The notes below the pieces were generated by a model. That model saw nothing but the letters and a program-made list of their open reading frames with translations. It was not told where the DNA came from and ran no database searches. Below, one piece after another: positions 1 to 64,000 of a stretch of 64,000 nucleotides of DNA. Numbering within the stretch: the stretch's first letter is position 1; each line of letters begins with the position of its first letter. A program made the translations under genes and the position numbers. The stretch comes from Clostridiales bacterium (GTDB lineage: Bacteria; Bacillota; Clostridia; Lachnospirales; WQUN01), in NCBI GenBank assembly GCA_031269465.1, contig JAISZB010000292.1, forward strand, positions 1-64,000. The letters are read 5' to 3'.

Positions 1-404
1 CTGCCTTCCATATTTTTGCCGATTTTAGCGGAAATAAAACTTTAAATAAGTGATGGTTTCATCCTTAGTGGTGAAGCGAAGCTTCATAGTAGTTTATATG
101 AAAAGCAGTATAGTTGGAAAGCATCCTGAATAGAAGGCTCTCATGGCTCATTATTGAAAAGCTTTTGAATCTCCGCCTGATAGCTATTCTGAGGCGCGAC
201 GAATGCAGATATTTTAAGGTTTGTAGCAAAACGCTGAAAATCAGGTCACAAAATCTTAACTTTACGATGCTTAAGTATATTTGAGGTTTTTGCTTCCTAT
301 AAAGAGGTGATTTCCAAAGCAATCAGTATGTATCGATGGATCATTGTAAAATGAAATGCAGCGGATGCAGCCCGCTTGAAGAACCATAAGGAGACGCTGC
401 ATCA
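1..404. other. gene-poor left edge
   Basis: No convincing gene is seen here. Positions 54-113 carry a repeat fragment (GGTGAAGCG ... ending AAAAGCAGTATA) that has a partner at 38717-38775 ending AAAATCAGTATA. Both ends match the terminal sequence of the MITE-like family found elsewhere in the window. The open frame on the minus strand (65-322) has no ribosome site and no recognisable motif. Confidence 0.4.
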
Positions 405-581
405 TTGAATTTGTTAAAAAGCAACGAAAGGGACGCTCCCTATGGATCAATAGCGCTCAAGATCGCAGTGGAATGCGCCGTTTATTTTGCTACCTCCGAT
501 CAAGCTCCGAGAAGGGGGACAGCGAGCGACGTAGCGGGCTTGGGTGCCGCTTCGCGGAAAAAGGGAGAAGCGCGGGCGGCA

Positions 582-629
582 CGGCGCCTTCGCCTCCGCC
601 CGGCGCCTTCGCCTCCGCCCGGCTCCTTC
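582..629. repeat. 19-bp tandem direct repeat
   Basis: Two perfect copies of a 19-bp GC-rich unit (CGGCGCCTTCGCCTCCGCC) lie at 582-600 and 601-619, followed by a partial copy to 629. The unit is not a multiple of three, so a change of copy number shifts the reading frame. It sits where the N-terminal half of the following DUF4143-type gene should be, in a GC-rich patch unlike the AT-rich gene body. Confidence 0.8.
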
Positions 630-671
630 ACCATCGGCTTGCGCAGGCCTGGGGAAAGGCAAAACATCCCT

Positions 672-1373
672 ATGGCAGCTGTTGCATTTGATATTGCAAT
701 TTATAGCAATATTTTGGAGGGCAAGGAGCTGCCCGTTTCTCTTAAGGATATTTCAAGCAAGCCAAGCGAAGACATTGAGGGCATTGTAAAGTGGTTTGGC
801 ATATCCAAAATGATCGATTCTTCATTCATTACTACTACGCCATTTTTGAGGGAAGCAACATCACCTTATGTAAAGCTGTTTTTTACAGACATTGGATTCC
901 TTAGATACATGATCAGCAAAACCGCTGGTTTTGTCCTGGAGAGTGATGCTAGAGGTTTTTTGGCGGAAAACTTTGTGTTTTTGGCGTTGCGGGATTTGAA
1001 GCATCTGTTCAGCGATAAAAGCGTATGGAAATATAACTCCAAAGGTTTAAATGGAATCTATGAAGAATCTGACTTTATAAAATTCGCTTTAGGCGGACGC
1101 AAACGCATATTGATTGAAGTGAAAGACAAAAGGGGAGCAACTCCCACAGCTGACAAAGTTCTTGCTCGTGGAGAAGCCGATTACATCGTCAAAATTGCGG
1201 ATGCTGAAGCTAAGATCGGTGACACCAGCGCTGTTTTGCCCTTTTATGCCATGGATAGGCTAGCTGCGATTGTGGAGATGCTTGAAGCGGGCAAAATAGG
1301 CTTAAAAACACGTAGAATAGAATTCTTTGATTATTGCCTGGAAGAGTCAGCACTTCCTGATGAAGAACTATAA
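672..1373 (+). pseudogene. C-terminal remnant of AAA ATPase with DUF4143 domain
   Basis: The encoded 233 residues resemble the C-terminal half of the ATP-binding DUF4143 family. This includes the segment around KLFFTDIGFLRYMIS, the GFLAENFVFLAL segment and a nuclease-like ESDFI ... ILIEVKDK motif resembling the (E)xDF...ExK core. These proteins normally have about 380-420 residues with a Walker-type AAA domain first. That domain is absent: upstream is a GC-rich stretch with 19-bp tandem repeats whose translation is low-complexity Ala/Arg/Pro. The frame stays open back to 405, but I regard that part as noise. The ATG at 672 is the first methionine within the family-like part. No ATPase activity can be expected. 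The domain assignment is from motif memory, not a search. Confidence 0.55.
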
Positions 1374-1459
1374 ACCACGAATCTGCCAGGTACCGGGTTT
1401 TAAATTACTCATCGCACTTTGGCTGAATGGACAATATCAAACTGCTGCAATTCAACGTC

Positions 1460-1648
1460 TTACACAGGCTGTTCATCATTGAGAGCTTTTAAATATTGCA
1501 CAATCCATTTTTGCCAGACTTCTAAAAAATCGAACATTTCTTCATGAGGAGAGAATGCAATAACCCACTGAACATCAATCCATGCTTGGTGGAGATAAAT
1601 TAAGCAAACTTCATTCAGCCCTATAAGGGCATAAGTACAGCGTTGCCT
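1460..1648 (-). pseudogene. short C-terminal gene fragment, unknown family
   Basis: Reading the minus strand from about 1648 to the TAA at 1462-1460 gives roughly 62 residues of protein-like sequence (ALIGLNEVCLIYLHQAW ... WQKWIVQYLKALNDEQPV). It is rich in aromatic residues and shows no low-complexity bias. There is no start codon with a ribosome site, and the upstream side runs straight into the inverted repeat at 1664-1746. It is probably the tail of a gene cut by an insertion. I do not recognise the family. Confidence 0.3.
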
Positions 1649-1663
1649 AAAGGCATGGAAGAA

Positions 1664-1746
1664 CCAGCGCTATCGCGCCTAAAAGGCGAAAGGCGCAACA
1701 TGCCGCTAGCGCGCCTTTTAGGCTGGCGTCGCAAGTCCAGCGCTGG
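1664..1746. repeat. inverted repeat / structured element
   Basis: GCCTAAAAGGC at 1677-1687 is the exact reverse complement of GCCTTTTAGGC at 1713-1723. CCAGCGCT occurs on both outer sides (1664-1671 and 1737-1744). The whole 83 bp could fold into a nested hairpin. It borders the gene fragment at 1460-1648 and may be a small inserted element. No poly-T tail follows, so a terminator is unlikely. Confidence 0.45.
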
Positions 1747-2310
1747 CTGTCTCTAGAAGAGGCTTTCTTTTCCTGTTCTCGCCGCCACTCTCCTGATCCT
1801 TGATGCATTTCCTAGCGTGAGTTTCATGCTTTTTTGAAAAAAGCGCAACTGTTCAGACGACTCTATTTACATTGCTCTAAATGAGCGGTTACATAAATGA
1901 CATGCAGATTCACAAAGAGCTTTAGTCATACATTTCATGCGCCGCGCGAGGGCCGCCGAAAAAAAGCTGAAGTCCAAAGAGAGAAGCGCGCGGCGGAAGC
2001 TTGCGGAGGAAAACAAGACCGCCGCAGCATCGCAGATCCCGGAAAGGCGGCGGAGGCGTCCGGGGACAAGCAGGCCTGCGAGCTGGTCAAGCCTCATGCG
2101 GCTTGCTGGATCCAAATGGCTGCCTTGAATTGAGATATTGCAAGATCGCTCTGGTGTTCTTCCCAGCGCTCTCGCATCTATAAATATATCCATTTATCCT
2201 AAAGGACTCGGCACTGGCTTCCGGGTGCATCTAAAAACAAGCCGTTTGGAATGTTGCGTCAAGGACTATTTACGGCGCTGAAAAATCTATCTAATCAAAT
2301 CTAATAACAC
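1747..2310. other. intergenic, degenerate sequence
   Basis: No supported gene. A GC-rich, Arg/Ala/Lys-rich open stretch at about 1937-2128 (plus strand) looks like decayed coding sequence, but I cannot place it in a family and it has no ribosome site. Confidence 0.3.
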
Positions 2311-2340
2311 TTGACAATGTACACCCATTGGGCGTATAAT
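2311..2340 (+). promoter_or_regulatory. sigma-A type promoter of the toxin-antitoxin pair
   Basis: TTGACA at 2311-2316 and TATAAT at 2335-2340 are both perfect consensus hexamers separated by 18 bases. They lie 30 bases upstream of the antitoxin start at 2370. Confidence 0.8.
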
Positions 2341-2369
2341 ATGTATATATCGAATTGGAGGCGTTCAAT

Positions 2370-2684
2370 ATGGCAGAAACGAGATTAAGCGTTCGCGTAG
2401 ACAATACGACCAAGAGGAACGCAGAAACGGTGTTTAATGCGCTCGGAATGAATCTGAGTACAGGTATCAATATTTACCTGACTCGCGTCGCGCAGAGCAG
2501 GTCGATTCCATTTGCGCTCGAACTCGACAGCGACGACCCGCAAGATGCTCTTATGCGCAGCGCCGTCAAGTTGAAACTGAATAACGCCTTTGAAGCCGGA
2601 GCGCCTATAGCGTTGTTTGATGACGAACAGAATCGGCCGTATCTTGAATACCCGGACGGCAGGAGGGTCTATGAACTTGACTGA
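2370..2684 (+). CDS. RelB/DinJ-family antitoxin
   Basis: This is a 104-residue ribbon-helix-helix protein. The N-terminus (ETRLSVRVDNTTKRNAETVF) followed by NALGMNLSTGINIYLTRVAQ is the classical RelB/DinJ DNA-binding dimerisation fold, which usually represses its own promoter and neutralises a toxin. The ATG at 2370 is chosen because TTGGAGG (2355-2361) sits eight bases before it and a perfect promoter lies just upstream. The last 14 bases overlap the downstream kinase gene, as is typical of co-translated antitoxin-toxin pairs. RelB/DinJ proteins normally pair with RelE/YafQ RNases, so the zeta-type partner here is less usual. The frame appears intact although its partner is broken. Confidence 0.85.
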   Translation: MAETRLSVRVDNTTKRNAETVFNALGMNLSTGINIYLTRVAQSRSIPFALELDSDDPQDALMRSAVKLKLNNAFEAGAPIALFDDEQNRPYLEYPDGRRVYELD

Positions 2685-3234
2685 CGCACCGAAGATTTTA
2701 GTGTTTGCGGGACCGAACGGCTCCGGCAAAAGCTCTGTAGCTTCGGTGTGGCAAACAATCGGATTGTACATCAACGCCGATGACATCAAGGCTAAGCGCG
2801 GTTCGACCGACATTGAAGCGGCGTAAGAAGCGCAACGGCTGCGTGAGCACTGCATTGCCGAACGCCGTTCGTTTACGTTCGAGACCGTCCTTTCAACCGA
2901 CCGCAACATTGATTTGATTGCGAGAGCAAAGGCGGCAGGGTTCCACATTGAGGGCGTGTTTATTCTGACGGCAAACGCGGAGTTAAACGTGTTCCGTGTT
3001 CGGAGTCGCGTACTGAATGGCGGTCACAGCGTCCCTCCTGATAAGATTCGCGGCCGGTACGCGAAATCACTCGCCAATATCCCGCGATTGCTCTCGTTGT
3101 GTGATGTATTCCGCATAGTGGATAACACGCGCGAGCCGGAGACGGTCTTCGTCAAGGACTCCGCCGGAACGCAAATCCGAGCTAGCCGCTACTGGTCGGG
3201 TTCGGCAATCGAGAAACTGACAAGCGGGGAATAA
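2671..3234 (+). pseudogene. zeta-type kinase toxin, interrupted by an in-frame stop
   Basis: The product would be about 187 residues. It starts with a P-loop (KILVFAGPNGSGKSSV) and INADDIK, as in zeta toxins and related P-loop kinases, which phosphorylate UDP-N-acetylglucosamine or similar substrates. After residue 51 the codon at 2824-2826 is TAA. The same frame then continues with SFTFETVLST and further family-like sequence to 3234 without any shift. CAA (Gln) to TAA is the simplest explanation, since the next codons read EAQRLREH. The ATG at 2671 follows AGGAGGG at 2661-2667 and overlaps the antitoxin end. Unless the stop is read through or is a sequencing error, the toxin is inactive. Confidence 0.75.
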
Positions 3235-3260
3235 TGAAACTCATTTGCTTATAGGTAAAG

Positions 3261-3288
3261 GCGCGGGATAAACCCCGCGCTTTTTTTT
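3261..3288 (+). terminator. rho-independent terminator
   Basis: GCGCGGG (3261-3267) pairs with CCCGCGC (3274-3280) and is followed by eight T residues (3281-3288). It lies 27 bases after the toxin stop. Confidence 0.9.
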
Positions 3289-3376
3289 CAAAATATTTTT
3301 CTCGAAGTGAAGCCTCGTGGAGTTGTTCCTGTCTTTATGGGTGAAGGCGCCTAAGCAAGACGAAAGGAGCCAAAGA

Positions 3377-3496
3377 ATGAACGGCGCGGAAATCATTGAG
3401 CGATTCTGGGGACGCTCGGAATCTGCGATAAACGTGGTCAGGGAAAATCTTCAACTTGCTATGATTCGACAAAGGCTGGCTATTAGCAAGCTCTAA
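3377..3496 (+). pseudogene. small ORF, possible N-terminal fragment of a sigma-70-like factor
   Basis: Thirty-nine codons start at an ATG seven bases after AAAGGAGC. The sequence GAEIIERFWGRSESAI resembles the first helix of a common clostridial sigma-70 family that begins with residues like IIELYWQRSE(D)AI. The rest of such a protein is absent and the frame ends after NVVRENLQLAMIRQRLAISKL-type sequence. It may be a truncated remnant with its ribosome site preserved, or a chance likeness. Confidence 0.3.
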
Positions 3497-4313
3497 AGCT
3501 CCATGGAATTTGCTTGGATCGAGGAGGGTGAGCAAAATTCGTTGTTAAATTCCATAAAATCATTCTTTACGCATGCCAAGTAATTAAGGCCGAGAATGGA
3601 TTTTCATTTTTCGAAGCCACAAACCGTGAAATATGCCACTAAAACCTCTTTTTTAAGCTCCGCAAACGGCGCAGTTTCGAGCTTAAGTGCATTTTTCACA
3701 AGAGTGAAATTTGCCCTCTCTTGAAATCAGCCAAGAATGGCTCAATGGCTGGTTTCAGGGCATTTTTCAACGCTCTGATAAAATGCCCCAGTTTTTTGGA
3801 ATTTGCCCCTGTCCATGAAAAGCAGGTTCCTAAAACCCATGGCGATTTCGCATATTAATTGTGAATTATTACGCAATTTCTTCCCGAACCCCAGTTTTAT
3901 TTTGTGACATTGCTCCGCTAAGCGTCTTAACAATCTCTCTTTCCGCAACCATCCAGCGCATGTCGGTAGCGTCCAAGGCTGGAGCTTGTCTTTGGCGGGT
4001 TACGGGGTGGGCATGCCAGGTGAACCCTCTCAGCCGCGCACGTGCATAGCACCGCCAGATTGCGTTTCCCTAAAGCGCCCCTCACAGCGCAAGCCAGCAT
4101 TCCACTGCTGGCACTTGTCGCGAATAAACAGCCCTCAAAAACCATGCGAAGGCTGCCCGTCTCGAGGCGATGCCGGGGTTGCAAAGGCTTTGCCGAAACT
4201 GAAAATGGATATCCTCAAGAAATGGCTTAGGCGCGCTTCGGCTCACCCCGCTCCGGAAATTGCGCCGATGTGCTCCGGGCTGGCGGCGTTGCGCAGGATG
4301 CCTCATAGAGCCT
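3497..4313. other. gene-poor stretch with hairpins
   Basis: No gene can be supported. Positions 3724-3757 form an inverted repeat (TGAAATCAGCCA / TGGCTGGTTTCA). A minus-strand frame at 3742-3948 ending in CPETSH might be the tail of a transposase, but I cannot confirm this. The remainder is GC-rich decayed sequence. Confidence 0.3.
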
Positions 4314-4416
4314 CTAGTGCTGTCGCTCTTAATTGCGCTATATGATTTTAGCTTGTGAAATCCGCAATTATAGCCAAATAGGAGAGTAGCGCATTTAAGA
4401 CTGTCTTCAGTAGAAT
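4314..4416. mobile_element. MITE-like element with CTAG ends (degenerate copy)
   Basis: CTAGTGCTGTCGCTCTTAAT at 4314-4333 is mirrored by a degenerate reverse complement (GCGCATTTAAGACTGTCTTC) near 4390-4409. The same element, with better-preserved ends, occurs at 31490-31595. It is about 100 bp long with no coding capacity. This copy has lost its exact right end. Confidence 0.55.
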
Positions 4417-4458
4417 GCGTCCAGGAGCGCTGCTTTGATCGTCGGCTTAATTTACGGC

Positions 4459-4566
4459 TATACCGCTTTTCATCAAATGTTCCTTTTTTGGAGCTTGACT
4501 GTCCATTGAGTGGGGCGATTGATATCGGCATTTTGCACTCACTGTATAATCAACAAAAAAAGGCAG
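4459..4566 (-). mobile_element. MITE-A copy, truncated, reverse orientation
   Basis: TATACCGCTTTTCAT (4459-4473) is the reverse complement of the right end of the intact MITE-A copy at 15484-15610. It is followed by the family's CCTTTTTTGGAGCTTGA and, further on, by CACTCACTGTATAATCAA. The opposite terminal repeat is missing. Confidence 0.65.
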
Positions 4567-4903
4567 ATCAGGGTTTTGTTTTGAAAAAATATTCACTAAA
4601 TGGGAGCAGGAATGCTAAAACTTTTCAGATTCTTTGGCAGGCATCGGGGCGCACTGGCCCCTTGTTTGAAAAAGGGCTTTTTTTGAGAGCCGAAGTTGCG
4701 TCAGGCGACGAGCGCCCTGCGGATGATCGCCTTGGACGACGCGCACGCGCTGAGAAGCCTGAAAAAGCCCTGGCCTTTGAATTTCCTTCGGTTGAAGAGA
4801 TAGCAGAATTCATTTAAATATCTTTGGAAATACTTGTCTCCGAGGCTGTGGAAGGCTCCGTTGACGGACGCCTTTTAATTGGTTGTTGCGGCATGCAGCA
4901 ATT
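4567..4903. other. unassigned open stretch
   Basis: A plus-strand frame stays open from inside the MITE-A copy to 4817. The translation is charged and unremarkable and has no ribosome site of its own. I see no recognisable domain and treat it as remnant sequence. Confidence 0.25.
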
Positions 4904-5520
4904 TTAGCTATCTGGATGCTCTATTATGTCATACTTTATTTGTTCAACTTTGAACAGGCCCTCAAGTTTCTTATAAGGGCTGAGGCATCGCTTTTTTATA
5001 GTCGAGCCTGGAGCGACGCCGCCGACGGCGAATTTTCGCGGATCCTCGCCTGAAACGCCGGTTGCGGCCTCGAGCCTGGCATATTGGGGATGATCAAGGG
5101 CGTCAAGCGAAAGCGCGGCCAAAGCCGGGGTTTTCGTCGCGCCTCCGCCTCGCTTGCCGCCTTTTTCGGAAGCGCCGAAATAGGCCTCGTCCATTTCGAC
5201 ATTTCCTGACAGAAGATATTTTTTATCGCGGCTCGGCATTCTCTCTCGGATTTTATGCATCATCAGCCACGCCGTCGAATGCGAGACTCCGACATCCTTC
5301 GACGGCTGAAGAGCGGCGCATATCGCGGAAAACGCTTGGGCGGCGGGGTGCGCGTCTTTTCGAATATCGCGCCCGCCGTCGCCCAAGCCTGGCGTCCGCT
5401 GGCGGAGCATTCATAAAGCGGATGCCTCCAGGTGGAAATAGTATAATAATGCTTTCCGCCGCAGCGCGGGCATGCGAACCCCTCCGGCGATTTTTCCTAA
5501 GAGCCAAGACGCAAAATATG
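4904..5520 (-). pseudogene. IS1595-type transposase relic
   Basis: The minus-strand frame 5410-4904 contains SHSTAWLMMHKIRERM, then LSGNVEMDEAYFGASEKGGK. This matches the helix and first catalytic Asp region (G-x-VE-x-DE) of IS1595 DDE transposases. Upstream, in other frames (5411-5520), lie pieces of the N-terminal zinc-ribbon part (a CPRCG-like segment next to YYYFHLE), so at least one frameshift is present. The segment after VSGEDPRKFA no longer resembles the family, and the later catalytic residues are not visible. No terminal inverted repeats could be identified. This is an inactive relic. Confidence 0.65.
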
Positions 5521-5561
5521 CGAATTTTGGGGCAATTTCTTTCCCGGCAAACATCATCATA

Positions 5562-5611
5562 ATATACTGATTTGCATTGAAAAGTGGTAGATTTGACTGC
5601 AAATCAGCATA
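5562..5611. mobile_element. MITE-B short copy
   Basis: ATATACTGATTTGCA at the left and TGCAAATCAGCATA at the right are inverted repeats of each other, enclosing about 20 bases. The same ends occur at 25109-25247. This is a minimal, internally deleted copy. Confidence 0.7.
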
Positions 5612-5890
5612 GTTGCGCTCAGTGTAAAGCCCGTGTCTGATATCATACCCGGATTGCAAGCGTTTGCGGTTATCCCTTTCCCGAAGGACATCATTTTTCC
5701 CGACAGTTCATAGGCCGATTTTCTCTCTGGCGCCGCGCCTCAACCCGAGGCATAACCCAACCCATTCCGGCGAAAAGGCCGCCCATCAGCCGGCGCCGCC
5801 ATGGCTGGCGCATCCTGGAACGCCATTTCAATGACTGGAGAAAAGGGAGGCGCAGCAAGTGGCAATCCCATGCCATGAACTGCAGCCCCC
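5612..5890. other. intergenic region between the IS relic and the regulator
   Basis: Nothing supported is seen here beyond GC-rich decayed frames. It lies immediately downstream (minus strand) of the regulator gene, and no clear terminator is visible. Confidence 0.3.
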
Positions 5891-6847
5891 CTACGTTTTC
5901 GCAATGATCTCTCCAGTCCGGGAAATGTCATACCCCCCGATTCCCCTGACCTGATCCAGAAATGACTTGGAAGTGAGGATCTCAAGCACAGCCTCCAGGC
6001 AGCCTTTGGGGGCTGAGTCCGGAATGACCAAGTCCAGGCGTTCCTGCTGAATGGATATGAAGTCGATGTTCTCAACCTGCCTGGCGCTCTTCTGGTTGCC
6101 GACCGCGGCGTCAGCCTCCCCCCTCGATACGGCGCTTGCCACTGCCATGTGCGACGTGTCGAATTTTTCATACCCTTTGATGTCTCTTCGGGATATTCCC
6201 CGCTTCTTCAGCGACTCATCAATTAGAACGCGGACTCCGCAGCCGATCTCGCGGTTTTGCATCGTCACCTCCGGCCGGGTCAGATCCTCCCACCCCTTGA
6301 TGCCCTTCGGGTTTCCTTTGGCGACGTAGAACCCCAGGGTGCGGTATGCGAGGTTGACAAGGGTGTAGGAAACGCCAGGCAGCAGGTGCCGGACGTAGCC
6401 GACGTTGTACTCGTCTGCCTCCCCGTCCCACAAATGGACGGAGGATATGGTCGCCTTGCCGTAGTACAGCTCCAGCAAGCCGCTGTAGCTCCCCACATAT
6501 GATCGCAGCGCCCTGAAGCCGTAAGGGGCCCGCAGCAGGCACTGCGTCAGGAGATCAAGAAGCATGTCCTGCCCGCAGATGATGATGTCGCCTTCCGGCT
6601 TGAGCGCGGGCGGAGGCGCTGGCGCGGGGGAAGCGTCAGGGGTGTGCAGCGCCCCCATCAGCCTCCCTGATGCGTCAGTGCGGGACTTGTTCTTGTAGTT
6701 TTCGATGTCCTGCAGATCAATGCGAACCTTCCGTCCTATCCTGTAAGAGGCCAATTCATTTCTCCGAATCAGTTCATACACGGTGTTCTTGGATATCTTG
6801 AGCATATTCGCCACATCTTGCACAGACAAGGGCCTGTTTTGCTCCAT
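5891..6847 (-). CDS. HTH regulator with PBP-like (molybdate/tungstate-type) sensor domain
   Basis: The protein has 318 residues. Residues 1-55 are an excisionase-type winged helix-turn-helix (SVQDVANMLKISKNTVYELI, then ASYRIGRKVRI). A Pro/Ala-rich linker of about 35 residues follows, then a periplasmic-binding-protein-like domain with the typical HLWDGEADEYNVGYVR, RTLGFYVAKGNPKGIKGW and GVRVLIDESL blocks. This domain is known from molybdate-responsive regulators and MoeA-associated proteins. The ATG at 6847 is chosen because AGGAGGGG sits seven bases before it; an upstream ATG in the same frame at 6904 lacks this. The gene is divergent from anfH across 337 bp with its own promoter. I infer that it senses Mo/W oxyanions and controls the anf operon, since Mo usually represses alternative nitrogenases. 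Ligand and target are not shown by the sequence. Confidence 0.8.
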   Translation of the reverse strand: MEQNRPLSVQDVANMLKISKNTVYELIRRNELASYRIGRKVRIDLQDIENYKNKSRTDASGRLMGALHTPDASPAPAPPPALKPEGDIIICGQDMLLDLLTQCLLRAPYGFRALRSYVGSYSGLLELYYGKATISSVHLWDGEADEYNVGYVRHLLPGVSYTLVNLAYRTLGFYVAKGNPKGIKGWEDLTRPEVTMQNREIGCGVRVLIDESLKKRGISRRDIKGYEKFDTSHMAVASAVSRGEADAAVGNQKSARQVENIDFISIQQERLDLVIPDSAPKGCLEAVLEILTSKSFLDQVRGIGGYDISRTGEIIAKT

Positions 6848-6908
6848 TGAATCCCCTCCTTTCCGACGGCGGAGCCAGGTTGCCAAAACACGCATGTTCA
6901 ACACATTG

Positions 6909-6937
6909 ATAATACCATTTTAAGAGCTGGTTGTCAA
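6909..6937 (-). promoter_or_regulatory. promoter of the HTH/PBP regulator
   Basis: On the minus strand TTGACA (6937-6932) and TATTAT (6914-6909) are spaced by 17 bases, 62 bases upstream of the ATG at 6847. The -10 region overlaps one arm of the inverted repeat described at 6913-6980, which fits autoregulation. Confidence 0.7.
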
Positions 6938-6980
6938 GTACTTATGCACATATTCTTGTATAGAATGATATTAAATGGTA
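6913..6980. promoter_or_regulatory. candidate operator half-sites in the regulator-anfH intergenic region
   Basis: TACCATTT at 6913-6920 and its exact reverse complement AAATGGTA at 6973-6980 lie in the divergent intergenic region, centre to centre 60 bp apart. The left arm overlaps the regulator's -10 box. An eight-base match can arise by chance in 340 bp, so the assignment is tentative. Confidence 0.3.
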
Positions 6981-7069
6981 CGTTGTTGAGTAAAATGAGA
7001 GGATAGAGATGAATATTGCCTTTGAAAAGACTGCATACTGATGAAATTCATATTATTTAGCAAAAGCTC

Positions 7070-7098
7070 TTGACAATTCGTATAATGAGACTTACAAT
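7070..7098 (+). promoter_or_regulatory. anfHp: promoter of the anf operon
   Basis: TTGACA (7070-7075) and TACAAT (7093-7098) are separated by exactly 17 bases, placing a start site near 7105 and an 80-base leader before anfH. A TATAAT at 7081-7086 also occurs but lacks a matching -35. No sigma-54 type GG-N10-GC promoter is apparent, so regulation is probably by a repressor rather than an AnfA-type activator. Confidence 0.65.
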
Positions 7099-7118
7099 AA
7101 AAATACAGAATGGTATGA

Positions 7119-8003
<885 letters not shown>

Positions 8004-8018
8004 GGAAGGATTCGGTGG

Positions 8019-8074
8019 ATATGCTGATTTTCATTGAAATTTAACTTAAAAGGAGCATTTAATGAAAATCGGTA
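8019..8074 (+). mobile_element. MITE-A minimal copy fused to the start of nifI1
   Basis: ATATGCTGATTTTCATTGAA (8019-8038) and AGGAGCATTTAATGAAAATC followed by GGTA (8051-8074) are the left and right ends of the MITE-A family with the middle deleted. The right end supplies an AAGGAG ribosome site (8050-8055) and an ATG at 8062 that opens a frame running into nifI1. The copy at 21814-21909 has the same arrangement in front of anfO. Confidence 0.7.
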
Positions 8075-8229
8075 AGCTGGAGCGGGATTCCGCCGCTCAT
8101 GGCGGTTTCAAAGCTCAAGGCGTGGACGGCCCCAGAGGGCCAGCCAGCCTGTTGGCAAACGCGAAAGCTTTCACCGATCCAAAGGAAAATCATTTGATTC
8201 TACGCAAAACCGCTGGGAGGCGATGGGCA

Positions 8230-8556
8230 ATGGTCATGGTGAGGGCTGTCGTACGTCCTGAGAAAGCGATGGATGTGCTGGCCGATTTGGCCGCCGCGGG
8301 CTTTCCGTCCGCAACGAAGTTCGATGTTTTCGGGCGCGGCAAGCAGAAGGGCGTTGTAGTGGGGGACGTCTACTACGATGAGATTCCGAAGGAAATGATA
8401 TTTTGCGTGGTTCATGACGAGGACAAGGAGGCTGTTGTCCAGACGATCCTGTCGGCGGCCCGGTCCACTCCAAACGGCGCATACGGCGACGGCAAGATAT
8501 TCGTGCACAAGGTAGCCGAGGCGTACACGATAAGCTCCCGGAAAGCGGAGCTGTAG
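8230..8556 (+). CDS. nifI1: PII-like nitrogenase regulator NifI1
   Basis: This 108-residue GlnB-family protein is encoded between the nitrogenase H and D genes, the classical position in anaerobes and methanogens. With NifI2 it binds dinitrogenase and inhibits it when ammonium is available (low 2-oxoglutarate, high ADP). The PII fold is visible from MVRAVVRPEKAMDVL through the T-loop FGRGKQKGVVVGDVYYDEIP to GDGKIFVHKV. The ATG at 8230 gives the family length and follows GGGAGG at 8215-8220. The frame is open back to an ATG at 8062 with an even better ribosome site (AAGGAG, spacing 6) supplied by a MITE-A end. Use of that start would add a 56-residue extension not known from the family. Which start is used cannot be decided from sequence. 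Confidence 0.9.
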   Translation: MVMVRAVVRPEKAMDVLADLAAAGFPSATKFDVFGRGKQKGVVVGDVYYDEIPKEMIFCVVHDEDKEAVVQTILSAARSTPNGAYGDGKIFVHKVAEAYTISSRKAEL

Positions 8557-8567
8557 GAGGTGGGCGC

Positions 8568-8966
8568 ATGAGGGAGATCATCGCCATCATCAGGATGGGC
8601 AATGTGGGCAAGACGAAGGCGGCGCTTGAGAAGGCTGGATTTCCAGGACTCACTTGCCGCAAGGTCCTGGGACGGGGCAAGAAGGCCGCCGATTACGTTA
8701 TGGCGTCAGGAAAGCCCGTGCTGAACGAAAACGGCGCTTTGAGCGGAGAGCTGGTTTCATTGGCGGCGCGCGTGGGGCAGATCCACACGCTGATGCCAAA
8801 GAGGCTCTTCACCATAATTGTCAGGGATGAGGACTCCAAGAGGGCCGTCGATGCCATCCTTGACGCGAACAGCACAGGAAAAGCCGGGGACGGTAAGATT
8901 TTTGTGATTGAAATAGATGAGGTGGTAGCCATCCGAACTCTGGAGCGGGGAGAGGGAGCTGTATGA
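8568..8966 (+). CDS. nifI2: PII-like nitrogenase regulator NifI2
   Basis: The protein has 132 residues, longer than NifI1 because of the extended T-loop region (ADYVMASGKPVLNENGALSG) typical of NifI2. The core begins MREIIAIIRMGNVGKTKAAL and ends with GDGKIFVIEIDEVVAIRT. It forms hetero-oligomers with NifI1 that switch off nitrogenase post-translationally. The start follows AGGAGGTGGGCGC directly, 11 bases after the nifI1 stop, so the two are co-translated. The presence of nifI genes beside an Fe-only enzyme implies that AnfDGK is also under ammonium switch-off. Confidence 0.93.
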   Translation: MREIIAIIRMGNVGKTKAALEKAGFPGLTCRKVLGRGKKAADYVMASGKPVLNENGALSGELVSLAARVGQIHTLMPKRLFTIIVRDEDSKRAVDAILDANSTGKAGDGKIFVIEIDEVVAIRTLERGEGAV

Positions 8967-10387
<1,421 letters not shown>

Positions 10388-10388
<1 letters not shown>

Positions 10389-10726
10389 TGGAGGACAGGA
10401 TCGGCCTTGTCTACTCCTTTGTGATGGAGCGGTGCCTGTGGCAGTTCTTCTCCCGCAACTGGGACAGGGAGGAGAACATCAGACGCATCATGGGGGATGT
10501 GGCCAAGATCCAAAGCGGCCAAGAGGTTGACCGGAGCACTAACATTGCGAACTCCCATTACGCTGACGCGAAAATCCTAGCATCTCAGCTTTCCCAAAGA
10601 TTCGATTGGTTTGACGGCCTGTCATGGGCAAAGGTAAATGAAATTTGCGATGGCGTAATAGAGAAGCTGATGGACATCGCAGTTGTGAACTCGCTCAACG
10701 CCGAGCGCAACGAATCAAAATACTAG
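10388..10726 (+). CDS. anfG: Fe-only nitrogenase delta subunit
   Basis: This 112-residue small subunit occurs only in alternative (V and Fe-only) nitrogenases and is required for a functional AnfD2G2K2 complex. It contains the family's FSRNWDREENI, YADAKILASQLSQRFDWFD and NAERNESKY-like segments. The ATG at 10388 shares one base with the anfD stop, with AAGGGGGG nearby as the ribosome site. Its presence is the key evidence that the cluster is not a Mo nitrogenase. Confidence 0.93.
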
Positions 10727-10739
10727 GGGGCATCCAGAC

Positions 10740-12125
10740 ATGGCGACACTTGTGAAAGACAAACCCCGCACCGGCTGCATAAATCCCATCTTCAACTGCC
10801 AGCCCTGCGGCGCGCAGTTCGCCGCCATAGGGATAAGAGACACCATCGCGCTGGTGCATGGAGGCCAGGGCTGCTGCACCTTCGTCAGGCTGATGTTCGC
10901 GCAGCATTTCAAGGAGAACTTCGACATCGCCTCATCGTCCCTGCATGAGGACGCGGCTGTGTTCGGGGGAACCAAGAGGGTCATTGACGGAGTGAAAAAT
11001 CTTGTCCTGCGCTATCCCGACCTCAAGCTCATACCAATCATAACCACCTGTTCCACCGAAACCATAGGCGACGACATAGAAGCCTGCATTGTCGAGCTAG
11101 ACGCTTGGCTTAAGGAAAACCATCCAAGCCGCGGCATAAGGGTCATCCCAATCCACACCCCCAGCTACAAGGGATCCCAGGCGATGGGGTACAACGCGGC
11201 CATGGAGCAGATTGTCAGGGCTCTGGCCAAGCGCGGGGAACCCAGCAAAAAGGTGAATGTGTTCACAGGATGGGTCAATCCCGGGGATGTGACTGAGCTG
11301 AAGCATCTCTTCTCAGAAATGGGAATCCCGGCCAATATACTTATGGACACCGAGACCTTCGCATCGGGCATCATGCCCGACAAATCCAGTTTCGCATACG
11401 GAGACACCACAGTCTCTGATTTGGCGAACACCGCCAACGCCTTCGCGTCCGTCGCGCCCTGCGCCTATGAGGGAGGGCTTGCCGCCAAGTACCTTGAAAG
11501 CGAATTCAGGGTTCCATCCATGGTGGGCGTGACTCCAATAGGAATAGAGAACACCGACAAGTTCCTGAGGCAGCTCTCCGACCTGACAGGGCGGCGCATC
11601 CCCCGCTCCCTGGTTGAAGAGAGGGCGCGCGCCATTGACTCCATCGTCGATCTGGGGCACATGTTCCTGGCTGGAAAGAGGGTCGCAATCTACGGAGATC
11701 CCGATCTTGTGATAGGGCTCGCTGATTATTGCATCGAGCTTGGAATGGAGCCGGTTCTTCTTCTGATGGGCGATGACCTCAAAGGATACAAAAAGGACAC
11801 AAGGATTGCTGAGCTCGGAAAGAAGGCGGTCGGCTTCGAGATGGAGGTCATATTAAACGCCGATTTGTGGGAGCTTGAAAGGCGCTTGAGAGACGGGATG
11901 AAGCTTGATCTCATCTTGGGGCATTCAAAAGGCCGCTTCATAGCTATAGACTATCAGGTTCCCATGGTGAGGGTCGGATTTCCCGTCTTTGACAGGGCTG
12001 GGATGTGGAAAAACCCCATATTCGGATACCACGGCGCTGAATGGCTTGCGGAGGCCATAGCTAACGAATTCTTCGCGCACATGGAATTTAAAAAAGACAG
12101 GGAATGGATCTTGAATGTTTGGTAG
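10740..12125 (+). CDS. anfK: Fe-only nitrogenase beta subunit
   Basis: The 461-residue beta subunit pairs with AnfD and supplies the other P-cluster ligands. Visible are Cys20/Cys23 in FNCQPCGAQFA, Cys45/Cys46 in GGQGCCTFVR and Cys104 in TTCSTETIGDD. Other family blocks are FVRLMFAQHFKE, VNVFTGWVNPGDVTELKHL and GYHGAEWLAEAI. AnfK and VnfK lack the long N-terminal arm of NifK, and this protein likewise begins only about 19 residues before its first P-cluster Cys. The start lies 14 bases after anfG, following TAGGGGG. A 105-base gap with a possible stem-loop separates it from the scaffold genes. Confidence 0.94.
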   Translation: MATLVKDKPRTGCINPIFNCQPCGAQFAAIGIRDTIALVHGGQGCCTFVRLMFAQHFKENFDIASSSLHEDAAVFGGTKRVIDGVKNLVLRYPDLKLIPIITTCSTETIGDDIEACIVELDAWLKENHPSRGIRVIPIHTPSYKGSQAMGYNAAMEQIVRALAKRGEPSKKVNVFTGWVNPGDVTELKHLFSEMGIPANILMDTETFASGIMPDKSSFAYGDTTVSDLANTANAFASVAPCAYEGGLAAKYLESEFRVPSMVGVTPIGIENTDKFLRQLSDLTGRRIPRSLVEERARAIDSIVDLGHMFLAGKRVAIYGDPDLVIGLADYCIELGMEPVLLLMGDDLKGYKKDTRIAELGKKAVGFEMEVILNADLWELERRLRDGMKLDLILGHSKGRFIAIDYQVPMVRVGFPVFDRAGMWKNPIFGYHGAEWLAEAIANEFFAHMEFKKDREWILNVW

Positions 12126-12132
12126 CTAAGCC

Positions 12133-12172
12133 GGAGCGAACCGGCCGCTTTGGACTTGGCCCGCTCCAAAAA
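12133..12172 (+). promoter_or_regulatory. intercistronic stem-loop after anfK
   Basis: GGAGCG (12133-12138) and GGCC (12143-12146) can pair with GGCC (12158-12161) and CGCTCC (12162-12167), followed by five A residues. There is no poly-T run, so it is more likely an mRNA-stability or processing structure that sets nifEN expression below that of the structural genes than a true terminator. This role is inferred. Confidence 0.35.
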
Positions 12173-12230
12173 CCAGCGGATCCGCGGCGGTGCTTGCCTT
12201 TGGCGGAGATAAGCCGAGAGGGGGACATGT

Positions 12231-13757
12231 ATGAGGTTTGCTGAGAGCATCGTATTTTCCGGAAGATTAAGCACCCTTTACCAGTTGGCAAAGGAGAAGA
12301 AGATAGATACGGCCCTTCAAGGAAGCCACACCCGTCCCTGCAAATTCTGGACGGCAATGAAGATCCTTTCCGGGATGGAGCGTACAATCGTCATCGCGCA
12401 CGGCCCCTCCGGGTGCGCTTACGGCGTGAAGCAGGCCTACAAGCTGATCAACTGCCGAAACAGCGGGACACCCTATGAAGCGGTGCTGACAACGAGCGTC
12501 AACGAGAAAACCATCATCTACGGAGGAGAAAAGGAGCTCCGGGAAGCGCTTCTCGAAGTTGACCGCAAGTACCGCCCGGATGTGATAGTGGTGGCAACCA
12601 GCTGCGCGACCGGAATCATAGGAGACAATGTGGATGCTGTCGTTGAGGGGGCCAGGGCGCAAATAGGAGCGAAGCTTCTTCCAATCCACTGCGAGGGTTT
12701 CGCTGGGGAGTACCGCTCCGGCTTCGACCTCGTTTTCGGCGAGCTCGCAAAGCTCATGGATCCCCCAACGGAAGAAAGCCGCAAAGCCCTTTCCAGGTCA
12801 GTGAACATCATCGGATCCAAGATGGGGCCTGAGCGCACTGAAGTCGATACAGACGTCAAGGAGCTCATCCGGCTGGTGAAGGGCATGGGGGCGCAGATAA
12901 ACGCGGTGATAGCGGGAGGCTGCTCGCTGGATGAACTCAGGAGGGCGCCGAGCGCCGCCGTGAACTGCGGGCTGTGCTACGACATCGGATACGCCTTGGG
13001 GAGGGAGATGGAGAGGATCCATGGAACCCCCATGAACTCCACAATCCTTCCATACGGAATAGAAGCGACCAAGAGGTGGCTTGCCACAGCGGCAAGGCAT
13101 TTGGGCTTGGAGAAGGAAGCGGATGATTTGTGCGGGCAGGAGTACGAAGCGATCCGTGCGGGGCATGAAGTTGCAAAGCAGAGGCTTATCGGGAAAATCG
13201 GCGTCATTGACGGAAAGGACGCGGTGAAGTCCCTATCAATCGCGCACATGCTTGAAAGGGATTTCGGCATGAGGGCTATCATCTGTAATTTCCATCCATG
13301 GAGCGCAGAAGCCCGCCAGACCAGCATCGACTATCTACTTGAAGCTGGGATTGATCCTGAAATCATCATAACAAAAGGAGCCTTGGCTTTCGGGCGCTAT
13401 GAATCCATGAGGCAAAGCGAGGAGGAGCTTTTGGATTATCTTGGTGGATTGACGAAGGACTCCGCTGTGTATTTCGGATCGTCCCTCAGCTTTCCCAGCA
13501 TTCCTCTGGTGGATTTGAACGCCATTTTGAACAGGCCCCGCTTCGGTTACAAAGGAGCTCTCAAGGTGGCGCAGTGCATATGCAAATCGTTTGACTGCGC
13601 TTCTAGAGGCCGGAGCAGGCTTACTAAGGAAATGGTTTTCCCGCAAGATCCGAACGCCTCCATTGGAGCCGGAAACCTGGGCATGAAAGCAAGCGCCAGC
13701 ATGCCTGACTGCACTTTCTACGGGAAAGGGGGCATGCGCAGGTGCTTAAACGACTGA
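12231..13757 (+). CDS. nifE: NifE-like cofactor scaffold subunit
   Basis: The 508-residue protein belongs to the nitrogenase component 1-like family. Typical blocks are RPCKFWTAMKILSG, IAHGPSGCAYGVKQ, TSCATGIIGDNVDAVV, HCEGFAGEYRSGFD and NIIGSK. It keeps Cys residues at the cluster-binding places (RPC, SGC, SCATG) and a Cys in AVNCGLCYDIG where NifE/NifD carry the cofactor ligand. Next to anfK and before a NifN-like gene, it most likely forms the scaffold on which the NifB product is matured. Its C-terminal tail (about 40 residues after GYKGALKVAQCI) is longer than usual. Azotobacter does not need nifEN for Anf activity, so the role of this dedicated pair is uncertain. GAGAGGGGG precedes the ATG. 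It overlaps the next gene by 16 bases. Confidence 0.8.
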   Translation: MRFAESIVFSGRLSTLYQLAKEKKIDTALQGSHTRPCKFWTAMKILSGMERTIVIAHGPSGCAYGVKQAYKLINCRNSGTPYEAVLTTSVNEKTIIYGGEKELREALLEVDRKYRPDVIVVATSCATGIIGDNVDAVVEGARAQIGAKLLPIHCEGFAGEYRSGFDLVFGELAKLMDPPTEESRKALSRSVNIIGSKMGPERTEVDTDVKELIRLVKGMGAQINAVIAGGCSLDELRRAPSAAVNCGLCYDIGYALGREMERIHGTPMNSTILPYGIEATKRWLATAARHLGLEKEADDLCGQEYEAIRAGHEVAKQRLIGKIGVIDGKDAVKSLSIAHMLERDFGMRAIICNFHPWSAEARQTSIDYLLEAGIDPEIIITKGALAFGRYESMRQSEEELLDYLGGLTKDSAVYFGSSLSFPSIPLVDLNAILNRPRFGYKGALKVAQCICKSFDCASRGRSRLTKEMVFPQDPNASIGAGNLGMKASASMPDCTFYGKGGMRRCLND

Positions 13758-15079
13758 CCTTCGCAGACACGGCTCATAGCAAGGATCCATTGCTCAGCTG
13801 CGCGCTGGAGGGTGTGGCAAGCGTCATAGCAGGCATCAAGGATGCCTGCGTTGTCATACACTCCCCCCAGGGTTGCGCATCCGCCGTGAACGCGGCCTAC
13901 GACCGCCATGAGATAGATTTGACCAAAAGGAAGATTGGGTGCACCCGCCTGTTTGAGTCGGACATCATAATGGGCGCGACCAGCAAGCTTGAGAGGATGA
14001 TCAAGCAGGCAGACGAGAATTTCAAGTCGAGGATAATGTTCGTTGTGGGAACATGCAGCGCCGACATAATCGGAGAGGACATGGAGGCTGTGTGCAGGGG
14101 CATGCGGGGTGAGGTCGGCGCCAAGCTCATTCCGATCATCGCCGGGGGATTTCGGGGTAACAGCAACACAGGAGTCGATCTGGGGCTTGAGGCGCTGCTT
14201 CAGCTGATAGCTCCAAGCGCGTTGCGCATCAAGCGCACAGTGAACCTCATTGCGCCCCAAGCCACCGTGAACCCTGGCTGGCAAGCGGATCTGCAATGGG
14301 TGAAGGAGATTCTATTCGAGCTCGGAATCAGCGTAATGACCACATTCGCCTGCAACACCTCATTGGAGGAGATTGAAAAGGCGGGAACAGCCCAGGCGAA
14401 CCTCCTTCTGAGCCATGACGCAGGCTACGGCTTCGCCTCCCGCATGCATGAGATCCACGGCATACCTTTGATTCTGGATGATATTCCCCTCCCTATCGGC
14501 CTTGAGAACTCGAATAATTGGATAAGGGCATTGGGCGAGCATTTCTCGTGCAGCGGCAAAGCTGAGAAAATCATTTCCAGAGGAGAGGAAAGGGTTGTTG
14601 GGATCTTGCGCAAGCGCGGCATGATGATGATTCCCCGATACCACAACTGCCGGATCGCTGTTGCCTCTGACATGACATTCGGCGTCGGCCTGCTTAGAAT
14701 GCTGTATCTGGAGCTTGAAATGCTGCCAGAGCTGCTGATTGTGAAGTCCTCGGCTCCCGAGGGGGCGAGGCTTATGGAGGCGGAGCTTGAAGAGCTTCGA
14801 ATTTCCCCTGAGGTTGTTCTGGACGCGGACGGGTACCAGATGAAAGAGGCGTTGAAGGCAATCGAGGTGGATGCGGTCGCGGGGTCCGCCTGGGAGAGCT
14901 ACATCGCGGAGGAACTGGGCGTCAAGGTGGCCTTTGATGTGTTTGCTCCCACCAATCGGGTTCTTTACATCCAAGAGCCTTATTGGGGGTATGAGGGAAT
15001 GTTGCGCTTGTTGCAGGCATTCGCTGGGGATTGGGAGCGCGCCTTCAGATCCAAGAGCATAGAGCTTGATTATCTCTGA
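13742..15079 (+). CDS. nifN: NifN-like cofactor scaffold subunit
   Basis: The 445-residue partner of the NifE-like protein starts at GTG 13742, nine bases after AAAGGGGG, and overlaps the previous gene. Blocks include DPLLSCALEGVASVIAGIKD, HSPQGCASAVNAAY, VGTCSADIIGEDMEAV and GGFRGNSNTGVDLG. Cysteines at LSC, QGC and GTC match the intersubunit cluster positions. NifN lacks a cofactor-ligand Cys, and here the equivalent region reads GTAQANLLLSHDAGYGFASR without one, which supports NifN over a D- or E-type protein. The length matches NifN. It is the last gene before a 570-base gap with two MITE-A copies. Confidence 0.8.
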   Translation: MLKRLTFADTAHSKDPLLSCALEGVASVIAGIKDACVVIHSPQGCASAVNAAYDRHEIDLTKRKIGCTRLFESDIIMGATSKLERMIKQADENFKSRIMFVVGTCSADIIGEDMEAVCRGMRGEVGAKLIPIIAGGFRGNSNTGVDLGLEALLQLIAPSALRIKRTVNLIAPQATVNPGWQADLQWVKEILFELGISVMTTFACNTSLEEIEKAGTAQANLLLSHDAGYGFASRMHEIHGIPLILDDIPLPIGLENSNNWIRALGEHFSCSGKAEKIISRGEERVVGILRKRGMMMIPRYHNCRIAVASDMTFGVGLLRMLYLELEMLPELLIVKSSAPEGARLMEAELEELRISPEVVLDADGYQMKEALKAIEVDAVAGSAWESYIAEELGVKVAFDVFAPTNRVLYIQEPYWGYEGMLRLLQAFAGDWERAFRSKSIELDYL

Positions 15080-15091
15080 TGTTCATATGCT

Positions 15092-15217
15092 ACACTGCTT
15101 TTCATATAAAACTGCCTTTTTTTGGAGCTTAATTATACAGCGAGTGCGAAATTCATTTCGCACCTTTCAATGGATAATCAAGCTCCAAAAAAGGAACATT
15201 TGATGAAAAGCGGCATA
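15092..15217 (+). mobile_element. MITE-A full copy
   Basis: This element of about 125 bp has imperfect terminal inverted repeats (ACTGCTTTTCAT / ATGAAAAGCGGCAT), inner inverted repeats (TTGGAGCTTAATTAT / ATAATCAAGCTCCAA) and a central hairpin GTGCGAAATTCATTTCGCAC. The whole element is one long imperfect palindrome. It is almost identical to the copy at 15484-15610. Confidence 0.85.
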
Positions 15218-15483
15218 TTAAGAATCTATGCATCTGCACCAATGGATTCTTCGGCTTAACTCTGCAGTTCAGAGTTTTGAAAGTATAGTAAAGAGTGTTG
15301 ATTTCCAGCCTGAATGCCTGCCATGTGAACAATGGAGTGAAGAACGCCTCAATGCCAAGAAGCGCTCAGTTGAACAGCCAAGACGGCTCTGGAAAATAAA
15401 GCTATTAAGACATTGCCTTGCGCTTATCCTCTCCTAAAATGAAATGGCTTAAATTAAGGGTTTTCCTGAATTTAAGCAGCTTG
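15218..15483. other. segment between two MITE-A copies
   Basis: A plus-strand frame of 69 codons (15228-15437) lies here without a ribosome site or recognisable domain. No other gene is seen. The segment is flanked by two nearly identical elements in direct orientation, 266 bp apart. Confidence 0.35.
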
Positions 15484-15610
15484 GCATACTGCTTTTCATA
15501 TAAAACTGCCTTTTTTGGAGCTTGATTATACAGCGAGTGCGAAATTCATTTCGCACCTTTCAATGGATAATCAAGCTCCAAAAAAGAAACATTTGATGAA
15601 AAGCGGTATA
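15484..15610 (+). mobile_element. MITE-A full copy upstream of the metal transporter
   Basis: This copy has the same structure as 15092-15217 (GCATACTGCTTTTCAT at the left, ATGAAAAGCGGTATA at the right). The terminal ATG at 15596 opens a 19-codon frame whose TGA (15653-15655) overlaps the permease ATG at 15652 as ATGA, so the element may provide a coupled leader peptide. The usual GG of the ribosome site is mutated here (AAAAGAAAC), which would weaken initiation. Confidence 0.85.
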
Positions 15611-15651
15611 TCCCGCTTGTTTTCGGATAAGCCAGAAAGGAGATGCAGGCC

Positions 15652-16683
15652 ATGATTGGCAACAATAAAGAAGCGCGGCGCTATTCAGTGGTTTTCATAT
15701 GCGTTGTTCTGCTGATCCTCTCTTTCACGATATCCCTGGGACTGGGCAGAGCATTCACCTTAGGAGACATTTGGACGCATGTCTCAGGCGTTCTCAGGGG
15801 GGATCAAGGGACAAACAGCGCGTACATAAGCATAGTGCTGCTCAAGATACGGATCCCTCGCATACTGGCGGCCATTTGCGTGGGGATGTCATTGGCGACG
15901 GCGGGAGCGTCCTACCAGGGATTATTCCAAAATCCGATGGTGTCGCCTGATATCCTGGGCGCCTCCGCCGGAGCGGGTTTGGGGGCCGCCATCGCCATTC
16001 TGATGGGTGCGGGCGCAATCGGCGTGCAGCTTCTGTCATTCGCATGCGGCATCATGGCCGTGGGGCTTACCTATGCTGTGAGCCTGAGCGTTGGAGGCAA
16101 GCAGAAGACGGTTCTTATGCTGGTGCTCTCAGGCATGGTGACAGGCTCTCTGATGACCGCTTGCGTATCCATCACCAAATATCTGGCGGACACTGATGAC
16201 AAGCTCCCGGCCATAACTTTTTGGTTGATGGGTTCCTTGGCGTCCGTGACCCAAAATGACTCAATGCTTCTTTTCTTGTTGTTCCTTGCTGGGGGAATCC
16301 CACTGTTCTGCCTGAGGTGGAAGCTCAACGTCCTTTCTTGCGGAGAGGAGGAAGCGCAGTCCATGGGAATCAACACAAGGAGGATGCAGGTGGCTGTCAT
16401 AGCCTGCTCCACCATGCTCAGCGCAGCCTCTGTCTCAATCGCCGGAATGATAGGCTGGGTGGGGCTGGCGGTTCCCCATATCGCCAGGATGCTGGTGGGT
16501 TCGAATTACAAGTCCCTGCTTCCTGTATCAGCGCTGATTGGAGGCATCTTCCTGCTAATTGCGGATGATATGGCCCGTTGCCTAACGACGGCTGAGATCC
16601 CTCTGGGAATACTGACATCCTTATGCGGCGCCCCATTCTTTTTGTATCTTCTTTTGCGCACAAACAAGCTTTGGTCGGCATAG
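15652..16683 (+). CDS. FecCD-type ABC transporter permease
   Basis: This 343-residue membrane protein of the FecCD/BtuC class has nine or ten hydrophobic segments. Family blocks are ILAAICVGMSLATAGASYQG, NPMVSPDILGASAGAGLGA and the cytoplasmic ATPase-contact helix near GWVGLAVPHIARMLVGSNYK. It forms the channel of an importer with the ATPase and binding lipoprotein encoded next. Substrates of this class are ferric siderophores, haem, cobalamin or, in MolBCA, molybdate and tungstate. The ATG at 15652 is preferred over the one at 15643 because AAAGGAG ends ten bases before it and zero to one base before the other. Its place inside an Fe-only nitrogenase island suggests iron supply, but molybdate scavenging cannot be excluded. 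Confidence 0.9.
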   Translation: MIGNNKEARRYSVVFICVVLLILSFTISLGLGRAFTLGDIWTHVSGVLRGDQGTNSAYISIVLLKIRIPRILAAICVGMSLATAGASYQGLFQNPMVSPDILGASAGAGLGAAIAILMGAGAIGVQLLSFACGIMAVGLTYAVSLSVGGKQKTVLMLVLSGMVTGSLMTACVSITKYLADTDDKLPAITFWLMGSLASVTQNDSMLLFLLFLAGGIPLFCLRWKLNVLSCGEEEAQSMGINTRRMQVAVIACSTMLSAASVSIAGMIGWVGLAVPHIARMLVGSNYKSLLPVSALIGGIFLLIADDMARCLTTAEIPLGILTSLCGAPFFLYLLLRTNKLWSA

Positions 16684-16734
16684 GCGGATTGGATGGCTAA
16701 TCGCGGCATTTCTTTGCTTGAGGGGGGTGATGGC

Positions 16735-17568
16735 ATGGTCAAACCGGCTCTTTTGGAGCTTCGCCGCGTTTGTTGCGGATATGGAGCGAATGAAGTTGTG
16801 CGAGATGTTTCATTCTCGTTGCATGAAGGGGAAATCCTTTGCCTTCTAGGGCCGAACGGAGTGGGTAAGACGACTTTGTTCAAAGCTGTCCTGGGTTTCA
16901 TAAAGACGACGAAGGGTTCCATATTGGTTGAGGGCAAGGAGATGTCAGGGTTGGGGAGAAGGCAGCTCGCAAAGTCCATCTCCTTTGTGCCGCAGGCGCA
17001 CCGCATGGCATTCCCCTTCTCCGTCATTGACATTGTGCTGATGGGACGGGTTTCCCATACGGGGACATTCGGGTCTCCAGGCAGGAAAGACTCCGAGATC
17101 GCCATGGGCATGCTCAGGCGATTGGGGATTGAAGGCTTGCATGACAAGTCCTACTCTCAGATAAGCGGCGGCCAGCAGCAGATGGTGCTCATAGCGCGCG
17201 CTCTTGCCCAACAGGCGAAGATTGTCATAATGGATGAGCCAGCGGCAAGCTTGGACTACGGGAACCAGGTGATGGTGCTGGAACAGGTGAAAAAGCTCTC
17301 ATCTGACGGGATAAGCGTGTTGATGACCACCCATTCCCCTGATCACGCCTTCCTCTGCGCGACAAAGGTTGCATTTATGAAGCAGGCCAACTGCTTTGAG
17401 CTGGGAGAAGTGGAAGAGATGGTGACAGAAAGCCAGCTTAGCGACGCTTACGGCATACAAGTCAAGATCGCGCACGCTTTGGGCGGCGACGGTGAATTGG
17501 TGAGCGGCTGCATCCCCCTCATCGGGAAGAAAAAGATCGCAGTCTCTCCCTGTCCCTTGCTGGATTGA
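16735..17568 (+). CDS. FecE-type ABC transporter ATPase
   Basis: The 277-residue ATPase energises the FecCD-type permease. Walker A is GPNGVGKTT, the Q-loop lies in SFVPQAHRM, the signature is ISGGQQQM, Walker B is IVIMDEPAASLD and the H-switch is TTHSPDH. All catalytic elements are intact. The ATG at 16735 is chosen seven bases after AGGGGGG (16721-16727); an in-frame start at 16693 lacks a ribosome site. The last 40 residues after QVKIAHALGGDG are a divergent tail common in this class. Confidence 0.9.
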   Translation: MVKPALLELRRVCCGYGANEVVRDVSFSLHEGEILCLLGPNGVGKTTLFKAVLGFIKTTKGSILVEGKEMSGLGRRQLAKSISFVPQAHRMAFPFSVIDIVLMGRVSHTGTFGSPGRKDSEIAMGMLRRLGIEGLHDKSYSQISGGQQQMVLIARALAQQAKIVIMDEPAASLDYGNQVMVLEQVKKLSSDGISVLMTTHSPDHAFLCATKVAFMKQANCFELGEVEEMVTESQLSDAYGIQVKIAHALGGDGELVSGCIPLIGKKKIAVSPCPLLD

Positions 17569-17879
17569 AGGAAGATCATGCTTGCCCAGCATGACTGGAT
17601 AAAAGCAAATCTTGCAAAACATCAACCCTGATAGGCAGAGGATCGCAAACTAGATTCGCTTGTTGAGGTTATTTATAATCGCTTCAATTTCATTGGGCAT
17701 TTGTTTTTGCTTGACACCATATTGAGTTATCGCTATCTAAATGAAGCGCCAAAACGCTTTGCATAGGATTTCAGGAAAAGTTTGCTTTGGGCATTCGCAA
17801 GAATGCAATGACAAAACGCCTTCTCAACGCGCAAACCATTAAACGGGAATTTAGAATATGAAAGAAAGAGGTAAAGCGG
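17569..17879. other. intergenic leader of the nifB sub-operon
   Basis: The stretch of 311 bases contains the promoter at 17711-17739 and a small hairpin GCATTCGCAAGAATGC at about 17790-17805. No riboswitch class could be recognised in the 130-base leader. Confidence 0.4.
17711..17739 (+). promoter_or_regulatory. promoter for binding protein-nifB-nifV-anfO
   Basis: TTGACA (17711-17716) and TATCTA (17734-17739) are spaced by 17 bases. It lies about 140 bases upstream of the binding-protein gene, giving the maturation genes a start site separate from anfH. Confidence 0.6.
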
Positions 17880-19043
17880 ATGAAAAGCAAAAAACTCTTC
17901 TCGCTGCTCCTTGTTCTATTGATGATCGGGAGCGTTTTACCGGGGTGCGCCTCAAGCTCCAACACAAGCGCAACTGCCGCTGCAACTAGCGCGGCGGCTC
18001 CTGAAGCTCCTGCCCAGGAGATTGAGCAGGCCGCGCCGTCTTTGGCGCCAACGGAAGAAACCGACCAAGAGGATCCCGAAACCAGAACAGTGGTCGATTC
18101 CAAAGGCAATGAAGCCACATTGCCGTATAAAGTCGAAAGGGTCGCAACAAGCGGCGCCCTCAACCAGATGGTGCTTATCCTCGGCCAGCCGCAGAAGATA
18201 GCGGCGACAGCGGAAGGCGTGCAGAAGTCATTTTTCGCCACCGTGTATCCCGGCATTCTGGATGTGCCTGCAGCCTACACCGGAGCGGGTCCGGGAACCC
18301 TCAACATGGAGACGCTTGTCGCAGCCAAGCCGCAGGCCATGTTTGGAGCGCCGGAGGACATGAAGGCCACCTTGGAGGCCGCTGGGATAGCCTCTTTGGA
18401 AGTAGGCCTGGTCACGCCTGAAGACATCAAGAGAACCTTGGGCATTGTGGCGCAGGTGCTTGGGGAGGGAGCGGAGGAGAACGCCGCCGCTTTCAATGAA
18501 TATTATGACAGGAATCTGGCCTTTGTTTCCGAAGGAACAAAGGATGCCGAGAAAGTCAGGGTGTTTGTGGCAGGAAGCGACGGATCCGCCGGAGGGATAT
18601 CATCCATTGGCCGCAATGACATACACACCAGCTATATAGAGGCGGCTGGAGGACTAAACATTGTAGCGGAGGACGCCGAACTCTCAGCTGAGGCCGCCCC
18701 CAGCGTTGATTTTGAGTATCTGATGAAAGCCCAGCCTGATGTTGTCATTGTCTCCGCTAAAAACGCCTATGACTCAATACTGGCTCCGGGCGAGGAGAAT
18801 CTCTGGCGGAAGCTGGACGCTGTTGCAACGGGAAAGGTGTATCTGGTTCCTAAAGGGGTTTACCTTTGGAACGTGCGCAGCTGCGAAGGGGCTTTGCAGC
18901 CGCTGTTCCTGGCTTCTGTCCTCCACCCGGATCTGTTCCCGGATCTGGATGTGAAGCAGGAGGCCAAGGACTTCTATGAAAGGTTCTACCACTACGAATT
19001 GACGGATGCTGAGGTTGAGGACATCTTCAGCCAGAACACCTGA
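17880..19043 (+). CDS. FecB/TroA-type metal-chelate binding lipoprotein
   Basis: The 387-residue extracellular substrate-binding protein has a lipoprotein signal peptide (residues 1-23, lipobox LPGC) and an Ala/Thr/Glu-rich spacer to about residue 65. A class III binding fold with a long central helix follows (TVVDSKGNEATLP, AATAEGVQKSFFATVYPG, GTLNMETLVAAKPQAMFG, QPDVVIVSAKNAYDSI, KVYLVPKGVYLWNVRS). It delivers substrate to the permease encoded at 15652. The ATG follows AAAGAGGT. The stop overlaps the nifB start (TGATG), so import and cofactor synthesis are translationally linked. The substrate (iron chelate or molybdate-like oxyanion) cannot be read from the sequence. Confidence 0.88.
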   Translation: MKSKKLFSLLLVLLMIGSVLPGCASSSNTSATAAATSAAAPEAPAQEIEQAAPSLAPTEETDQEDPETRTVVDSKGNEATLPYKVERVATSGALNQMVLILGQPQKIAATAEGVQKSFFATVYPGILDVPAAYTGAGPGTLNMETLVAAKPQAMFGAPEDMKATLEAAGIASLEVGLVTPEDIKRTLGIVAQVLGEGAEENAAAFNEYYDRNLAFVSEGTKDAEKVRVFVAGSDGSAGGISSIGRNDIHTSYIEAAGGLNIVAEDAELSAEAAPSVDFEYLMKAQPDVVIVSAKNAYDSILAPGEENLWRKLDAVATGKVYLVPKGVYLWNVRSCEGALQPLFLASVLHPDLFPDLDVKQEAKDFYERFYHYELTDAEVEDIFSQNT

Positions 19044-19942
19044 TGGGGGCTTCAGCCGCGCCTGAGAAAACTGTTGGCTCGAAGACGCTTTCGCACCCCT
19101 GCTTCAGCTGCGGGGCGTCAGGCGCGTGCGCCAGGATTCATCTGCCTGTGGCGCCCAAGTGCAACATCAGCTGCAATTACTGCGTCCGCAAATTCGACTG
19201 CCCCAATGAAAATCGGCCAGGGGTCGCAGCGCATGTGATTTCCCCGCGAGAAGCAGCGGAACGGTTTGCCTATTTTAGGAAGCGTGTCGGCAACTTGAAG
19301 GTCGTGGGCATAGCAGGCCCTGGCGACGCCTTGGCTAATCCTGATGAAACCCTATCAACCATGGAGCTGATAAGGGCGCTGGATCCAGAAGTCACGTTGT
19401 GCCTGGCAACCAATGGCCTGGCCCTTCCACGGTTTCTGAATGACTTGGTTGATGTTGGAGTCTCCCATGTCACTGTGACAATAAACACCCTGAATCCAGC
19501 CACAGGCGCCTGCATCTGCAGGTTTGTCAATCACATGGGCAGGATCTTAGAAGGCGAGGAAGGCGCTGCGATTCTTCTGGAGAACCAGTTGGCTGGCGTC
19601 TCCCAGCTGGCCAAGCAGGGAATAGCCTGCAAAGTCAACACTGTAGCGCTGCGCGGGGTGAACGAGGACGAAATAGCCTCCATTGCTGCGGATATCCGCA
19701 GGCGCGGCGCGGCCATCCACAATGTCATGAACATGATCCCTGTTGCGGGAAGCGCCTTTGAGGATCTGGCCCCTTTAGATGATGAAGAGCTAAATGCCTT
19801 GAGGGACAAAGCAGCCATTGGCATCAAGCAAATGAGGCATTGTCGGCGCTGCAGGGCTGACGCTGCGGGAACTTTGGCGCATGACGAGTCCATTTCATCT
19901 TCTTGGACGCTTGATCAAAGGAGGCAGCGCTGTGAAGCTTGA
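19043..19942 (+). CDS. nifB: radical SAM cofactor precursor synthase NifB
   Basis: The 299-residue NifB converts two [4Fe-4S] units plus a SAM-derived carbide and sulfite into NifB-co, the precursor of all nitrogenase cofactors. The N-terminal HPCFSCGASGACARIHLPVAP precedes the radical SAM motif CNISCNYC (CxxxCxxC), then NENRPGV and the GIAGPGDALANP loop. A C-terminal RHCRRCRADAAG supplies further cluster cysteines. It has no C-terminal NifX-like domain, the compact form common in anaerobes. The ATG overlaps the binding-protein stop, and the end overlaps nifV-omega by 11 bases. Confidence 0.94.
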   Translation: MGASAAPEKTVGSKTLSHPCFSCGASGACARIHLPVAPKCNISCNYCVRKFDCPNENRPGVAAHVISPREAAERFAYFRKRVGNLKVVGIAGPGDALANPDETLSTMELIRALDPEVTLCLATNGLALPRFLNDLVDVGVSHVTVTINTLNPATGACICRFVNHMGRILEGEEGAAILLENQLAGVSQLAKQGIACKVNTVALRGVNEDEIASIAADIRRRGAAIHNVMNMIPVAGSAFEDLAPLDDEELNALRDKAAIGIKQMRHCRRCRADAAGTLAHDESISSSWTLDQRRQRCEA

Positions 19943-21014
19943 GTTGGTAGACCGCACGATTGGATGGATCGCACAGAGCAAAGCGGGAAATGCGGACTGG
20001 CCACGCCTGATAGATTTAATAGGGAAGTATCCTGTGGCCATGATCGACTATCCTTTTCCAATTATTCCTGCGCAAGGAAGCCATATCAAGGCTAGGATGG
20101 AGATTCCGCCGTCCCTCTTAGCATCCGATCCGGAAGCGCTGAAGAGGATCTCCATGTCTGGTTGCTGCCATGCCGCCATTTCAATGCGCTTTGGCTCAGC
20201 GAGCCTTGATGAGGCCAAAAAAGCCGCGCTGGCCGCGCATAGGCATTTAAAAAGCGTTTCACTGAAGCTTCCCGATGCATCGAAAATGGATGCGCAGGCA
20301 TTGGATGAGTGCATTGCCGCTGCCTGGGACGCGGGGATTTCGAGCATTATTTTCTGTGATGGGCAAAGCGTGCTTTCGCCTCAGGAAACATTCGGGCTAA
20401 TAAGGGAATTGGTTCAAAGATCCTGCTGCGCGATAGAATTCTGCCCTGGAAACAAGTATGGATTGGCTGCGGCAAACGCGTTCGCAGCCCTAAAGGCCGG
20501 TGTGCGAAGGGTGCATACCTGCGCTGGCGGGTTGGCGCCTTCCGGGGCGGCAATGGAGGAGGTGCTTTTTAGCGCGAAGCGGTTCCTGGGAGATAAGACA
20601 GACACAAAAAGCATTGCCCAGGATTGCGGGATGCTCCTGCGGGCCGCTCAAAGGGATGTCCCTTCGAATAAGGCGATAATCGGGGAAGACATATTCGCCC
20701 ATGAATCCGGCATCCACGTGGACGGCGTCATGAAGAACCCCGCTTTGTATGAAGCTATTGAGCCATCTGAAGTCGGCCTGTCCAGAAGGCTGGTGGTTGG
20801 AAAGCATTCCGGAAGGAAAGCGATCAGGGGCAAGCTCTTGGATTTCGGGGTGGACGCCAGCGATGAGGCGGCTGAGATCATCATGCATCAAGTGAAGCGC
20901 CTAGCGGAGAAGCAGAAGCGCGCTTTGGCCGATTCCCAGCTTTTAAGCCTGTATGCCGAATATGCATATGGAGTCGCGGAGAAAGCGGAGGTGCTGGCAA
21001 GTGGAGCTGGTTGA
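19932..21014 (+). CDS. nifV-omega: homocitrate synthase, omega subunit
   Basis: The 360-residue protein is one of two subunits of a split homocitrate synthase, as known from Clostridium pasteurianum. The N-terminal part is a degenerate TIM-barrel (LELVDRTIGWIAQSKAG), while the C-terminal part carries the family's AHESGIHVDGVMKNPALYE and GLSRRLVVGKHSGRKAI blocks, involved in dimerisation and substrate binding. Homocitrate is the organic ligand of nitrogenase cofactors, including FeFe-co. GTG 19932 is chosen because AAAGGAGG (19917-19924) lies seven bases upstream; the frame is open back to 19881 inside nifB. It overlaps nifV-alpha by 14 bases. Confidence 0.88.
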   Translation: MKLELVDRTIGWIAQSKAGNADWPRLIDLIGKYPVAMIDYPFPIIPAQGSHIKARMEIPPSLLASDPEALKRISMSGCCHAAISMRFGSASLDEAKKAALAAHRHLKSVSLKLPDASKMDAQALDECIAAAWDAGISSIIFCDGQSVLSPQETFGLIRELVQRSCCAIEFCPGNKYGLAAANAFAALKAGVRRVHTCAGGLAPSGAAMEEVLFSAKRFLGDKTDTKSIAQDCGMLLRAAQRDVPSNKAIIGEDIFAHESGIHVDGVMKNPALYEAIEPSEVGLSRRLVVGKHSGRKAIRGKLLDFGVDASDEAAEIIMHQVKRLAEKQKRALADSQLLSLYAEYAYGVAEKAEVLASGAG

Positions 21015-21873
21015 CACAACGCTTCGGGATGGGGAGCAAACAGCCGGCATCGTGTTCTCAGCCGATGAGAAGCTTGATATGGTGCGCGCGCTGAATGCCA
21101 TAGGCATTGGATGGATCGAGGCGGGGATCCCCGCCATGGGGCCCGATGAGCGGGAAGTGCTCAAAGAGATGCTCCGAGTCAACAAAACTTCCGCCATGAT
21201 CGCATGGAACCGGGCCGACAAAGGGGACATCGCCAATTCGATCTCCTGCGGATTCCAGTTCATCCATGTTTCACTGCCGGCTTCTGATTTCCACATTGAG
21301 CATAAGTTGCGCAAGAGCCGGGAATGGGTGCTTGCGAGATTGAGGGAGGTTCTGGCGCAGGCCAAAGGAGAAGGCGCAAGCCTGATTGTCGGCGCGGAGG
21401 ACGCCTCCCGCGCGGATCCCGAGTTTTTCCTGAGGTTCGCTGACGCGGCGGCTTCCTGCGGCGCAATCAGAATCCGCTATGCGGACACTGTGGGATGCAT
21501 GGAGCCTTTCACGGCCGCGGAAATTTTTTCGGATTTGGCGAAGCGCTCGCCTCTGCCCATTGAATTCCATGGGCACAATGATTTAGGCCTTGCTGTCGCC
21601 AATACATTGGCGGCCTGCCAGAACGGGATCCCTTATGCAAGCGTGACATCCATCGGCATAGGGGAGAGGGCTGGAAACGCGAGCCTGGAGGATTTCGCGG
21701 GAGTGATGCGCTTCGTCTGCCGCAGCCCCCTCAAGCTTCGAATGGAGCATCTCCCAAAGCTAGCCAGCATTGTCAGAGGCGCCGCAAGGCGCAAGCAATG
21801 CCCGCAACCCATATATACTGGTTTTCATAGAAAACTGCCTTTTTTGGAGCTTGATCCAGGCTTAAATGGATAA
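21001..21873 (+). CDS. nifV-alpha: homocitrate synthase, alpha (catalytic) subunit
   Basis: The 290-residue catalytic TIM-barrel subunit condenses acetyl-CoA with 2-oxoglutarate. MELVDTTLRDGEQTAGIVFS holds the Arg-Asp metal-binding start motif, IEAGIPAMGPDE the substrate loop, and IEFHGHNDLGLAVANTLAA the two metal-ligand histidines (HGHND). GTG 21001 follows GGAGGTG with seven bases spacing and overlaps nifV-omega. About the last 20 residues (YTGFHRKLPFLELDPGLNG) and the TAA are encoded by an inserted MITE-A copy (from 21814), so the native C-terminus has been replaced. Whether the added tail matters is unknown. Confidence 0.9.
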   Translation: MELVDTTLRDGEQTAGIVFSADEKLDMVRALNAIGIGWIEAGIPAMGPDEREVLKEMLRVNKTSAMIAWNRADKGDIANSISCGFQFIHVSLPASDFHIEHKLRKSREWVLARLREVLAQAKGEGASLIVGAEDASRADPEFFLRFADAAASCGAIRIRYADTVGCMEPFTAAEIFSDLAKRSPLPIEFHGHNDLGLAVANTLAACQNGIPYASVTSIGIGERAGNASLEDFAGVMRFVCRSPLKLRMEHLPKLASIVRGAARRKQCPQPIYTGFHRKLPFLELDPGLNG

Positions 21874-21909
21874 TAAATCTCCAAGGAGCATTTGATGAAA
21901 ATCGGTATA
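21814..21909 (+). mobile_element. MITE-A copy spanning the nifV-alpha / anfO junction
   Basis: TATACTGGTTTTCAT (21814-21828) and ATGAAAATCGGTATA (21895-21909) are the terminal inverted repeats, enclosing CCTTTTTTGGAGCTTGA and a shortened interior. The element carries the stop of nifV-alpha (TAA 21871-21873). It also carries AAGGAG (21883-21888) with an ATG (21895) in frame with anfO. Confidence 0.85.
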
Positions 21910-21939
21910 GCGCAAAAAGGCCTGAAAGGATTGATTCAG

Positions 21940-22548
21940 ATGAAAATAGGGGTGCTTGTTGACGGGGATGGAATGGCGACCGCGTTTGAAAGCGGCGGAT
22001 TCTTAAAAGTCTATGAGGTCACAGGCTCAAGCGTTGAGCTTTTGAAGGAGAGGGTCTGCGCCGGCGCGGCGGGCCAAGGGGCCGAGGCGATTCGCGCAGG
22101 CATCAGGGAGCTCGCTCAATGGCTTGGCGACTGCAAGGTGATTGTGGCAAGCCGCTTGAAAGGCATCTGCTTCACAGTGTTTGATGGTCTTCTATTCAAC
22201 ATGTGGGAGGTGTCCGGAGACCCTGCCGGATTTCTGGATCTCATTCGCCAGCGGGAGCTCATGGAGCAGGAAGAGGCCAGAAGGCCTGAAAAGATCCATG
22301 TCCCAAAGGAAAAGGGGCGGAACACGTTTTTCATCGACCTCGAAGCCGTTTTGGACTCCGATGGCAGCGCGACATCCAAGAAGGTCCTATTGCCCTTCTT
22401 AAGGAAGGAGAGCTTCAAGGCCTTGGAGGTAAAATGCGGGCATGTGCCCCGCTGGTTTGAAAAAGAGCTTCCGGCACTCAAAATGGAATCAGCGCAAGAG
22501 AAGACAGAAGACGGGTATCTAGTGACAATCAAGCCTATAACCTTGTGA
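21940..22548 (+). CDS. anfO: Fe-only nitrogenase accessory protein AnfO
   Basis: This is a 202-residue member of the AnfO family, which accompanies Fe-only nitrogenases (anfHDGKOR in Azotobacter) and is needed for diazotrophic growth with that enzyme by an unresolved mechanism. The start MKIGVLVDGDGMATAFESGG resembles the beta-strand opening of AnfO proteins. GCKVIVASRLKGICFTVFDG-like and FLDLIRQRELMEQEEARRP-like segments (CKVIVASRLKGICFTVFDG, FLDLIRQRELMEQEE) follow. ATG 21940 is the family start, with AAAGGA (21925-21930) upstream. The frame extends back to an ATG at 21895 inside the MITE-A copy with a stronger ribosome site, which would add 15 residues. AnfR was not found. Confidence 0.82.
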   Translation: MKIGVLVDGDGMATAFESGGFLKVYEVTGSSVELLKERVCAGAAGQGAEAIRAGIRELAQWLGDCKVIVASRLKGICFTVFDGLLFNMWEVSGDPAGFLDLIRQRELMEQEEARRPEKIHVPKEKGRNTFFIDLEAVLDSDGSATSKKVLLPFLRKESFKALEVKCGHVPRWFEKELPALKMESAQEKTEDGYLVTIKPITL

Positions 22549-22600
22549 TTATTGAAGGTTCTTGATGATTTGGAAAGAGTTCAATGGAAGGGGCGGCTTT

Positions 22601-23065
22601 ATGAAAATCAGGTCTGATTTTGTGACAAACAGCAGCTCGGTCAGCTACCTTGTGACATTCAACCCTGAAATGGCGGAATTCGGAAAGCTGGTGAAATTCA
22701 ACAATTTCAAGGATGACGCCAAAAACAGGAGGATATATGATTTGCTGAGCCAAGACCTGTCATCCACAGGCGATTTGCTGGAGAAGAACGGGAACGCGAT
22801 ATATGTCAAGCAGTATGATTTCTCAAAAAAGCCTGACAGCACATTTGACAGCTCCTTCGGAGTCCCCATTGATGAGGTGGATTTCTCATCATTGGGCGAT
22901 GACGAGGTGTGGTCCTACATCCATGGCGAGTATCTTGTGAATGGCAGGCTTGCGGCGGAACTCAAAGGCTTTGGTTCGCTTCAGGTGCCAAGGGACAAGA
23001 AGGCCCTGGCGCTTAAGCATGAGGCTGTCTGCAAGAGAAAGCTCGTTGCGGGCGATCTGCCATGA
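22601..23065 (+). CDS. hypothetical protein with N-terminal KIRSDFVTNSSS motif
   Basis: The 154-residue protein begins MKIRSDFVTNSSSVSYLVTF. The short K(I/V)R..FV(S/T)NSSS..(S/Y)F opening occurs at the N-terminus of many otherwise unrelated small bacterial and archaeal proteins. I know no function for it. The remainder is mixed alpha/beta and charged, with no signal peptide, membrane segment or metal motif. The ATG at 22601 is chosen because GGAAGGGG lies about ten bases upstream. The stop overlaps the radical SAM start as ATGA, a strong sign of coupled synthesis. It may be the substrate or partner of that enzyme, which is inference. Confidence 0.7.
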   Translation: MKIRSDFVTNSSSVSYLVTFNPEMAEFGKLVKFNNFKDDAKNRRIYDLLSQDLSSTGDLLEKNGNAIYVKQYDFSKKPDSTFDSSFGVPIDEVDFSSLGDDEVWSYIHGEYLVNGRLAAELKGFGSLQVPRDKKALALKHEAVCKRKLVAGDLP

Positions 23066-24093
23066 TCGTAGCCAAACGCGCCCCCGCCTATAACTTCTAC
23101 GGCAACACCGACACCGGGCTCACCCTTCGGTGGGGCAAGACAATGGAGGAAAACCCCCTGCGCGCCCCTTGGCCTGAATTGGCGGACATCTCGATCAGCA
23201 ACCACTGCACCAAGGGATGCGGCTTCTGCTATAGGGGAAGCGGGGACAACGGCTCCTTCATGCCGCTTGAAAGCTATGAGTCAGTGCTGGACGCCCTGAC
23301 AAGCCCGGTGTACGGCAGCGTGTTCCAGGTGGCGCTGGGAGGCGGGGAGCCGCTGGAGCACCCCGCTTTCCTGGATATCCTCAAGGCTACGGCTGAGAGG
23401 GGCATTGCCGCCAACTTCACCACAAACGGAGAATTGGTGGATCGCTCCCTGGCGGCCGCCTTGGATGGGTTGGTGGGGGCGGCCGCCATTTCAACCAATT
23501 GGATGTCCGGCTATGATCCCCGAAAAGCCGTCGTGCTCGCCGATTCAGGAATCAAAGTCAACCTCCATTTTGTGCTTAGCAAGGAATCCTTGCAGGACGC
23601 CATCGGATTGCTGGAGGGAAAGTTCAACAGATTGCTGGAAGGAGTCAACGGGGTTGTTTTTCTGACATACAAGCCCAAAGGCAGAGCGCTTGCGCAGTCC
23701 TGCCTATCCATGAATGATTCCAGGTTCAAGGAGTTCATAAGTAAAATAAGCCTGAATTCGTGCAGGGCGAAAATCGGGTTTGACGCCTGTTTTGTTCCAC
23801 TGCTTCTGAGATACACATCTGTGGACGCTGATTATGTGGATTCCTGCGAATGCGGATTCTTCTCCATCTACATTGACGAACTCGGAAACGCATCCCCATG
23901 CTCATTCGCAAATGATGGCCGCTACCGCTTCAACCTGTCCGCATACAGCATGAACCAGATCTGGAACAACTGCTTTGAGGCTTACCGCGAGGAAATGCTA
24001 TCCGTGAAATGCGCCGACGAGATCTGCGCGAACGCTGAGCATTGCAGGGGAAAATGCAGTTTTTACGAGCAGATTTCCTTTTGCTGCACATAA
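23062..24093 (+). CDS. radical SAM protein with cysteine-rich C-terminus (SPASM/twitch-like)
   Basis: The 343-residue radical SAM enzyme has the cluster motif CTKGCGFC (CxxxCxxC) near residue 50, GGGEPLEHP as the SAM-binding glycine motif and a TTNGELVD strand. The C-terminal third holds many cysteines (DSCECGFFSIYIDELG, ASPCSFAND, then several in CADEICANAEHCRGKC). This resembles SPASM or twitch auxiliary-cluster domains of peptide-modifying enzymes and anaerobic sulfatase maturases. It is co-translated with the VTNSSS protein. I infer post-translational modification of a neighbour-encoded protein, or a step in cofactor or Fe-S biology linked to AnfDGK. It is not NifB-like and has no NifX domain. 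Confidence 0.8.
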   Translation: MIVAKRAPAYNFYGNTDTGLTLRWGKTMEENPLRAPWPELADISISNHCTKGCGFCYRGSGDNGSFMPLESYESVLDALTSPVYGSVFQVALGGGEPLEHPAFLDILKATAERGIAANFTTNGELVDRSLAAALDGLVGAAAISTNWMSGYDPRKAVVLADSGIKVNLHFVLSKESLQDAIGLLEGKFNRLLEGVNGVVFLTYKPKGRALAQSCLSMNDSRFKEFISKISLNSCRAKIGFDACFVPLLLRYTSVDADYVDSCECGFFSIYIDELGNASPCSFANDGRYRFNLSAYSMNQIWNNCFEAYREEMLSVKCADEICANAEHCRGKCSFYEQISFCCT

Positions 24094-24106
24094 ACAGAGG
24101 TGAGGC

Positions 24107-25081
24107 ATGAGAAACTTTCAAACACTCGACAATCAACTAATGCAAACGCCGCGCGGCTTGTTTTGCGGAGTCTCATCCTTTGCCTGCCACAATTCCGGAG
24201 AGCTTCAAGGCATCAATCTGGATAGGAGAAACAAGCTCAAAACGCTAGCCGGAGATTTCATTCCTGCCTACATTGAGACTGAGCGCAGAAAAAACAAGTA
24301 TTCAGTGGAATTCTTCAAAAGCGGCGCAGTGAAGGCGGTTGCCCTCAATGAGCAGGAGGAGGCGGCGACGCCCATAGGCCGCCTTCCCGCGGAAATGCTC
24401 ACATTCTTTGAATCAGGCGAGCTATGCCGGCTGTTTCCCTCTGACGGCAAAATAAGCGGCTTCTGGAGCGAAGAGGATGAGAGGGGCATGCAAATTCCAT
24501 TGTCCCTTGATTTGGGTTTCACCAGATTCACTGCCAGAATCAGCTCAATATGCTTCCATCAAAGCGGATGCATCCGAAGCTCCGCCCTTTTTCCAGGGGA
24601 GGCGATAGATGTCCCCACCAAGTATGGAGCCGTAGAGTCCAGAAACGGCGTTTCCCTTTACGAGTCAGGCGAGCTTGAATCCTTGGAGCCTTTGCGGCCA
24701 ACTGGAATAGCAACGCCAATCGGAGTTCTGTCAGCGTATGATCCCCTTGCCATAGGAATCAGCGCTGATCGCAATTCGCTTGGATTTTACAGGAATGGCG
24801 AGGTTGCGAGGCTGATTGCCGCCGGGAACAGGATTGCAGTGCAGACGCCTGACGGGCAGGTCCATCAATGCAAGCCCAGAAGGACTCCCCATATGACGCA
24901 GGATGGAATGGAGCAGATCGCAGGCTTGCCTGTCGCCTTCAAGTCTGATGGAACAATTGAAATCGGTCGGAGCAGGTTCGCAATCTCTAAATGCATTTTC
25001 TCAATAGGCGAGGAGGATGCAGATGGGCAGGACTATGCCTGTTCCCCAAGCGATTGCATGAACTGCCTGCTTTGCCGCTAG
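24107..25081 (+). CDS. repeat protein with (Y/F)ESGE(L/V) motifs and CxxxxCxxCxxC tail
   Basis: The 324-residue protein is built of beta-strand repeats each carrying a motif like FFESGELCRLFP, LYESGELESLEP, FYRNGEVARLIA or FFKSGAVKAVAL. A turn such as TPIGRLP or TPIGVLS lies between them. The pattern recalls MORN-like antiparallel repeats. The extreme C-terminus, YACSPSDCMNCLLCR, has four cysteines in a CX4CX2CX2C arrangement that could bind a metal or Fe-S cluster, or be a modification site for the radical SAM protein encoded upstream. The start lies 13 bases after that gene with GAGGTGAGGC as ribosome site. I recall similar proteins in clostridia but know no function. It is the last gene before the terminator. 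Confidence 0.7.
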   Translation: MRNFQTLDNQLMQTPRGLFCGVSSFACHNSGELQGINLDRRNKLKTLAGDFIPAYIETERRKNKYSVEFFKSGAVKAVALNEQEEAATPIGRLPAEMLTFFESGELCRLFPSDGKISGFWSEEDERGMQIPLSLDLGFTRFTARISSICFHQSGCIRSSALFPGEAIDVPTKYGAVESRNGVSLYESGELESLEPLRPTGIATPIGVLSAYDPLAIGISADRNSLGFYRNGEVARLIAAGNRIAVQTPDGQVHQCKPRRTPHMTQDGMEQIAGLPVAFKSDGTIEIGRSRFAISKCIFSIGEEDADGQDYACSPSDCMNCLLCR

Positions 25082-25108
25082 CGCTTGCTTGCCGCCATAA
25101 GGCATTTG

Positions 25109-25247
25109 ATATACTGATTTGCATTGGAAAGTTCCGATTTTGGGGTTGGACTATGCAGTTAGTGCAAAATGTGGATATAGTCATTTCGCGCCCTTCAATG
25201 GATAATCCGGCTGCAAAATCGATGTATTTGATTGCAAATCAGTATAT
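25109..25247. mobile_element. MITE-B full copy
   Basis: Perfect 15-bp terminal inverted repeats (ATATACTGATTTGCA / TGCAAATCAGTATAT) enclose about 109 bp containing an internal ATTTTGGGGTT / GCTGCAAAAT-type arm pair. The middle matches MITE-A loosely (CCTTCAATGGATAAT), so the two families are probably related. Confidence 0.85.
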
Positions 25248-25266
25248 TTAGTGTCAGGGAATGAGA

Positions 25267-25301
25267 CAAAAGGGCCGCTTGCTATGCAGGCGGCCCTTTT
25301 G
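25267..25301. terminator. bidirectional terminator at the end of the anf island
   Basis: CAAAAGGGCCGC (25267-25278) pairs perfectly with GCGGCCCTTTTG (25290-25301) around an 11-base loop. The A and T runs on either side allow function in both directions. Confidence 0.88.
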
Positions 25302-26083
25302 TCGCGTGGCGCAAGCTTCGATCATTTATGACACATACAACTAAGTCGCGGTCGACGCGAAGATCGATCCTTTGCCGACATGCGAGTGAACCATAGCTGA
25401 AAGGGATCAGAACTCGCTTTCGGAAAAGGGGTGCTCCGCGAGAGAGCTGATCTTTTTCGATCAGGGCTATCCGTCTTTCGATCTCATACATAAAATAGAA
25501 TAACTGGGGTTTACCTACTTGACGTTAACTTCGAAGAACTTCAATCAGGACACCGCCGCACAGAAAAGACGTTCGAAGACAAACTGTAGAACACTTAAAA
25601 TAAAATGAAATATATTTTTGCAAATTACAAATATAGTTATTATTACCTTCTAGATTGGGATAGCCCGAAATAATATTCATTTCAGTGACGATCATTCCTT
25701 TACGAATGTCGAGATGCCGCTCTGATTCAGGATATAGATCTGTAATTGCAGTATAGATTGGAAATATTGCAAAATCAGAATGTTCCAGCTCAACATCATT
25801 GAAGGGCCTATTTCGGCGAGCCTGCACAACTGGAGAGCATTTGCTCATGAGTAGGCATGTGTATGCACTTAATCTCATCCATGTTCAAGGCGGCCCCCAT
25901 TAGGAGCCAACTGGCCATCAACCTCACCCTGTCCAGCAAGTGCTAAGGCATGTGCGCAAATAAGATGCTCATCTCTTAATGTCGCATTATTGTCCTAAGG
26001 TGTTTATCCAAAAAAAGCTTTAAATTAGAAACCCATCTAAAACTGAAATTGTAGATTTTCATCGCTTTGATTGATTTTTATTG
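25302..26083. other. intergenic region with unassigned minus-strand frames
   Basis: Two minus-strand frames (25878-25525 and 25491-25282) are open and moderately protein-like (for example HLDIRKGMIVTEMNIISG), but they lack ribosome sites and recognisable domains. They could be pieces of one decayed gene. Nothing else is seen. Confidence 0.3.
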
Positions 26084-29000
26084 TTACTGATATATATCTA
26101 CTGTACGACTATCTTCGTTCCAAACCACATTTGCGCCAAGTTGCTCGGCTATATAACGAATAGGCACGAATGTCCGACCATTTCCAATTACTGCGGTTCC
26201 TAGAGAATTTGGAAGCGTTTGATTTATTACAAGCGTGAGCGTTTTGCTGGCTTTAGTAACTGTTACTGTTTTTGTCGCTTCAGTCCAATCAACCTCAGCG
26301 CCAAGAGTCTCAGCGATTACACGGAGGGGAAGCATAGTGCGGTTTTCTGAGGAGATATATGGCGAGACATCGTTTGTTATTTTTGTTCCATTCTTATAAT
26401 AGTCAAAATTATCAATGATAAAATGGATTTTAGTTAGGCTATTTGAAATAATGATTCCAAGATTTCCTGTCTCATATGTGTAGAATGTAAATGTATTTCC
26501 ATCAGGAGAAAGTTCTCCGCCAAGCTGTTTATATGCAGTGAAATCACTATCGAAATTTACTCCTGTTAGTTTAGCTTTCTGCTCGGCTGATAGCTTAAAG
26601 TTAGAAATATCAAATATAACTTTAAGTGGAAATAGCGTTTTGAGTACTGACTTACCATTGGCTGAAAGAGATGTATTATAAATATATCTAAGAAGTTCCG
26701 AATTACTTGAATCAATCTCCTGCAAAGTCGACGGTAAAAAGGATCTAATAGTGAACTGCTTTTGATTTATCTCCACTGACGCATAGCTACTATCAGAAAG
26801 CTTAAATTCGCTGACAAGATTTGGCGTTAGAAACAATGATATGAGATTCTTTTTTATACTAATCTCTTTGGCTTTTTCTTGACAGGCCAAAAGATCCTTT
26901 CCTGAAAGATACACTGAGTTGTAGCTATTCGTCAAATTTATGGTAGGACTTACATTGGCAATTAGTGCATCATTAATTGTTTTTGAAGCAATATCTGTTG
27001 TTAGTGTTGTTTGCTGCGTTGGATAACTACCAGAACCTCCGGGTGTTGGTGTAATTATTTCTTCAAAATTATCTCCTACATTAAAACTTATCGGTTCATT
27101 TGAATCTAATTTCATGATAAATCTTTCTTTAGACGTTTTCTCAGTATCGGTTAGTATGTTTATATCGCAATTACCGTAATCAACTTTTGCAGAGAAAGAA
27201 TCAGTATCAGCCAGACTAAATGTTATTGCGCTGTCAGGTTCTATACTCCCGCTTAAAATTACAGAGGAATATTTTTCACTTGAAAATACATTAGAAGCTT
27301 TAATTTCTATATTGCTTTTATTATCTGTTGATAAATTTAATCTATTATCCGTTAAATCAACATTTAAAGTAATAGGTTTGTCTGCTCGTATGCTGATTAA
27401 ATTATCATATCCTAACAATGAAATATCAGAACCTTCCAAATAATTAATGGAAAATCTATCTTTTGGAAGGACTAATTTACCACCTGTAGTTTTATCATTA
27501 TTGAATAAATAACCATCATATGAGGAATATGATACTTCGGATTCCAATGTTGCTGTATCTCCATTTCTAGTAATTGCTCCTAATCTCCCATCAGAAAGAA
27601 AAAGATCGAATGATGATAAAGACGCAGTATTTATTTCAATAACATCCTCAGGCATCCATTTATGAGGTTCATTTCCTCTGATTTCTGTCTGGAGTTTATT
27701 CAAGTCGACTAATAATATATAATGGGGTTCTTTAATAGTTAATTCATATCCTGTATTTCTTTCAATTACGTGTCTCAATCTTTCATGGTCGGTGGCGGCA
27801 CCTAATGATCCATATCTGAATTTATTTTCTTCTCTATTTAACTCGATGTATGTATCTTTGCCGTCATTCAATATATTGTTATAAGAATAATATCTGGATT
27901 TATTACCTTCTAGTAATTCTGGAGAAACATACGGGTGGTTGGGATCATATACATACACTCTCCACCAGCCATTACTCTGTTTTTCTGGCCTTATATCAGT
28001 TCTAGACATAATAAAATGACCCTTTTGATTACCCTCTTCATCTGCAAATTTCAAATCTATGCCAAACGGAACTTCACTTGCTATTATCCTATCCAAGATA
28101 TTCGATATATAATTTCCATTCCCATTATGGTGTTTATCAACGATAACTGTTCTATTTTCATCATCTCTAGTGTCAGATTGCTGACCGAAATATTCTCCAT
28201 TTAAATTATCAATTGTTGACATATAGCTAGAATTAGTTGCATTTAGACTTTTATTACCTAATATAGAATACTGCTCAATTAATTCCGTTATATTGCTTAA
28301 TTTGTTAGAAGAGGCAAAACTAAATTTTTGAAAATACTCCCAATCTGGATCTAATATGGTGGGTATTACCCACTTTATTTCGGTATAGTAATCATTAACA
28401 TTATCGAAACCGTCAATAGGGTTTAAATATTCTGCTAAATCTAGTTTGCCTGAAAAAAAAAGAAATGCTGTCGAGACCATGCCAATACAATTTCCAATCC
28501 ATGTACTATTAATCATAGATTCATATTGTTGAGGACCGCTATTATTAGCCAGGTTTACATATTCACTTCCAAAAACTTGAGCATATCTCTCATTAGGTAT
28601 GACATAATCATTTTCATAACCAAAGCCTTCGTAATTATTAACAAAACTCCAACCATCTTTTTGTACAGAAAATGTTTTAATAGACGAAGCAAGTTTAGAA
28701 TATCTTATAGTTAATGTACTAGTATTATGAATCTTTCCGTCAATAAAGATTCGTACAATAAATTCATATGACCCTGTATCAGTTTTTGGACTTGCGATAC
28801 ATTTTTTGTATAATGAAATTTCATCATTTACGCTTAAATCTCCTGCATTTATCTGTGTGGAAATCCTATTTACATCTGTATCAACAATAGTGATTTCATC
28901 TTCATGTGCAACACTACTTAAATCAGGATTAACATCTGTCGGAAAATCAATAAACACTTGAACATTCCTAGCTAATATTAGTTGTTTTTCTTCTTCTGTT

Positions 29001-30823
29001 AGAAGACGTACATTACCTTTACTATCAGCAAACTGATACTTACCCACATTACGTATTCTGATAGTTAAATTAATTATCTTATCATCATAACCCGTAAAAT
29101 TCTTTGTTGTTGTAATGTATGATGGGCCAGTAAACTCTGTATAGAGAAAAGGCTCCAAATGTGTGCTAAGGTCGTCCAAAACTGTAACTTCAAGTTCAGC
29201 CAGTAAACTTCCTTTTGTGGCTTTAATGATTACTTTTCCTGCAGTTTTACCAGTAATCGTAGCTGAGCAGATGCCAGATTCTGAATTTACAACGACAGAT
29301 GCTATATTTGAATCATCAGAAGACCATGTTATACCTTCCTGAATTTCAATTGGTGCAGTATCTCCAATTTTAAGTGTTGCTACAACAGGTATTGTTTCCC
29401 CGACATTAATTGTAAGCGGATCCTGAGTTATTTCAATACTATCTGGTTGTTCTTTACCGTTATTTGATTCTGTTCCGCCCCGCAACTGAGGATAATCATA
29501 GTTGCCAACCATTTCCCATACATTTTTAAAGTCCCAGCCAAGCGCTTCATATGTACTTTGATTTTTTGCCTCGGAGATTGAAATGAGAGCATTCGCATCG
29601 TTTGTGCCATTTCCGGAGATATTTGACAAAGCGAGATTATTGGTTTTGTTCCCAGCTCCAATCAATAAAATTGACCGTGGAAAAGAAGCACTGAAAGTGT
29701 TCGATAGAACAACGCAATTTCTGATGTCTGTGTATTGTGAAGCAGCAGTATAGCCAGAACCTGAGATTCCTCCGGAACAACTGTATTGAGAAGTCGAATT
29801 GATGTTTCCAGTATTATAACATTTATCTATTGTCAATGTGCTACCAATTGATAGATCGTTCCTTCCATTAATTCCACCTGCATGATCATTTTCTCTTCCT
29901 TGGCATGATATATCTCCCGTGTTATAGCAATTGCTTATTTTTATAGCGCTACCATTTACTCTAAGAACATGGACATTACCTATGATCCCTCCAGCAGTAG
30001 AATCAGATCTCGCACCAGAACTTGCAAAAATATCCCCTTCGTTATAACAGCTAGTGATTGCTATTGTAGAAGTGGAATCTATAAAATTGGTTAAACCAAC
30101 AATGCCTCCTGCATCAGAATACCACCACGCCCCACCACCAGTAACGGAAGCATAAGGATTAACACTTGCTGAATTATAGCAATTGCTGATGATTACATTA
30201 CCATTTGAACCGCCAACAATGCCAACAATTCCTCCGGCATAAGAACTGCCATGATTATTAATTACAGTGATGATTCCTTCAGTATAGCAATTGCTGATGG
30301 TTACAGTACCACCGTTCGAAACAAAGATATTGCCACATATACCTCCCGCATAATAAGCGGGTGTAGAATCGTAACGATCATTTATTGATATGCTAATATT
30401 CTCCAATCCTATGTTCTTTATAGTTGCAGAATCGCCAATATGTCTAAATAAACCAGCATAATCCCCGAAACCTTTATATGTTAAGTTAGTAATTATAAAT
30501 CCTTGTCCATCCAATGTTCCTGTAAATGAATCTAATGAACCTAAATAATCTATTGAATCGAAACCATGAATTGGATCCCACTTACCTTCATTATATTCAG
30601 ACAGATCGATATCGTTTGCCAACACATATGACGCGCTTAAATCATTGCTTATATCACTTAATTCTTGCGCATTATGTATTAGTTTTGCATTCGGATCAGG
30701 CGCACCAATAGTTGCTAAAAATTTACCAGTACTGTTTTCTGCATATACAGACCTGCGTATCGGCGCAATACACGCCACAATCATTATCACGACAAGAATC
30801 AAGCTGAGTGCTTTTTTCTTCAT
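26084..30823 (-). CDS. large secreted multidomain protein: beta-helix, Big2, putative papain-like domain, copper-amine-oxidase-N-like domain
   Basis: The protein has 1579 residues. A signal peptide (1-28, ending VYA) is followed at about 90-440 by GLUG/beta-helix repeats (GGIVG ... ISNCYNTGDI). A Big2-type Ig domain lies at about 470-550 (PLTINVGETIPVVATL, ITWSSDDSNIASV). A 560-690 beta region precedes a segment with Cys779 (WIGNCIGMVSTAFLFF), His934 (KGHFIMSRTD) and VYVYDPNHP near 958, an order like papain-fold cysteine peptidases. The last 110 residues are a copper-amine-oxidase-N-like domain (NRTMLPLRVIAETLGAEVDW, RTFVPIRYIAEQLGANVVW), a putative wall-binding module. GAGGAG precedes the ATG. 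Base composition is clearly more AT-rich than its neighbours, which suggests recent acquisition. It is probably extracellular; protease activity is inferred from three motifs only. Confidence 0.78.
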   Translation of the reverse strand: MKKKALSLILVVIMIVACIAPIRRSVYAENSTGKFLATIGAPDPNAKLIHNAQELSDISNDLSASYVLANDIDLSEYNEGKWDPIHGFDSIDYLGSLDSFTGTLDGQGFIITNLTYKGFGDYAGLFRHIGDSATIKNIGLENISISINDRYDSTPAYYAGGICGNIFVSNGGTVTISNCYTEGIITVINNHGSSYAGGIVGIVGGSNGNVIISNCYNSASVNPYASVTGGGAWWYSDAGGIVGLTNFIDSTSTIAITSCYNEGDIFASSGARSDSTAGGIIGNVHVLRVNGSAIKISNCYNTGDISCQGRENDHAGGINGRNDLSIGSTLTIDKCYNTGNINSTSQYSCSGGISGSGYTAASQYTDIRNCVVLSNTFSASFPRSILLIGAGNKTNNLALSNISGNGTNDANALISISEAKNQSTYEALGWDFKNVWEMVGNYDYPQLRGGTESNNGKEQPDSIEITQDPLTINVGETIPVVATLKIGDTAPIEIQEGITWSSDDSNIASVVVNSESGICSATITGKTAGKVIIKATKGSLLAELEVTVLDDLSTHLEPFLYTEFTGPSYITTTKNFTGYDDKIINLTIRIRNVGKYQFADSKGNVRLLTEEEKQLILARNVQVFIDFPTDVNPDLSSVAHEDEITIVDTDVNRISTQINAGDLSVNDEISLYKKCIASPKTDTGSYEFIVRIFIDGKIHNTSTLTIRYSKLASSIKTFSVQKDGWSFVNNYEGFGYENDYVIPNERYAQVFGSEYVNLANNSGPQQYESMINSTWIGNCIGMVSTAFLFFSGKLDLAEYLNPIDGFDNVNDYYTEIKWVIPTILDPDWEYFQKFSFASSNKLSNITELIEQYSILGNKSLNATNSSYMSTIDNLNGEYFGQQSDTRDDENRTVIVDKHHNGNGNYISNILDRIIASEVPFGIDLKFADEEGNQKGHFIMSRTDIRPEKQSNGWWRVYVYDPNHPYVSPELLEGNKSRYYSYNNILNDGKDTYIELNREENKFRYGSLGAATDHERLRHVIERNTGYELTIKEPHYILLVDLNKLQTEIRGNEPHKWMPEDVIEINTASLSSFDLFLSDGRLGAITRNGDTATLESEVSYSSYDGYLFNNDKTTGGKLVLPKDRFSINYLEGSDISLLGYDNLISIRADKPITLNVDLTDNRLNLSTDNKSNIEIKASNVFSSEKYSSVILSGSIEPDSAITFSLADTDSFSAKVDYGNCDINILTDTEKTSKERFIMKLDSNEPISFNVGDNFEEIITPTPGGSGSYPTQQTTLTTDIASKTINDALIANVSPTINLTNSYNSVYLSGKDLLACQEKAKEISIKKNLISLFLTPNLVSEFKLSDSSYASVEINQKQFTIRSFLPSTLQEIDSSNSELLRYIYNTSLSANGKSVLKTLFPLKVIFDISNFKLSAEQKAKLTGVNFDSDFTAYKQLGGELSPDGNTFTFYTYETGNLGIIISNSLTKIHFIIDNFDYYKNGTKITNDVSPYISSENRTMLPLRVIAETLGAEVDWTEATKTVTVTKASKTLTLVINQTLPNSLGTAVIGNGRTFVPIRYIAEQLGANVVWNEDSRTVDIYQ

Positions 30824-31267
30824 TAAAATACTCCTCTCAACTTCGAATTAAATTTAGATCTTTTAAATATTTCGGCTTATAAAAACGGCGTTATTCAAGT
30901 TGGATTTTCGATTGCAAAATCAAAACTTCTAATTCCCTTCTTACAAAATCAACGATTATATGGTACAACATTAATATGGTTTATCATGACCCTAACTAAC
31001 CCATTTTTGCAACTACCAGTTCTGGCAAGGCATTTTATGGCTGCCAGCGCTGATGTCCCCCGCTCGCTACAGCTCATGCTGTTCCCTTTTTTGCCTGCCT
31101 GGCACCACGAGCTGGCTCATGCGCTCCACAATCCCTGATGAGTTGCCCGGCTTGCAGGCGGATATAATCCTGCAGTCCGGCCGAGTTTTTGAATTTGGAT
31201 CCGAATTCTGCCGGTATCTACAGCTTCGCACACAGACTTTGAACAACATGCTCGAAGCCGCATAAAC
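30824..31267. other. intergenic upstream region with decayed frames
   Basis: It holds the leader of the preceding minus-strand gene and overlapping short frames on both strands at 31053-31323. None has a ribosome site or recognisable domain; a transposase remnant is possible but not shown. Confidence 0.3.
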
Positions 31268-31372
31268 AGGGTCTTTAAACTTAACCGGGTAAAATAATGT
31301 AAAATAAATTCCATGAAATCCACTTATAATGAAATGGACGCAGAGTTAACCCCGCTTAAGTTTAAAGACCCC
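31268..31372. mobile_element. MITE-like element with GGGTCTTTAAAC ends
   Basis: GGGTCTTTAAACTTAACCGG near 31270-31289 is mirrored by CCGCTTAAGTTTAAAGACCC ending near 31371. About 65 AT-rich bases without coding capacity lie between. A further isolated end (AGTTTAAAGACCC) is present at 31596-31609. Confidence 0.75.
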
Positions 31373-31489
31373 AGAAACAGAAGATTCGGCGGATATAGCA
31401 GAAAAAATATGTAGTTAGCCCTTGTCTATGGAAGTTTTCCAAGGCGGCGGGATCAATGGGGTGCGGCAAGCTGTCTGTCGGCGGGGCCG

Positions 31490-31595
31490 CTAGTGCAGAC
31501 AGTCTTAAATGCGCAACAGTCCTATTTGGCTGTAATTAAATTTAAGCATTTTACAGGCTAAAAGCATGTTGCGCAATTAAGGGTGACAGCACTAG
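31490..31595. mobile_element. MITE-like element with CTAG ends (good copy)
   Basis: CTAGTGCAGACAGTCTTAAA at the left and AATTAAGGGTGACAGCACTAG at the right (ends 31595) form imperfect terminal inverted repeats over about 27 bp including TGCGCAA. The total length is 106 bp. CTAG at both ends may be part of the repeat or a target duplication. A decayed relative lies at 4314-4416. Confidence 0.75.
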
Positions 31596-31699
31596 AGTTT
31601 AAAGACCCGAACTAACTAAGAGAGTAGATGTCTTGCATGAAGATGCCTGCGGATTAGAGAAAATCTAAACCCTTCGCCTAATATAACTGTGCGTCCCAA

Positions 31700-32523
31700 T
31701 TAAGAAAACTTAATGGTGATAGTTTGAGTTTCTTCATCCCAATCAACAACAGCTCCCAATTCTTCGGAGACATAACGGACAGGCACAAACAACCTGTCGC
31801 TTGAAATGACGGCAACGCCAAGATCATTGGGCAACTGTTGATCCACTTGGATATTGAGGGTTTTGCCTGTTAGCTCAATTGTAGCCGTCCGTGACTCGCT
31901 TGACCAGTTTACTTCAGCGCCGAGCGCCTCAGCCACAAAACGCAGTGGCACCATGGTTCTGCCGTCTGATGCGATGTAGGGAGCTGCATCGCTGTTTTGG
32001 GACTCCCCGTTCTTCGTATATTCAGTGCTTCCGCTTGTGAAGACTACCTCCAAAGAAGAGTCTTTTAATGGGGCGATCGGGCTTGAGCCTTTCAGGGTTA
32101 TATCAATATCTAATTGATATTGATTGACGCCAGTTTTAGCTCCGGTTCCAGTTTGCTTCGATGTTATGCTTTTAATCTCAAACTCCGCAGGGATGGGGCA
32201 AGATTCCAGCACAACAGTTGCATCGTCGGGCACAGTGTCTGCTCCGAATTCAAAATGTGGGTAACTGGAGATGTTTTCTACTAATAAATCATCATATGTA
32301 AATGAAAAGTTTCCGCCATTTGAGGTTTTAATCACAAATGGGTCTTTGCTTGTTTTAACGTATTCAATGAGGAGCGCATTGCTTTCGGTTCCTAGCGCTT
32401 TGTCTAAATTGTATCTTACCGAAAATCTAGTCCCTCCTCCAGCATTTGCAAGCCCAGCCATTTGAACCGAGAGTAGCAGTGCGATTAAAGAGGCGCTATA
32501 AATCTGATTTTTAGATACTTCAT
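31700..32523 (-). pseudogene. secreted copper-amine-oxidase-N-like domain protein, frameshifted signal peptide
   Basis: The body (253 residues from an internal ATG at 32461) is a small domain related to cohesin-like beta proteins, followed by a complete copper-amine-oxidase-N-like domain (DGRTMVPLRFVAEALGAEVNW, DRLFVPVRYVSEELGAVVDW). The proper start is ATG 32523-32521 with TTGGAG seven bases upstream. From there MKYLK runs into a stop, because a run of five T (32508-32512, A on the coding strand) is one base short. With six, the reading becomes MKYLKNQIYSASLIALLLSV then QMAGLANA, a perfect signal peptide. The gene is therefore either recently inactivated, slippage-controlled or affected by a sequence error. 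Confidence 0.7.
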
Positions 32524-35440
32524 ATTATCACTCCAATCAATTTTAATAGGTTGCACATCAGTGCCGATTCCTTTGCAAGCTCGCTGTAGTCCGCACTTTC
32601 TTTGAGCGGCTTTAGAATGCAGAAGCATGTCCAAAATCGGCCTGCGAGGAATATTATTCGTACATTCGACGGAAAATCCATCTGATTATGAAATTGATGC
32701 ACTCAAAGCTTGAAAAATCCGCCATCATACGCTTGAACGGCGCCGGCGTAGCCGGGAGGCCGCTTTATTTCTGCAAAAAGCTTTGATCAAGAAGCCGTAG
32801 GCTCCGAGATCTTCGCGGATCTCTGTGGAAGAACGTCCAGCTCGGCCGAGGACGGCCGCCCGGAGCTGAAGCCCTGGTCCAAAGCGCCTGCAAGGCGGAG
32901 CGCAAGCGGTTGCCGCGCAAATGGAGCGCCTGCTGGAGGGGCGGGTGGGGCCAAGATTGCCTGGAGAGGCTCCAGTTGCGGAAAAAAGCCCGGCAAATCA
33001 AGGCTTTGAGCGAATCCCTGGAGGACGCCGGCTATGGCGGGCATCTGAAGAACATACTCGGCGCGCAGCTCCCCATGCTTTTGGAAAAGCACGGAGGGAT
33101 TGAGGATCTGCGGAAGCATCCAACCCATAATATCAAGACAATTGTACTGTTCTTAACTATTATGTAGATTTTATGCCTTTCCTCCAGATGTTTTTATCTT
33201 GTCTTTTTCAAGGCCTTAAGAACCATATGCCAGTCATATAGCGCCTCCAAGATGATAGCAATTGCTGAAAACAGTTTAATGTCTTTAACTGCGAAAAATC
33301 CTGTTCTAGAACTTATGACTCATCATACAATTCCTGAATTGTAGAAATTTTGGATTCTTGCTCACATAGGATATGTTGCAATGCCTCCTATGCTGCTTAT
33401 ATTGAAAGCTTGTAGAATCCTCATTAGTGAATGCGATTAAGCAGTAGATAGTGCCCGTCTTAATCTTTAAGAGAGGTCGGTTAACCATCAACTGCCATCT
33501 TAATGTGTCAGCTCGTGACTTTGTCTTTGTCAAGGATACTGAGAGAACTGGAATTGCATTCATCACAAGAGTAACTATAATTGACTTTGTTGTAATAAGC
33601 TTTGCGCGTAAATGCTTATTCTGGATACTCATCTTTTAAATAAAATGGTGAGACATTAATGGAAGCCAAGTCTTATAATGACAGCATAATCATGCATGGA
33701 TAAAAAGGGTCGCCATTATGGCGAGAATGAAAAAGATTTCTCTTTGCACATAAGCCATATTAGGATTTGAGAAATTAACAGCTTAAATATCAGAAACATT
33801 GACGTTCATCTCAATTTTCACGTTTAACATTGTCAGATTTCATGATCTGCCTCTTAGTTCACTCCATTCAAGCCCTGTTTTGCCTAAGGAGAGCTTCAGC
33901 CAACGCTGAAGACTTCTCTCAGCAAGGAAAATTGTTGCCTTAGCTCAAGACTGATAATGGGATGCATTATCAGTCTTGAGTCATTAAGTAGCGCCATAAT
34001 GCTGAGCTTTAACAAGTCACTGTTTGAGCATATCATTTAGGCTTTGGGAAATTTAATAGCTTAGCTCTCAGCAATTTTGTCTATCGACTAGATTACCGCT
34101 GAACAATGGCAGATTTCTTTATACTCCGAGATATGCTTGCAAAATTATAAAAGTTCAGTCTCTACAAACTTGGATTTTTTTGGGAAGCTTATTGCTTTTT
34201 GAAGTGTGCCGCCATCTAGAAGTTCTTACCATATTGTAAAATCATCAAGCCCTTGCAAGATTCAAGCAGCATTGAATTGGAAGCGTTGATTGTTATGAAA
34301 TGAATGAACTGCTCTATCAGACCATTTGAAAAAATCCAAGAGTAGAATAACGCGTTTCTTGGTAAGCATCATCAAAATACAGATCTGCTCTTGCCATCCA
34401 TAAATACATTCTAAAGCAATCTCTTGAAAGAGTCATTGGTTGAAAGTTAGGGAACATCATGAGAATGTGCATGCACAGTCCTAAGTTGTATTTAAATTCT
34501 CAGCCAATGATTTTTTCAGATCAAGGGGATATAATTTATCATGGTGCTTTTCGAGTTGCGTTAGCCCGCAATCCTTTAGCCAATGCCAGAACTGCGGCTA
34601 ATTTTAAGGGCGCTGAGGTGATTTGAACGGGCAAATCCTACAGGCAATTGGTTGCTTATGCAATGTGTGATTTCGCTTTATGTGATAGGGGTTTCAGTAT
34701 GTGAATTTTACTAGGCATGGTTCTAGTAGTAGCTTTCATAGGAATTTTGCCCTATTGCTTTAGAGCGCAAGCAAGTATCCTCAGGCGTCAGGAAAGTATA
34801 AAGGCGGCTTCGGAAAGTTCACTGCTTATGTGCGCTGCTTTTTCCTGGGTGGCATTGCCGGATTTCTAATGAGCGATATTTCGTCCCTTTTACTTGTTTT
34901 TGGCGCATCCAAGGCGAATATCTAAAAAAGCGCACCCGGCGGGTGCGCTTGCATAGCGGTCTGAACGCTAATAGTCCTCATAATCCCGGAACATCAATGA
35001 TTTTAAACTGAAGAACCCGCTTTTCCGCCTGGCCTTACCTCGAAACGCCAGCAATGCGTTGCTTTATTCATCCGAAAGGTGCGGCTTTTCAGGTTCGAAT
35101 GCTGAAAACAGCCTTGAAGCCGCAGCCTCAACACTATACCCTGACAGATATGCTCAATGGGTTCGATAAGCGCCATTATGCAGTCATCCGCTACATTGCA
35201 GATGCTCAGGCGATTCGCCGCCCTGCCTGCTGTGTCTCCAGAAGCATCATGAAAAGGCAAGGCGATCGGAATTCCTGATGCTGTAGCCGCCGGTTTCGGG
35301 CGCCCCCTGAACCTGAAGAATCCGGGGCATTTCCTCGCAGACGCTTGTATTATAAGCAGGGCAATCGATGATTTTGGCGATTATTCAATGAGAGAGCCTA
35401 ACTGCAGTGATTGCTTGCTGAAAGATAAAACCTATTTCAC
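32524..35440. other. 2.9 kb without supported genes
   Basis: A GC-rich open stretch at about 32765-33127 has overlapping frames on both strands and looks like decayed coding sequence of unknown family. The rest is AT-rich. A perfect 16-bp hairpin CTCAAGACTGATAATG / CATTATCAGTCTTGAG lies at 33944-33980 and a smaller one (CTTCAGCCAACGCTGAAG) near 33894-33911. No tRNA, rRNA or recognisable ncRNA was seen. Confidence 0.4.
34922..34950 (-). terminator. rho-independent terminator (minus strand)
   Basis: AAGCGCACCC (34928-34937) pairs with GGGTGCGCTT (34941-34950). Read on the minus strand the hairpin is followed by TTTTTT, so it could end the transcript of the HTH pair encoded at 35441-38420, about 490 bases downstream of it. 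Confidence 0.65.
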
Positions 35441-36910
35441 CTAAAGCAAATAGTCATTGACAAGCATTGATATGTATGCGTTTGAAGCCTCAATTCCAAG
35501 GGATCTCTTTGGAATCAACCAGTTGTCCAAGCAATCAAGCATAGCGTAGCTCAAAGCCTTGTCGTCAAAGAATGCAGCCGAATTGGAATCTGCATCCTCT
35601 ATGCATATCCTGCCCCCTGCAAACACTTGCATTTGCAGCCTGTTTTCGAATAGGGGGCTTCTTGTGACGACCAGCTTGAATGGGTCGCTTTCATCATTGG
35701 AGCGGTTCATTAAATCCGTCAAGGCGCATTTGGTTTCTTCCCTTGACAGAGGTGGATAGCCGTGTGCGGGAACCCCGCTTGAAGCAAAATTATGCAAGCT
35801 CCCCATGCTCATTACGCAGGTGTTTCGTCTCCTTGAGACGGACTCGCGGCTGCCTATCGCACTATCCACACGGCTGCAAAACGCTTTCATCCCAATCGGC
35901 TCATTCGCCGGTTCATCTGAGGATGCGATGGCGCCGCTTTTTAAAACCCTGTCTCTATAGCTATTCAATATGGTTGGCGGCATCAAGTTAAACTGAGGAT
36001 GCTTGCAAAAGAGCAAAGAGTCCTCTTGGCTATCAATTGCGCCTAGGTTGGAAAATGGCTTGGAGGTTTGCAAGACCGGCCTTTCCTTGTTCAGCCTTAT
36101 GCTAGAAAATAACGCGTTTAAAAAAGAGTGCATTTGAAGCTCCGAGGATTTGACGCACATCGATTTATCTGAAAGGGAAAACCAATAGGCGGTATTTGGC
36201 GAGTTCTTTTTCCAAGCGCTGATTAAGACGCTGTCTTTAGCATAGGCGTTTGAGTGTTGCGAAATGGCGGAAAGATAAAGAGAGTAGCTTCCAATCCGCA
36301 GGATAGGCAATTTCGTTGTCAAGCTCATTATGCTGTCGATGTATTTGCAAGGAGGGCTGGCAAAAACTTCACTAAAATGAATTGTTTCAACCTGCTTCTT
36401 AGCTCTTGAAACAACCTCAAATATATATGCCAGCTTTGAGAAGACTCTAGCATTGACGCAATTAACTACTTTTATTTCAAAAAATTCGCTGTCTTGATCT
36501 GAAAAGATCGTCCATAGCAATTTATTCGCGCTGACATTAACTGATTCGGATGATTTTTCATAGAAGCTGACATCAAAATTAATCGCTGGGGATGCCGGCC
36601 TATGCAAATGAGCTGTTATGGCTTTCCAAGATTCGCGCCTTTCGGGTTCGATGGCTCCAATTCTCAAGATTTCCTCAGATAATTGCATATCATCTTCAGA
36701 GAATTCAAGAATGTTGCAAAGCAATTCCCTCAGCTCTTTTTCCTGGATCCATTTTTTCGCTGTAAGCTTGTAGATCTTGGTTCTTTCAACTCCCGCCTTA
36801 TCAGCCAGCTGCTTCATGGAAATGGATTGTTCAAAGGCTTTATCTCTTATAAAATCTGAGAACCTAGGATAATCAGATGCTTCGAGCGAGGCAAGAATTG
36901 TATTAGTCAT
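35441..36910 (-). CDS. HTH-domain protein of unknown family, second of a tandem pair
   Basis: The protein has 489 residues. Residues about 15-75 form an XRE-like helix-turn-helix (FEQSISMKQLADKAGVERTK, IYKLTAKKWI). The remaining 400 residues match no domain I recognise. They end in a segment (SYAMLDCLDNWLIPKRSLGI) that closely resembles the end of the upstream protein (SALLDYVQNWLIPKYAISME), so the two are paralogues. The ATG (36910) follows GAGGAG by seven bases and overlaps the upstream stop by eight, so both are made together. No membrane segment is present. The role is unknown; a paired or hetero-oligomeric transcription regulator with a large sensor domain is a guess. Confidence 0.7.
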   Translation of the reverse strand: MTNTILASLEASDYPRFSDFIRDKAFEQSISMKQLADKAGVERTKIYKLTAKKWIQEKELRELLCNILEFSEDDMQLSEEILRIGAIEPERRESWKAITAHLHRPASPAINFDVSFYEKSSESVNVSANKLLWTIFSDQDSEFFEIKVVNCVNARVFSKLAYIFEVVSRAKKQVETIHFSEVFASPPCKYIDSIMSLTTKLPILRIGSYSLYLSAISQHSNAYAKDSVLISAWKKNSPNTAYWFSLSDKSMCVKSSELQMHSFLNALFSSIRLNKERPVLQTSKPFSNLGAIDSQEDSLLFCKHPQFNLMPPTILNSYRDRVLKSGAIASSDEPANEPIGMKAFCSRVDSAIGSRESVSRRRNTCVMSMGSLHNFASSGVPAHGYPPLSREETKCALTDLMNRSNDESDPFKLVVTRSPLFENRLQMQVFAGGRICIEDADSNSAAFFDDKALSYAMLDCLDNWLIPKRSLGIEASNAYISMLVNDYLL

Positions 36911-38420
36911 TTGCAGACTCCTCAGAAGTTAGGGAATTGATGAAGAGCTGGGCTTCTTCCATGGAGATTGCGTACTTCGGAATCAACCAGTTCTGGACAT
37001 AATCAAGTAAGGCTGATGAGAGCTTCTTGCTTAAAAACACTGCTTGGTCATCAATGGGTTGCTTGAATTCCCCTTCCAGTCTCTCAAAATATATATAACC
37101 GCTTGAATAGACTTTTAGCAAGCTCTTGTCTTTCATCAGAGGCATATGAGTTATCCTCATTGAGAATTTGTCTTTTGGATCCAAAGAGCGTTTTAGATGC
37201 GTCCGAAAGATTTGCGCCACCTCTGATTTTGTAAATGGCAGAAAGCTGCTGATGTAATCATTGCTTCTGCCAGTGGCATAGAACTTGCGCAAACCATCCT
37301 TGCTGTAGACAGAAAGGGTTTCATTCATGAAAGTCATTTCATAGCGTCTCCTTTCCTCTTCCAAAACGGTTTCCACTGCCTCCGTCAAGTCGCATCCAGG
37401 GGACATTTCTGCGAAAAAGAGCATTGAGTCCGCAGAAAGGCTGTCAATCATCCTTTCTTTCAGAGACAAGTAAACCTCGGGAGGTATTTCATTGTAGCAG
37501 GGATCGGACTTAAGCAATACAGACTTATCGGATATTTTTTCATTATGCTTATTCTCTTGAATAGCGGTGCCAAAATCTGATTTCCTGTATAGCTGGAGAT
37601 TGAATTCTCGCTTGTAGGCAAAGAAATTTTCGCGAAGAAATCCCAGCGCAGGCTCACTTAAAGTCATGAACACCGAATCGTCAGCTTGTGAGAGCTTTAA
37701 AACGAAATGCTTGGCTTTGGCTGCAGGATCCTCAGGCTTAGCGATGCTGACAATAACAGTGTCATCCAAAAAGCGGAGGCCGTCATCAGGCGTGTCAAAT
37801 CTAGCAAACAGCGAGTATCCTTTAAGCTTCAACTCAGAAAGATCAAATATAGTCAAAAGAAAACTCTCAATCAAAAGGTCGATTCTTTGGGCCTGCATGT
37901 CAGCCAAGTGAATTGTTTGAATGTTGTCTTTGAAACAAGCCGCCTTTTTGAGAAAAAGCATTAGCTTTGGCAAAACGGAAGGGCTTAGGCAGTTAACTAT
38001 GTCGACATGGCATTGATATCCATTTTCAGACTCTTCTCTGAAAACACTTTCGAACAGGCTGTCAGCGCTTTGAGAGTGACCATCATCCTGGCATGATATT
38101 TGATAATCCTCAATTTCATATCTATGCCCATCAAATATGTATTTGTCAATCAACTGCCATGAACGCATTCTTTCATCTCCAAAAGCTTCAGCCCTAAGAG
38201 CCTCCTCTAGTTCCCACGCCTCTTCACCATCCATTTGAAGAGCTGTTTTCAAGTGCTTCATCAAGATGCCGTCGCTTAGGAACTTATTTGCCGAATACTT
38301 GTAAAGAGATGCGATGTCAAGGAATATTTCCCCTGAGAGCTGTTGCATGCTCATATTCAGGGACTTGGCTTTTCCTTTGATTATTTCCATGTATCGGGAT
38401 TTGCTTTTCGATGTTTGCAT
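36903..38420 (-). CDS. HTH-domain protein of unknown family, first of a tandem pair
   Basis: The protein has 505 residues from ATG 38420 (AGAAGG upstream; the longer frame to 38537 overlaps a MITE end and has no ribosome site). The N-terminal 60 residues are HTH-like (KAKSLNMSMQQLSGEIFLDI, ASLYKYSANKF), and the next block ELEEALRAEAFGDERMRSW parallels SEEILRIGAIEPERRESW in the downstream protein. Both contain a central (V/I)NC(L/V)(S/N) ... (V/T)IHL/F-S segment and the same C-terminal NWLIPK motif. The large domain is unrecognised. A cluster of MITE ends lies directly upstream (38520-38620). Confidence 0.7.
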   Translation of the reverse strand: MQTSKSKSRYMEIIKGKAKSLNMSMQQLSGEIFLDIASLYKYSANKFLSDGILMKHLKTALQMDGEEAWELEEALRAEAFGDERMRSWQLIDKYIFDGHRYEIEDYQISCQDDGHSQSADSLFESVFREESENGYQCHVDIVNCLSPSVLPKLMLFLKKAACFKDNIQTIHLADMQAQRIDLLIESFLLTIFDLSELKLKGYSLFARFDTPDDGLRFLDDTVIVSIAKPEDPAAKAKHFVLKLSQADDSVFMTLSEPALGFLRENFFAYKREFNLQLYRKSDFGTAIQENKHNEKISDKSVLLKSDPCYNEIPPEVYLSLKERMIDSLSADSMLFFAEMSPGCDLTEAVETVLEEERRRYEMTFMNETLSVYSKDGLRKFYATGRSNDYISSFLPFTKSEVAQIFRTHLKRSLDPKDKFSMRITHMPLMKDKSLLKVYSSGYIYFERLEGEFKQPIDDQAVFLSKKLSSALLDYVQNWLIPKYAISMEEAQLFINSLTSEESAND

Positions 38421-39774
38421 AAAACGCCTTCTGCCTCCAATACTGTAAGCTTGTGAATGTTGAATGCTAATTTTATGCTGGAGAAGTCGCATTGGCATAA
38501 GACAATTCTTAGCTTTTCGCACTCGCTGTATAATCAAGCTTCAAAAAAAGGAACATTTGATAAAAATTATATACTGATTTGCAATCAAATGTACAGACTT
38601 TGAGGTCTGATTATCCATTGAACCGATCTATAATCTGCCACCAACATCAGACTTTAGCACGAAAATACATTTTATGGACATTTGTCCATGCCTCGAATAC
38701 ACAAATGACTTAATATTTTCACCCTTGGCGGTGAAGCGCAGCGTCATAGGGGGTTAGTACGAAAATCAGTATATTGACTGTTTTGATTGAGTCGCCTCGA
38801 TTCGCATAAAACAATCTAACTAGCGGGAGTTTATAAGTTAGTGAATAAAAACTCACGACAAGCCTAAATATCAAGGTTTGAAGAGGTTTTGCAGTGTATT
38901 GCCTAACGACAAATAGCACTTGTCAAAAACCTATGCTTAACCTATTATACAGACAAATTTATTCGTGGGGTTAGGCAATAAAAATCCAGCACTCACAACT
39001 TCGCTTAAATACGGCGTTTCAAATAAAAAAATTATTTAACTTGTAAACTCACGCTAGGGTGGCGCTTGGGAATGGAATTTGAAAAGCCTAAGAAAATAAG
39101 CAGTGCTTTAGAATTGATTTTAACAAGGGATGCAATGATTTAGGGTCAAAAAACTTACTGGCTCAAAGAAGTTTTTATTACATATTGGTTTGGTTTTTTT
39201 TATATGTTGCAAACTGATAAAAAGGACTTATACGCTTAGATATTTAATATAATTAAAATCAGAAAACATGATAAATCAAACATAAATTACAACATGATAA
39301 ATCAATCGTATAGTCAGAGATACATTGAAAACATGATATAATTCAGTAAATTTGCCATCATATAAAAGGAAATCATTAATTTCTTCCAATGCCGTACCTT
39401 ATGCAATTGTACAGCAGAATCATGGAGCTGTCGATATGATATAGGTTCTAACATAGGATTATATGCAATGTATAATAGTAATTATAAAAAGAGCAAAAAT
39501 ATAAAATTTTATTATCGGTTTTTACTGAGGCATTGCTCCGCTCTTATATCTAGACCAATATCATATGTTCCTAGCACTCCTTTAATAGGGACAATAGAAT
39601 GCATGTGATCCTACACATTAAATACATATGTGGAATATTGGCATGAAAAAAATTATACTCGCATTATGAGTTGTACAAGTCTACTGGCTCTTTTATACTC
39701 GGATTATTTTCGATATCCGCCTTATCAGTACATATATAATATAATATACTACTCTACGGTGTTCGTTCTCTGAC
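38421..39774. other. 1.35 kb AT-rich intergenic region
   Basis: It starts with the chimeric MITE at 38520-38620 and the repeat fragment at 38717-38775 related to 54-113. Two short direct repeats (ACATGATAAATCAA) occur near 39265 and 39292. No gene is supported. Confidence 0.4.
38520..38620. mobile_element. chimeric MITE: right half of type A joined to left half of type B
   Basis: GCACTCGCTGTATAATCAAG and AAAGGAACATTTGATAAAAA are the right half of MITE-A. They run without a gap into TATATACTGATTTGCA, the left end of MITE-B, then GGTCTGATTATCCATTGAA. This suggests insertion of one element into or next to the other, or recombination between them. Confidence 0.65.
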
Positions 39775-40353
39775 TTAGAAATTCCGCACTACCCTCATTA
39801 ATTCGTGTTGATCCCTAACCCCAAGCTTTCGATATATACTGGTTTTTTGGTTGGCTATCGTTTTAGGCGAGGAACGGAAAAAAACATCTTCATTTGCAGT
39901 CAGCAACCGAAGTACATCACGTTCAGCATTAGTTAACTCCGACAACAGGAGCGTTTTAATGTACAATGCTTCAGGTGTAATTGAGTGAAAGCATTCTTTT
40001 ATTCGAGTGGTTAAGCTTCGTAAACTGCTTTTTTTAATATATCCTGAAGCATAGGCTTTTTTGCCTGCGCTTATTACCACATCCTCACGCTCTACAGATG
40101 TAAACAGCAACACTTTCGCATTAGTAGAAGTTCTAATATCGTGAGCAGCTTTAATACCTGTTAATTCACCATCGGCCAAGTTTAAATCTATCAAGGCGAC
40201 ATCGGGTCGGAGCTTTTTTGCAAGACTGATACCAGCTTTTGCAGCATCAGCCGTACCGTCAAACGATAAATCACAATCTCTTTCAATTGCCTTTTTTACT
40301 AAAAAGGAAAAATCTGCGTCGTCTTCCAGGAAGATAACCCGAATCTGCTCCAT
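39775..40353 (-). CDS. response regulator, LuxR-type output
   Basis: The 192-residue regulator has an N-terminal receiver domain (VIFLEDDADFSFLVKKAIE; phospho-acceptor Asp in DVALIDLNLADGE; Lys in SGYIKKSS) and a C-terminal LuxR/NarL helix-turn-helix (ELTNAERDVLRLLTANEDVF, KTIANQKTSIYRKLGV). ATG 40353 follows GGAGGGAG. The frame is open back to 40473 inside the kinase gene, but that start lacks support. Its start overlaps the kinase end by 71 bases. Targets are unknown; the sugar-utilisation operons to the right are possible. Confidence 0.88.
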   Translation of the reverse strand: MEQIRVIFLEDDADFSFLVKKAIERDCDLSFDGTADAAKAGISLAKKLRPDVALIDLNLADGELTGIKAAHDIRTSTNAKVLLFTSVEREDVVISAGKKAYASGYIKKSSLRSLTTRIKECFHSITPEALYIKTLLLSELTNAERDVLRLLTANEDVFFRSSPKTIANQKTSIYRKLGVRDQHELMRVVRNF

Positions 40354-41788
40354 TATTTCTCCCTCCATTAGACTCATGACGAGCGTTTGCCAGTTCGACC
40401 CTCTCAATAGGCAACTGCAATTTGACAGTCGTTCCGTATTTGGAGGTTCTCTCAATACAAATATCGCCGCCATGCTTTTTCATAACATTTCTGCAATATG
40501 TCAAACCAAGTCCATAGTTGCTTTCGGACAATTTCGTTGTAAAATAAGGCTCAAATACATGAATTAAATCATCTTGATTGATACCTGAGCCGTCATCTGT
40601 GAGAGACAAAATGTAGAACCCCTCTGCGTAGTCAAATTTCCCTGTCGCATGAAATTGCCCTCTACTATGCGCTTGTTTTACTGCATAAACCGAATTCTGT
40701 ATGATATTAGCAAAAACTTCATACATGTGATGCCTATCACAGATCCAGACAACGTTACAATTCTGTTCAAACTCCAAATTTAATATCACCCCGTCTGGAG
40801 CGGAGTTTACTGCAAGTGACAGCAGTTCAGTAAGATGCACAAATTCATTTGTTACATCTATTTGCCCTGTCTGTTGTATGTATTTGTCGAGTCCAACGCG
40901 CAAAGCTTCCATAGCACGTAGGATAATTCCGTATTCCTCTGGCATCGGATGTTCAGAACAAGCCATTAAATTCTCAACACAAATTTCCACTTTAGAAGTC
41001 TGGTTCTTAACTTGATGACGCAAATACTGAACCCCTTTGTTTGGAAAATTCAGCTCAGAATCCCATTCAAAGCTCTCTTGGTTCAGCTTAAGCCCCATAA
41101 TGCCATTTTTAAATGCAATCCTAATATAAAATATTACGCTAAACACCAGTACAAAAACTGTTATCTGCCATAAGTTCTGCTTTCTATAGGGGTTTATCAT
41201 ATACGGTACATAAGTAGTAATTAATGCCGTCCAAAGTGGTAAAAGTGTTACTAATGCTAGTAGACGCCTTTGCTTACGAACATTCTGCATCGTTTCTTTC
41301 TGAAGACTGTATACAAATAGGACGGTTACAAAAATTTGCTCCAAAATGCTGTATGTACCGAATGTAACCCAAAATACACGGGTCATGACGCGATCATCAT
41401 TCCATGACCAAGGTGGAAAAGCAACCGACAGGCCGATTACTACTGCTATTTCCATTATGGATGCTAATCTTTTAAAATATGGATGGCGCTTATTTATTCC
41501 GCAAATGTACATTATAGCATTTGCTGTTACTGCAGGCGCAAGAGCGCCGCATATCCATTCCATACAACTATATGCAATAAACAGCGGATATCCCCAAAAT
41601 TCTTGAGGCAACCGTTCCAGTATCCACGGCACCAAATATCTTATGTAAGTCTCTTTGATTGCTGAAAAAGAAAAGAGTAGCGCCGCAAATGCTGACCACT
41701 TATTCGTGCTATTTTTGGGGCTGGATACATAGAACAGCATTACAAGTATAATCGCAAAAATGGAAGCTAGATTGATAATCAAATGCAA
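40283..41788 (-). CDS. membrane sensor histidine kinase
   Basis: The 501-residue protein has an N-terminal half with seven or so membrane segments (first at residues 4-22, last near residues 210-228) and no large extracellular loop, suggesting an intramembrane sensor. The histidine region reads YLRHQVKNQTSKVE, like the shorter H-box of the citrate/Spo0B-type kinases. The ATP-binding domain is complete: FANIIQNSVYA (N box), LTDDGSGI (G1), FEPYFTTK (F) and NYGLGL (G2). Start TTG 41788 lies just after GGGAG. The last 25 residues, rich in Arg and Gly, are encoded in the overlap with the response regulator. Confidence 0.85.
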   Translation of the reverse strand: MHLIINLASIFAIILVMLFYVSSPKNSTNKWSAFAALLFSFSAIKETYIRYLVPWILERLPQEFWGYPLFIAYSCMEWICGALAPAVTANAIMYICGINKRHPYFKRLASIMEIAVVIGLSVAFPPWSWNDDRVMTRVFWVTFGTYSILEQIFVTVLFVYSLQKETMQNVRKQRRLLALVTLLPLWTALITTYVPYMINPYRKQNLWQITVFVLVFSVIFYIRIAFKNGIMGLKLNQESFEWDSELNFPNKGVQYLRHQVKNQTSKVEICVENLMACSEHPMPEEYGIILRAMEALRVGLDKYIQQTGQIDVTNEFVHLTELLSLAVNSAPDGVILNLEFEQNCNVVWICDRHHMYEVFANIIQNSVYAVKQAHSRGQFHATGKFDYAEGFYILSLTDDGSGINQDDLIHVFEPYFTTKLSESNYGLGLTYCRNVMKKHGGDICIERTSKYGTTVKLQLPIERVELANARHESNGGRNNGADSGYLPGRRRRFFLFSKKGN

Positions 41789-42203
41789 TCACTCCCACAC
41801 TGGCTCAAGCCCTTAACCTAGCTTTAATTCTTAAGTCTCAAAAAAATTTCGATAACATTTTAACTACTAAAGTATACTATCTTATACATGTTATGTCAGT
41901 AAATATTTTTAATTTTCCCAAAAAATATAGGAGTCAGACTATGCTCTCAATCTAGAGACTGCACACATAAACAAAGTGAGCTGCGTCCACAACCCAAAAA
42001 ACCCGCAAAAAATAATGCATTGCCCATGAGCATATTGCAGAATAATGCTGTTGTCCCAAATCAACCTAATATATAGGAATAGAAATATATCAAGACAAGC
42101 GAAGAAACGCTCTAATTTTAGGCCTATAGCTGCATTGCCAAGATATATTTCCTTAGCTCCTATGCTGGTTGATTGCATGGATTTGAAACTGGCTCGGAAA
42201 TGA
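41789..42203. other. intergenic region upstream of the sensor kinase
   Basis: The region is AT-rich with no supported gene. The minus-strand frame at 41939-42265 has no ribosome site and crosses the hairpin at 42209-42244, so I do not count it. Confidence 0.3.
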
Positions 42204-42244
42204 TCAAAAAGCGCCCTGCAGCATTTCATGCTTGCAGGGCGCTT
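42204..42244 (-). terminator. rho-independent terminator (minus strand)
   Basis: AAGCGCCCTGCA (42209-42220) pairs with TGCAGGGCGCTT (42233-42244). On the minus strand the stem is followed by TTTTT. It lies just after the recombinase relic. Confidence 0.8.
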
Positions 42245-42276
42245 GGATTTGGGGATTGAATCCACGGGCCGCCGTC

Positions 42277-42850
42277 CTAATGCTTGCGGCCATGGCCTCT
42301 TTTGAGGAAGGCGATGGGGTTTGGCTTGGGTGTTCCCTCAGCGTCATCCGCCGGCAGGCTCTTGTCCCTGCCATGCAGGTACTTGTTTGCGAGCTCAGGG
42401 GTGACTTCCGCGTATACAAGGGTGCCTTTGAAGCTTTCGTGTCCCAGGAAAGCCCTGATGGACGCGAGCGAGTCGCCGCTCTCCAGCAGGTGGACGGTGA
42501 TGGAGTGCCTCAGGCAATGGAGGTACACCCTATCCCCGGGGGCGATGCGGCCGATCTCGTTTTTTCCATTCAGGACGGCAATCGACTGCCTGCTGAAGTC
42601 CATGCGGCTCCAAGTCAGGGAGAGCGCCACGCCCAAGCGCAAGTCGCATCCATAGAGAATGCGCACCAGCATCGGGAGCTCATAGTCTGAGATGCTTGCT
42701 TGCGGATTGTTGATCCTGGCGTCTGCGGCGGAGAAGATCCTGCTGATCTCATCGCTGGAGAAAATGTGCGCCTGATAGCCGCTCTTGCGGGCGGGACGCT
42801 CCGGCAGCTCAAGCGCGTGCCCCCAATGAGGCGAGCAGTTATAAATCTCG
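42277..42850 (-). pseudogene. tyrosine recombinase (XerC/D-like) with internal deletion
   Basis: The minus-strand translation contains the end of the N-terminal domain (HALELPERPARKSGYQAHIF, SSDEISRIFSAAD). The catalytic domain follows with ILYGCDLRLGVALSL (first Arg), HCLRHSITVHLL (HxxRH), AFLGHESFKGTLVYAEV (His and the nucleophile Tyr). Between KNEIGR and GDRVYLHCLRHS about 50-60 residues that normally carry the rest of the catalytic core are absent, and the first 70 or so residues are missing or frameshifted. All named catalytic residues remain, but the fold should be broken. This probably marks an old integrative element. Confidence 0.7.
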
Positions 42851-43022
42851 CATAACTGCTCTTCAATGTCAAAACCATACCCTCACGCATGAAAGCTGAA
42901 CTTGGACTCATTGACGCTTCCTGGCCTTCTTGCTATCGCTTAGGCGTTATGCCTGCGCAACCGCGACCGATTGGCTTTAAAGATTCCGGCTTTGCCGAAC
43001 GCTCCTATCGCTGCGCACCTCG

Positions 43023-43430
43023 CTAGAATTTCACCTCTTTGGGTGGAGTGAGCGGCGGGAATGATTCAAGGACGGCAACGCCCTTCTCCAAATAAAAAAC
43101 CTCGAATACAGGATTGTCAGGGCTTTGATACAAGCCCGCAACTGCCGGCATCGCGTCCATGACTTTTCTTTTTGCCTCAATGCTCTCATCGAATGCCACA
43201 TGGCCGCTGAGGCGCAGGTATTGGGAGAAGTCAGGCTTCGTGAACATGATTTCAGCGTAAGGGACAGCTTTTAGCTGAGCATAGACCTTTTTTGAGTTGT
43301 TGGTGCAGAACCAGAACTTGCCGTCTTCGTAAAAGCCAAATCCAAAGGCTCGAACCCTCGGTTGCGAACCGTCTGCAGTGGCAAGATAACCTACGTTGTT
43401 CTGTGAAATGAAATTCAATACATCCTCCAT
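43023..43430 (-). CDS. pyridoxamine 5'-phosphate oxidase-family (flavin-binding split-barrel) protein
   Basis: The 135-residue protein matches the small PPOX-like family of anaerobes: MEDVLNFISQNNVGYLATAD, then SQPRVRAFGFGFYEDGKFWF, TNNSKKVYAQLKAVPYAEIM and LRLSGHVAF. It probably binds FMN or F420-like flavin as a dimer and may act as a nitroreductase-like or general flavin protein; true PNPOx activity is unlikely. Start ATG 43430 is the family start, with only a weak AGGGTG site before it; a GTG nine bases upstream is possible. The longer frame to 43589 runs into a MITE-B fragment and is not used. Confidence 0.85.
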   Translation of the reverse strand: MEDVLNFISQNNVGYLATADGSQPRVRAFGFGFYEDGKFWFCTNNSKKVYAQLKAVPYAEIMFTKPDFSQYLRLSGHVAFDESIEAKRKVMDAMPAVAGLYQSPDNPVFEVFYLEKGVAVLESFPPLTPPKEVKF

Positions 43431-43532
43431 GATAATCACCCTGTTCCTTTCTAGAATAATGGGGCTTAAGCGGCATGCATAGCTTCCTCCACAGCTCATT
43501 GCCTCGGATGAGGAGTGATGCGCAGCAGCCGC

Positions 43533-43590
43533 TATGCCGATTTGCAGCCAAATGGACCGATTTTGACATCTGATTATCCACTGAAACATT
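43533..43590. mobile_element. MITE-B partial copy
   Basis: ATGCCGATTTGCAGCCAAAT and ATTTTGACATCTGATTATCC match the left half of the type-B element (compare 38570-38620 and 57588-57640). The other terminal repeat is missing. Confidence 0.5.
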
Positions 43591-43650
43591 GAATGATCCT
43601 ATCTCAAGATCGGAAATTTACAAATCAATATGCAGCTCGCCAAGGCGTTG

Positions 43651-45360
43651 CTAAAGAATCTCGAAAACATCTCCAGGCGTTGTTCCGTTTTCATTGAAGG
43701 AATCCACTTGAGCATAATAACGCTGGCCTTTTGATAGCATGCCGAGCGACAGATGAGTCTTCTCGTAAAGCGTCCAGCAGGAATACAGCTTGTCCTTTTC
43801 GATTCCATAGGAAACATTGTAGCCAATCGCGCCTTTCGCGGCCTCCCAGCTGATGGCAGCGTCAAGTTCGCCGCTCATGCGGCCCGATGCAGATGCCTTG
43901 GCTGGAAGCTGGCCGCAGCCTTTGCCAAAGATCCTAAGGCCGCTTACAGTGAATGGCATGCCGTAGGGCATGCGCAAGCCCACGCAGCGAACAAAGCGGA
44001 TTTTTTTTGATTGCTCAAGCTCAATGTACTCGTGGTTATGATCATCTAGGGATCCTCGGGTATCCTTGAGAATTTCCCAAGTGATTCCATCCTTTGACGC
44101 CTCAACCATAAACTCTGCCGCCGGACAGCCAATGTCAATGAAGCGTTTGCTGAAGACTTGCTCAAACTTCTCTTCCGGGATCCCCTGAGGGGCGATTTGG
44201 TGGTCGCCAAGGTTGAGCTGAACTGCGAACACATCCATCTCCACTGACAGATCAACTGTGATGTGCTGGCCTGGGGAGGGATCCGCAGCCATCCAATAAT
44301 CGCGCGCATCCTCATTGACGGCGTTTTCAGGGCCGCAGCCATTAGCATGAGAACTGGCTGTGACATGCTTTTTATAGGAAAGAAGCATCCAGCCGGCGCT
44401 TGCCTCCCATGGCTCCCTTTTTGACGGCGGAACGGAAATTGGATAGTCTGCCAGGCGCTGATTTACGAAAAAAACTCCATCTTGGTCAAAGCCGGCGGGA
44501 AACAAGCCTATTCGCCTTTCAAACATATGGTTTACGCTTATTCTCATGGTTGCAATATGCCACCAGTTGCCGAACTTGTCGCAAAAAGTGCTGCCGTGCC
44601 CAGCCCCGGTGATGAATCCTCCGGGCTTGCTGGAAACCGGGTTATGCGCAGCGTAGGTGAAAGGCCCCAAGGGCTTGTCTGAGGTATAGACGCCGTCAGA
44701 GTACACATTGTAGGCTGTGTGAGGAGCGGAGTATTGAAGGTAGTACTTGCCTCCATGCTTTGTCATCCACGCGCCTTCAATGAAAGGGCCGCCTGTGAGG
44801 TGCGGGCTTTTGACCTGCAGCCTGAGGTCGTTGTTCTCAGCGCAGCGCTCCCAGCCATGCGATTCCGGGCGCCCTTCAATAAGCGCTGTCTTTTCGCCTA
44901 TAGGCTCCATAGTTTTTCGATCAAGCTCAACGCCCCATATCGGAGTCCGATCCGAGCTGCCGTAGTACAGGTAAACTCTTCCATCATCATCCTGAAAAAG
45001 GTTTGGATCCAGAAAAGACAGGCTCGTTGGAATCCGCTCAAATGGGATTCGCAGCGGATCCTCGCTTCTGTAGAAATAGTTTTTCACCCAGGAGCCAGCG
45101 CAGACATACAGCGAGCCGTCAATCTCCCTCGCATCCGGAGCGTAGTCGCAAGGGGGGAGCTCAAGGGTTTCCTTGTATTCCCATCGAACCAGATCATCGG
45201 AATGGTAGAAACCTTTGGTCATGGATGCGAAAAGAAAATATCTGCCCTTGAACAGAACTAGGGAAGGATCCGCCATTTCACGGAAAATGCTGGTCTTGCC
45301 GCCTTCGATGTCATGCTGGTGCATGTATCTGATGTTGAGCGGGTTGCAAATTGTTCTCAT
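43651..45360 (-). CDS. glycoside hydrolase family 43 enzyme with discoidin-like and FN3-like C-terminal domains
   Basis: The 569-residue protein has a five-bladed beta-propeller of the GH43 type in its first 330 residues. The three catalytic acids are visible: base Asp in EMADPSLVLFKGRYFLF, pKa-modulating Asp in SFLDPNLFQDDDGRVYLYYG and acid Glu in PFIEGAWMTKHGGKYYLQYS. A discoidin/F5-8C-type domain (about 345-480) and a fibronectin III-like end (WEAAKGAIGYNVSYG) follow. There is no signal peptide, so it is probably intracellular and acts on imported arabino/xylo-oligosaccharides. ATG 45360 is chosen five bases after GGAGG. It is the last gene of the transporter operon, separated from the binding protein by a strong hairpin. 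Confidence 0.88.
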   Translation of the reverse strand: MRTICNPLNIRYMHQHDIEGGKTSIFREMADPSLVLFKGRYFLFASMTKGFYHSDDLVRWEYKETLELPPCDYAPDAREIDGSLYVCAGSWVKNYFYRSEDPLRIPFERIPTSLSFLDPNLFQDDDGRVYLYYGSSDRTPIWGVELDRKTMEPIGEKTALIEGRPESHGWERCAENNDLRLQVKSPHLTGGPFIEGAWMTKHGGKYYLQYSAPHTAYNVYSDGVYTSDKPLGPFTYAAHNPVSSKPGGFITGAGHGSTFCDKFGNWWHIATMRISVNHMFERRIGLFPAGFDQDGVFFVNQRLADYPISVPPSKREPWEASAGWMLLSYKKHVTASSHANGCGPENAVNEDARDYWMAADPSPGQHITVDLSVEMDVFAVQLNLGDHQIAPQGIPEEKFEQVFSKRFIDIGCPAAEFMVEASKDGITWEILKDTRGSLDDHNHEYIELEQSKKIRFVRCVGLRMPYGMPFTVSGLRIFGKGCGQLPAKASASGRMSGELDAAISWEAAKGAIGYNVSYGIEKDKLYSCWTLYEKTHLSLGMLSKGQRYYAQVDSFNENGTTPGDVFEIL

Positions 45361-45432
45361 GCCGTCCTCCAAAGGCTTCCGGGTCTTTAAGCTCCAGCGG
45401 GGCACGCCCTGCGCCTATCGGCTCAAACTCAG

Positions 45433-45531
45433 ATAATGCTGATTTGCAGTCAAATGCGCCTGCTTTGAAACTAGACTATGCATTAATGCCTGCATTCAAG
45501 CCGAAATAGGAACTATTAACGTTAATCAGCA
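45433..45531. mobile_element. MITE-B copy, degenerate
   Basis: ATAATGCTGATTTGCAGTCA at the left and GTTAATCAGCAT at the right are the worn ends of a type-B element located between the GH43 and binding-protein genes. Confidence 0.5.
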
Positions 45532-45595
45532 TGACAAGGGTTTTCATGCGCAGTTTTGCTTTCCGCCGGATAAGCTTAAAGCCCCAGGCTTTCCT

Positions 45596-45634
45596 GAGAT
45601 GAAGCGGGCATTGCGCCAATGCCCGTTTCATCTC
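45596..45634 (-). promoter_or_regulatory. intercistronic hairpin after the binding-protein gene
   Basis: GAGATGAAGCGGGCATTG (45596-45613) pairs with CAATGCCCGTTTCATCTC (45617-45634) with one G-T pair and a very short loop. No poly-T run follows. Such hairpins after binding-protein genes usually protect the upstream mRNA from 3' decay and give excess binding protein over the following gene. It could also be a weak terminator. Confidence 0.7.
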
Positions 45635-45644
45635 AAGGTACTGC

Positions 45645-47312
45645 CTAGGCGCCGTAGATTGCCTTGGCCTCGTTGATCTTGTCTTTCATGTAAGCCTCAA
45701 TAGTGGATAGGCCCATTTTTTCCGCTTCTTCAAACATGGAGTTGTAAATGGACTCGAATTCCTCTTCTGATGAGGCTGTAGCCATTTTTATCTCTGTTGT
45801 GAAGAACAGCCCGGAGGGGTTGGCAAACAAGTTGTTGTATATGATGGATTCATCGGACCCTTCCACCGGAATGGCATAGGACATCCATGGCTTGTTGGCG
45901 AAATGCGCGCGTATCACAGGATAGTTCGGAGTTGTGGCTTCATCTATGTCTTGGCACCGTGAGACTGCCTCGAACACTCTGGAAGCCCCGAAGTAGAAAA
46001 ACGGGTTGTAAATCTCCTGGTATGTGTTTTCAAGATAGGCGTCATTCCATTCCTTGCTGAAGGTTGGATTGCCGTTCTCGTCCAACGTGTACTCATGTCC
46101 TTCACGGCCCCACTGGGTCAGCTTCTTGCCCTCGTCGGTCAAGGTCCACGCCAGGAATTGAAGAGCGCCGGCGGGATCCTTGCAGTTCTTTGTTATGAAT
46201 GTCGACATGAAACCCAAATCGGACATGTAATAGCCGTCTGGGTCGCCAACAACAGGCGCCTCGTAAACATATGCGTTTGGATCAACATCCCTTTGAAGCT
46301 CTATTTGCGCGGCAAGAGCGTTTCCTTGGCAACCTGAGAACGCCGCGAAAGCCTGTCCTTGTGAAAGCATGGATGCCGAAGTCGAAATATCCCACGCCCA
46401 GTTGTCAGCGGGTATGCATCCAGCGCTGAAAAGCTTGTAGATATACTGCATGTACTGCTTATAGTTCTCATGCTTTACGTAAGGTATCCAATCGCCGCTT
46501 GCCGACTCCACAAATGTGCACCCCAAGTTGCCCATGCCGAGGTTGCACCGGATGTATTCGAAATAAGTCGAGAACGGGATGAAGACAGCGGTTGTCAACT
46601 CCGGAAACGCGTCCTTGGCCATCAGAAGCATGTTTATGACATCATCCATGGTCTCCATTTTAGGGCTTCCCATCTGCTCATACAAGTCATGCCTGTATAG
46701 GAGGCTTCCGATGGTGGGCGCGCCAAGGTTGTAGTTCTCAAGCGTTCGCCAGTCCTCAGTGGAGTCGAAATGGCTGAGCACCGCATAATACTTGCCTTCA
46801 TCCTGGGAGAATGACATGGCGCTCGCCTGGTGCATTTTTGGTATCAGGTTCGGATCAAGGCCGTATTGTTCGATGATGCCTCCAAGATCGTAGCATAGCT
46901 CTGACGAGGATAGATTAGAGCGCAGGTCGGATGTCGCGATGATGTCTGGCAAGTCTCCGGATGCGATAAGCGTCCCCAGCTGCTGGTTGTCGATTACAAC
47001 GCTTGGCTTGAGGGTGACGCCCAAGCGCTTCGTTATCTCTTCAGGTATGACGCCGTTGAAATTGTCCGCAGGGAACCAAGAGTAATTGAATAAAACTGAA
47101 AATTCTCGCGGATTGTCTGGGGAAAGAGGCGGGACTGCCTCTTTGGCGGTTTCCGCAGCTGAGCTTCCTGAGCTTGCGGAGGCTGCCGGGCTGTCTGAGC
47201 CGGCGTTGCCAGAGTTGGCAGAACCGCTAGAGTTGCCGCATGCAGCCAGCGCCATGATAATGGCCATGGCCAAGGATGTAAGCGATGCAAAGCGCTTGTG
47301 ATTGAATGGCAT
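45645..47312 (-). CDS. sugar ABC transporter binding lipoprotein (LplA-like)
   Basis: The 555-residue family 1 solute-binding protein has a lipoprotein signal peptide (lipobox ALAACGN, Cys about residue 25) and a Ser/Gly/Ala linker. The large LplA-type fold follows (FSVLFNYSWFPADNFN, KLGVTLKPSVVIDNQ, SGDLPDIIATSDLRSN). These proteins bind complex or modified oligosaccharides. It is encoded with LplB- and YtcP-type permeases upstream. ATG 47312 follows AGGAGGG. No ATPase gene is in the operon; such systems usually share an MsmK-like ATPase encoded elsewhere. Confidence 0.9.
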   Translation of the reverse strand: MPFNHKRFASLTSLAMAIIMALAACGNSSGSANSGNAGSDSPAASASSGSSAAETAKEAVPPLSPDNPREFSVLFNYSWFPADNFNGVIPEEITKRLGVTLKPSVVIDNQQLGTLIASGDLPDIIATSDLRSNLSSSELCYDLGGIIEQYGLDPNLIPKMHQASAMSFSQDEGKYYAVLSHFDSTEDWRTLENYNLGAPTIGSLLYRHDLYEQMGSPKMETMDDVINMLLMAKDAFPELTTAVFIPFSTYFEYIRCNLGMGNLGCTFVESASGDWIPYVKHENYKQYMQYIYKLFSAGCIPADNWAWDISTSASMLSQGQAFAAFSGCQGNALAAQIELQRDVDPNAYVYEAPVVGDPDGYYMSDLGFMSTFITKNCKDPAGALQFLAWTLTDEGKKLTQWGREGHEYTLDENGNPTFSKEWNDAYLENTYQEIYNPFFYFGASRVFEAVSRCQDIDEATTPNYPVIRAHFANKPWMSYAIPVEGSDESIIYNNLFANPSGLFFTTEIKMATASSEEEFESIYNSMFEEAEKMGLSTIEAYMKDKINEAKAIYGA

Positions 47313-47356
47313 GCAAAACCCTCCTTATTTTATGTTTCTTAGCAAAAAAAACTTGT

Positions 47357-48247
47357 CTAGCCCTTGACTGAGCCAAGCGTGGTGCCGGCTATGATGTAGC
47401 GCTGAAAGAATGGGTACACAGCTAGAATGGGCGTCACCGCAATGGTCATCGCTGCGAGCTGAACCGACAGGGAAGTGGCTTTTATCCTGGTTCCCGCCTC
47501 AGTCGCGGCCGCGGAATTGAAGTCCACGTATGACCTTCTGATGACAGCCATAAGCTTGTAAGCCAGCGTGCGCAAGTTGTCGTTTTGAATGAAGAACGCG
47601 CTGTCGTACCATGAGTTCCAATGCCCGACAGAGGTGAAGATGGCAATGGTCGCTATGAGAGGCAGGGATACTGGAATGACGATGGAGGAGAAGATTTTTA
47701 TCTCGCCTGCGCCGTCTATCCGGGCGGACTCGTTCAATTCGCTGGGCAGGCCCTGGAAAAATGATATGGCCACAAGCATGTAAAAGATATTGAGAAGCGA
47801 AGGCGCTATATAGACGGCGAAGCTGTTTAGCAGGCGGAGGGATCTAAGCACTGCGTAGTAAGGAATTATGCCTCCTGAGAAGTACATGGCGAAGATGATG
47901 ACGCCCATGTACGCCTTTCTGCCAATTAGCTCCCTTTGAGAGAGTCCGTAGGCTACAACGGATGTGAACATGACTGTGAGGAAGGAGCCTAAAACGGTTC
48001 TGGCCGCAGTCACCCCTATGGCCTTTACCCAGGACAGATCCTTGAACAGCTGCTCATAGTTTTGAAGCGTGGGCTTCCTGGGCCAAAGGTAGATGCCTCC
48101 AAGCTGTGCGTCCAAGCCTTCGTTGAAGGAAAGCACAATGGCAAGGAAGAACGGGTAGACGGAGGCGACAAACACCACTGCCAGAATGGCGAAGATTATC
48201 GCGTCCAGAACCTTGTCCTCCATTGTCCGCCTGTTTGCGCGTCTCAA
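47357..48247 (-). CDS. sugar ABC transporter permease (YtcP-type)
   Basis: This 296-residue CUT1-class permease has six membrane segments and the EAA loop near ELNESARIDGAGEIKIFSSI, which contacts the ATPase. The C-terminal FQRYIIAGTTLGSVKG is typical of YtcP/LplC proteins. Start TTG 48247 overlaps the stop of the LplB-type gene and has GGAGGGA upstream; ATG 48223 is a less likely alternative. It works with the permease encoded at 48244-49194. Confidence 0.9.
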   Translation of the reverse strand: MRRANRRTMEDKVLDAIIFAILAVVFVASVYPFFLAIVLSFNEGLDAQLGGIYLWPRKPTLQNYEQLFKDLSWVKAIGVTAARTVLGSFLTVMFTSVVAYGLSQRELIGRKAYMGVIIFAMYFSGGIIPYYAVLRSLRLLNSFAVYIAPSLLNIFYMLVAISFFQGLPSELNESARIDGAGEIKIFSSIVIPVSLPLIATIAIFTSVGHWNSWYDSAFFIQNDNLRTLAYKLMAVIRRSYVDFNSAAATEAGTRIKATSLSVQLAAMTIAVTPILAVYPFFQRYIIAGTTLGSVKG

Positions 48248-49194
48248 AACAATCCCTCCCCCGTCGTTTTGCGAGCTATGAAGTTGCTTATGAGCACCAG
48301 CGCGACAGAGATGACGGATTGGAAAAGGCCGGCAGCCGCCGCGTAGGAGTAGCGCCCTTGCGCGAGTCCAATGTCCAGCACGTAGGTCTGGATGATCCGA
48401 GAAGCGTCCTGGTTTGCTCCATTGCCCAAAAGGTAGCTCTGCTCAAAGTTTGAGCCCGACAAGCCTCCGCCCAGGAGGCTTCCCAAGGCCAGGATCAGCA
48501 CGACTGTGATTGTGGGCAGTATGCCTGGCAAGGTGATGTTGGAGATGCGCCTCAGGCGTGACGCGCCGTCAATCTCTGCGGCCTCGTACAATGTGGGATC
48601 AATGGAGGTGATGGCCGCCAGGAAGATGATGGTCCACCAGCCGGTTTCCTTCCAAAGCGCGGTTATGACCGCAAGGGGCATGAAGTATTTCGGGCTCGTG
48701 AGTATTTGGAGCTTCTGTCCCGCCAGCGCGGAAATTGCGTCATTAAGGACGCCATTGGTAGTTGAGAGCAGGATCTGGCAAAAGCCCGCCACAATCACCC
48801 AAGATATGAAGTAGGGGAGGTAGCTCACCGTTTGGACAACCCTTTTAATTGTCCTGTTGCGCACCTCGCTTAAAACAATTGCCAAAAAAATGGGCAGGGG
48901 AAATAGAAACACAATTTTGGCAATTGACAGCATGATGGTGTTGTACATCAAGTGTCCAAATTGGTAGTCTGTGAAAAAAGCGTTGAAATGCTTGAGGCCC
49001 ACAAATTTGGAAGTGAAGATTCCCATGATTCCCGATTGGATCTTATAATCCTTGAAGGCCATGAGAATTCCGAACATGGGCAGGTAATTGAACAGGAGCA
49101 GAAATAGAACGCCCAATAGCACGAACAAATGAAAGTAACGCTGTTTCCATATGCGTATCCAAAGGCTTTTTTTATATTCGGATTTTCCTTTCAA
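48244..49194 (-). CDS. sugar ABC transporter permease (LplB-type)
   Basis: The 316-residue membrane partner of the YtcP-type permease shows LFNYLPMFGILMAFKDYK, the EAA-loop segment LYEAAEIDGASRLRRISNIT and GRYSYAAAAGLFQSVISVAL as in LplB proteins. Start TTG 49194 follows GGAGG by six bases. It lies 33 bases after a glycosidase-like gene, so the transporter and enzymes are one operon. Confidence 0.9.
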   Translation of the reverse strand: MKGKSEYKKSLWIRIWKQRYFHLFVLLGVLFLLLFNYLPMFGILMAFKDYKIQSGIMGIFTSKFVGLKHFNAFFTDYQFGHLMYNTIMLSIAKIVFLFPLPIFLAIVLSEVRNRTIKRVVQTVSYLPYFISWVIVAGFCQILLSTTNGVLNDAISALAGQKLQILTSPKYFMPLAVITALWKETGWWTIIFLAAITSIDPTLYEAAEIDGASRLRRISNITLPGILPTITVVLILALGSLLGGGLSGSNFEQSYLLGNGANQDASRIIQTYVLDIGLAQGRYSYAAAAGLFQSVISVALVLISNFIARKTTGEGLF

Positions 49195-49227
49195 CTTGAG
49201 CCTCCTTCAACCCTTTGCTTTTTGCAG

Positions 49228-51045
49228 CTATAAGCCGTGCTTCGCCAAGACGCGCAGCAACCCCAATATCCCAGCGGCGCCAGAGCAAGTCCATGGAATG
49301 GCTGTTTTAGGCTCCTTCTTTTCTTTTCTCAAAAGGTCTTCTCGAAGCTCCAGCTCATTTTCTTTATAGGCGTCTTGAGCGCGCAGGGTTCTTCCCGTCC
49401 ATGGATCATTGCTAAAAGGAGGCAGGGAGTCGCCAAGTCCTTGCGATTGAGAAAGCTTCGCAACTCTTTGCGCGATGTCCAATGCGAGGGGCTTGAAGCC
49501 GGCATCTAAAAGTCCTGTGACTAAAATGAGCTGAACTGCCGGGTTTACGCCTCCGCGAACGCCTGAGCCTGAAAGGGAGAATTCCTTGCTGCCGAGCTTC
49601 TCGCTCGCGACCCCGCCAGGAGTCAAATATGAGCCTTCATCCCCAAGCTCTTTTGCCAGGGCTTCCATGATGAAGCCTGGCAATCGGCTTCCGAGCATAA
49701 CGGGAAGAAAGCGCAGAACGCTGCCGGTTTTGAATTCGGCCCCGGTTTTTGCGTTTCTGCAGATAAAGGCGTCGTTTCTCCAGAGGCCGTCAATCATTGA
49801 GCTCACAATGCTTTTGGATAATTCGGCGTACTTGAGCCCGTCATCCTTTTTCCCCAGCTTTCCCGCCAACAGGGAGCAAGCTTCGCACGAGAGCGCAAGC
49901 CACGACGAGAAATCAGCGGACTCCAGGGGGAGGCCCTTGATGAAAGCGGTAGAATCCATCCACCCGCTTTCTCGTGGATGGAAGTACATGGGGAGAAGGC
50001 TTCCCTCCTTGCATCTGGCCTTAAGAATCCATCCTGCTTGCTTTTTCAATGCGTGAAGGAGGTTTTCAGCTTCCTCATCCGAGAAAGTGAAGCCATCCTT
50101 GATTAGAGAGCATGCGGCAAACCCGTGCATCGGAGCGCCGGCGCTGAGCCAGTCATCAACTGTGCAGCCGACGGCGAAAGGCAATTGCCCAAGCTTGTCT
50201 TGATGGGCGAACATGTTCATGAGAAGCTCGCAAGACTCATCTTCATTTTCTGAAAGGGCCAATGCCGCTATAGCTTGCTGCCAGCTGACGGCGCACGCCA
50301 GCTCCGACTTGGACGAGTATGCCGCAGGTGCTTTAAGCGCGCCTCCCGCAGGCATCCGCAAGCAGTGCAGCGCAAAAACGCTTGCCTCCAGAAGCGGGTT
50401 TTGCGTATTTTTAGGCGCCGACTTAGCCAAGTATTCGGAGAATTCAGATTTCCTCAAGCTTGCGGCTTTATCGAATGGCAAATAGGAGGATGCCCTCACC
50501 CCATTCGAATAATACTCATGGATTGCCGCCTCAAATGTTCCTGTTTCAACTGACGGGCTGAAATCTATGGTGAATTCTTTGGTTCTTGCGGCGGCATGCA
50601 TCCAAAAGGCGTCGTGGCGCATTGAACCTGCAAGTGGAACAAAAAGGAGCTTTCCTATTATGGAAAAAGCGGCTTCAAGGGAACCATCCTCTCTGGGCGC
50701 GGCATTCTCATAAATCTCAATATCGTCAAATGAAAGCCTCAGAGAGGCTCCGGTTCCTCTGACCCTGAGAATGCCAGGCTTCTCAAAGCAAAATTCAATA
50801 GTTCCAGTTGTGGACTTCAGAGTGAGCTTTCCGGGATCAGCAAAGTACTCCCTGACCCTGTCTTTCTTGTTGTCTATGACCGGGGAAATGTGAATCAGTT
50901 TGGGGCGCTCTACCAAAGGCGAAGGCGATCTCGCGAAGCAGAGGTAAAGCTCCCTCGTTTCCGCATCCTCCCTGATGACCATCTGTGAGTCCCTTGCGCT
51001 ATATGGAAAGGAGCAAAGATCAAAATTTTCACTGGTTCCAAACAT
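49228..51045 (-). CDS. glycosidase-like (alpha/alpha)6-barrel protein, paralogue 2
   Basis: The 605-residue protein has an N-terminal beta-sandwich part to about residue 190. A helical barrel follows of the type found in GH63/GH37/MGH1-like enzymes (SWQQAIAALALSENEDESCE, LMNMFAHQDKLGQLPFAVG, GWMDSTAFIKGLPLESADFS, FLPVMLGSRLPGFIMEAL). It is a paralogue of the protein encoded at 51112-52908, sharing the HQD.LG, MLGSRLP and Y.TP.G blocks. No signal peptide, so it is cytoplasmic. The likely role is hydrolysis of an imported oligosaccharide. Catalytic acids cannot be assigned. The AGGAG site lies about 13 bases before the ATG, so the start is less certain. Confidence 0.7.
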   Translation of the reverse strand: MFGTSENFDLCSFPYSARDSQMVIREDAETRELYLCFARSPSPLVERPKLIHISPVIDNKKDRVREYFADPGKLTLKSTTGTIEFCFEKPGILRVRGTGASLRLSFDDIEIYENAAPREDGSLEAAFSIIGKLLFVPLAGSMRHDAFWMHAAARTKEFTIDFSPSVETGTFEAAIHEYYSNGVRASSYLPFDKAASLRKSEFSEYLAKSAPKNTQNPLLEASVFALHCLRMPAGGALKAPAAYSSKSELACAVSWQQAIAALALSENEDESCELLMNMFAHQDKLGQLPFAVGCTVDDWLSAGAPMHGFAACSLIKDGFTFSDEEAENLLHALKKQAGWILKARCKEGSLLPMYFHPRESGWMDSTAFIKGLPLESADFSSWLALSCEACSLLAGKLGKKDDGLKYAELSKSIVSSMIDGLWRNDAFICRNAKTGAEFKTGSVLRFLPVMLGSRLPGFIMEALAKELGDEGSYLTPGGVASEKLGSKEFSLSGSGVRGGVNPAVQLILVTGLLDAGFKPLALDIAQRVAKLSQSQGLGDSLPPFSNDPWTGRTLRAQDAYKENELELREDLLRKEKKEPKTAIPWTCSGAAGILGLLRVLAKHGL

Positions 51046-51111
51046 ATGGCATTCTCATCTCCTAGAGCTCTCTAGCATGGCTTTATCCAGTTTGCCGCAA
51101 CATTCACTATT

Positions 51112-52908
51112 CTATGCTTTAGAGATCTCTTCAAGAAATCCTGCAAGCGACAGAAACATAGCGGCCGCAAGGGAATTGAGCTCGCCGCCTGGCTGGCTGA
51201 AAATGTCGCTGAAATCCCCGCCTTCAGGCGTGAATTCCATGAACCCGAAGCCTGGAACCTTCTCAATGGATTTCTCGCAGTATCCTGCGACAAGGCTTCT
51301 GGCAAGCTCCTTTTCTCCAGCGTCCCAAAGAGCTGGGAGCATTTTGACCTGCGCAAACCCGCCGACGAACCCTGGCATTGGCTTTCCACCCTTATAGCTT
51401 TTTTGCGCTGATCTGAATCCAAAAGGCGTATAGTACTTTTCAGGATCGACAAGCGCAGGAAGCATTTTATCGACTATTTCCTTGGGAAGCCTGCTTCCAA
51501 GCATCAACGGCACGTATGCCTCCAGCTCGTCGGTCTCGACAATCTCATGAGAGGTGGATAGCCTTGCGACAAATTTCTTTCCGTTCCAAAATTCTTTAAC
51601 GAGGGTCTCGATCAGGAAACTTGACTTTTCCTGCCAAGCGGCAGCCTCGCAGTCATCGCCCAGCCTCTTTGAAAGCTTGCCAAGAGCTTCGGCGAGCAGA
51701 GCGCAGTAGGAGATTATGTCAGGCGCCTCAACGGGCACCCCTTTTCTGAACATGTCAGAATAGTCTATTCCAGACTCGCAGCCATGATTGTACTGGGGAA
51801 CCCCGTCTGCGTCGGTGTCTCTCAAGCTGGTCCACCACTTGTAGAGATTGCGCAGCCCCGGAAGCATTTTGGCGCAGTGCTCCCTGGTCAGCGAATCCCC
51901 CATGCGCTCCATCATGTACAAGAGCGCGTATCCGTGAAATGGGGGCTTAGTGGCGAGTATGTTGTTGAACTTGTCATCATAGATGTCTGCTATTTCGCCG
52001 AACTCATCCTGGTTGGAAAAGAAGCTCATCATAAGCTGAACCGATCTGTCGGGGTCATTCAAGGCTGACATTGCGTGATAAGCTTGATGCCAAGAGAACA
52101 TTCCGGAAGCCGTCGGCTTTGTGAACAAGACGGCGGGTTCCTTCATGAGGCCTTTGGGGGCGGCATGGCAAACCCATACGGCGTAAGCGCAAAGCTGCTT
52201 CATCTTTTCGAATCGGCCGGGAACAGGCGGATACATCTCATACCATTTCCCGTAGTCCTCCATGGATTCTTTGACGCAGCCCTCAAAAGGCCTATAGCTA
52301 AGAAGCTTCTCAGCTCCATGGCGGCATGCGTGCAAAGCAAGCTCAAACTCTCCCGACTCGTCCGGCTCAATATCTATCTGAGCATCGCTTGATGATAAAC
52401 TATCCCAGATCCACTCAGACTCGAAGTCCATGGCGCCCTTAATCGGATTAAAAAGGAATTCTCCGACAGCGTACTGGTTCAGCTGGCATGTTCCATCCAA
52501 CCTGTCGACCGCGCATTCTCCAAGCCCCAGTTTCACGTAAAAACGCAGCGTTACTCCATTTCCCCTGAAGCGCACAATTTCATCGCCATCGAAACAGATC
52601 TGCACATTGCCATAGGTTGTTTGGATTTCAAGCAAACCAGGCGTAGCGTCCAGCTTGTATCCTATTGACTGCTGATCAAGCATGGGGCGAAACCCGATGA
52701 ATCTGCGCCTTGTAGCTTCAGGATCCCTGCCATAGGATCGAACCCCCCTGTAAAGGGCGAGCTGCTTCCTCTCAGCGCCAGTCTCAATAGGCGCAAGCTG
52801 CTCTGTAATGGACAGATGAGACAGCCTTCTGCCAAACGCGACAGTTTTCACATCGAAATGCAACTCATCCCTTTGCTCCAGCTTTCTGCGGATTTTTTTC
52901 CTCAACAC
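51112..52908 (-). CDS. glycosidase-like (alpha/alpha)6-barrel protein, paralogue 1
   Basis: The 598-residue protein is first in the operon. Its domain order is like its neighbour: beta-sandwich (LLEIQTTYGNVQICFDGDEI, FRGNGVTLRFYVKLGLG) then helical barrel (FSWHQAYHAMSALNDPDRSV, MMSFFSNQDEFGEIADIYDD, LRNLYKWWTSLRDTDADGVP, YVPLMLGSRLPKEIVDKMLP, GGFAQVKMLPALWDAGEKEL). The DTDADGVPQYNHG segment and the EFG.I loop fit GH63/MGH1-type active-site regions. Start GTG 52908 follows GGAAGGTGA. A promoter-like TTGTTA-16-TATAAT lies about 90 bases upstream. Specificity is unknown; the GH43 gene in the operon points to hemicellulose. Confidence 0.7.
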   Translation of the reverse strand: MLRKKIRRKLEQRDELHFDVKTVAFGRRLSHLSITEQLAPIETGAERKQLALYRGVRSYGRDPEATRRRFIGFRPMLDQQSIGYKLDATPGLLEIQTTYGNVQICFDGDEIVRFRGNGVTLRFYVKLGLGECAVDRLDGTCQLNQYAVGEFLFNPIKGAMDFESEWIWDSLSSSDAQIDIEPDESGEFELALHACRHGAEKLLSYRPFEGCVKESMEDYGKWYEMYPPVPGRFEKMKQLCAYAVWVCHAAPKGLMKEPAVLFTKPTASGMFSWHQAYHAMSALNDPDRSVQLMMSFFSNQDEFGEIADIYDDKFNNILATKPPFHGYALLYMMERMGDSLTREHCAKMLPGLRNLYKWWTSLRDTDADGVPQYNHGCESGIDYSDMFRKGVPVEAPDIISYCALLAEALGKLSKRLGDDCEAAAWQEKSSFLIETLVKEFWNGKKFVARLSTSHEIVETDELEAYVPLMLGSRLPKEIVDKMLPALVDPEKYYTPFGFRSAQKSYKGGKPMPGFVGGFAQVKMLPALWDAGEKELARSLVAGYCEKSIEKVPGFGFMEFTPEGGDFSDIFSQPGGELNSLAAAMFLSLAGFLEEISKA

Positions 52909-52997
52909 CCAATCACCTTCCGTTTACTTTCGCCGCAGGCTTTGACGCGTCCGTTGCGATTTTAATGGCATTTATAGTCATTTAGCCTAAAATGAAT

Positions 52998-53025
52998 ATT
53001 ATAGAATTGCATTTTGCTATAACAA
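52998..53025 (-). promoter_or_regulatory. candidate promoter of the glycosidase/transporter operon
   Basis: On the minus strand TTGTTA (53025-53020) and TATAAT (53003-52998) are spaced by 16 bases, about 90 bases before the GTG start at 52908. Confidence 0.5.
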
Positions 53026-53442
53026 TTGTAATTCGAAAAAATAGACTTGTAAAGTAGGCACTTAAAATCACCATAGTTACTCTAAAGTAACCTCATCGAT
53101 TATGCAATATGCCAAAATAACCTTTGCAAAGACGGATCCTTGGCAGTATAGTAAACTATTGAAAAATTTTGTATGCGGCCTGTGAAAAAGAAGATAACTC
53201 TTACCAAAGAGTTCAAGGGCCTAGAATGATCTGATTTTAAGGATAATGCTCCTGCTTCTTTGGAGATAATGCAGTCCAACCTTAAATATTTCATATGCGA
53301 ATCGTAAAGACTCTGGTAGAAATAGCTCATTGTTTTAAAGCGTTGCGAATTTTAAGCTGCGCGGTGGCTTGCGGCGCGTCAGATCTGGCGATCCGATTCT
53401 TCATACCGATTTTCATCAAATGATCCTATTTCGCTTTATGCC

Positions 53443-53591
53443 GCAGCGAGGGGAGCGAAGCGGCTGAATGTCGAAAAGCCAAGCTGGAGCGGATACTGCA
53501 TTCGCTAGAGCTTGCTTTGCATGCGTTCATGGAGTTTGAAGCGGCGGAATATGAGCTTGAAGCAGCTTCGCGATTCAATGCGGATATTTAG
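53443..53591 (+). pseudogene. C-terminal fragment of an unknown helical protein
   Basis: The plus strand from about 53443 to the TAG at 53589-53591 encodes some 49 residues rich in Glu, Ala and Leu (AKLERILHSLELALHAFMEF). This is coiled-coil-like and ends FNADI. No start codon exists, and the upstream side abuts an isolated MITE-A end at 53402-53424, which may have truncated the gene. Confidence 0.3.
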
Positions 53592-53661
53592 ACTATGCTC
53601 TTAAGAATTGGGAAAACGGTGCTACTGGCCGATTTGCAGGTGATTTAGGGCCCGCCGCGCT

Positions 53662-53715
53662 TTTTGAGAATGCAAAAAAACCGCGCATATGGCGGCTTTT
53701 TTTGCATTCTCAAAA
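53662..53715. terminator. long bidirectional terminator hairpin
   Basis: TTTTGAGAATGC, seven A and CCGC (53662-53684) pair with GCGG, seven T and GCATTCTCAAAA (53692-53715) with one bulged C. With T runs on both strands it can end transcription from either side, including the esterase gene on the minus strand. Confidence 0.75.
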
Positions 53716-53833
53716 GCTAGCCATTTGCGCGGCTGTTGCTTGCTGCCGCCTTAGGGCTGTCCGTAAACAGCCGGATTGATATTTCTATAAATCCTCAATC
53801 TCAGCCATTTATCCTCATATACGGACAAGCTCC

Positions 53834-53964
53834 TTACTGATTTTCACAGAAAATTACCTTTTTTGGCAGCTTGATTATACAGCGAGTGCGAAATGCCGAT
53901 ATCAATCGCACCACTCAATGGATATTCAGGCTCCAAAAAAGGAACATTTGATGAAAGTCGGTAT
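53834..53964 (+). mobile_element. MITE-A full copy
   Basis: TTACTGATTTTCACAGAAAA at the left and GGAACATTTGATGAAAGTCG then GTAT at the right bound an element of about 131 bp with the inner TTTTGGCAGCTTGATTATAC / GGCTCCAAAA arms. The interior contains GATATCAATCGC, as in the copy at 58229-58356. Confidence 0.8.
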
Positions 53965-54032
53965 GGCATTCGACCTTGCCTTTGTTTTGGGGCGAGGTTC
54001 AGGTTGAGCATTGATGCGCAGGAAAGACGGTC

Positions 54033-57000
54033 CTACTGATAAATATTTACGGTTCTGGTTTCTTCAATCCAGACCACATTTGCTCCCAGCTGCTCTGCAA
54101 TATAGCGTATAGGGACGAATGTGCGGTCATTTCTTATAACCGGCATTCCAAGGCCGTTGGGAAGCGCCTTTCCTATAATCAGCGCAAGCGTCTGGCCGCC
54201 TTTAGCGATTGTTACAGTCTTGGCTGCATCCGACCAGCTCACCTTGGCGCCGAGAGTTTCAGCGACTGCGCGCAAGGGCAGCATGGTGCGGTTTTCCGCT
54301 GATATATACGGAGCTGCATCATTTGCGGTTCTGATGCCATTCTTGTAATAATCCAAGCTGTCAATTGCAAACCTGATTTTCGTCAGGCTGTCTGCAATGA
54401 TTATTCCATAATTTCCAGTGCTGTATGCATAGAATTCAAATGTTTTCCCGTCGGCGGACAACTCTCCTCCAAGCTGCCTATATGACTTTAGAGCTGAATC
54501 ATATATAACTCCTGTTAACTTTGCCTTTTGAGAGTCGCTAAGATTCAGATCTGAAATATCGACCGCAATCTTAATCGGAGAAGCCGTGGTTGACGCATAG
54601 GCGCTGTTTATTTGGATGATCGAAGCATATATTTCTTTTATCAACTGCTCATTTTGACTGTCAATGCCAACTAATTTATCCTCCAAAACCTGCTCTGCCG
54701 CAAAAGGATTAAGGCTGAATCCGATTCTGACGTTATCATTTTCAGCTAAATTCCATTCCTTTGCGAGATTTGAAGATATGTCAATAGAAAACTTTTTATT
54801 CTTTATAATTACATCTTTGCCCGCCGCAGCGCTCGAGTTTAAGTCTGAACCGGCAAAGTAGATCTCATTGAGCGCTCCAGTAAGTTCAAATAAGGTGTTG
54901 ATGCCATAGCCAAGCGCCTTTTTGATGATCTCTGAAGCTTTACCTTGGCTGATATAGGTTTGCGGCAGAGATGCGCTCGAGTATCCGCTTCCGGATGGGT
55001 ATGAATAATTCGGTGCGGACTCCTCTGGAGACTGCTCAGAGGGGAGCCGGAAATTCTTTTCGATGGGTCCTGCGATCAAGTTGCCGTCAAGATCCATCAG
55101 GCGATAGATTATCAGATTGCCGTCCACGCTGGATTTAGAAATATCAGAGTTGGCTATGGAGAGCGTAACCTTCGCGCCGTTCTCGCTCCAAACGGTTGTC
55201 CAGCTGTCGGCAATGTCAAGTCCGAAGCCGTACTCGCCTGTGCGAAGCGCCTCGCTGAAGAAAATCTCAATATCTGTGGCGCTGCCGTTTAGCTTAACGT
55301 TAAATCCGGTGATTTCAGCCTTGAAGTTTGTAGAAGCGGGCTCGGGGGATTCCGGGCGGCTGACTTCCCCGGACAGCTTCTCGGCTTGCGTGTCGGGCCA
55401 TACCGGCCATACCGGAGCCGGGCCGTTGTTGAACTTCTCGACCTTCCAGCTGATTGGCTTGGTGAACTGGCTTGCGCCATCCTTGCCGGAGTTCAGGGCG
55501 GAGGCGTAGATATCGCTGTATGAGATTTCAAAGACGTAGTCCGGGATTGCCACAAACTTCAAGTTCTTGACATTGAATGTGTGATCATTGTCCTTCTCCC
55601 ATTCTCCGCTGTTGCCGAGCCGGACGAAAAGCGGGTCGTGAAACAGGATGCCGTAATCCAGGAGCGTAGTCTCCTCGGTCTTGAAACGGGGCAATGTCTG
55701 GCTCATGGTGAGGGGCTTGCTGTCTCCGGTGACAAAGACTAAGGGCAAATCTCCGTCGTTATTCGCCAAGCGGCTGCTAAAGCCCATTACGCGGTTTTCC
55801 TCGCCCTCATCGCCCTTGGTGGCGCCGTGGCGCAACGCGTCGGACAGGCTGACCGCGGCAAAGAAGATGCTCCTGTTCTCCTTCGACGAGCCGGCGCTTC
55901 TGAGTTCGTATCGGCCGTAAATAGCTTGCCTTGCCGTCAAGCTGAAGGTGAATGCCCCGTCGCCGCTTTCGGTTGCCGTGATTTTGGTTTTGCCGTCGGG
56001 CAGGTATAGACTGACTTCCGGCGCGTCGGAATAGGCGGTGATTGTCGCCGGATAGCCAACCAGGAAGTTCTCCTGAGTGGTCCACAGGCTGTACTTGTCA
56101 GGGCTGCTCCAAGGTATGTAGGAGCTGTTGATCTCAAACGGATTGGATGACATCTCGGCTGCGGTGCTGTAATCCGCAGCAGGATAAGACATGTTGTTCG
56201 TCGCCATCCCGCCGTTAGGCGCAGTGCCGTTGGGGAACAGATCCTGCACGTGAAGCGTCTGGTCATTATCTCCTTGCTTGAATTCGCGGTCCATGACGGC
56301 CAGCACGAAGGGCAGGTCGCGGGCGTAGAAGGTGTGGGCGCTTTCTCTGGCGCGGTATGCTATGTTATTCTTCTCGATTTCATCTGCGCCAATGAAGTTG
56401 TACACCTCGCCGGCCGCCATAGCCGTTGCCACGCATCCTTCATTGCCTTGCCAGTGCTGGTCTATGCCGAAGAAAGTGACATAGGGGCGCGGGGCTACCA
56501 GCGAAATGATGCTGCTGAAATCAAAGGGCTGCTGGAATTCCTTCGCCGTAAACATGTCGTTGGTTGGCGGGAACCAAGTGGAGCCGTTGCCCTGCTGATA
56601 GTAGAGCAGTCCGGTTTTGCCGTATACGCGGTCAGCCTTGGGGTAATATTCAAAGTTAATGTTGAAAATCTTGCCCTCAACCCTGTAGCGGAATCCGTTT
56701 CCGCCCGGCTCGCTTGCCGCGCAGACGCTGATGCGGTCGTCGAAAGCGGCTTCAACCATGGCGGCTAAGCCGTTGCGGGAGTGGCCGGATATCACCGTAC
56801 GGGTGTTGTCAAGACCCAGATGCTGCGCAAATGACTCTCCCTCTACCGGACCCGGCTGCTCCAAGGCATTTAATATCTGGCTGGCGGCCCAGCCCCAAGC
56901 CATGATGCAGCCGGAGGCGTATTCGTACTCGTTGGCATCGAAGGGGTACAAATCCAGATATAGGCCGGTGCGTATAGTGTCGTCGCCTCTATTGTCATTG

Positions 57001-57551
57001 TAGATGCTAGCGGTGCTGAAGGTTACCAGAGCATAGCCTTGGGGGTTCAGATTAGCCGCCGACATGGCGCCTACGCTGCCGATAGTGATTACAAATGGCA
57101 CTTCAGCGTCTTCATCGCCCCAGACTGCCAGGCGCTGCGCGCGCGTAGGCATGCTGACAGTAATGTTGAAGCTGCGGCTTACATTGCGATCGGGATTTTC
57201 AACAGTGATGCTCGCGCCGCTTACCATGCCGGTCTCGACGTCTACCAGGGCGGCGCCGCTCACGTTTTCAGGCTTGGTTGGCCAGCGATATCCCAGATAA
57301 TACCTCTGCAAGATATCTTTGAGTTCTTCTCGGCGGGCATCCCACTCGCCGACATCGGAGACATAGCCGTCGCCGTTCGGGTCGTTCTCGGAGGAGAAGA
57401 ACTCAAAGGGATTGGGCAGCGTCTTAAACTCGGGCAGATCTTCGATTTTCGGGTATCCATCCAGTGGTGCGGCCGCGAATGCAGGCAGAGGGAAAGCCGC
57501 AAATATTAAGAGTGCCGAAAGTATTGCCGAAAAAGCTTTTTTCGTTCTCAT
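54033..57551 (-). CDS. secreted CE15-type glucuronoyl esterase with C-terminal copper-amine-oxidase-N-like module
   Basis: The protein has 1172 residues: signal peptide 1-26 (ending AFA), then an alpha/beta-hydrolase to about residue 430 like bacterial CE15 4-O-methyl-glucuronoyl esterases. Ser257 lies in ISGHSRNGLAAMVEAAF, Glu follows in AASEPGGNGFRY (about 285) and His is near 406 (RESAHTFYARDL). GIDQHWQGNEGCV also fits the family. These enzymes cut the ester bond between lignin and glucuronoxylan. Beta-rich domains follow, and the last 250 residues (KAKLTGVIYDSALKSYRQLG, RTFVPIRYIAEQLGANVVW) closely match the end of the 1579-residue protein at 26084-30823. AAGGAG precedes the ATG. Xylan breakdown fits the nearby GH43 and sugar importers. 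Confidence 0.82.
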   Translation of the reverse strand: MRTKKAFSAILSALLIFAAFPLPAFAAAPLDGYPKIEDLPEFKTLPNPFEFFSSENDPNGDGYVSDVGEWDARREELKDILQRYYLGYRWPTKPENVSGAALVDVETGMVSGASITVENPDRNVSRSFNITVSMPTRAQRLAVWGDEDAEVPFVITIGSVGAMSAANLNPQGYALVTFSTASIYNDNRGDDTIRTGLYLDLYPFDANEYEYASGCIMAWGWAASQILNALEQPGPVEGESFAQHLGLDNTRTVISGHSRNGLAAMVEAAFDDRISVCAASEPGGNGFRYRVEGKIFNINFEYYPKADRVYGKTGLLYYQQGNGSTWFPPTNDMFTAKEFQQPFDFSSIISLVAPRPYVTFFGIDQHWQGNEGCVATAMAAGEVYNFIGADEIEKNNIAYRARESAHTFYARDLPFVLAVMDREFKQGDNDQTLHVQDLFPNGTAPNGGMATNNMSYPAADYSTAAEMSSNPFEINSSYIPWSSPDKYSLWTTQENFLVGYPATITAYSDAPEVSLYLPDGKTKITATESGDGAFTFSLTARQAIYGRYELRSAGSSKENRSIFFAAVSLSDALRHGATKGDEGEENRVMGFSSRLANNDGDLPLVFVTGDSKPLTMSQTLPRFKTEETTLLDYGILFHDPLFVRLGNSGEWEKDNDHTFNVKNLKFVAIPDYVFEISYSDIYASALNSGKDGASQFTKPISWKVEKFNNGPAPVWPVWPDTQAEKLSGEVSRPESPEPASTNFKAEITGFNVKLNGSATDIEIFFSEALRTGEYGFGLDIADSWTTVWSENGAKVTLSIANSDISKSSVDGNLIIYRLMDLDGNLIAGPIEKNFRLPSEQSPEESAPNYSYPSGSGYSSASLPQTYISQGKASEIIKKALGYGINTLFELTGALNEIYFAGSDLNSSAAAGKDVIIKNKKFSIDISSNLAKEWNLAENDNVRIGFSLNPFAAEQVLEDKLVGIDSQNEQLIKEIYASIIQINSAYASTTASPIKIAVDISDLNLSDSQKAKLTGVIYDSALKSYRQLGGELSADGKTFEFYAYSTGNYGIIIADSLTKIRFAIDSLDYYKNGIRTANDAAPYISAENRTMLPLRAVAETLGAKVSWSDAAKTVTIAKGGQTLALIIGKALPNGLGMPVIRNDRTFVPIRYIAEQLGANVVWIEETRTVNIYQ

Positions 57552-58057
57552 ATCCTACTCCTTCTTTCTTTTCCTGCTTGCTTATCGTGATTTGCAGTCA
57601 AATGTACTGATTTTGAGATCGGATTATGCACTTTGCCTTCGTATAGTCCGAGGTTAAAATCGCAACCTTTGAGTGCAATCAATATAGCTTGTCTGTAGTT
57701 AAGAGGCTGTACAGACAAGCCTAAAAGATGAGAAATTTCATGCGCTAGCCAGTTTAATTGATAAAGCGTTAAAAGTCCTGCTCTTCGCGAATTTGAGAGC
57801 GCAGATTCTAGAAACATCTACTGGTAGACAAATTTCGCGCAAATGAGCAGTTGAAAAGCCTATTGCGCAATAGGCGTATGATGTTGCTGAGAACTATGCT
57901 GAAACATTGGAAAGTTTCGATTCTTAGGCTTGATTATGCCCTGCGAACGGGGATAATCAAGCCCTAAAATCGGTTTATTTGACTGCGCATCATCATATTC
58001 TGGGTCAGCGTTCTTAAGCGCAGGCTCATTGCTTGCCAATGTCTTCTTTAGCAGTTT
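57552..58057. other. intergenic region with worn MITE-B copies
   Basis: A type-B copy spans about 57588-57685 (TGATTTGCAGTCAAATGTAC ... GAGTGCAATCAATATA). A further element with inner arms GGCTTGATTATGCCC / GGGGATAATCAAGCCC lies near 57900-58000. No gene is supported. Confidence 0.5.
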
Positions 58058-58228
58058 TCAGGCATTCTGCTGAGGAGCGTGTTTAGAGAGTCCGAGGCTG
58101 TCAAGCGCATAGCGTGTAGCTGGCGATGGCGAGATTTTTCTAAGAGTCTCTTCCGCTCCTTTATTTTCTGAAATCCATTTGCGATATCTGGCTGGATCCA
58201 GTAAGTTAAGCATGAATATTTCAGGCAT
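58058..58228 (-). CDS. small ORF or truncated gene, 56 residues
   Basis: The minus-strand frame from ATG 58228 reads MPEIFMLNLLDPARYRKWIS and ends SKHAPQQNA before TGA. The composition is protein-like (ENKGAEETLRKISPSPATRY), unlike the shadow frames around it. It begins exactly at the edge of the MITE-A copy at 58229-58356, so it may be a gene truncated by that insertion. No ribosome site is visible and I do not recognise the family. Confidence 0.3.
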   Translation of the reverse strand: MPEIFMLNLLDPARYRKWISENKGAEETLRKISPSPATRYALDSLGLSKHAPQQNA

Positions 58229-58356
58229 GCATGCTGATTTTCATTGGAAATTAGCTTTTTTGAATTATACAGCGAGTCAGATTGATATCGGCGTTTCCCC
58301 GCCATTCAATGGACAGTCAAGCTCAAAAAAAGGAACGTTTGATGAAAATCGGTATA
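58229..58356 (+). mobile_element. MITE-A full copy
   Basis: ATGCTGATTTTCATTGGAAA at the left and AACGTTTGATGAAAATCGG then TATA at the right bound this copy. It has the inner GAATTATACAGCGAGT and AGTCAAGCTCAAAAAAAGGA parts. Part of the inner left arm is deleted. Confidence 0.8.
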
Positions 58357-58409
58357 GCTGCCCCTAGAAGCTTCGCGCTCGCCGGCATGCGCTTTACTTG
58401 TCCTGCGGT

Positions 58410-59090
58410 TCATTGACCCCTGAGAGACGCTACGGCGCTTTTTAAAATCGATCCGAATTCGGAGGATGGCTTCTCTGACATGGCTTTATCCAGGAGGCCC
58501 GCATCTGGAGCGGCATCCCCAAGAGACAGAGCAACCAAAGGCTCCCGCCGGTTGAAGAAAGCGTCCATCTCTTGCCGCTTGCCGGCGTCCGGGGCTAGGA
58601 GCAGTCTTGTCAGCGCGCTTAGGCAGGGTTCATAGCCGTTAAGAAGATTGTTGTAACCTGCCAGCCACGCGTTGATGTCCTCGCCGCCGGGCTTTGCCGT
58701 ATGCGTCTGTATTTGAGCGCATTTGAGCAAGGCTCGGAAAACCGTTTTCACTGCGTCTTCAAGCGCTTTGGGCGGATAAGCGGCGACAGCCTCGGGATCA
58801 AGCTTCATGAAAATGCCCTTTGCCACGGCGGCTTCGCTCACGAACAGCGCTTCCTCGCTATAACCCGCCAATTCCTTCGCGAGCGCCTTGCCGCAGGCTT
58901 GCCCGAATGCGAAGCTCTCCGCTTTTTTTGGAACATCCGCAATGCCGTCAGCTTCCTTTATTTTTCCAAGTTCAATCTCGGCGAACCGGGACAGCGCGCC
59001 GTAGAACGCGTAGTTGCCGTACATCTTAAAACCCGTGAGCGCGGCGGCCATGCGCACCGTAGCTATATGTATAAAATATGTGCAGAGCAT
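58410..59090 (-). CDS. hypothetical protein, last gene of the second transporter operon
   Basis: The protein has 226 residues and is largely helical (AFYGALSRFAEIELGKIKEA, FAFGQACGKALAKELAGYSE). It has no signal peptide, membrane segment or recognised motif apart from weak similarity in style to the helical neighbour encoded at 59114-60028. The start follows GGAGGT by six bases, and it lies 23 bases after that neighbour, so they are co-expressed. I do not recognise the family. Confidence 0.65.
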   Translation of the reverse strand: MLCTYFIHIATVRMAAALTGFKMYGNYAFYGALSRFAEIELGKIKEADGIADVPKKAESFAFGQACGKALAKELAGYSEEALFVSEAAVAKGIFMKLDPEAVAAYPPKALEDAVKTVFRALLKCAQIQTHTAKPGGEDINAWLAGYNNLLNGYEPCLSALTRLLLAPDAGKRQEMDAFFNRREPLVALSLGDAAPDAGLLDKAMSEKPSSEFGSILKSAVASLRGQ

Positions 59091-59113
59091 TTTTAACCTC
59101 CATGCTTCCAGTG

Positions 59114-60028
59114 CTAAACACTAAGCCCGTTCGGGCCTTTTTTTCCGATATCCAGCCGTTCTTTCAGGGTATTAAGCGTCATGCCGGGGTCTTTTACATA
59201 GTCGGCCGCCGAAATGATGTAGGATATGGAAAGGCGAAGAGCTTGCGCGTAATAGCCGGAAGCGGGTTTTGCCAGCGCAGACTCGCACTCCGCCGTAGAG
59301 CTTGAGCCGCCTAAGCGAAGCTTATTAGCAAGGCGAAGGAGCGGATCATCAGCGTCGTACCAATTTATGTCCGTGACGAAGTTCCTAAGCTTTTCCGCTT
59401 CAGGGCTGCCGCAGGCTTTAGCGTATCGCGTCACGTCCACGTAGAATTTTTGCGATTGCACGCAGACGTTTTCTATAAGGGCCTGCCCGCCATTCGAAAC
59501 GGGGAATGTCTGAATATTAAGCATATTCATGCCAAAGGCGCTTTGTACATACGCTCCCGCAAGCTTTAGATCGAAAAGTTCCGCGCCAGGAAGCGCTGCG
59601 AGCTGATCGGGGAAAATTGCCAGGCGAAACGTAGGATCATCCTTGTAATAGAGGTTGTATAGCGCGCCCTCGTGGTACACGCTGCACTCAGTCGGAGATA
59701 GGCTGGGATCCGCGTCAGAGCCGCGGCCGAAGATTTCGGTGATGTTCCAGATTGGCTTCATCACCCGATCGCAGGCGCGGTGGCTCACCCAGCCTAGAAC
59801 AAACGCGAGCTTGGCATCTAGAATGTCGTCGCGCCGGGGCCATAGAGGGCGGAATTCTTCCAGCAAGCGGAAAGAGAACTGGTCGCCTGCCACAGTGACG
59901 CACCCAAGCCGGGCAAATCCGAGATGCTTTTTCATTACCTCTCTAAAATCGGCTGGAATCTGCGTCAGATTCGGCGCTATGGCGAAACTGTCCTCCAAAA
60001 TGCCGGTGTGCACGATATGCTCGGACAT
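59114..60028 (-). CDS. uncharacterised helical protein, possibly related to zinc-dependent phospholipase C-like proteins
   Basis: The protein has 304 residues. Histidines and acids in SEHIVHTGILEDSF, FVLGWVSHRACDRVMKPIWN and TECSVYHEGALYN recall the metal-binding helical fold of phospholipase C/S1 nuclease-like proteins, in which an early His and an HxxxD pattern bind zinc. No secretion signal is present. Genes of this appearance occur next to LplB/YtcP-type importers, and its place directly after the binding-protein gene suggests a role in handling the imported compound. The family link is tentative. The start follows AAGGAG by nine or so bases. Confidence 0.5.
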   Translation of the reverse strand: MSEHIVHTGILEDSFAIAPNLTQIPADFREVMKKHLGFARLGCVTVAGDQFSFRLLEEFRPLWPRRDDILDAKLAFVLGWVSHRACDRVMKPIWNITEIFGRGSDADPSLSPTECSVYHEGALYNLYYKDDPTFRLAIFPDQLAALPGAELFDLKLAGAYVQSAFGMNMLNIQTFPVSNGGQALIENVCVQSQKFYVDVTRYAKACGSPEAEKLRNFVTDINWYDADDPLLRLANKLRLGGSSSTAECESALAKPASGYYAQALRLSISYIISAADYVKDPGMTLNTLKERLDIGKKGPNGLSV

Positions 60029-60083
60029 GGCGGTTCACTCCTTTTTCTTAAATGATGCCGCGCGCATCGACGCCGAGAGTCCC

Positions 60084-60165
60084 CATCGATGATGAGAGTC
60101 CTCCTCATCGATGATGAGAGTCCTCCTCATCGACAATGCGCGCTCCCATCGACAATGCGCGCTCC
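60084..60165. repeat. two pairs of tandem repeats
   Basis: A 22-bp unit (beginning CATCGATGATGAGAG) is present twice, perfectly, at 60084-60105 and 60106-60127. It is followed immediately by a 19-bp unit (CATCGACAATGCGCGCTCC) twice, perfectly, at 60128-60146 and 60147-60165. All four begin with CATCGA. They lie between the binding-protein stop and the next gene start in the same operon. On the minus strand each 22-bp unit reads as AGGAGGA followed by an ATG. Confidence 0.85.
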
Positions 60166-60201
60166 CATAAACCGGACAGCGCGGAAGGCGCTCGACGGTT
60201 C

Positions 60202-61770
60202 TTACTTTAACGCTTCATAAGCCGCCTGATACTCGGCAATCATTTCCGTACCGCCGCTGGCGCGGTAGCGCTCAATCTCGGAGTTCCATCCGGCTTCGTC
60301 GATCACTCCCGTGACAAATTTGATGCGGGCGTCCTTGTAGATTGTCTCAAGATCCTTGCCCTTCTCATTGAATGTCTCGGAATCCCAAGAGAAAGCTGGG
60401 TTTGCGTCAACCTGACCCGTGTACTTGCCGGCGAAGAACGCCTCAACTTGAGCATTATAGTAGGGCAAGTTGTCAACTTTATAAATATTTTTCGTAAAGC
60501 GCATGGCAAGCTGCTCCATGGGGTTTACTTCCAGTATATACTTCGCGTTCTGCTCATCGCTGATGGAAACGGCGTCTTCTCCGGTCTTCGTATAATGCTC
60601 TCCCTCAAAGCCGCGGTAGACCAGGTTGTTCACCTCGGTGGAATACATCACGTTGTACCAGTTCATGATCCTCAGGAAGTCCGCCTCCTCGGGGACAGCC
60701 TTCTTCGCGGAGTAATAGAGCCCGTCAAATCCGGAACGCCCGTGGACAGGGTGCGGGGAATCCGCGAAGTTTACGATGACGTTGAAGTTAGCGTCGGGAT
60801 AACGCTGTTGCAGCGGGACAAGGGAGAGGTCGCCTTTGTCGATGGATACCAGCGCGACGCCGTAATCGCCCGCCATCATTTCATCGCGCTTAGTAGCTTC
60901 TGTAGTAGCGAAATCACGGTTCATCAAGCCTTCGTCGTAAAGCATTTTGATGTACTTGAGCATATTGATGTACTCAGGGTTTTCAAAGGCGGGGCGCACT
61001 ATGCCGTCAACGATTTCCCATTCCTGGCCGATGCCGTACCACTGGGCGAGCATCGGCACCAGCGTATCGAAGCTCTGCTCTTGCGCAAGCCCTCCGGTAT
61101 CAGCTATGCCGTTTCCATCCGGATCGTCGTTTACGAAAGCGCGGAGCATTGCCGTTAGCTCATCCAAGTTCTTAGGATCGCCGAAGCCGAGCTTCTCCGC
61201 CCAATCGGAACGATAGTAGCCGCCGTTTCGCACGATGGGGCGGGTGCGGAACATGCCCCACAGTTCGCCGTCGATGCTGGCGTTATTAATCGTGCCGGGG
61301 TCGAGATCTTTCAGGTTGTCGAAATTTGGCATATAGTCGCCGACTTTCCAAAATACGCCTGCGCGTACGGCGTCAACTTCTACTGTGCCGCGCTTGTTGC
61401 CGTTTTCCAGCATCATTACCATGGGATAATCATTGGACGCGATCGTCGCGTTTATTTTTTCGCTGTAGGCTGCGGCCGGAACCCACTCAATATTAAGCTT
61501 GGTATTGGAAATTCTCTCGATTTCCGTGATGACGGGATTATTGGGCAAGGGCGCCTCTGCAGTGCCCATGCGGGTCATGATGCTTATTTCAAATGGTGAG
61601 TCGTCAGCTTCGGCAGGCTCGGCGCCATCAGTCGAGACGCTCTCAGACGCGGCGCCGCTTCCGTCAGAGGGGGCGGGAGCTGAGCCCGCCGAGCAAGCGC
61701 TGAGGGCGAAGAGCGCAATAAGCGCGGCCAGAAGCACTGAAAAAAGCTTTGCAGAAAAGTTTCTAAACAT
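60202..61770 (-). CDS. sugar ABC transporter binding lipoprotein
   Basis: The 522-residue protein has a lipoprotein signal peptide (lipobox LSACSAG) and a Ser/Ala/Glu linker. A family 1 binding fold follows of the LplA type (FEISIMTRMGTAEAPLPNNP, TKLNIEWVPAAAYSEKINAT, IASNDYPMVMMLENGNKR). It differs strongly from the binding protein at 45645-47312, so the two importers probably take different oligosaccharides. The ATG follows AAAGGAGG. It is third in an operon of permease-permease-binding protein. Confidence 0.9.
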   Translation of the reverse strand: MFRNFSAKLFSVLLAALIALFALSACSAGSAPAPSDGSGAASESVSTDGAEPAEADDSPFEISIMTRMGTAEAPLPNNPVITEIERISNTKLNIEWVPAAAYSEKINATIASNDYPMVMMLENGNKRGTVEVDAVRAGVFWKVGDYMPNFDNLKDLDPGTINNASIDGELWGMFRTRPIVRNGGYYRSDWAEKLGFGDPKNLDELTAMLRAFVNDDPDGNGIADTGGLAQEQSFDTLVPMLAQWYGIGQEWEIVDGIVRPAFENPEYINMLKYIKMLYDEGLMNRDFATTEATKRDEMMAGDYGVALVSIDKGDLSLVPLQQRYPDANFNVIVNFADSPHPVHGRSGFDGLYYSAKKAVPEEADFLRIMNWYNVMYSTEVNNLVYRGFEGEHYTKTGEDAVSISDEQNAKYILEVNPMEQLAMRFTKNIYKVDNLPYYNAQVEAFFAGKYTGQVDANPAFSWDSETFNEKGKDLETIYKDARIKFVTGVIDEAGWNSEIERYRASGGTEMIAEYQAAYEALK

Positions 61771-61835
61771 GAAAAATCCTCCTTTAACTTATTTTACTTT
61801 TATTGCTTCTCCGTAAGAACCGGTTGCAATTGCAA

Positions 61836-62708
61836 TCAGCCCTTGACGGAACCCAGCATGACGCCCTTGGCGAAATACTTCTGCAAGAAGGGATACACGA
61901 CTAGGATCGGAGCTGTGGCGGCGGTTATAACCGCCATGCGGACAGTGCGGGGCGGCACGTAGAAGTCAAGGCCCATTCCCGAACTGTCCCCAAGACTGCC
62001 AGAAAGCAGGATTATCTGCCTAAGCAGAACCTGCACGGGGAATTTCTTGGCTTCGTTGATGTAGAGAATCGCGTCGAAGTAGCTGTTCCAGATCACTACC
62101 GCGTAAAATAGAGAAAAGGTGGCAATAGTAGCCATGGAAAGCGGAACTATGATGGAGAACAGTATCCTCGCGTCGTTTGCGCCGTCAATTTTAGCGGATT
62201 CCTCGATCTCCGCAGGAATTTCCTGGATGAAGCTGCGGATGACTATTAGGTTGAACGGATCTATTAAAGCAGGCAGGATCAGCGCCCATAGGCTGTTTTT
62301 AAGGCCATAGCTTGTAAAAGTGATGAAGTTCGGGATCATTCCGGCGCTGAACACCAGCGTAATAAGAACGGCGTAGTTGATGATTTTGCGCCCTGGCATG
62401 TCTTTGTGCGCCAGAGCGTATGCGAGCATCAGCGTTACGAGCATTTTAAGCGCGGTGCCCGCAACTGTAATCAGGAGGCTGATCTTCATCCCGTCCATGA
62501 AAGTGCTGGTTGAAAATACGTATTTGTACGCATCCAGCGAAAAGTCCGTCGGGAACAGAAGAAATTTGCTTTGGATAAGCGCTGCCTGCGAGGAAAAAGA
62601 ACTTGCTACGACATGCAGGATCGGAATTATCATCACAACCGAGACGGCAAACAGAACCGCTATAAGGACTGCTTGCGACAGCTTGGCGGAAAGCGATTTA
62701 TTTCCCAT
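61836..62708 (-). CDS. sugar ABC transporter permease (YtcP-type)
   Basis: The 290-residue CUT1-class permease has six membrane segments, the EAA loop EIEESAKIDGANDARILFSI, and the C-terminus FLQKYFAKGVMLGSVKG typical of YtcP. The start is preceded by a G-run (GGGGGGGC), a weak site at nine bases. It lies 14 bases after the LplB-type gene. Confidence 0.9.
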   Translation of the reverse strand: MGNKSLSAKLSQAVLIAVLFAVSVVMIIPILHVVASSFSSQAALIQSKFLLFPTDFSLDAYKYVFSTSTFMDGMKISLLITVAGTALKMLVTLMLAYALAHKDMPGRKIINYAVLITLVFSAGMIPNFITFTSYGLKNSLWALILPALIDPFNLIVIRSFIQEIPAEIEESAKIDGANDARILFSIIVPLSMATIATFSLFYAVVIWNSYFDAILYINEAKKFPVQVLLRQIILLSGSLGDSSGMGLDFYVPPRTVRMAVITAATAPILVVYPFLQKYFAKGVMLGSVKG

Positions 62709-62722
62709 GTTTTGCGCCCCCC

Positions 62723-63688
62723 CTATAAAATTCCGCTGCTGCCGCTTTTTTTGGCGATCCGGTCGGCGCAGAACACCAATGCCAGGCCGACAACTGACTT
62801 AAACATGCCTACGGCGGTTGTATAGCTTAGCTTGCTGTATTCCTTGATGCCTTGCCGGTATATGTAGGTGTCGAACACCTCGCCGACGTCGCGGTTGAGC
62901 GGGTTCACCATAAGGAATATCTGGGAGAAGCCAGTGTCGAGGAAATGCCCCAAACGCAGGATAAGCATAGTAATTATCGTGCCGAAGATAGCTGGCAGGG
63001 TGATGCTCCAAAGGCGCTGCCAGCCGTTCGCGCCGTCGACATGGGCGGCGTCGTACAATTGCGGGTCTACGCCGCTGAGCGCGGCTAGAAAGATGATGGT
63101 GCCCCAGCCCGTCTCGCGCCAAATCACCTGGCCTGTAATCATCCCTCTGAAAAAGCGGGGGTTGGTCAGAAAATCCAGCTTTTTGCCGCTGAGGGCGAAA
63201 ATAATGTCGTTGATAATGCCGCCTTCAGTGGTGAACATCACCTGGCAGATGCTGGCGATGATGACCCACGACAAAAAATGGGGCATGTAAGTAACGGTTT
63301 GCACTATGCGCTTGTACCTATAGCTGCGTACGGAGTTGAGCATCAGCGCGAGTACTATGGGCAGCGGGAAGAAGAAAAACAGATTGTATATCGCCAGTAT
63401 GAAGGTGTTGCGGAACAGGTTCGTAAAATCCGGACTCGAAAAGAAGTCCGTGAAATTCTTGAGCCCGATCCACTCGCTTCCAAGGAAGCCCAAGGCCGCA
63501 TTGTACTTCTGAAACGCGATCAAAAGACCCCACATGGGCGTATACCGGAATAGGACGAAATAAAGCACGCCGGGAAGCGCCAGCAGGTAAAGCCATTTGT
63601 TGGCGGCTATCCGTTTCCATAGCGAGCCAATTCGCGGCGGTTGCGGCAACATGCTTGCGAGTCTCTCTTTTGCTCTTGTTTGACTCAA
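62723..63688 (-). CDS. sugar ABC transporter permease (LplB-type)
   Basis: This 321-residue protein is first in the operon. LFRYTPMWGLLIAFQKYN, the EAA segment LYDAAHVDGANGWQRLWSIT and SKLSYTTAVGMFKSVVGLAL are LplB-like. Start TTG 63688 follows GAGGAAG by seven bases. As in the first operon, no ATPase gene is linked, so a shared ATPase from elsewhere is expected. Confidence 0.9.
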   Translation of the reverse strand: MSQTRAKERLASMLPQPPRIGSLWKRIAANKWLYLLALPGVLYFVLFRYTPMWGLLIAFQKYNAALGFLGSEWIGLKNFTDFFSSPDFTNLFRNTFILAIYNLFFFFPLPIVLALMLNSVRSYRYKRIVQTVTYMPHFLSWVIIASICQVMFTTEGGIINDIIFALSGKKLDFLTNPRFFRGMITGQVIWRETGWGTIIFLAALSGVDPQLYDAAHVDGANGWQRLWSITLPAIFGTIITMLILRLGHFLDTGFSQIFLMVNPLNRDVGEVFDTYIYRQGIKEYSKLSYTTAVGMFKSVVGLALVFCADRIAKKSGSSGIL

Positions 63689-63740
63689 TTCACAACTTCC
63701 TCTCGTTATAATTCCATGATTCTATGATTCTGTCTATGCA

Positions 63741-63776
63741 CCAGCAAATATTATCACCAAAATATTTGCTGGTCAA
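63741..63776 (-). promoter_or_regulatory. promoter with overlapping perfect 12-bp inverted repeat (operator)
   Basis: CCAGCAAATATT (63741-63752) and AATATTTGCTGG (63761-63772) are exact reverse complements around eight bases. On the minus strand TTGACC (63776-63771) and TAATAT (63753-63748) form a promoter with 17-base spacing whose two boxes both lie in or touch the repeat. A repressor bound here would block RNA polymerase; it fits a LacI- or GntR-type sugar regulator not encoded in the window. Confidence 0.7.
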
Positions 63777-64000
63777 TAATCATTTATTGTGCATAAATTT
63801 CATTTAGGGGAGGCTGCTAAATGAGAGCAAGCGATAATGGCGGCTTTTACGCGGCGAAATAATCACTAAAAAGCAAAATACTCAATTTTGACTGGTCGTT
63901 ACAGCTAAAAGAACAGCAAATAAGATTATATGAAAGCGTCATGTATTTCGGGACTGCGCTGGAATTTCAAGGAAGATATGCCCGGCGGGCGCGAGAAGGC
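63777..64000. other. right edge, no gene seen
   Basis: This is the upstream region of the second sugar operon. No start codon with ribosome site or recognisable protein-like frame is visible before the window ends. Confidence 0.35.

Follow-up and report, generated by a model that had tools for sequence, protein, structure and literature searches.

Among radical SAM enzymes of solved structure, those closest in sequence to the enzyme considered here are SuiB, SkfB and PqqE, which take short precursor peptides as their targets and either carry or make use of a recognition domain. A further relevant example is anSME, a SPASM radical SAM enzyme that acts on a short linear motif, including a Ser, belonging to a folded protein. 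As regards genomic setting, comparison has also to be made with AVAST type 2 (Avs2) and related NACHT/STAND antiphage proteins, which are neighbours of the gene pair described below in two other clades of the enzyme's family, and with the AnfO-family accessory proteins, a gene for one of which adjoins the genes described here and is the genomic partner of the third of them. A. vinelandii AnfO belongs to an Fe-only setting (PMC9310841), whereas the anfO gene considered here lies in what curated models class as a V-type cluster instead. Finally, a 2020 paper makes mention of a radical SAM domain with a likely role in modifying a peptide effector in FtsH ternary systems, which is a different context from the present one (PMC7159879).

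The genes in question (Table 1) lie in a stretch of 64,000 nucleotides of Clostridiales DNA, referred to throughout as the window. An initial annotation, made from the sequence alone, had grouped three of them, encoding a protein with a Ser-rich N-terminus (SSS), a radical SAM/SPASM-like enzyme and an ESG-repeat protein with a Cys tail, into one cassette at the end of an anf operon, and had named both neighbours of the enzyme as candidate targets. As set out below, sequence comparisons make it quite likely that the first two genes encode a substrate/enzyme pair, in which the enzyme would recognise a short N-terminal tag on its partner and install an oxidative or cross-linking modification there; the pair is apparently a widespread, undescribed system. 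The third gene is a separate companion of AnfO, outside the pair, its place at the end of the same gene run being incidental.

Layout of the locus

The gene coordinates given in the initial annotation, the overlap of genes 1 and 2 as ATGA, the gap of 13 bases between genes 2 and 3, and the CX4CX2CX2C motif formed by the C-terminal end of gene 3 (CSPSDCMNCLLCR) all hold good. In the window the tag/enzyme pair sits between anfO and the ESG gene. Co-transcription of the three genes, judged by their spacing, is plausible, and inside the three-gene unit neither a sigma-70-like site nor a simple terminator scoring above shuffled sequences was found. As for the terminator originally placed after the trio, a very stable hairpin (-35 kcal/mol) is indeed present 184 nt 3' of gene 3, but it lacks a separate U tail, for which reason we regard it as a likely terminator rather than a certain one.

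Table 1. Features of the window discussed in the text, with positions counted from the first nucleotide of the window.
Feature	Position	Strand	Remarks
vnfD, vanadium nitrogenase alpha subunit	8994..10388	+	TIGR01860 892.7 bits, cut-off 823.1
vnfG-type delta subunit	10388..10726	+	TIGR02930 114.7 bits, TIGR02929 67 bits; neither reaches its cut-off
vnfK-type beta subunit	10740..12125	+	TIGR02932 758.1 vs anfK 689.5 bits, both below cut-off
Divergent vnfE/vnfN-like pair	12231..15079	+	Best NCBIfam match NifE, 143 and 124 bits, far below cut-off
AnfO-family protein	21937..22548	+	PF09582 1.8e-49; TIGR02940 5.2e-35
Tagged protein (SSS), gene 1	22601..23065	+	154 aa, starts MKIRSDFVTNSSSVSYLVTF; putative substrate or partner of the gene 2 enzyme
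N-terminal tag, residues 1-18 (MKIRSDFVTNSSSVSYLV) of gene 1 protein	22601..22654	+	
Radical SAM/SPASM enzyme, gene 2	23062..24093	+	343 aa; from Pfam/NCBIfam, alignments, solved relatives and tree
ESG protein, gene 3	24107..25081	+	324 aa, beta-hairpin-repeat, CX4CX2CX2C tail
Long inverted repeat, likely (bidirectional) terminator	~25265..25303	+	-35 kcal/mol, z -7.4

The radical SAM enzyme

The protein encoded by gene 2 matches the Pfam family Radical_SAM (PF04055) above cut-off (3.6e-11), and has a CX3CX2C motif at C49-C53-C56. This motif is not universal in the family, since by pattern 21 of 132 members have CX7CX6C and 15 have CX5CX3C. The SPASM match of the window's enzyme is weak (14.6 bits against a cut-off of 21.5); two of its relatives (L027 and L030) pass both SPASM cut-offs (PF13186 and TIGR04085). 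Alignments reveal eight further conserved cysteines towards the C-terminus (C243, C262, C280, C317, C322, C328, C332 and C341), which are likely to be ligands of auxiliary clusters, and the overall pattern would then be that of SPASM enzymes with two such clusters.

A profile search gave SuiB (E = 6e-15), SkfB (1e-11) and PqqE (3e-9) as the closest solved structures, with a similar auxiliary Cys pattern, and the enzyme does group with protein- and peptide-modifying SPASM enzymes, as the initial annotation had suggested. The window's system is nevertheless unlike these three in that its partners are folded proteins, where a RiPP precursor/maturase system would have a short precursor peptide whose leader is cleaved off, and in that no recognition domain is present, the N-terminus of the enzyme being too short in alignments to hold a separate one ahead of the barrel. 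Against the curated NCBIfam models of radical SAM/peptide systems, the best 25 of the window's 29 matches are all far below cut-off. The likeness to GeoRSP (56 bits, cut-off 400) and to WgkB (43 bits, cut-off 650) is one of general domain architecture, as it is for TIGR04317 and other NCBIfam radical SAM families.

The tag and the proteins that carry it

Among 163 non-redundant tagged proteins the consensus of the tag is M-K-[IV]-[RK]-x-D-F-V-T-N-S-S-S-[STV]-S-[FY]-[IVL], in which N10 and S11 are present in 163/163, S13 in 161/163 and K2 in 156/163; S12 was demanded by the search pattern, but is also invariant in an alignment of the relatives of the window's protein. In 203 of 207 cases the aromatic residue of the tag falls exactly six residues past the start; the remaining four tags are also N-terminal. 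The serine codons mix AGY and TCN, and since switching between these implies selection at the level of the protein, the idea that the tag might be an RNA- or DNA-level signal could be rejected.

The bodies to which the tag is attached are extremely diverse. They fall into 53 groups without similarity detectable by BLAST, and over 198 pairs of proteins drawn from within arrays the tags are 79.5% identical while the bodies are 24.3% identical (22.5% when shuffled). The partners have a median length of 137 aa, and are mostly of 100-200 aa, with a maximum of 675 aa. In the case of the window's own protein, 26 relatives could be aligned, with identities to it of 24-65%. The tag is the most conserved part of the protein, yet is predicted to be disordered: in the AF2 model residues 1-10 have a pLDDT of 44, as against a mean of 86.6 for the body. 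The protein has no match in Pfam or NCBIfam, the fold of its body found nothing in PDB or BFVD at E<=0.001, and a phage search with it gave no match.

The comparison with anSME (TIGR03942) can now be made more closely. A point of likeness is that Ser15 of the tag is sometimes a Cys (S in 148 and C in 6 of the 163). Unlike the target of anSME, however, the present motif is strictly N-terminal and common to unrelated proteins, and the proteins bearing it are not sulfatases; the anSME model gives the relative L027 a score of 17 bits, against a cut-off of 349.

Co-occurrence of tag and enzyme

Within the class, four further genomes hold relatives of the gene 2 protein, 33-39% identical to it. Three of these, together with a fifth relative reached via gene 1, adjoin a protein with an MK[IF]RxDFVTNSSS-like start and an unrelated body, and in the fourth (G232) the tag is found about 2 kb from the radical SAM gene. 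When all 291 genomes of the class are considered, the tag pattern is present in five, and these are the same five that have the enzyme (p = 6e-11); the reversed DNA pattern, used as a control, has no match over the 291 genomes, on which ground a chance match of the VTNSSS motif was rejected.

On a larger scale, an alignment-based scan of 84,980 genomes yielded 80 loci, and of IMG/VR 76 loci. Within the family proper (L033-L153) a tag protein lies near the enzyme in 113 of 121 loci, in 110 cases within 3 kb by pattern and in three (L054, L055 and L141) as recognised by eye, and most of the loci without a tag nearby are close to contig ends. Enzyme relatives adjoin between one and ten tag-bearing proteins. 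Beyond the family, among more distant radical SAM proteins (L154 and onwards), no tag protein was found nearby. Searching viral contigs for the tag first gave the enzyme somewhere on 58 of 73 distinct records, the other 15 being mostly fragments, though one is of 122 kb; a query with a phage radical SAM protein against named phage records gave no match. A Bacteroidia sample was uninformative, as the enzyme occurred in one of 237 genomes and this was the centre genome itself.

Residue 14 of the tag tracks the clade of the enzyme, being V or A in 33/33, T in 42/42 and S in 108/123 cases. Such covariation fits recognition of the one by the other, but plain co-inheritance within an operon could also give rise to it. 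Taken with co-occurrence and position, it ties the Ser-rich N-terminus strongly to the enzyme, much as the initial annotation had supposed.

Enzyme tree and genomic contexts

A tree of 91 enzyme sequences has three main parts, of 30, 40 and 21 rows respectively; many of the loci come from MAGs. The 30-row clade holds the window, and 12 of its rows, including the window's, come from nitrogenase genomes (11 with VnfD and one with AnfD), forming a clade with moderate support (SH-aLRT 82), the link of which to VnfD was ascertained from the enzyme side. Leaving aside the window's own, ten of these genomes have VnfD, and it lies on the contig of the pair in eight of them, while one more has vnfE/N there; two loci branching just outside the 12-row clade (L043 and L053) both have VnfD on the contig of the pair as well. 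As a background figure for the phylum, VnfD is over cut-off in one of 398 genomes, namely the window's own.

All 11 rows of the sister group are directly followed by an Avs2-like protein. The 40-row clade consists mostly of a four-gene operon encoding an Avs2-related NACHT/STAND protein, a protein of about 135 aa, a tagged protein and the enzyme; the NACHT/STAND proteins are of 700-1080 aa with varying N-terminal domains (SMEK, trypsin, abhydrolase), and the public annotation of two plasmid copies of this operon reads SMEK protein, hypothetical, hypothetical, radical SAM. The window's pair differs from these Avs2-linked clades, as no STAND NTPase gene was evident when the ORFs around it were inspected. 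Large phages are abundant in the 21-row clade, where as many as ten tagged proteins are arrayed together, and many members of this clade have CX7CX6C or CX5CX3C instead of CX3CX2C. In PHROGs, phrog_7293 and phrog_7397 contain phage representatives of the enzyme and the tagged proteins, and both are listed with unknown function.

Most relatives of the enzyme are thus found in defence-type operons or phages without nitrogenase, and where nitrogenase linkage exists it is to vanadium nitrogenase and within one clade, so that the proposed tie to Fe-only nitrogenase is not supported. The initial annotation had named, as an outcome that would refute it, the finding of the trio broadly without anf, and for the trio this is what the neighbourhoods show; the pair, on the other hand, does have a genuine branch linked to nitrogenase.

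Nitrogenase type and the ESG protein

Description of the cluster as an anf (Fe-only) operon had to be given up. The D subunit is above the cut-off of the VNFD model (892.7 bits against 823.1) and below that of the ANFD model (663.8 against 873.8), and although the K and delta subunits fall below the VnfK and VnfG cut-offs, both score best against those models, VnfG beating AnfG. By curated sequence models the nitrogenase is therefore V-type.

The gene upstream of the trio belongs to the AnfO family (PF09582, 168.2 bits against a cut-off of 30.3; TIGR02940, 121 bits, slightly under the cut-off of 129). The ESG protein is present in 10 of 196 genomes of the same order, the window's included, and full-length relatives in other genomes of the order lie directly 3' of an anfO-family gene in 8/8 cases; four of these are within nif clusters (G193, G093, G026 and G087), and the other four have CobW-type GTPases, permeases or various further genes beside them and show no nif genes in the neighbourhood viewed. 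The anfO-ESG arrangement is also seen in other vnf clusters. No radical SAM homologue of the pair's family was found in any of the eight genomes, which is why the ESG protein is assigned as a companion of AnfO; as the pair for its part occurs without ESG nearly everywhere, the trio could not be maintained as one unit. The Cys tail of the ESG protein is conserved in genomes lacking the enzyme, and was on that account rejected as a target of it. In the AF2 (AlphaFold) model the ESG protein is an all-beta repeat protein with a disordered tail (residues 306-324); a search with this fold against PDB gave no match at E<=0.001, and a query against plasmids gave none.

Proposed mechanism and alternatives

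In the mechanism we propose, the neighbouring protein would be recognised by the radical SAM/SPASM enzyme directly through its flexible N-terminal tag, MKIRxDFVTNSSSxSF, and would receive an oxidative or cross-linking mark within the invariant F-V-T-N-S-S-S-x-S stretch or adjacent to it. The tag would be portable, different lineages attaching it to different folded proteins, which might in this way be activated, anchored or matured. Tagged proteins would have been recruited to vanadium-nitrogenase gene clusters in the window's lineage, to STAND NTPase operons of the Avs2 type in its sister lineage, and to arrays of small proteins in large phages. The direct basis for this comprises the invariance of the tag, its strict N-terminal position, its co-occurrence and covariation with the enzyme, its predicted disorder, and the VnfD linkage. 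From the lack of room for a separate peptide-binding (PqqD/RRE-like) domain, the enzyme most likely reads the tag itself; it probably also modifies it, and we infer the residue and chemistry as candidates only. By analogy with sulfatase maturases, one of the N-S-S-S-x-S serines might be oxidised (S15 is sometimes Cys); by analogy with cyclophane-forming enzymes, F7 or F16 might instead be linked to a residue close by.

Against modification of the tag, it may be argued that the tag might serve just for docking of the enzyme, the modified site lying elsewhere, or that it might bind a third partner. In many RiPP systems leader peptides serve as docking sequences, and the tag is certainly leader-like, being N-terminal, conserved and in a disordered tail. 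However, if it were a docking sequence only, the modified residue would belong to the body or to a third protein, and because the bodies fall into 53 dissimilar groups no common body target is apparent, while the short N-terminus of the enzyme again leaves no place for a separate recognition domain; we consider this reading rather unlikely. Still less probable is that the product of the enzyme is a cofactor, of small-molecule or metal type, instead of a modified protein and that the tag marks the proteins using it, for nitrogenase maturation in the window's lineage. Some SPASM relatives do act on small molecules (there are NirJ- and BtrN-type matches), and the nitrogenase linkage of the window's clade would suit such a role, but co-occurrence of tag and enzyme across phages, STAND operons and nitrogenase clusters is not readily explained by it. 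Least probable of all, and very nearly dismissible, is the original proposal of one three-gene system for maturation of Fe-only nitrogenase with both neighbours as substrates: it has the tight gene spacing in its favour, but has against it the V-type nitrogenase, the eight genomes having ESG with anfO and no enzyme, and the absence of the enzyme from the Fe-only-type (AnfD) genomes G1125, G1105 and G940.

A question of purpose rather than of mechanism, and one compatible with any of these mechanistic readings, is whether vnf clusters picked up the pair as a module of defence or anti-defence that contributes nothing to nitrogen fixation. Such a carried-in defence function is a serious rival to a nitrogenase role in the vnf branch, given the position of 11/11 sister-clade members directly before Avs2-like proteins and the recurrence, in a second clade, of the four-gene operon with Avs2-related NACHT/STAND proteins. 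On balance we nevertheless doubt it, since passive capture is hard to accept where the same-contig nitrogenase link recurs in at least eight other genomes of one clade and in two loci just outside it, and the window's pair has no STAND gene evident alongside.

Wider implications

No family in Pfam or NCBIfam covers the tag/enzyme pair. Among open-licence PMC texts no description of it was found, the letters of the tag matching one unrelated paper only, and no text found there joins this pair with NACHT/STAND proteins, conflict systems, SMEK or Avs2, or reports an Avs2 system that includes a radical SAM gene. If tag-directed modification is correct, a short N-terminal tag common to more than 50 unrelated protein groups in bacteria, archaea and phages would amount to a new protein-modification code, linking Avs2-like STAND operons, accessory arrays of large phages and vanadium nitrogenase, which were unconnected before in those texts. 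A more speculative extension, which we offer tentatively, is that one radical SAM family marks any protein beginning MKIRxDFVTNSSSxSF, bacteria and archaea using this to license STAND immune proteins and also, within one branch, the vanadium nitrogenase. Large phages would for their part keep an enzyme and tagged arrays of their own, perhaps as decoys or hijackers of that machinery. In practical terms, the pair provides a substrate that can be tested directly for a family of uncharacterised enzymes, among them the subgroups with non-canonical Cys spacing.

Little is known of the accessory genes of vanadium nitrogenase in Bacillota. In the vnf branch a role of the pair in metal uptake or in maturation of the VFe protein is possible, and any effect on the vanadium nitrogenase is something we infer in the same conditional sense; transporter genes often adjoin the pair in this branch.

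The STAND-associated operon and tagged proteins

A four-gene operon, which encodes an Avs2-related NACHT/STAND protein with an N-terminal effector that is swappable, a protein of ~135 aa, a tagged protein and a radical SAM enzyme, recurs among the relatives at loci L060-L114, ~3 kb ahead of the radical SAM gene in each case, and looks like an undescribed defence system. A Cys tail of the CxxCER..C(H) type terminates several tagged proteins of the vnf branch (L034, L037, L042 and L044 in alignment A3), and is missing from those of the Avs2 branch in the same alignment. In tag variants at locus L141, Phe7 is replaced by His (MKCRHGHVTNSSSSSF).

The nitrogenase cluster and the AnfO-ESG pair

The nitrogenase cluster of the window (7134-21873) is of the vanadium type.

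Features of the nitrogenase cluster and of phage radical SAM genes
Feature	Coordinates	Setting
Two GlnB-like nifI genes		inside nitrogenase cluster, window 7134-21873
Divergent vnfE/N-like genes		inside nitrogenase cluster, window 7134-21873
fec-type ABC transporter genes	15643-19043	same gene run as vanadium-type nitrogenase
NifB, short, without C-terminal domain		same gene run, window 7134-21873
NifV, in two ORFs		same gene run, window 7134-21873
Phage radical SAM gene copies, 778-786 aa	L139:4429-6789; L280:3795-6131	

The anfO-ESG pair at L018, L020 and L022 (genomes G021, G035 and G171) lies next to CobW GTPases and a membrane protein that is DUF1980-like, with no nif genes in view around it; this setting suggests that AnfO-ESG has a role in metal handling that extends beyond nitrogenase. 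A second ESG copy, about 49% identical, lies in the same genome as the first (G000:C130:1410-2414; L015/L025), and no anfO, tagged-protein or radical SAM gene was seen near it in the 20 kb taken. At L014/L024 (G157:C101:1765-2148), nitrogenase H-, D- and ESG-like fragments stand in a row within one short ORF, which is a degraded or chimeric sequence.

Variant radical SAM enzymes

Non-canonical cluster motifs, CX7CX6C and CX5CX3C, occur in radical SAM homologues at L107, L119, L126, L066 and others. The phage copies at L139 and L280 apparently carry an intein-like insertion that follows the SAM motif. Another phage radical SAM gene (G763, the record of L283, 88336-89298) contains an in-frame TGA, possibly reflecting a recoded phage or else an assembly error.
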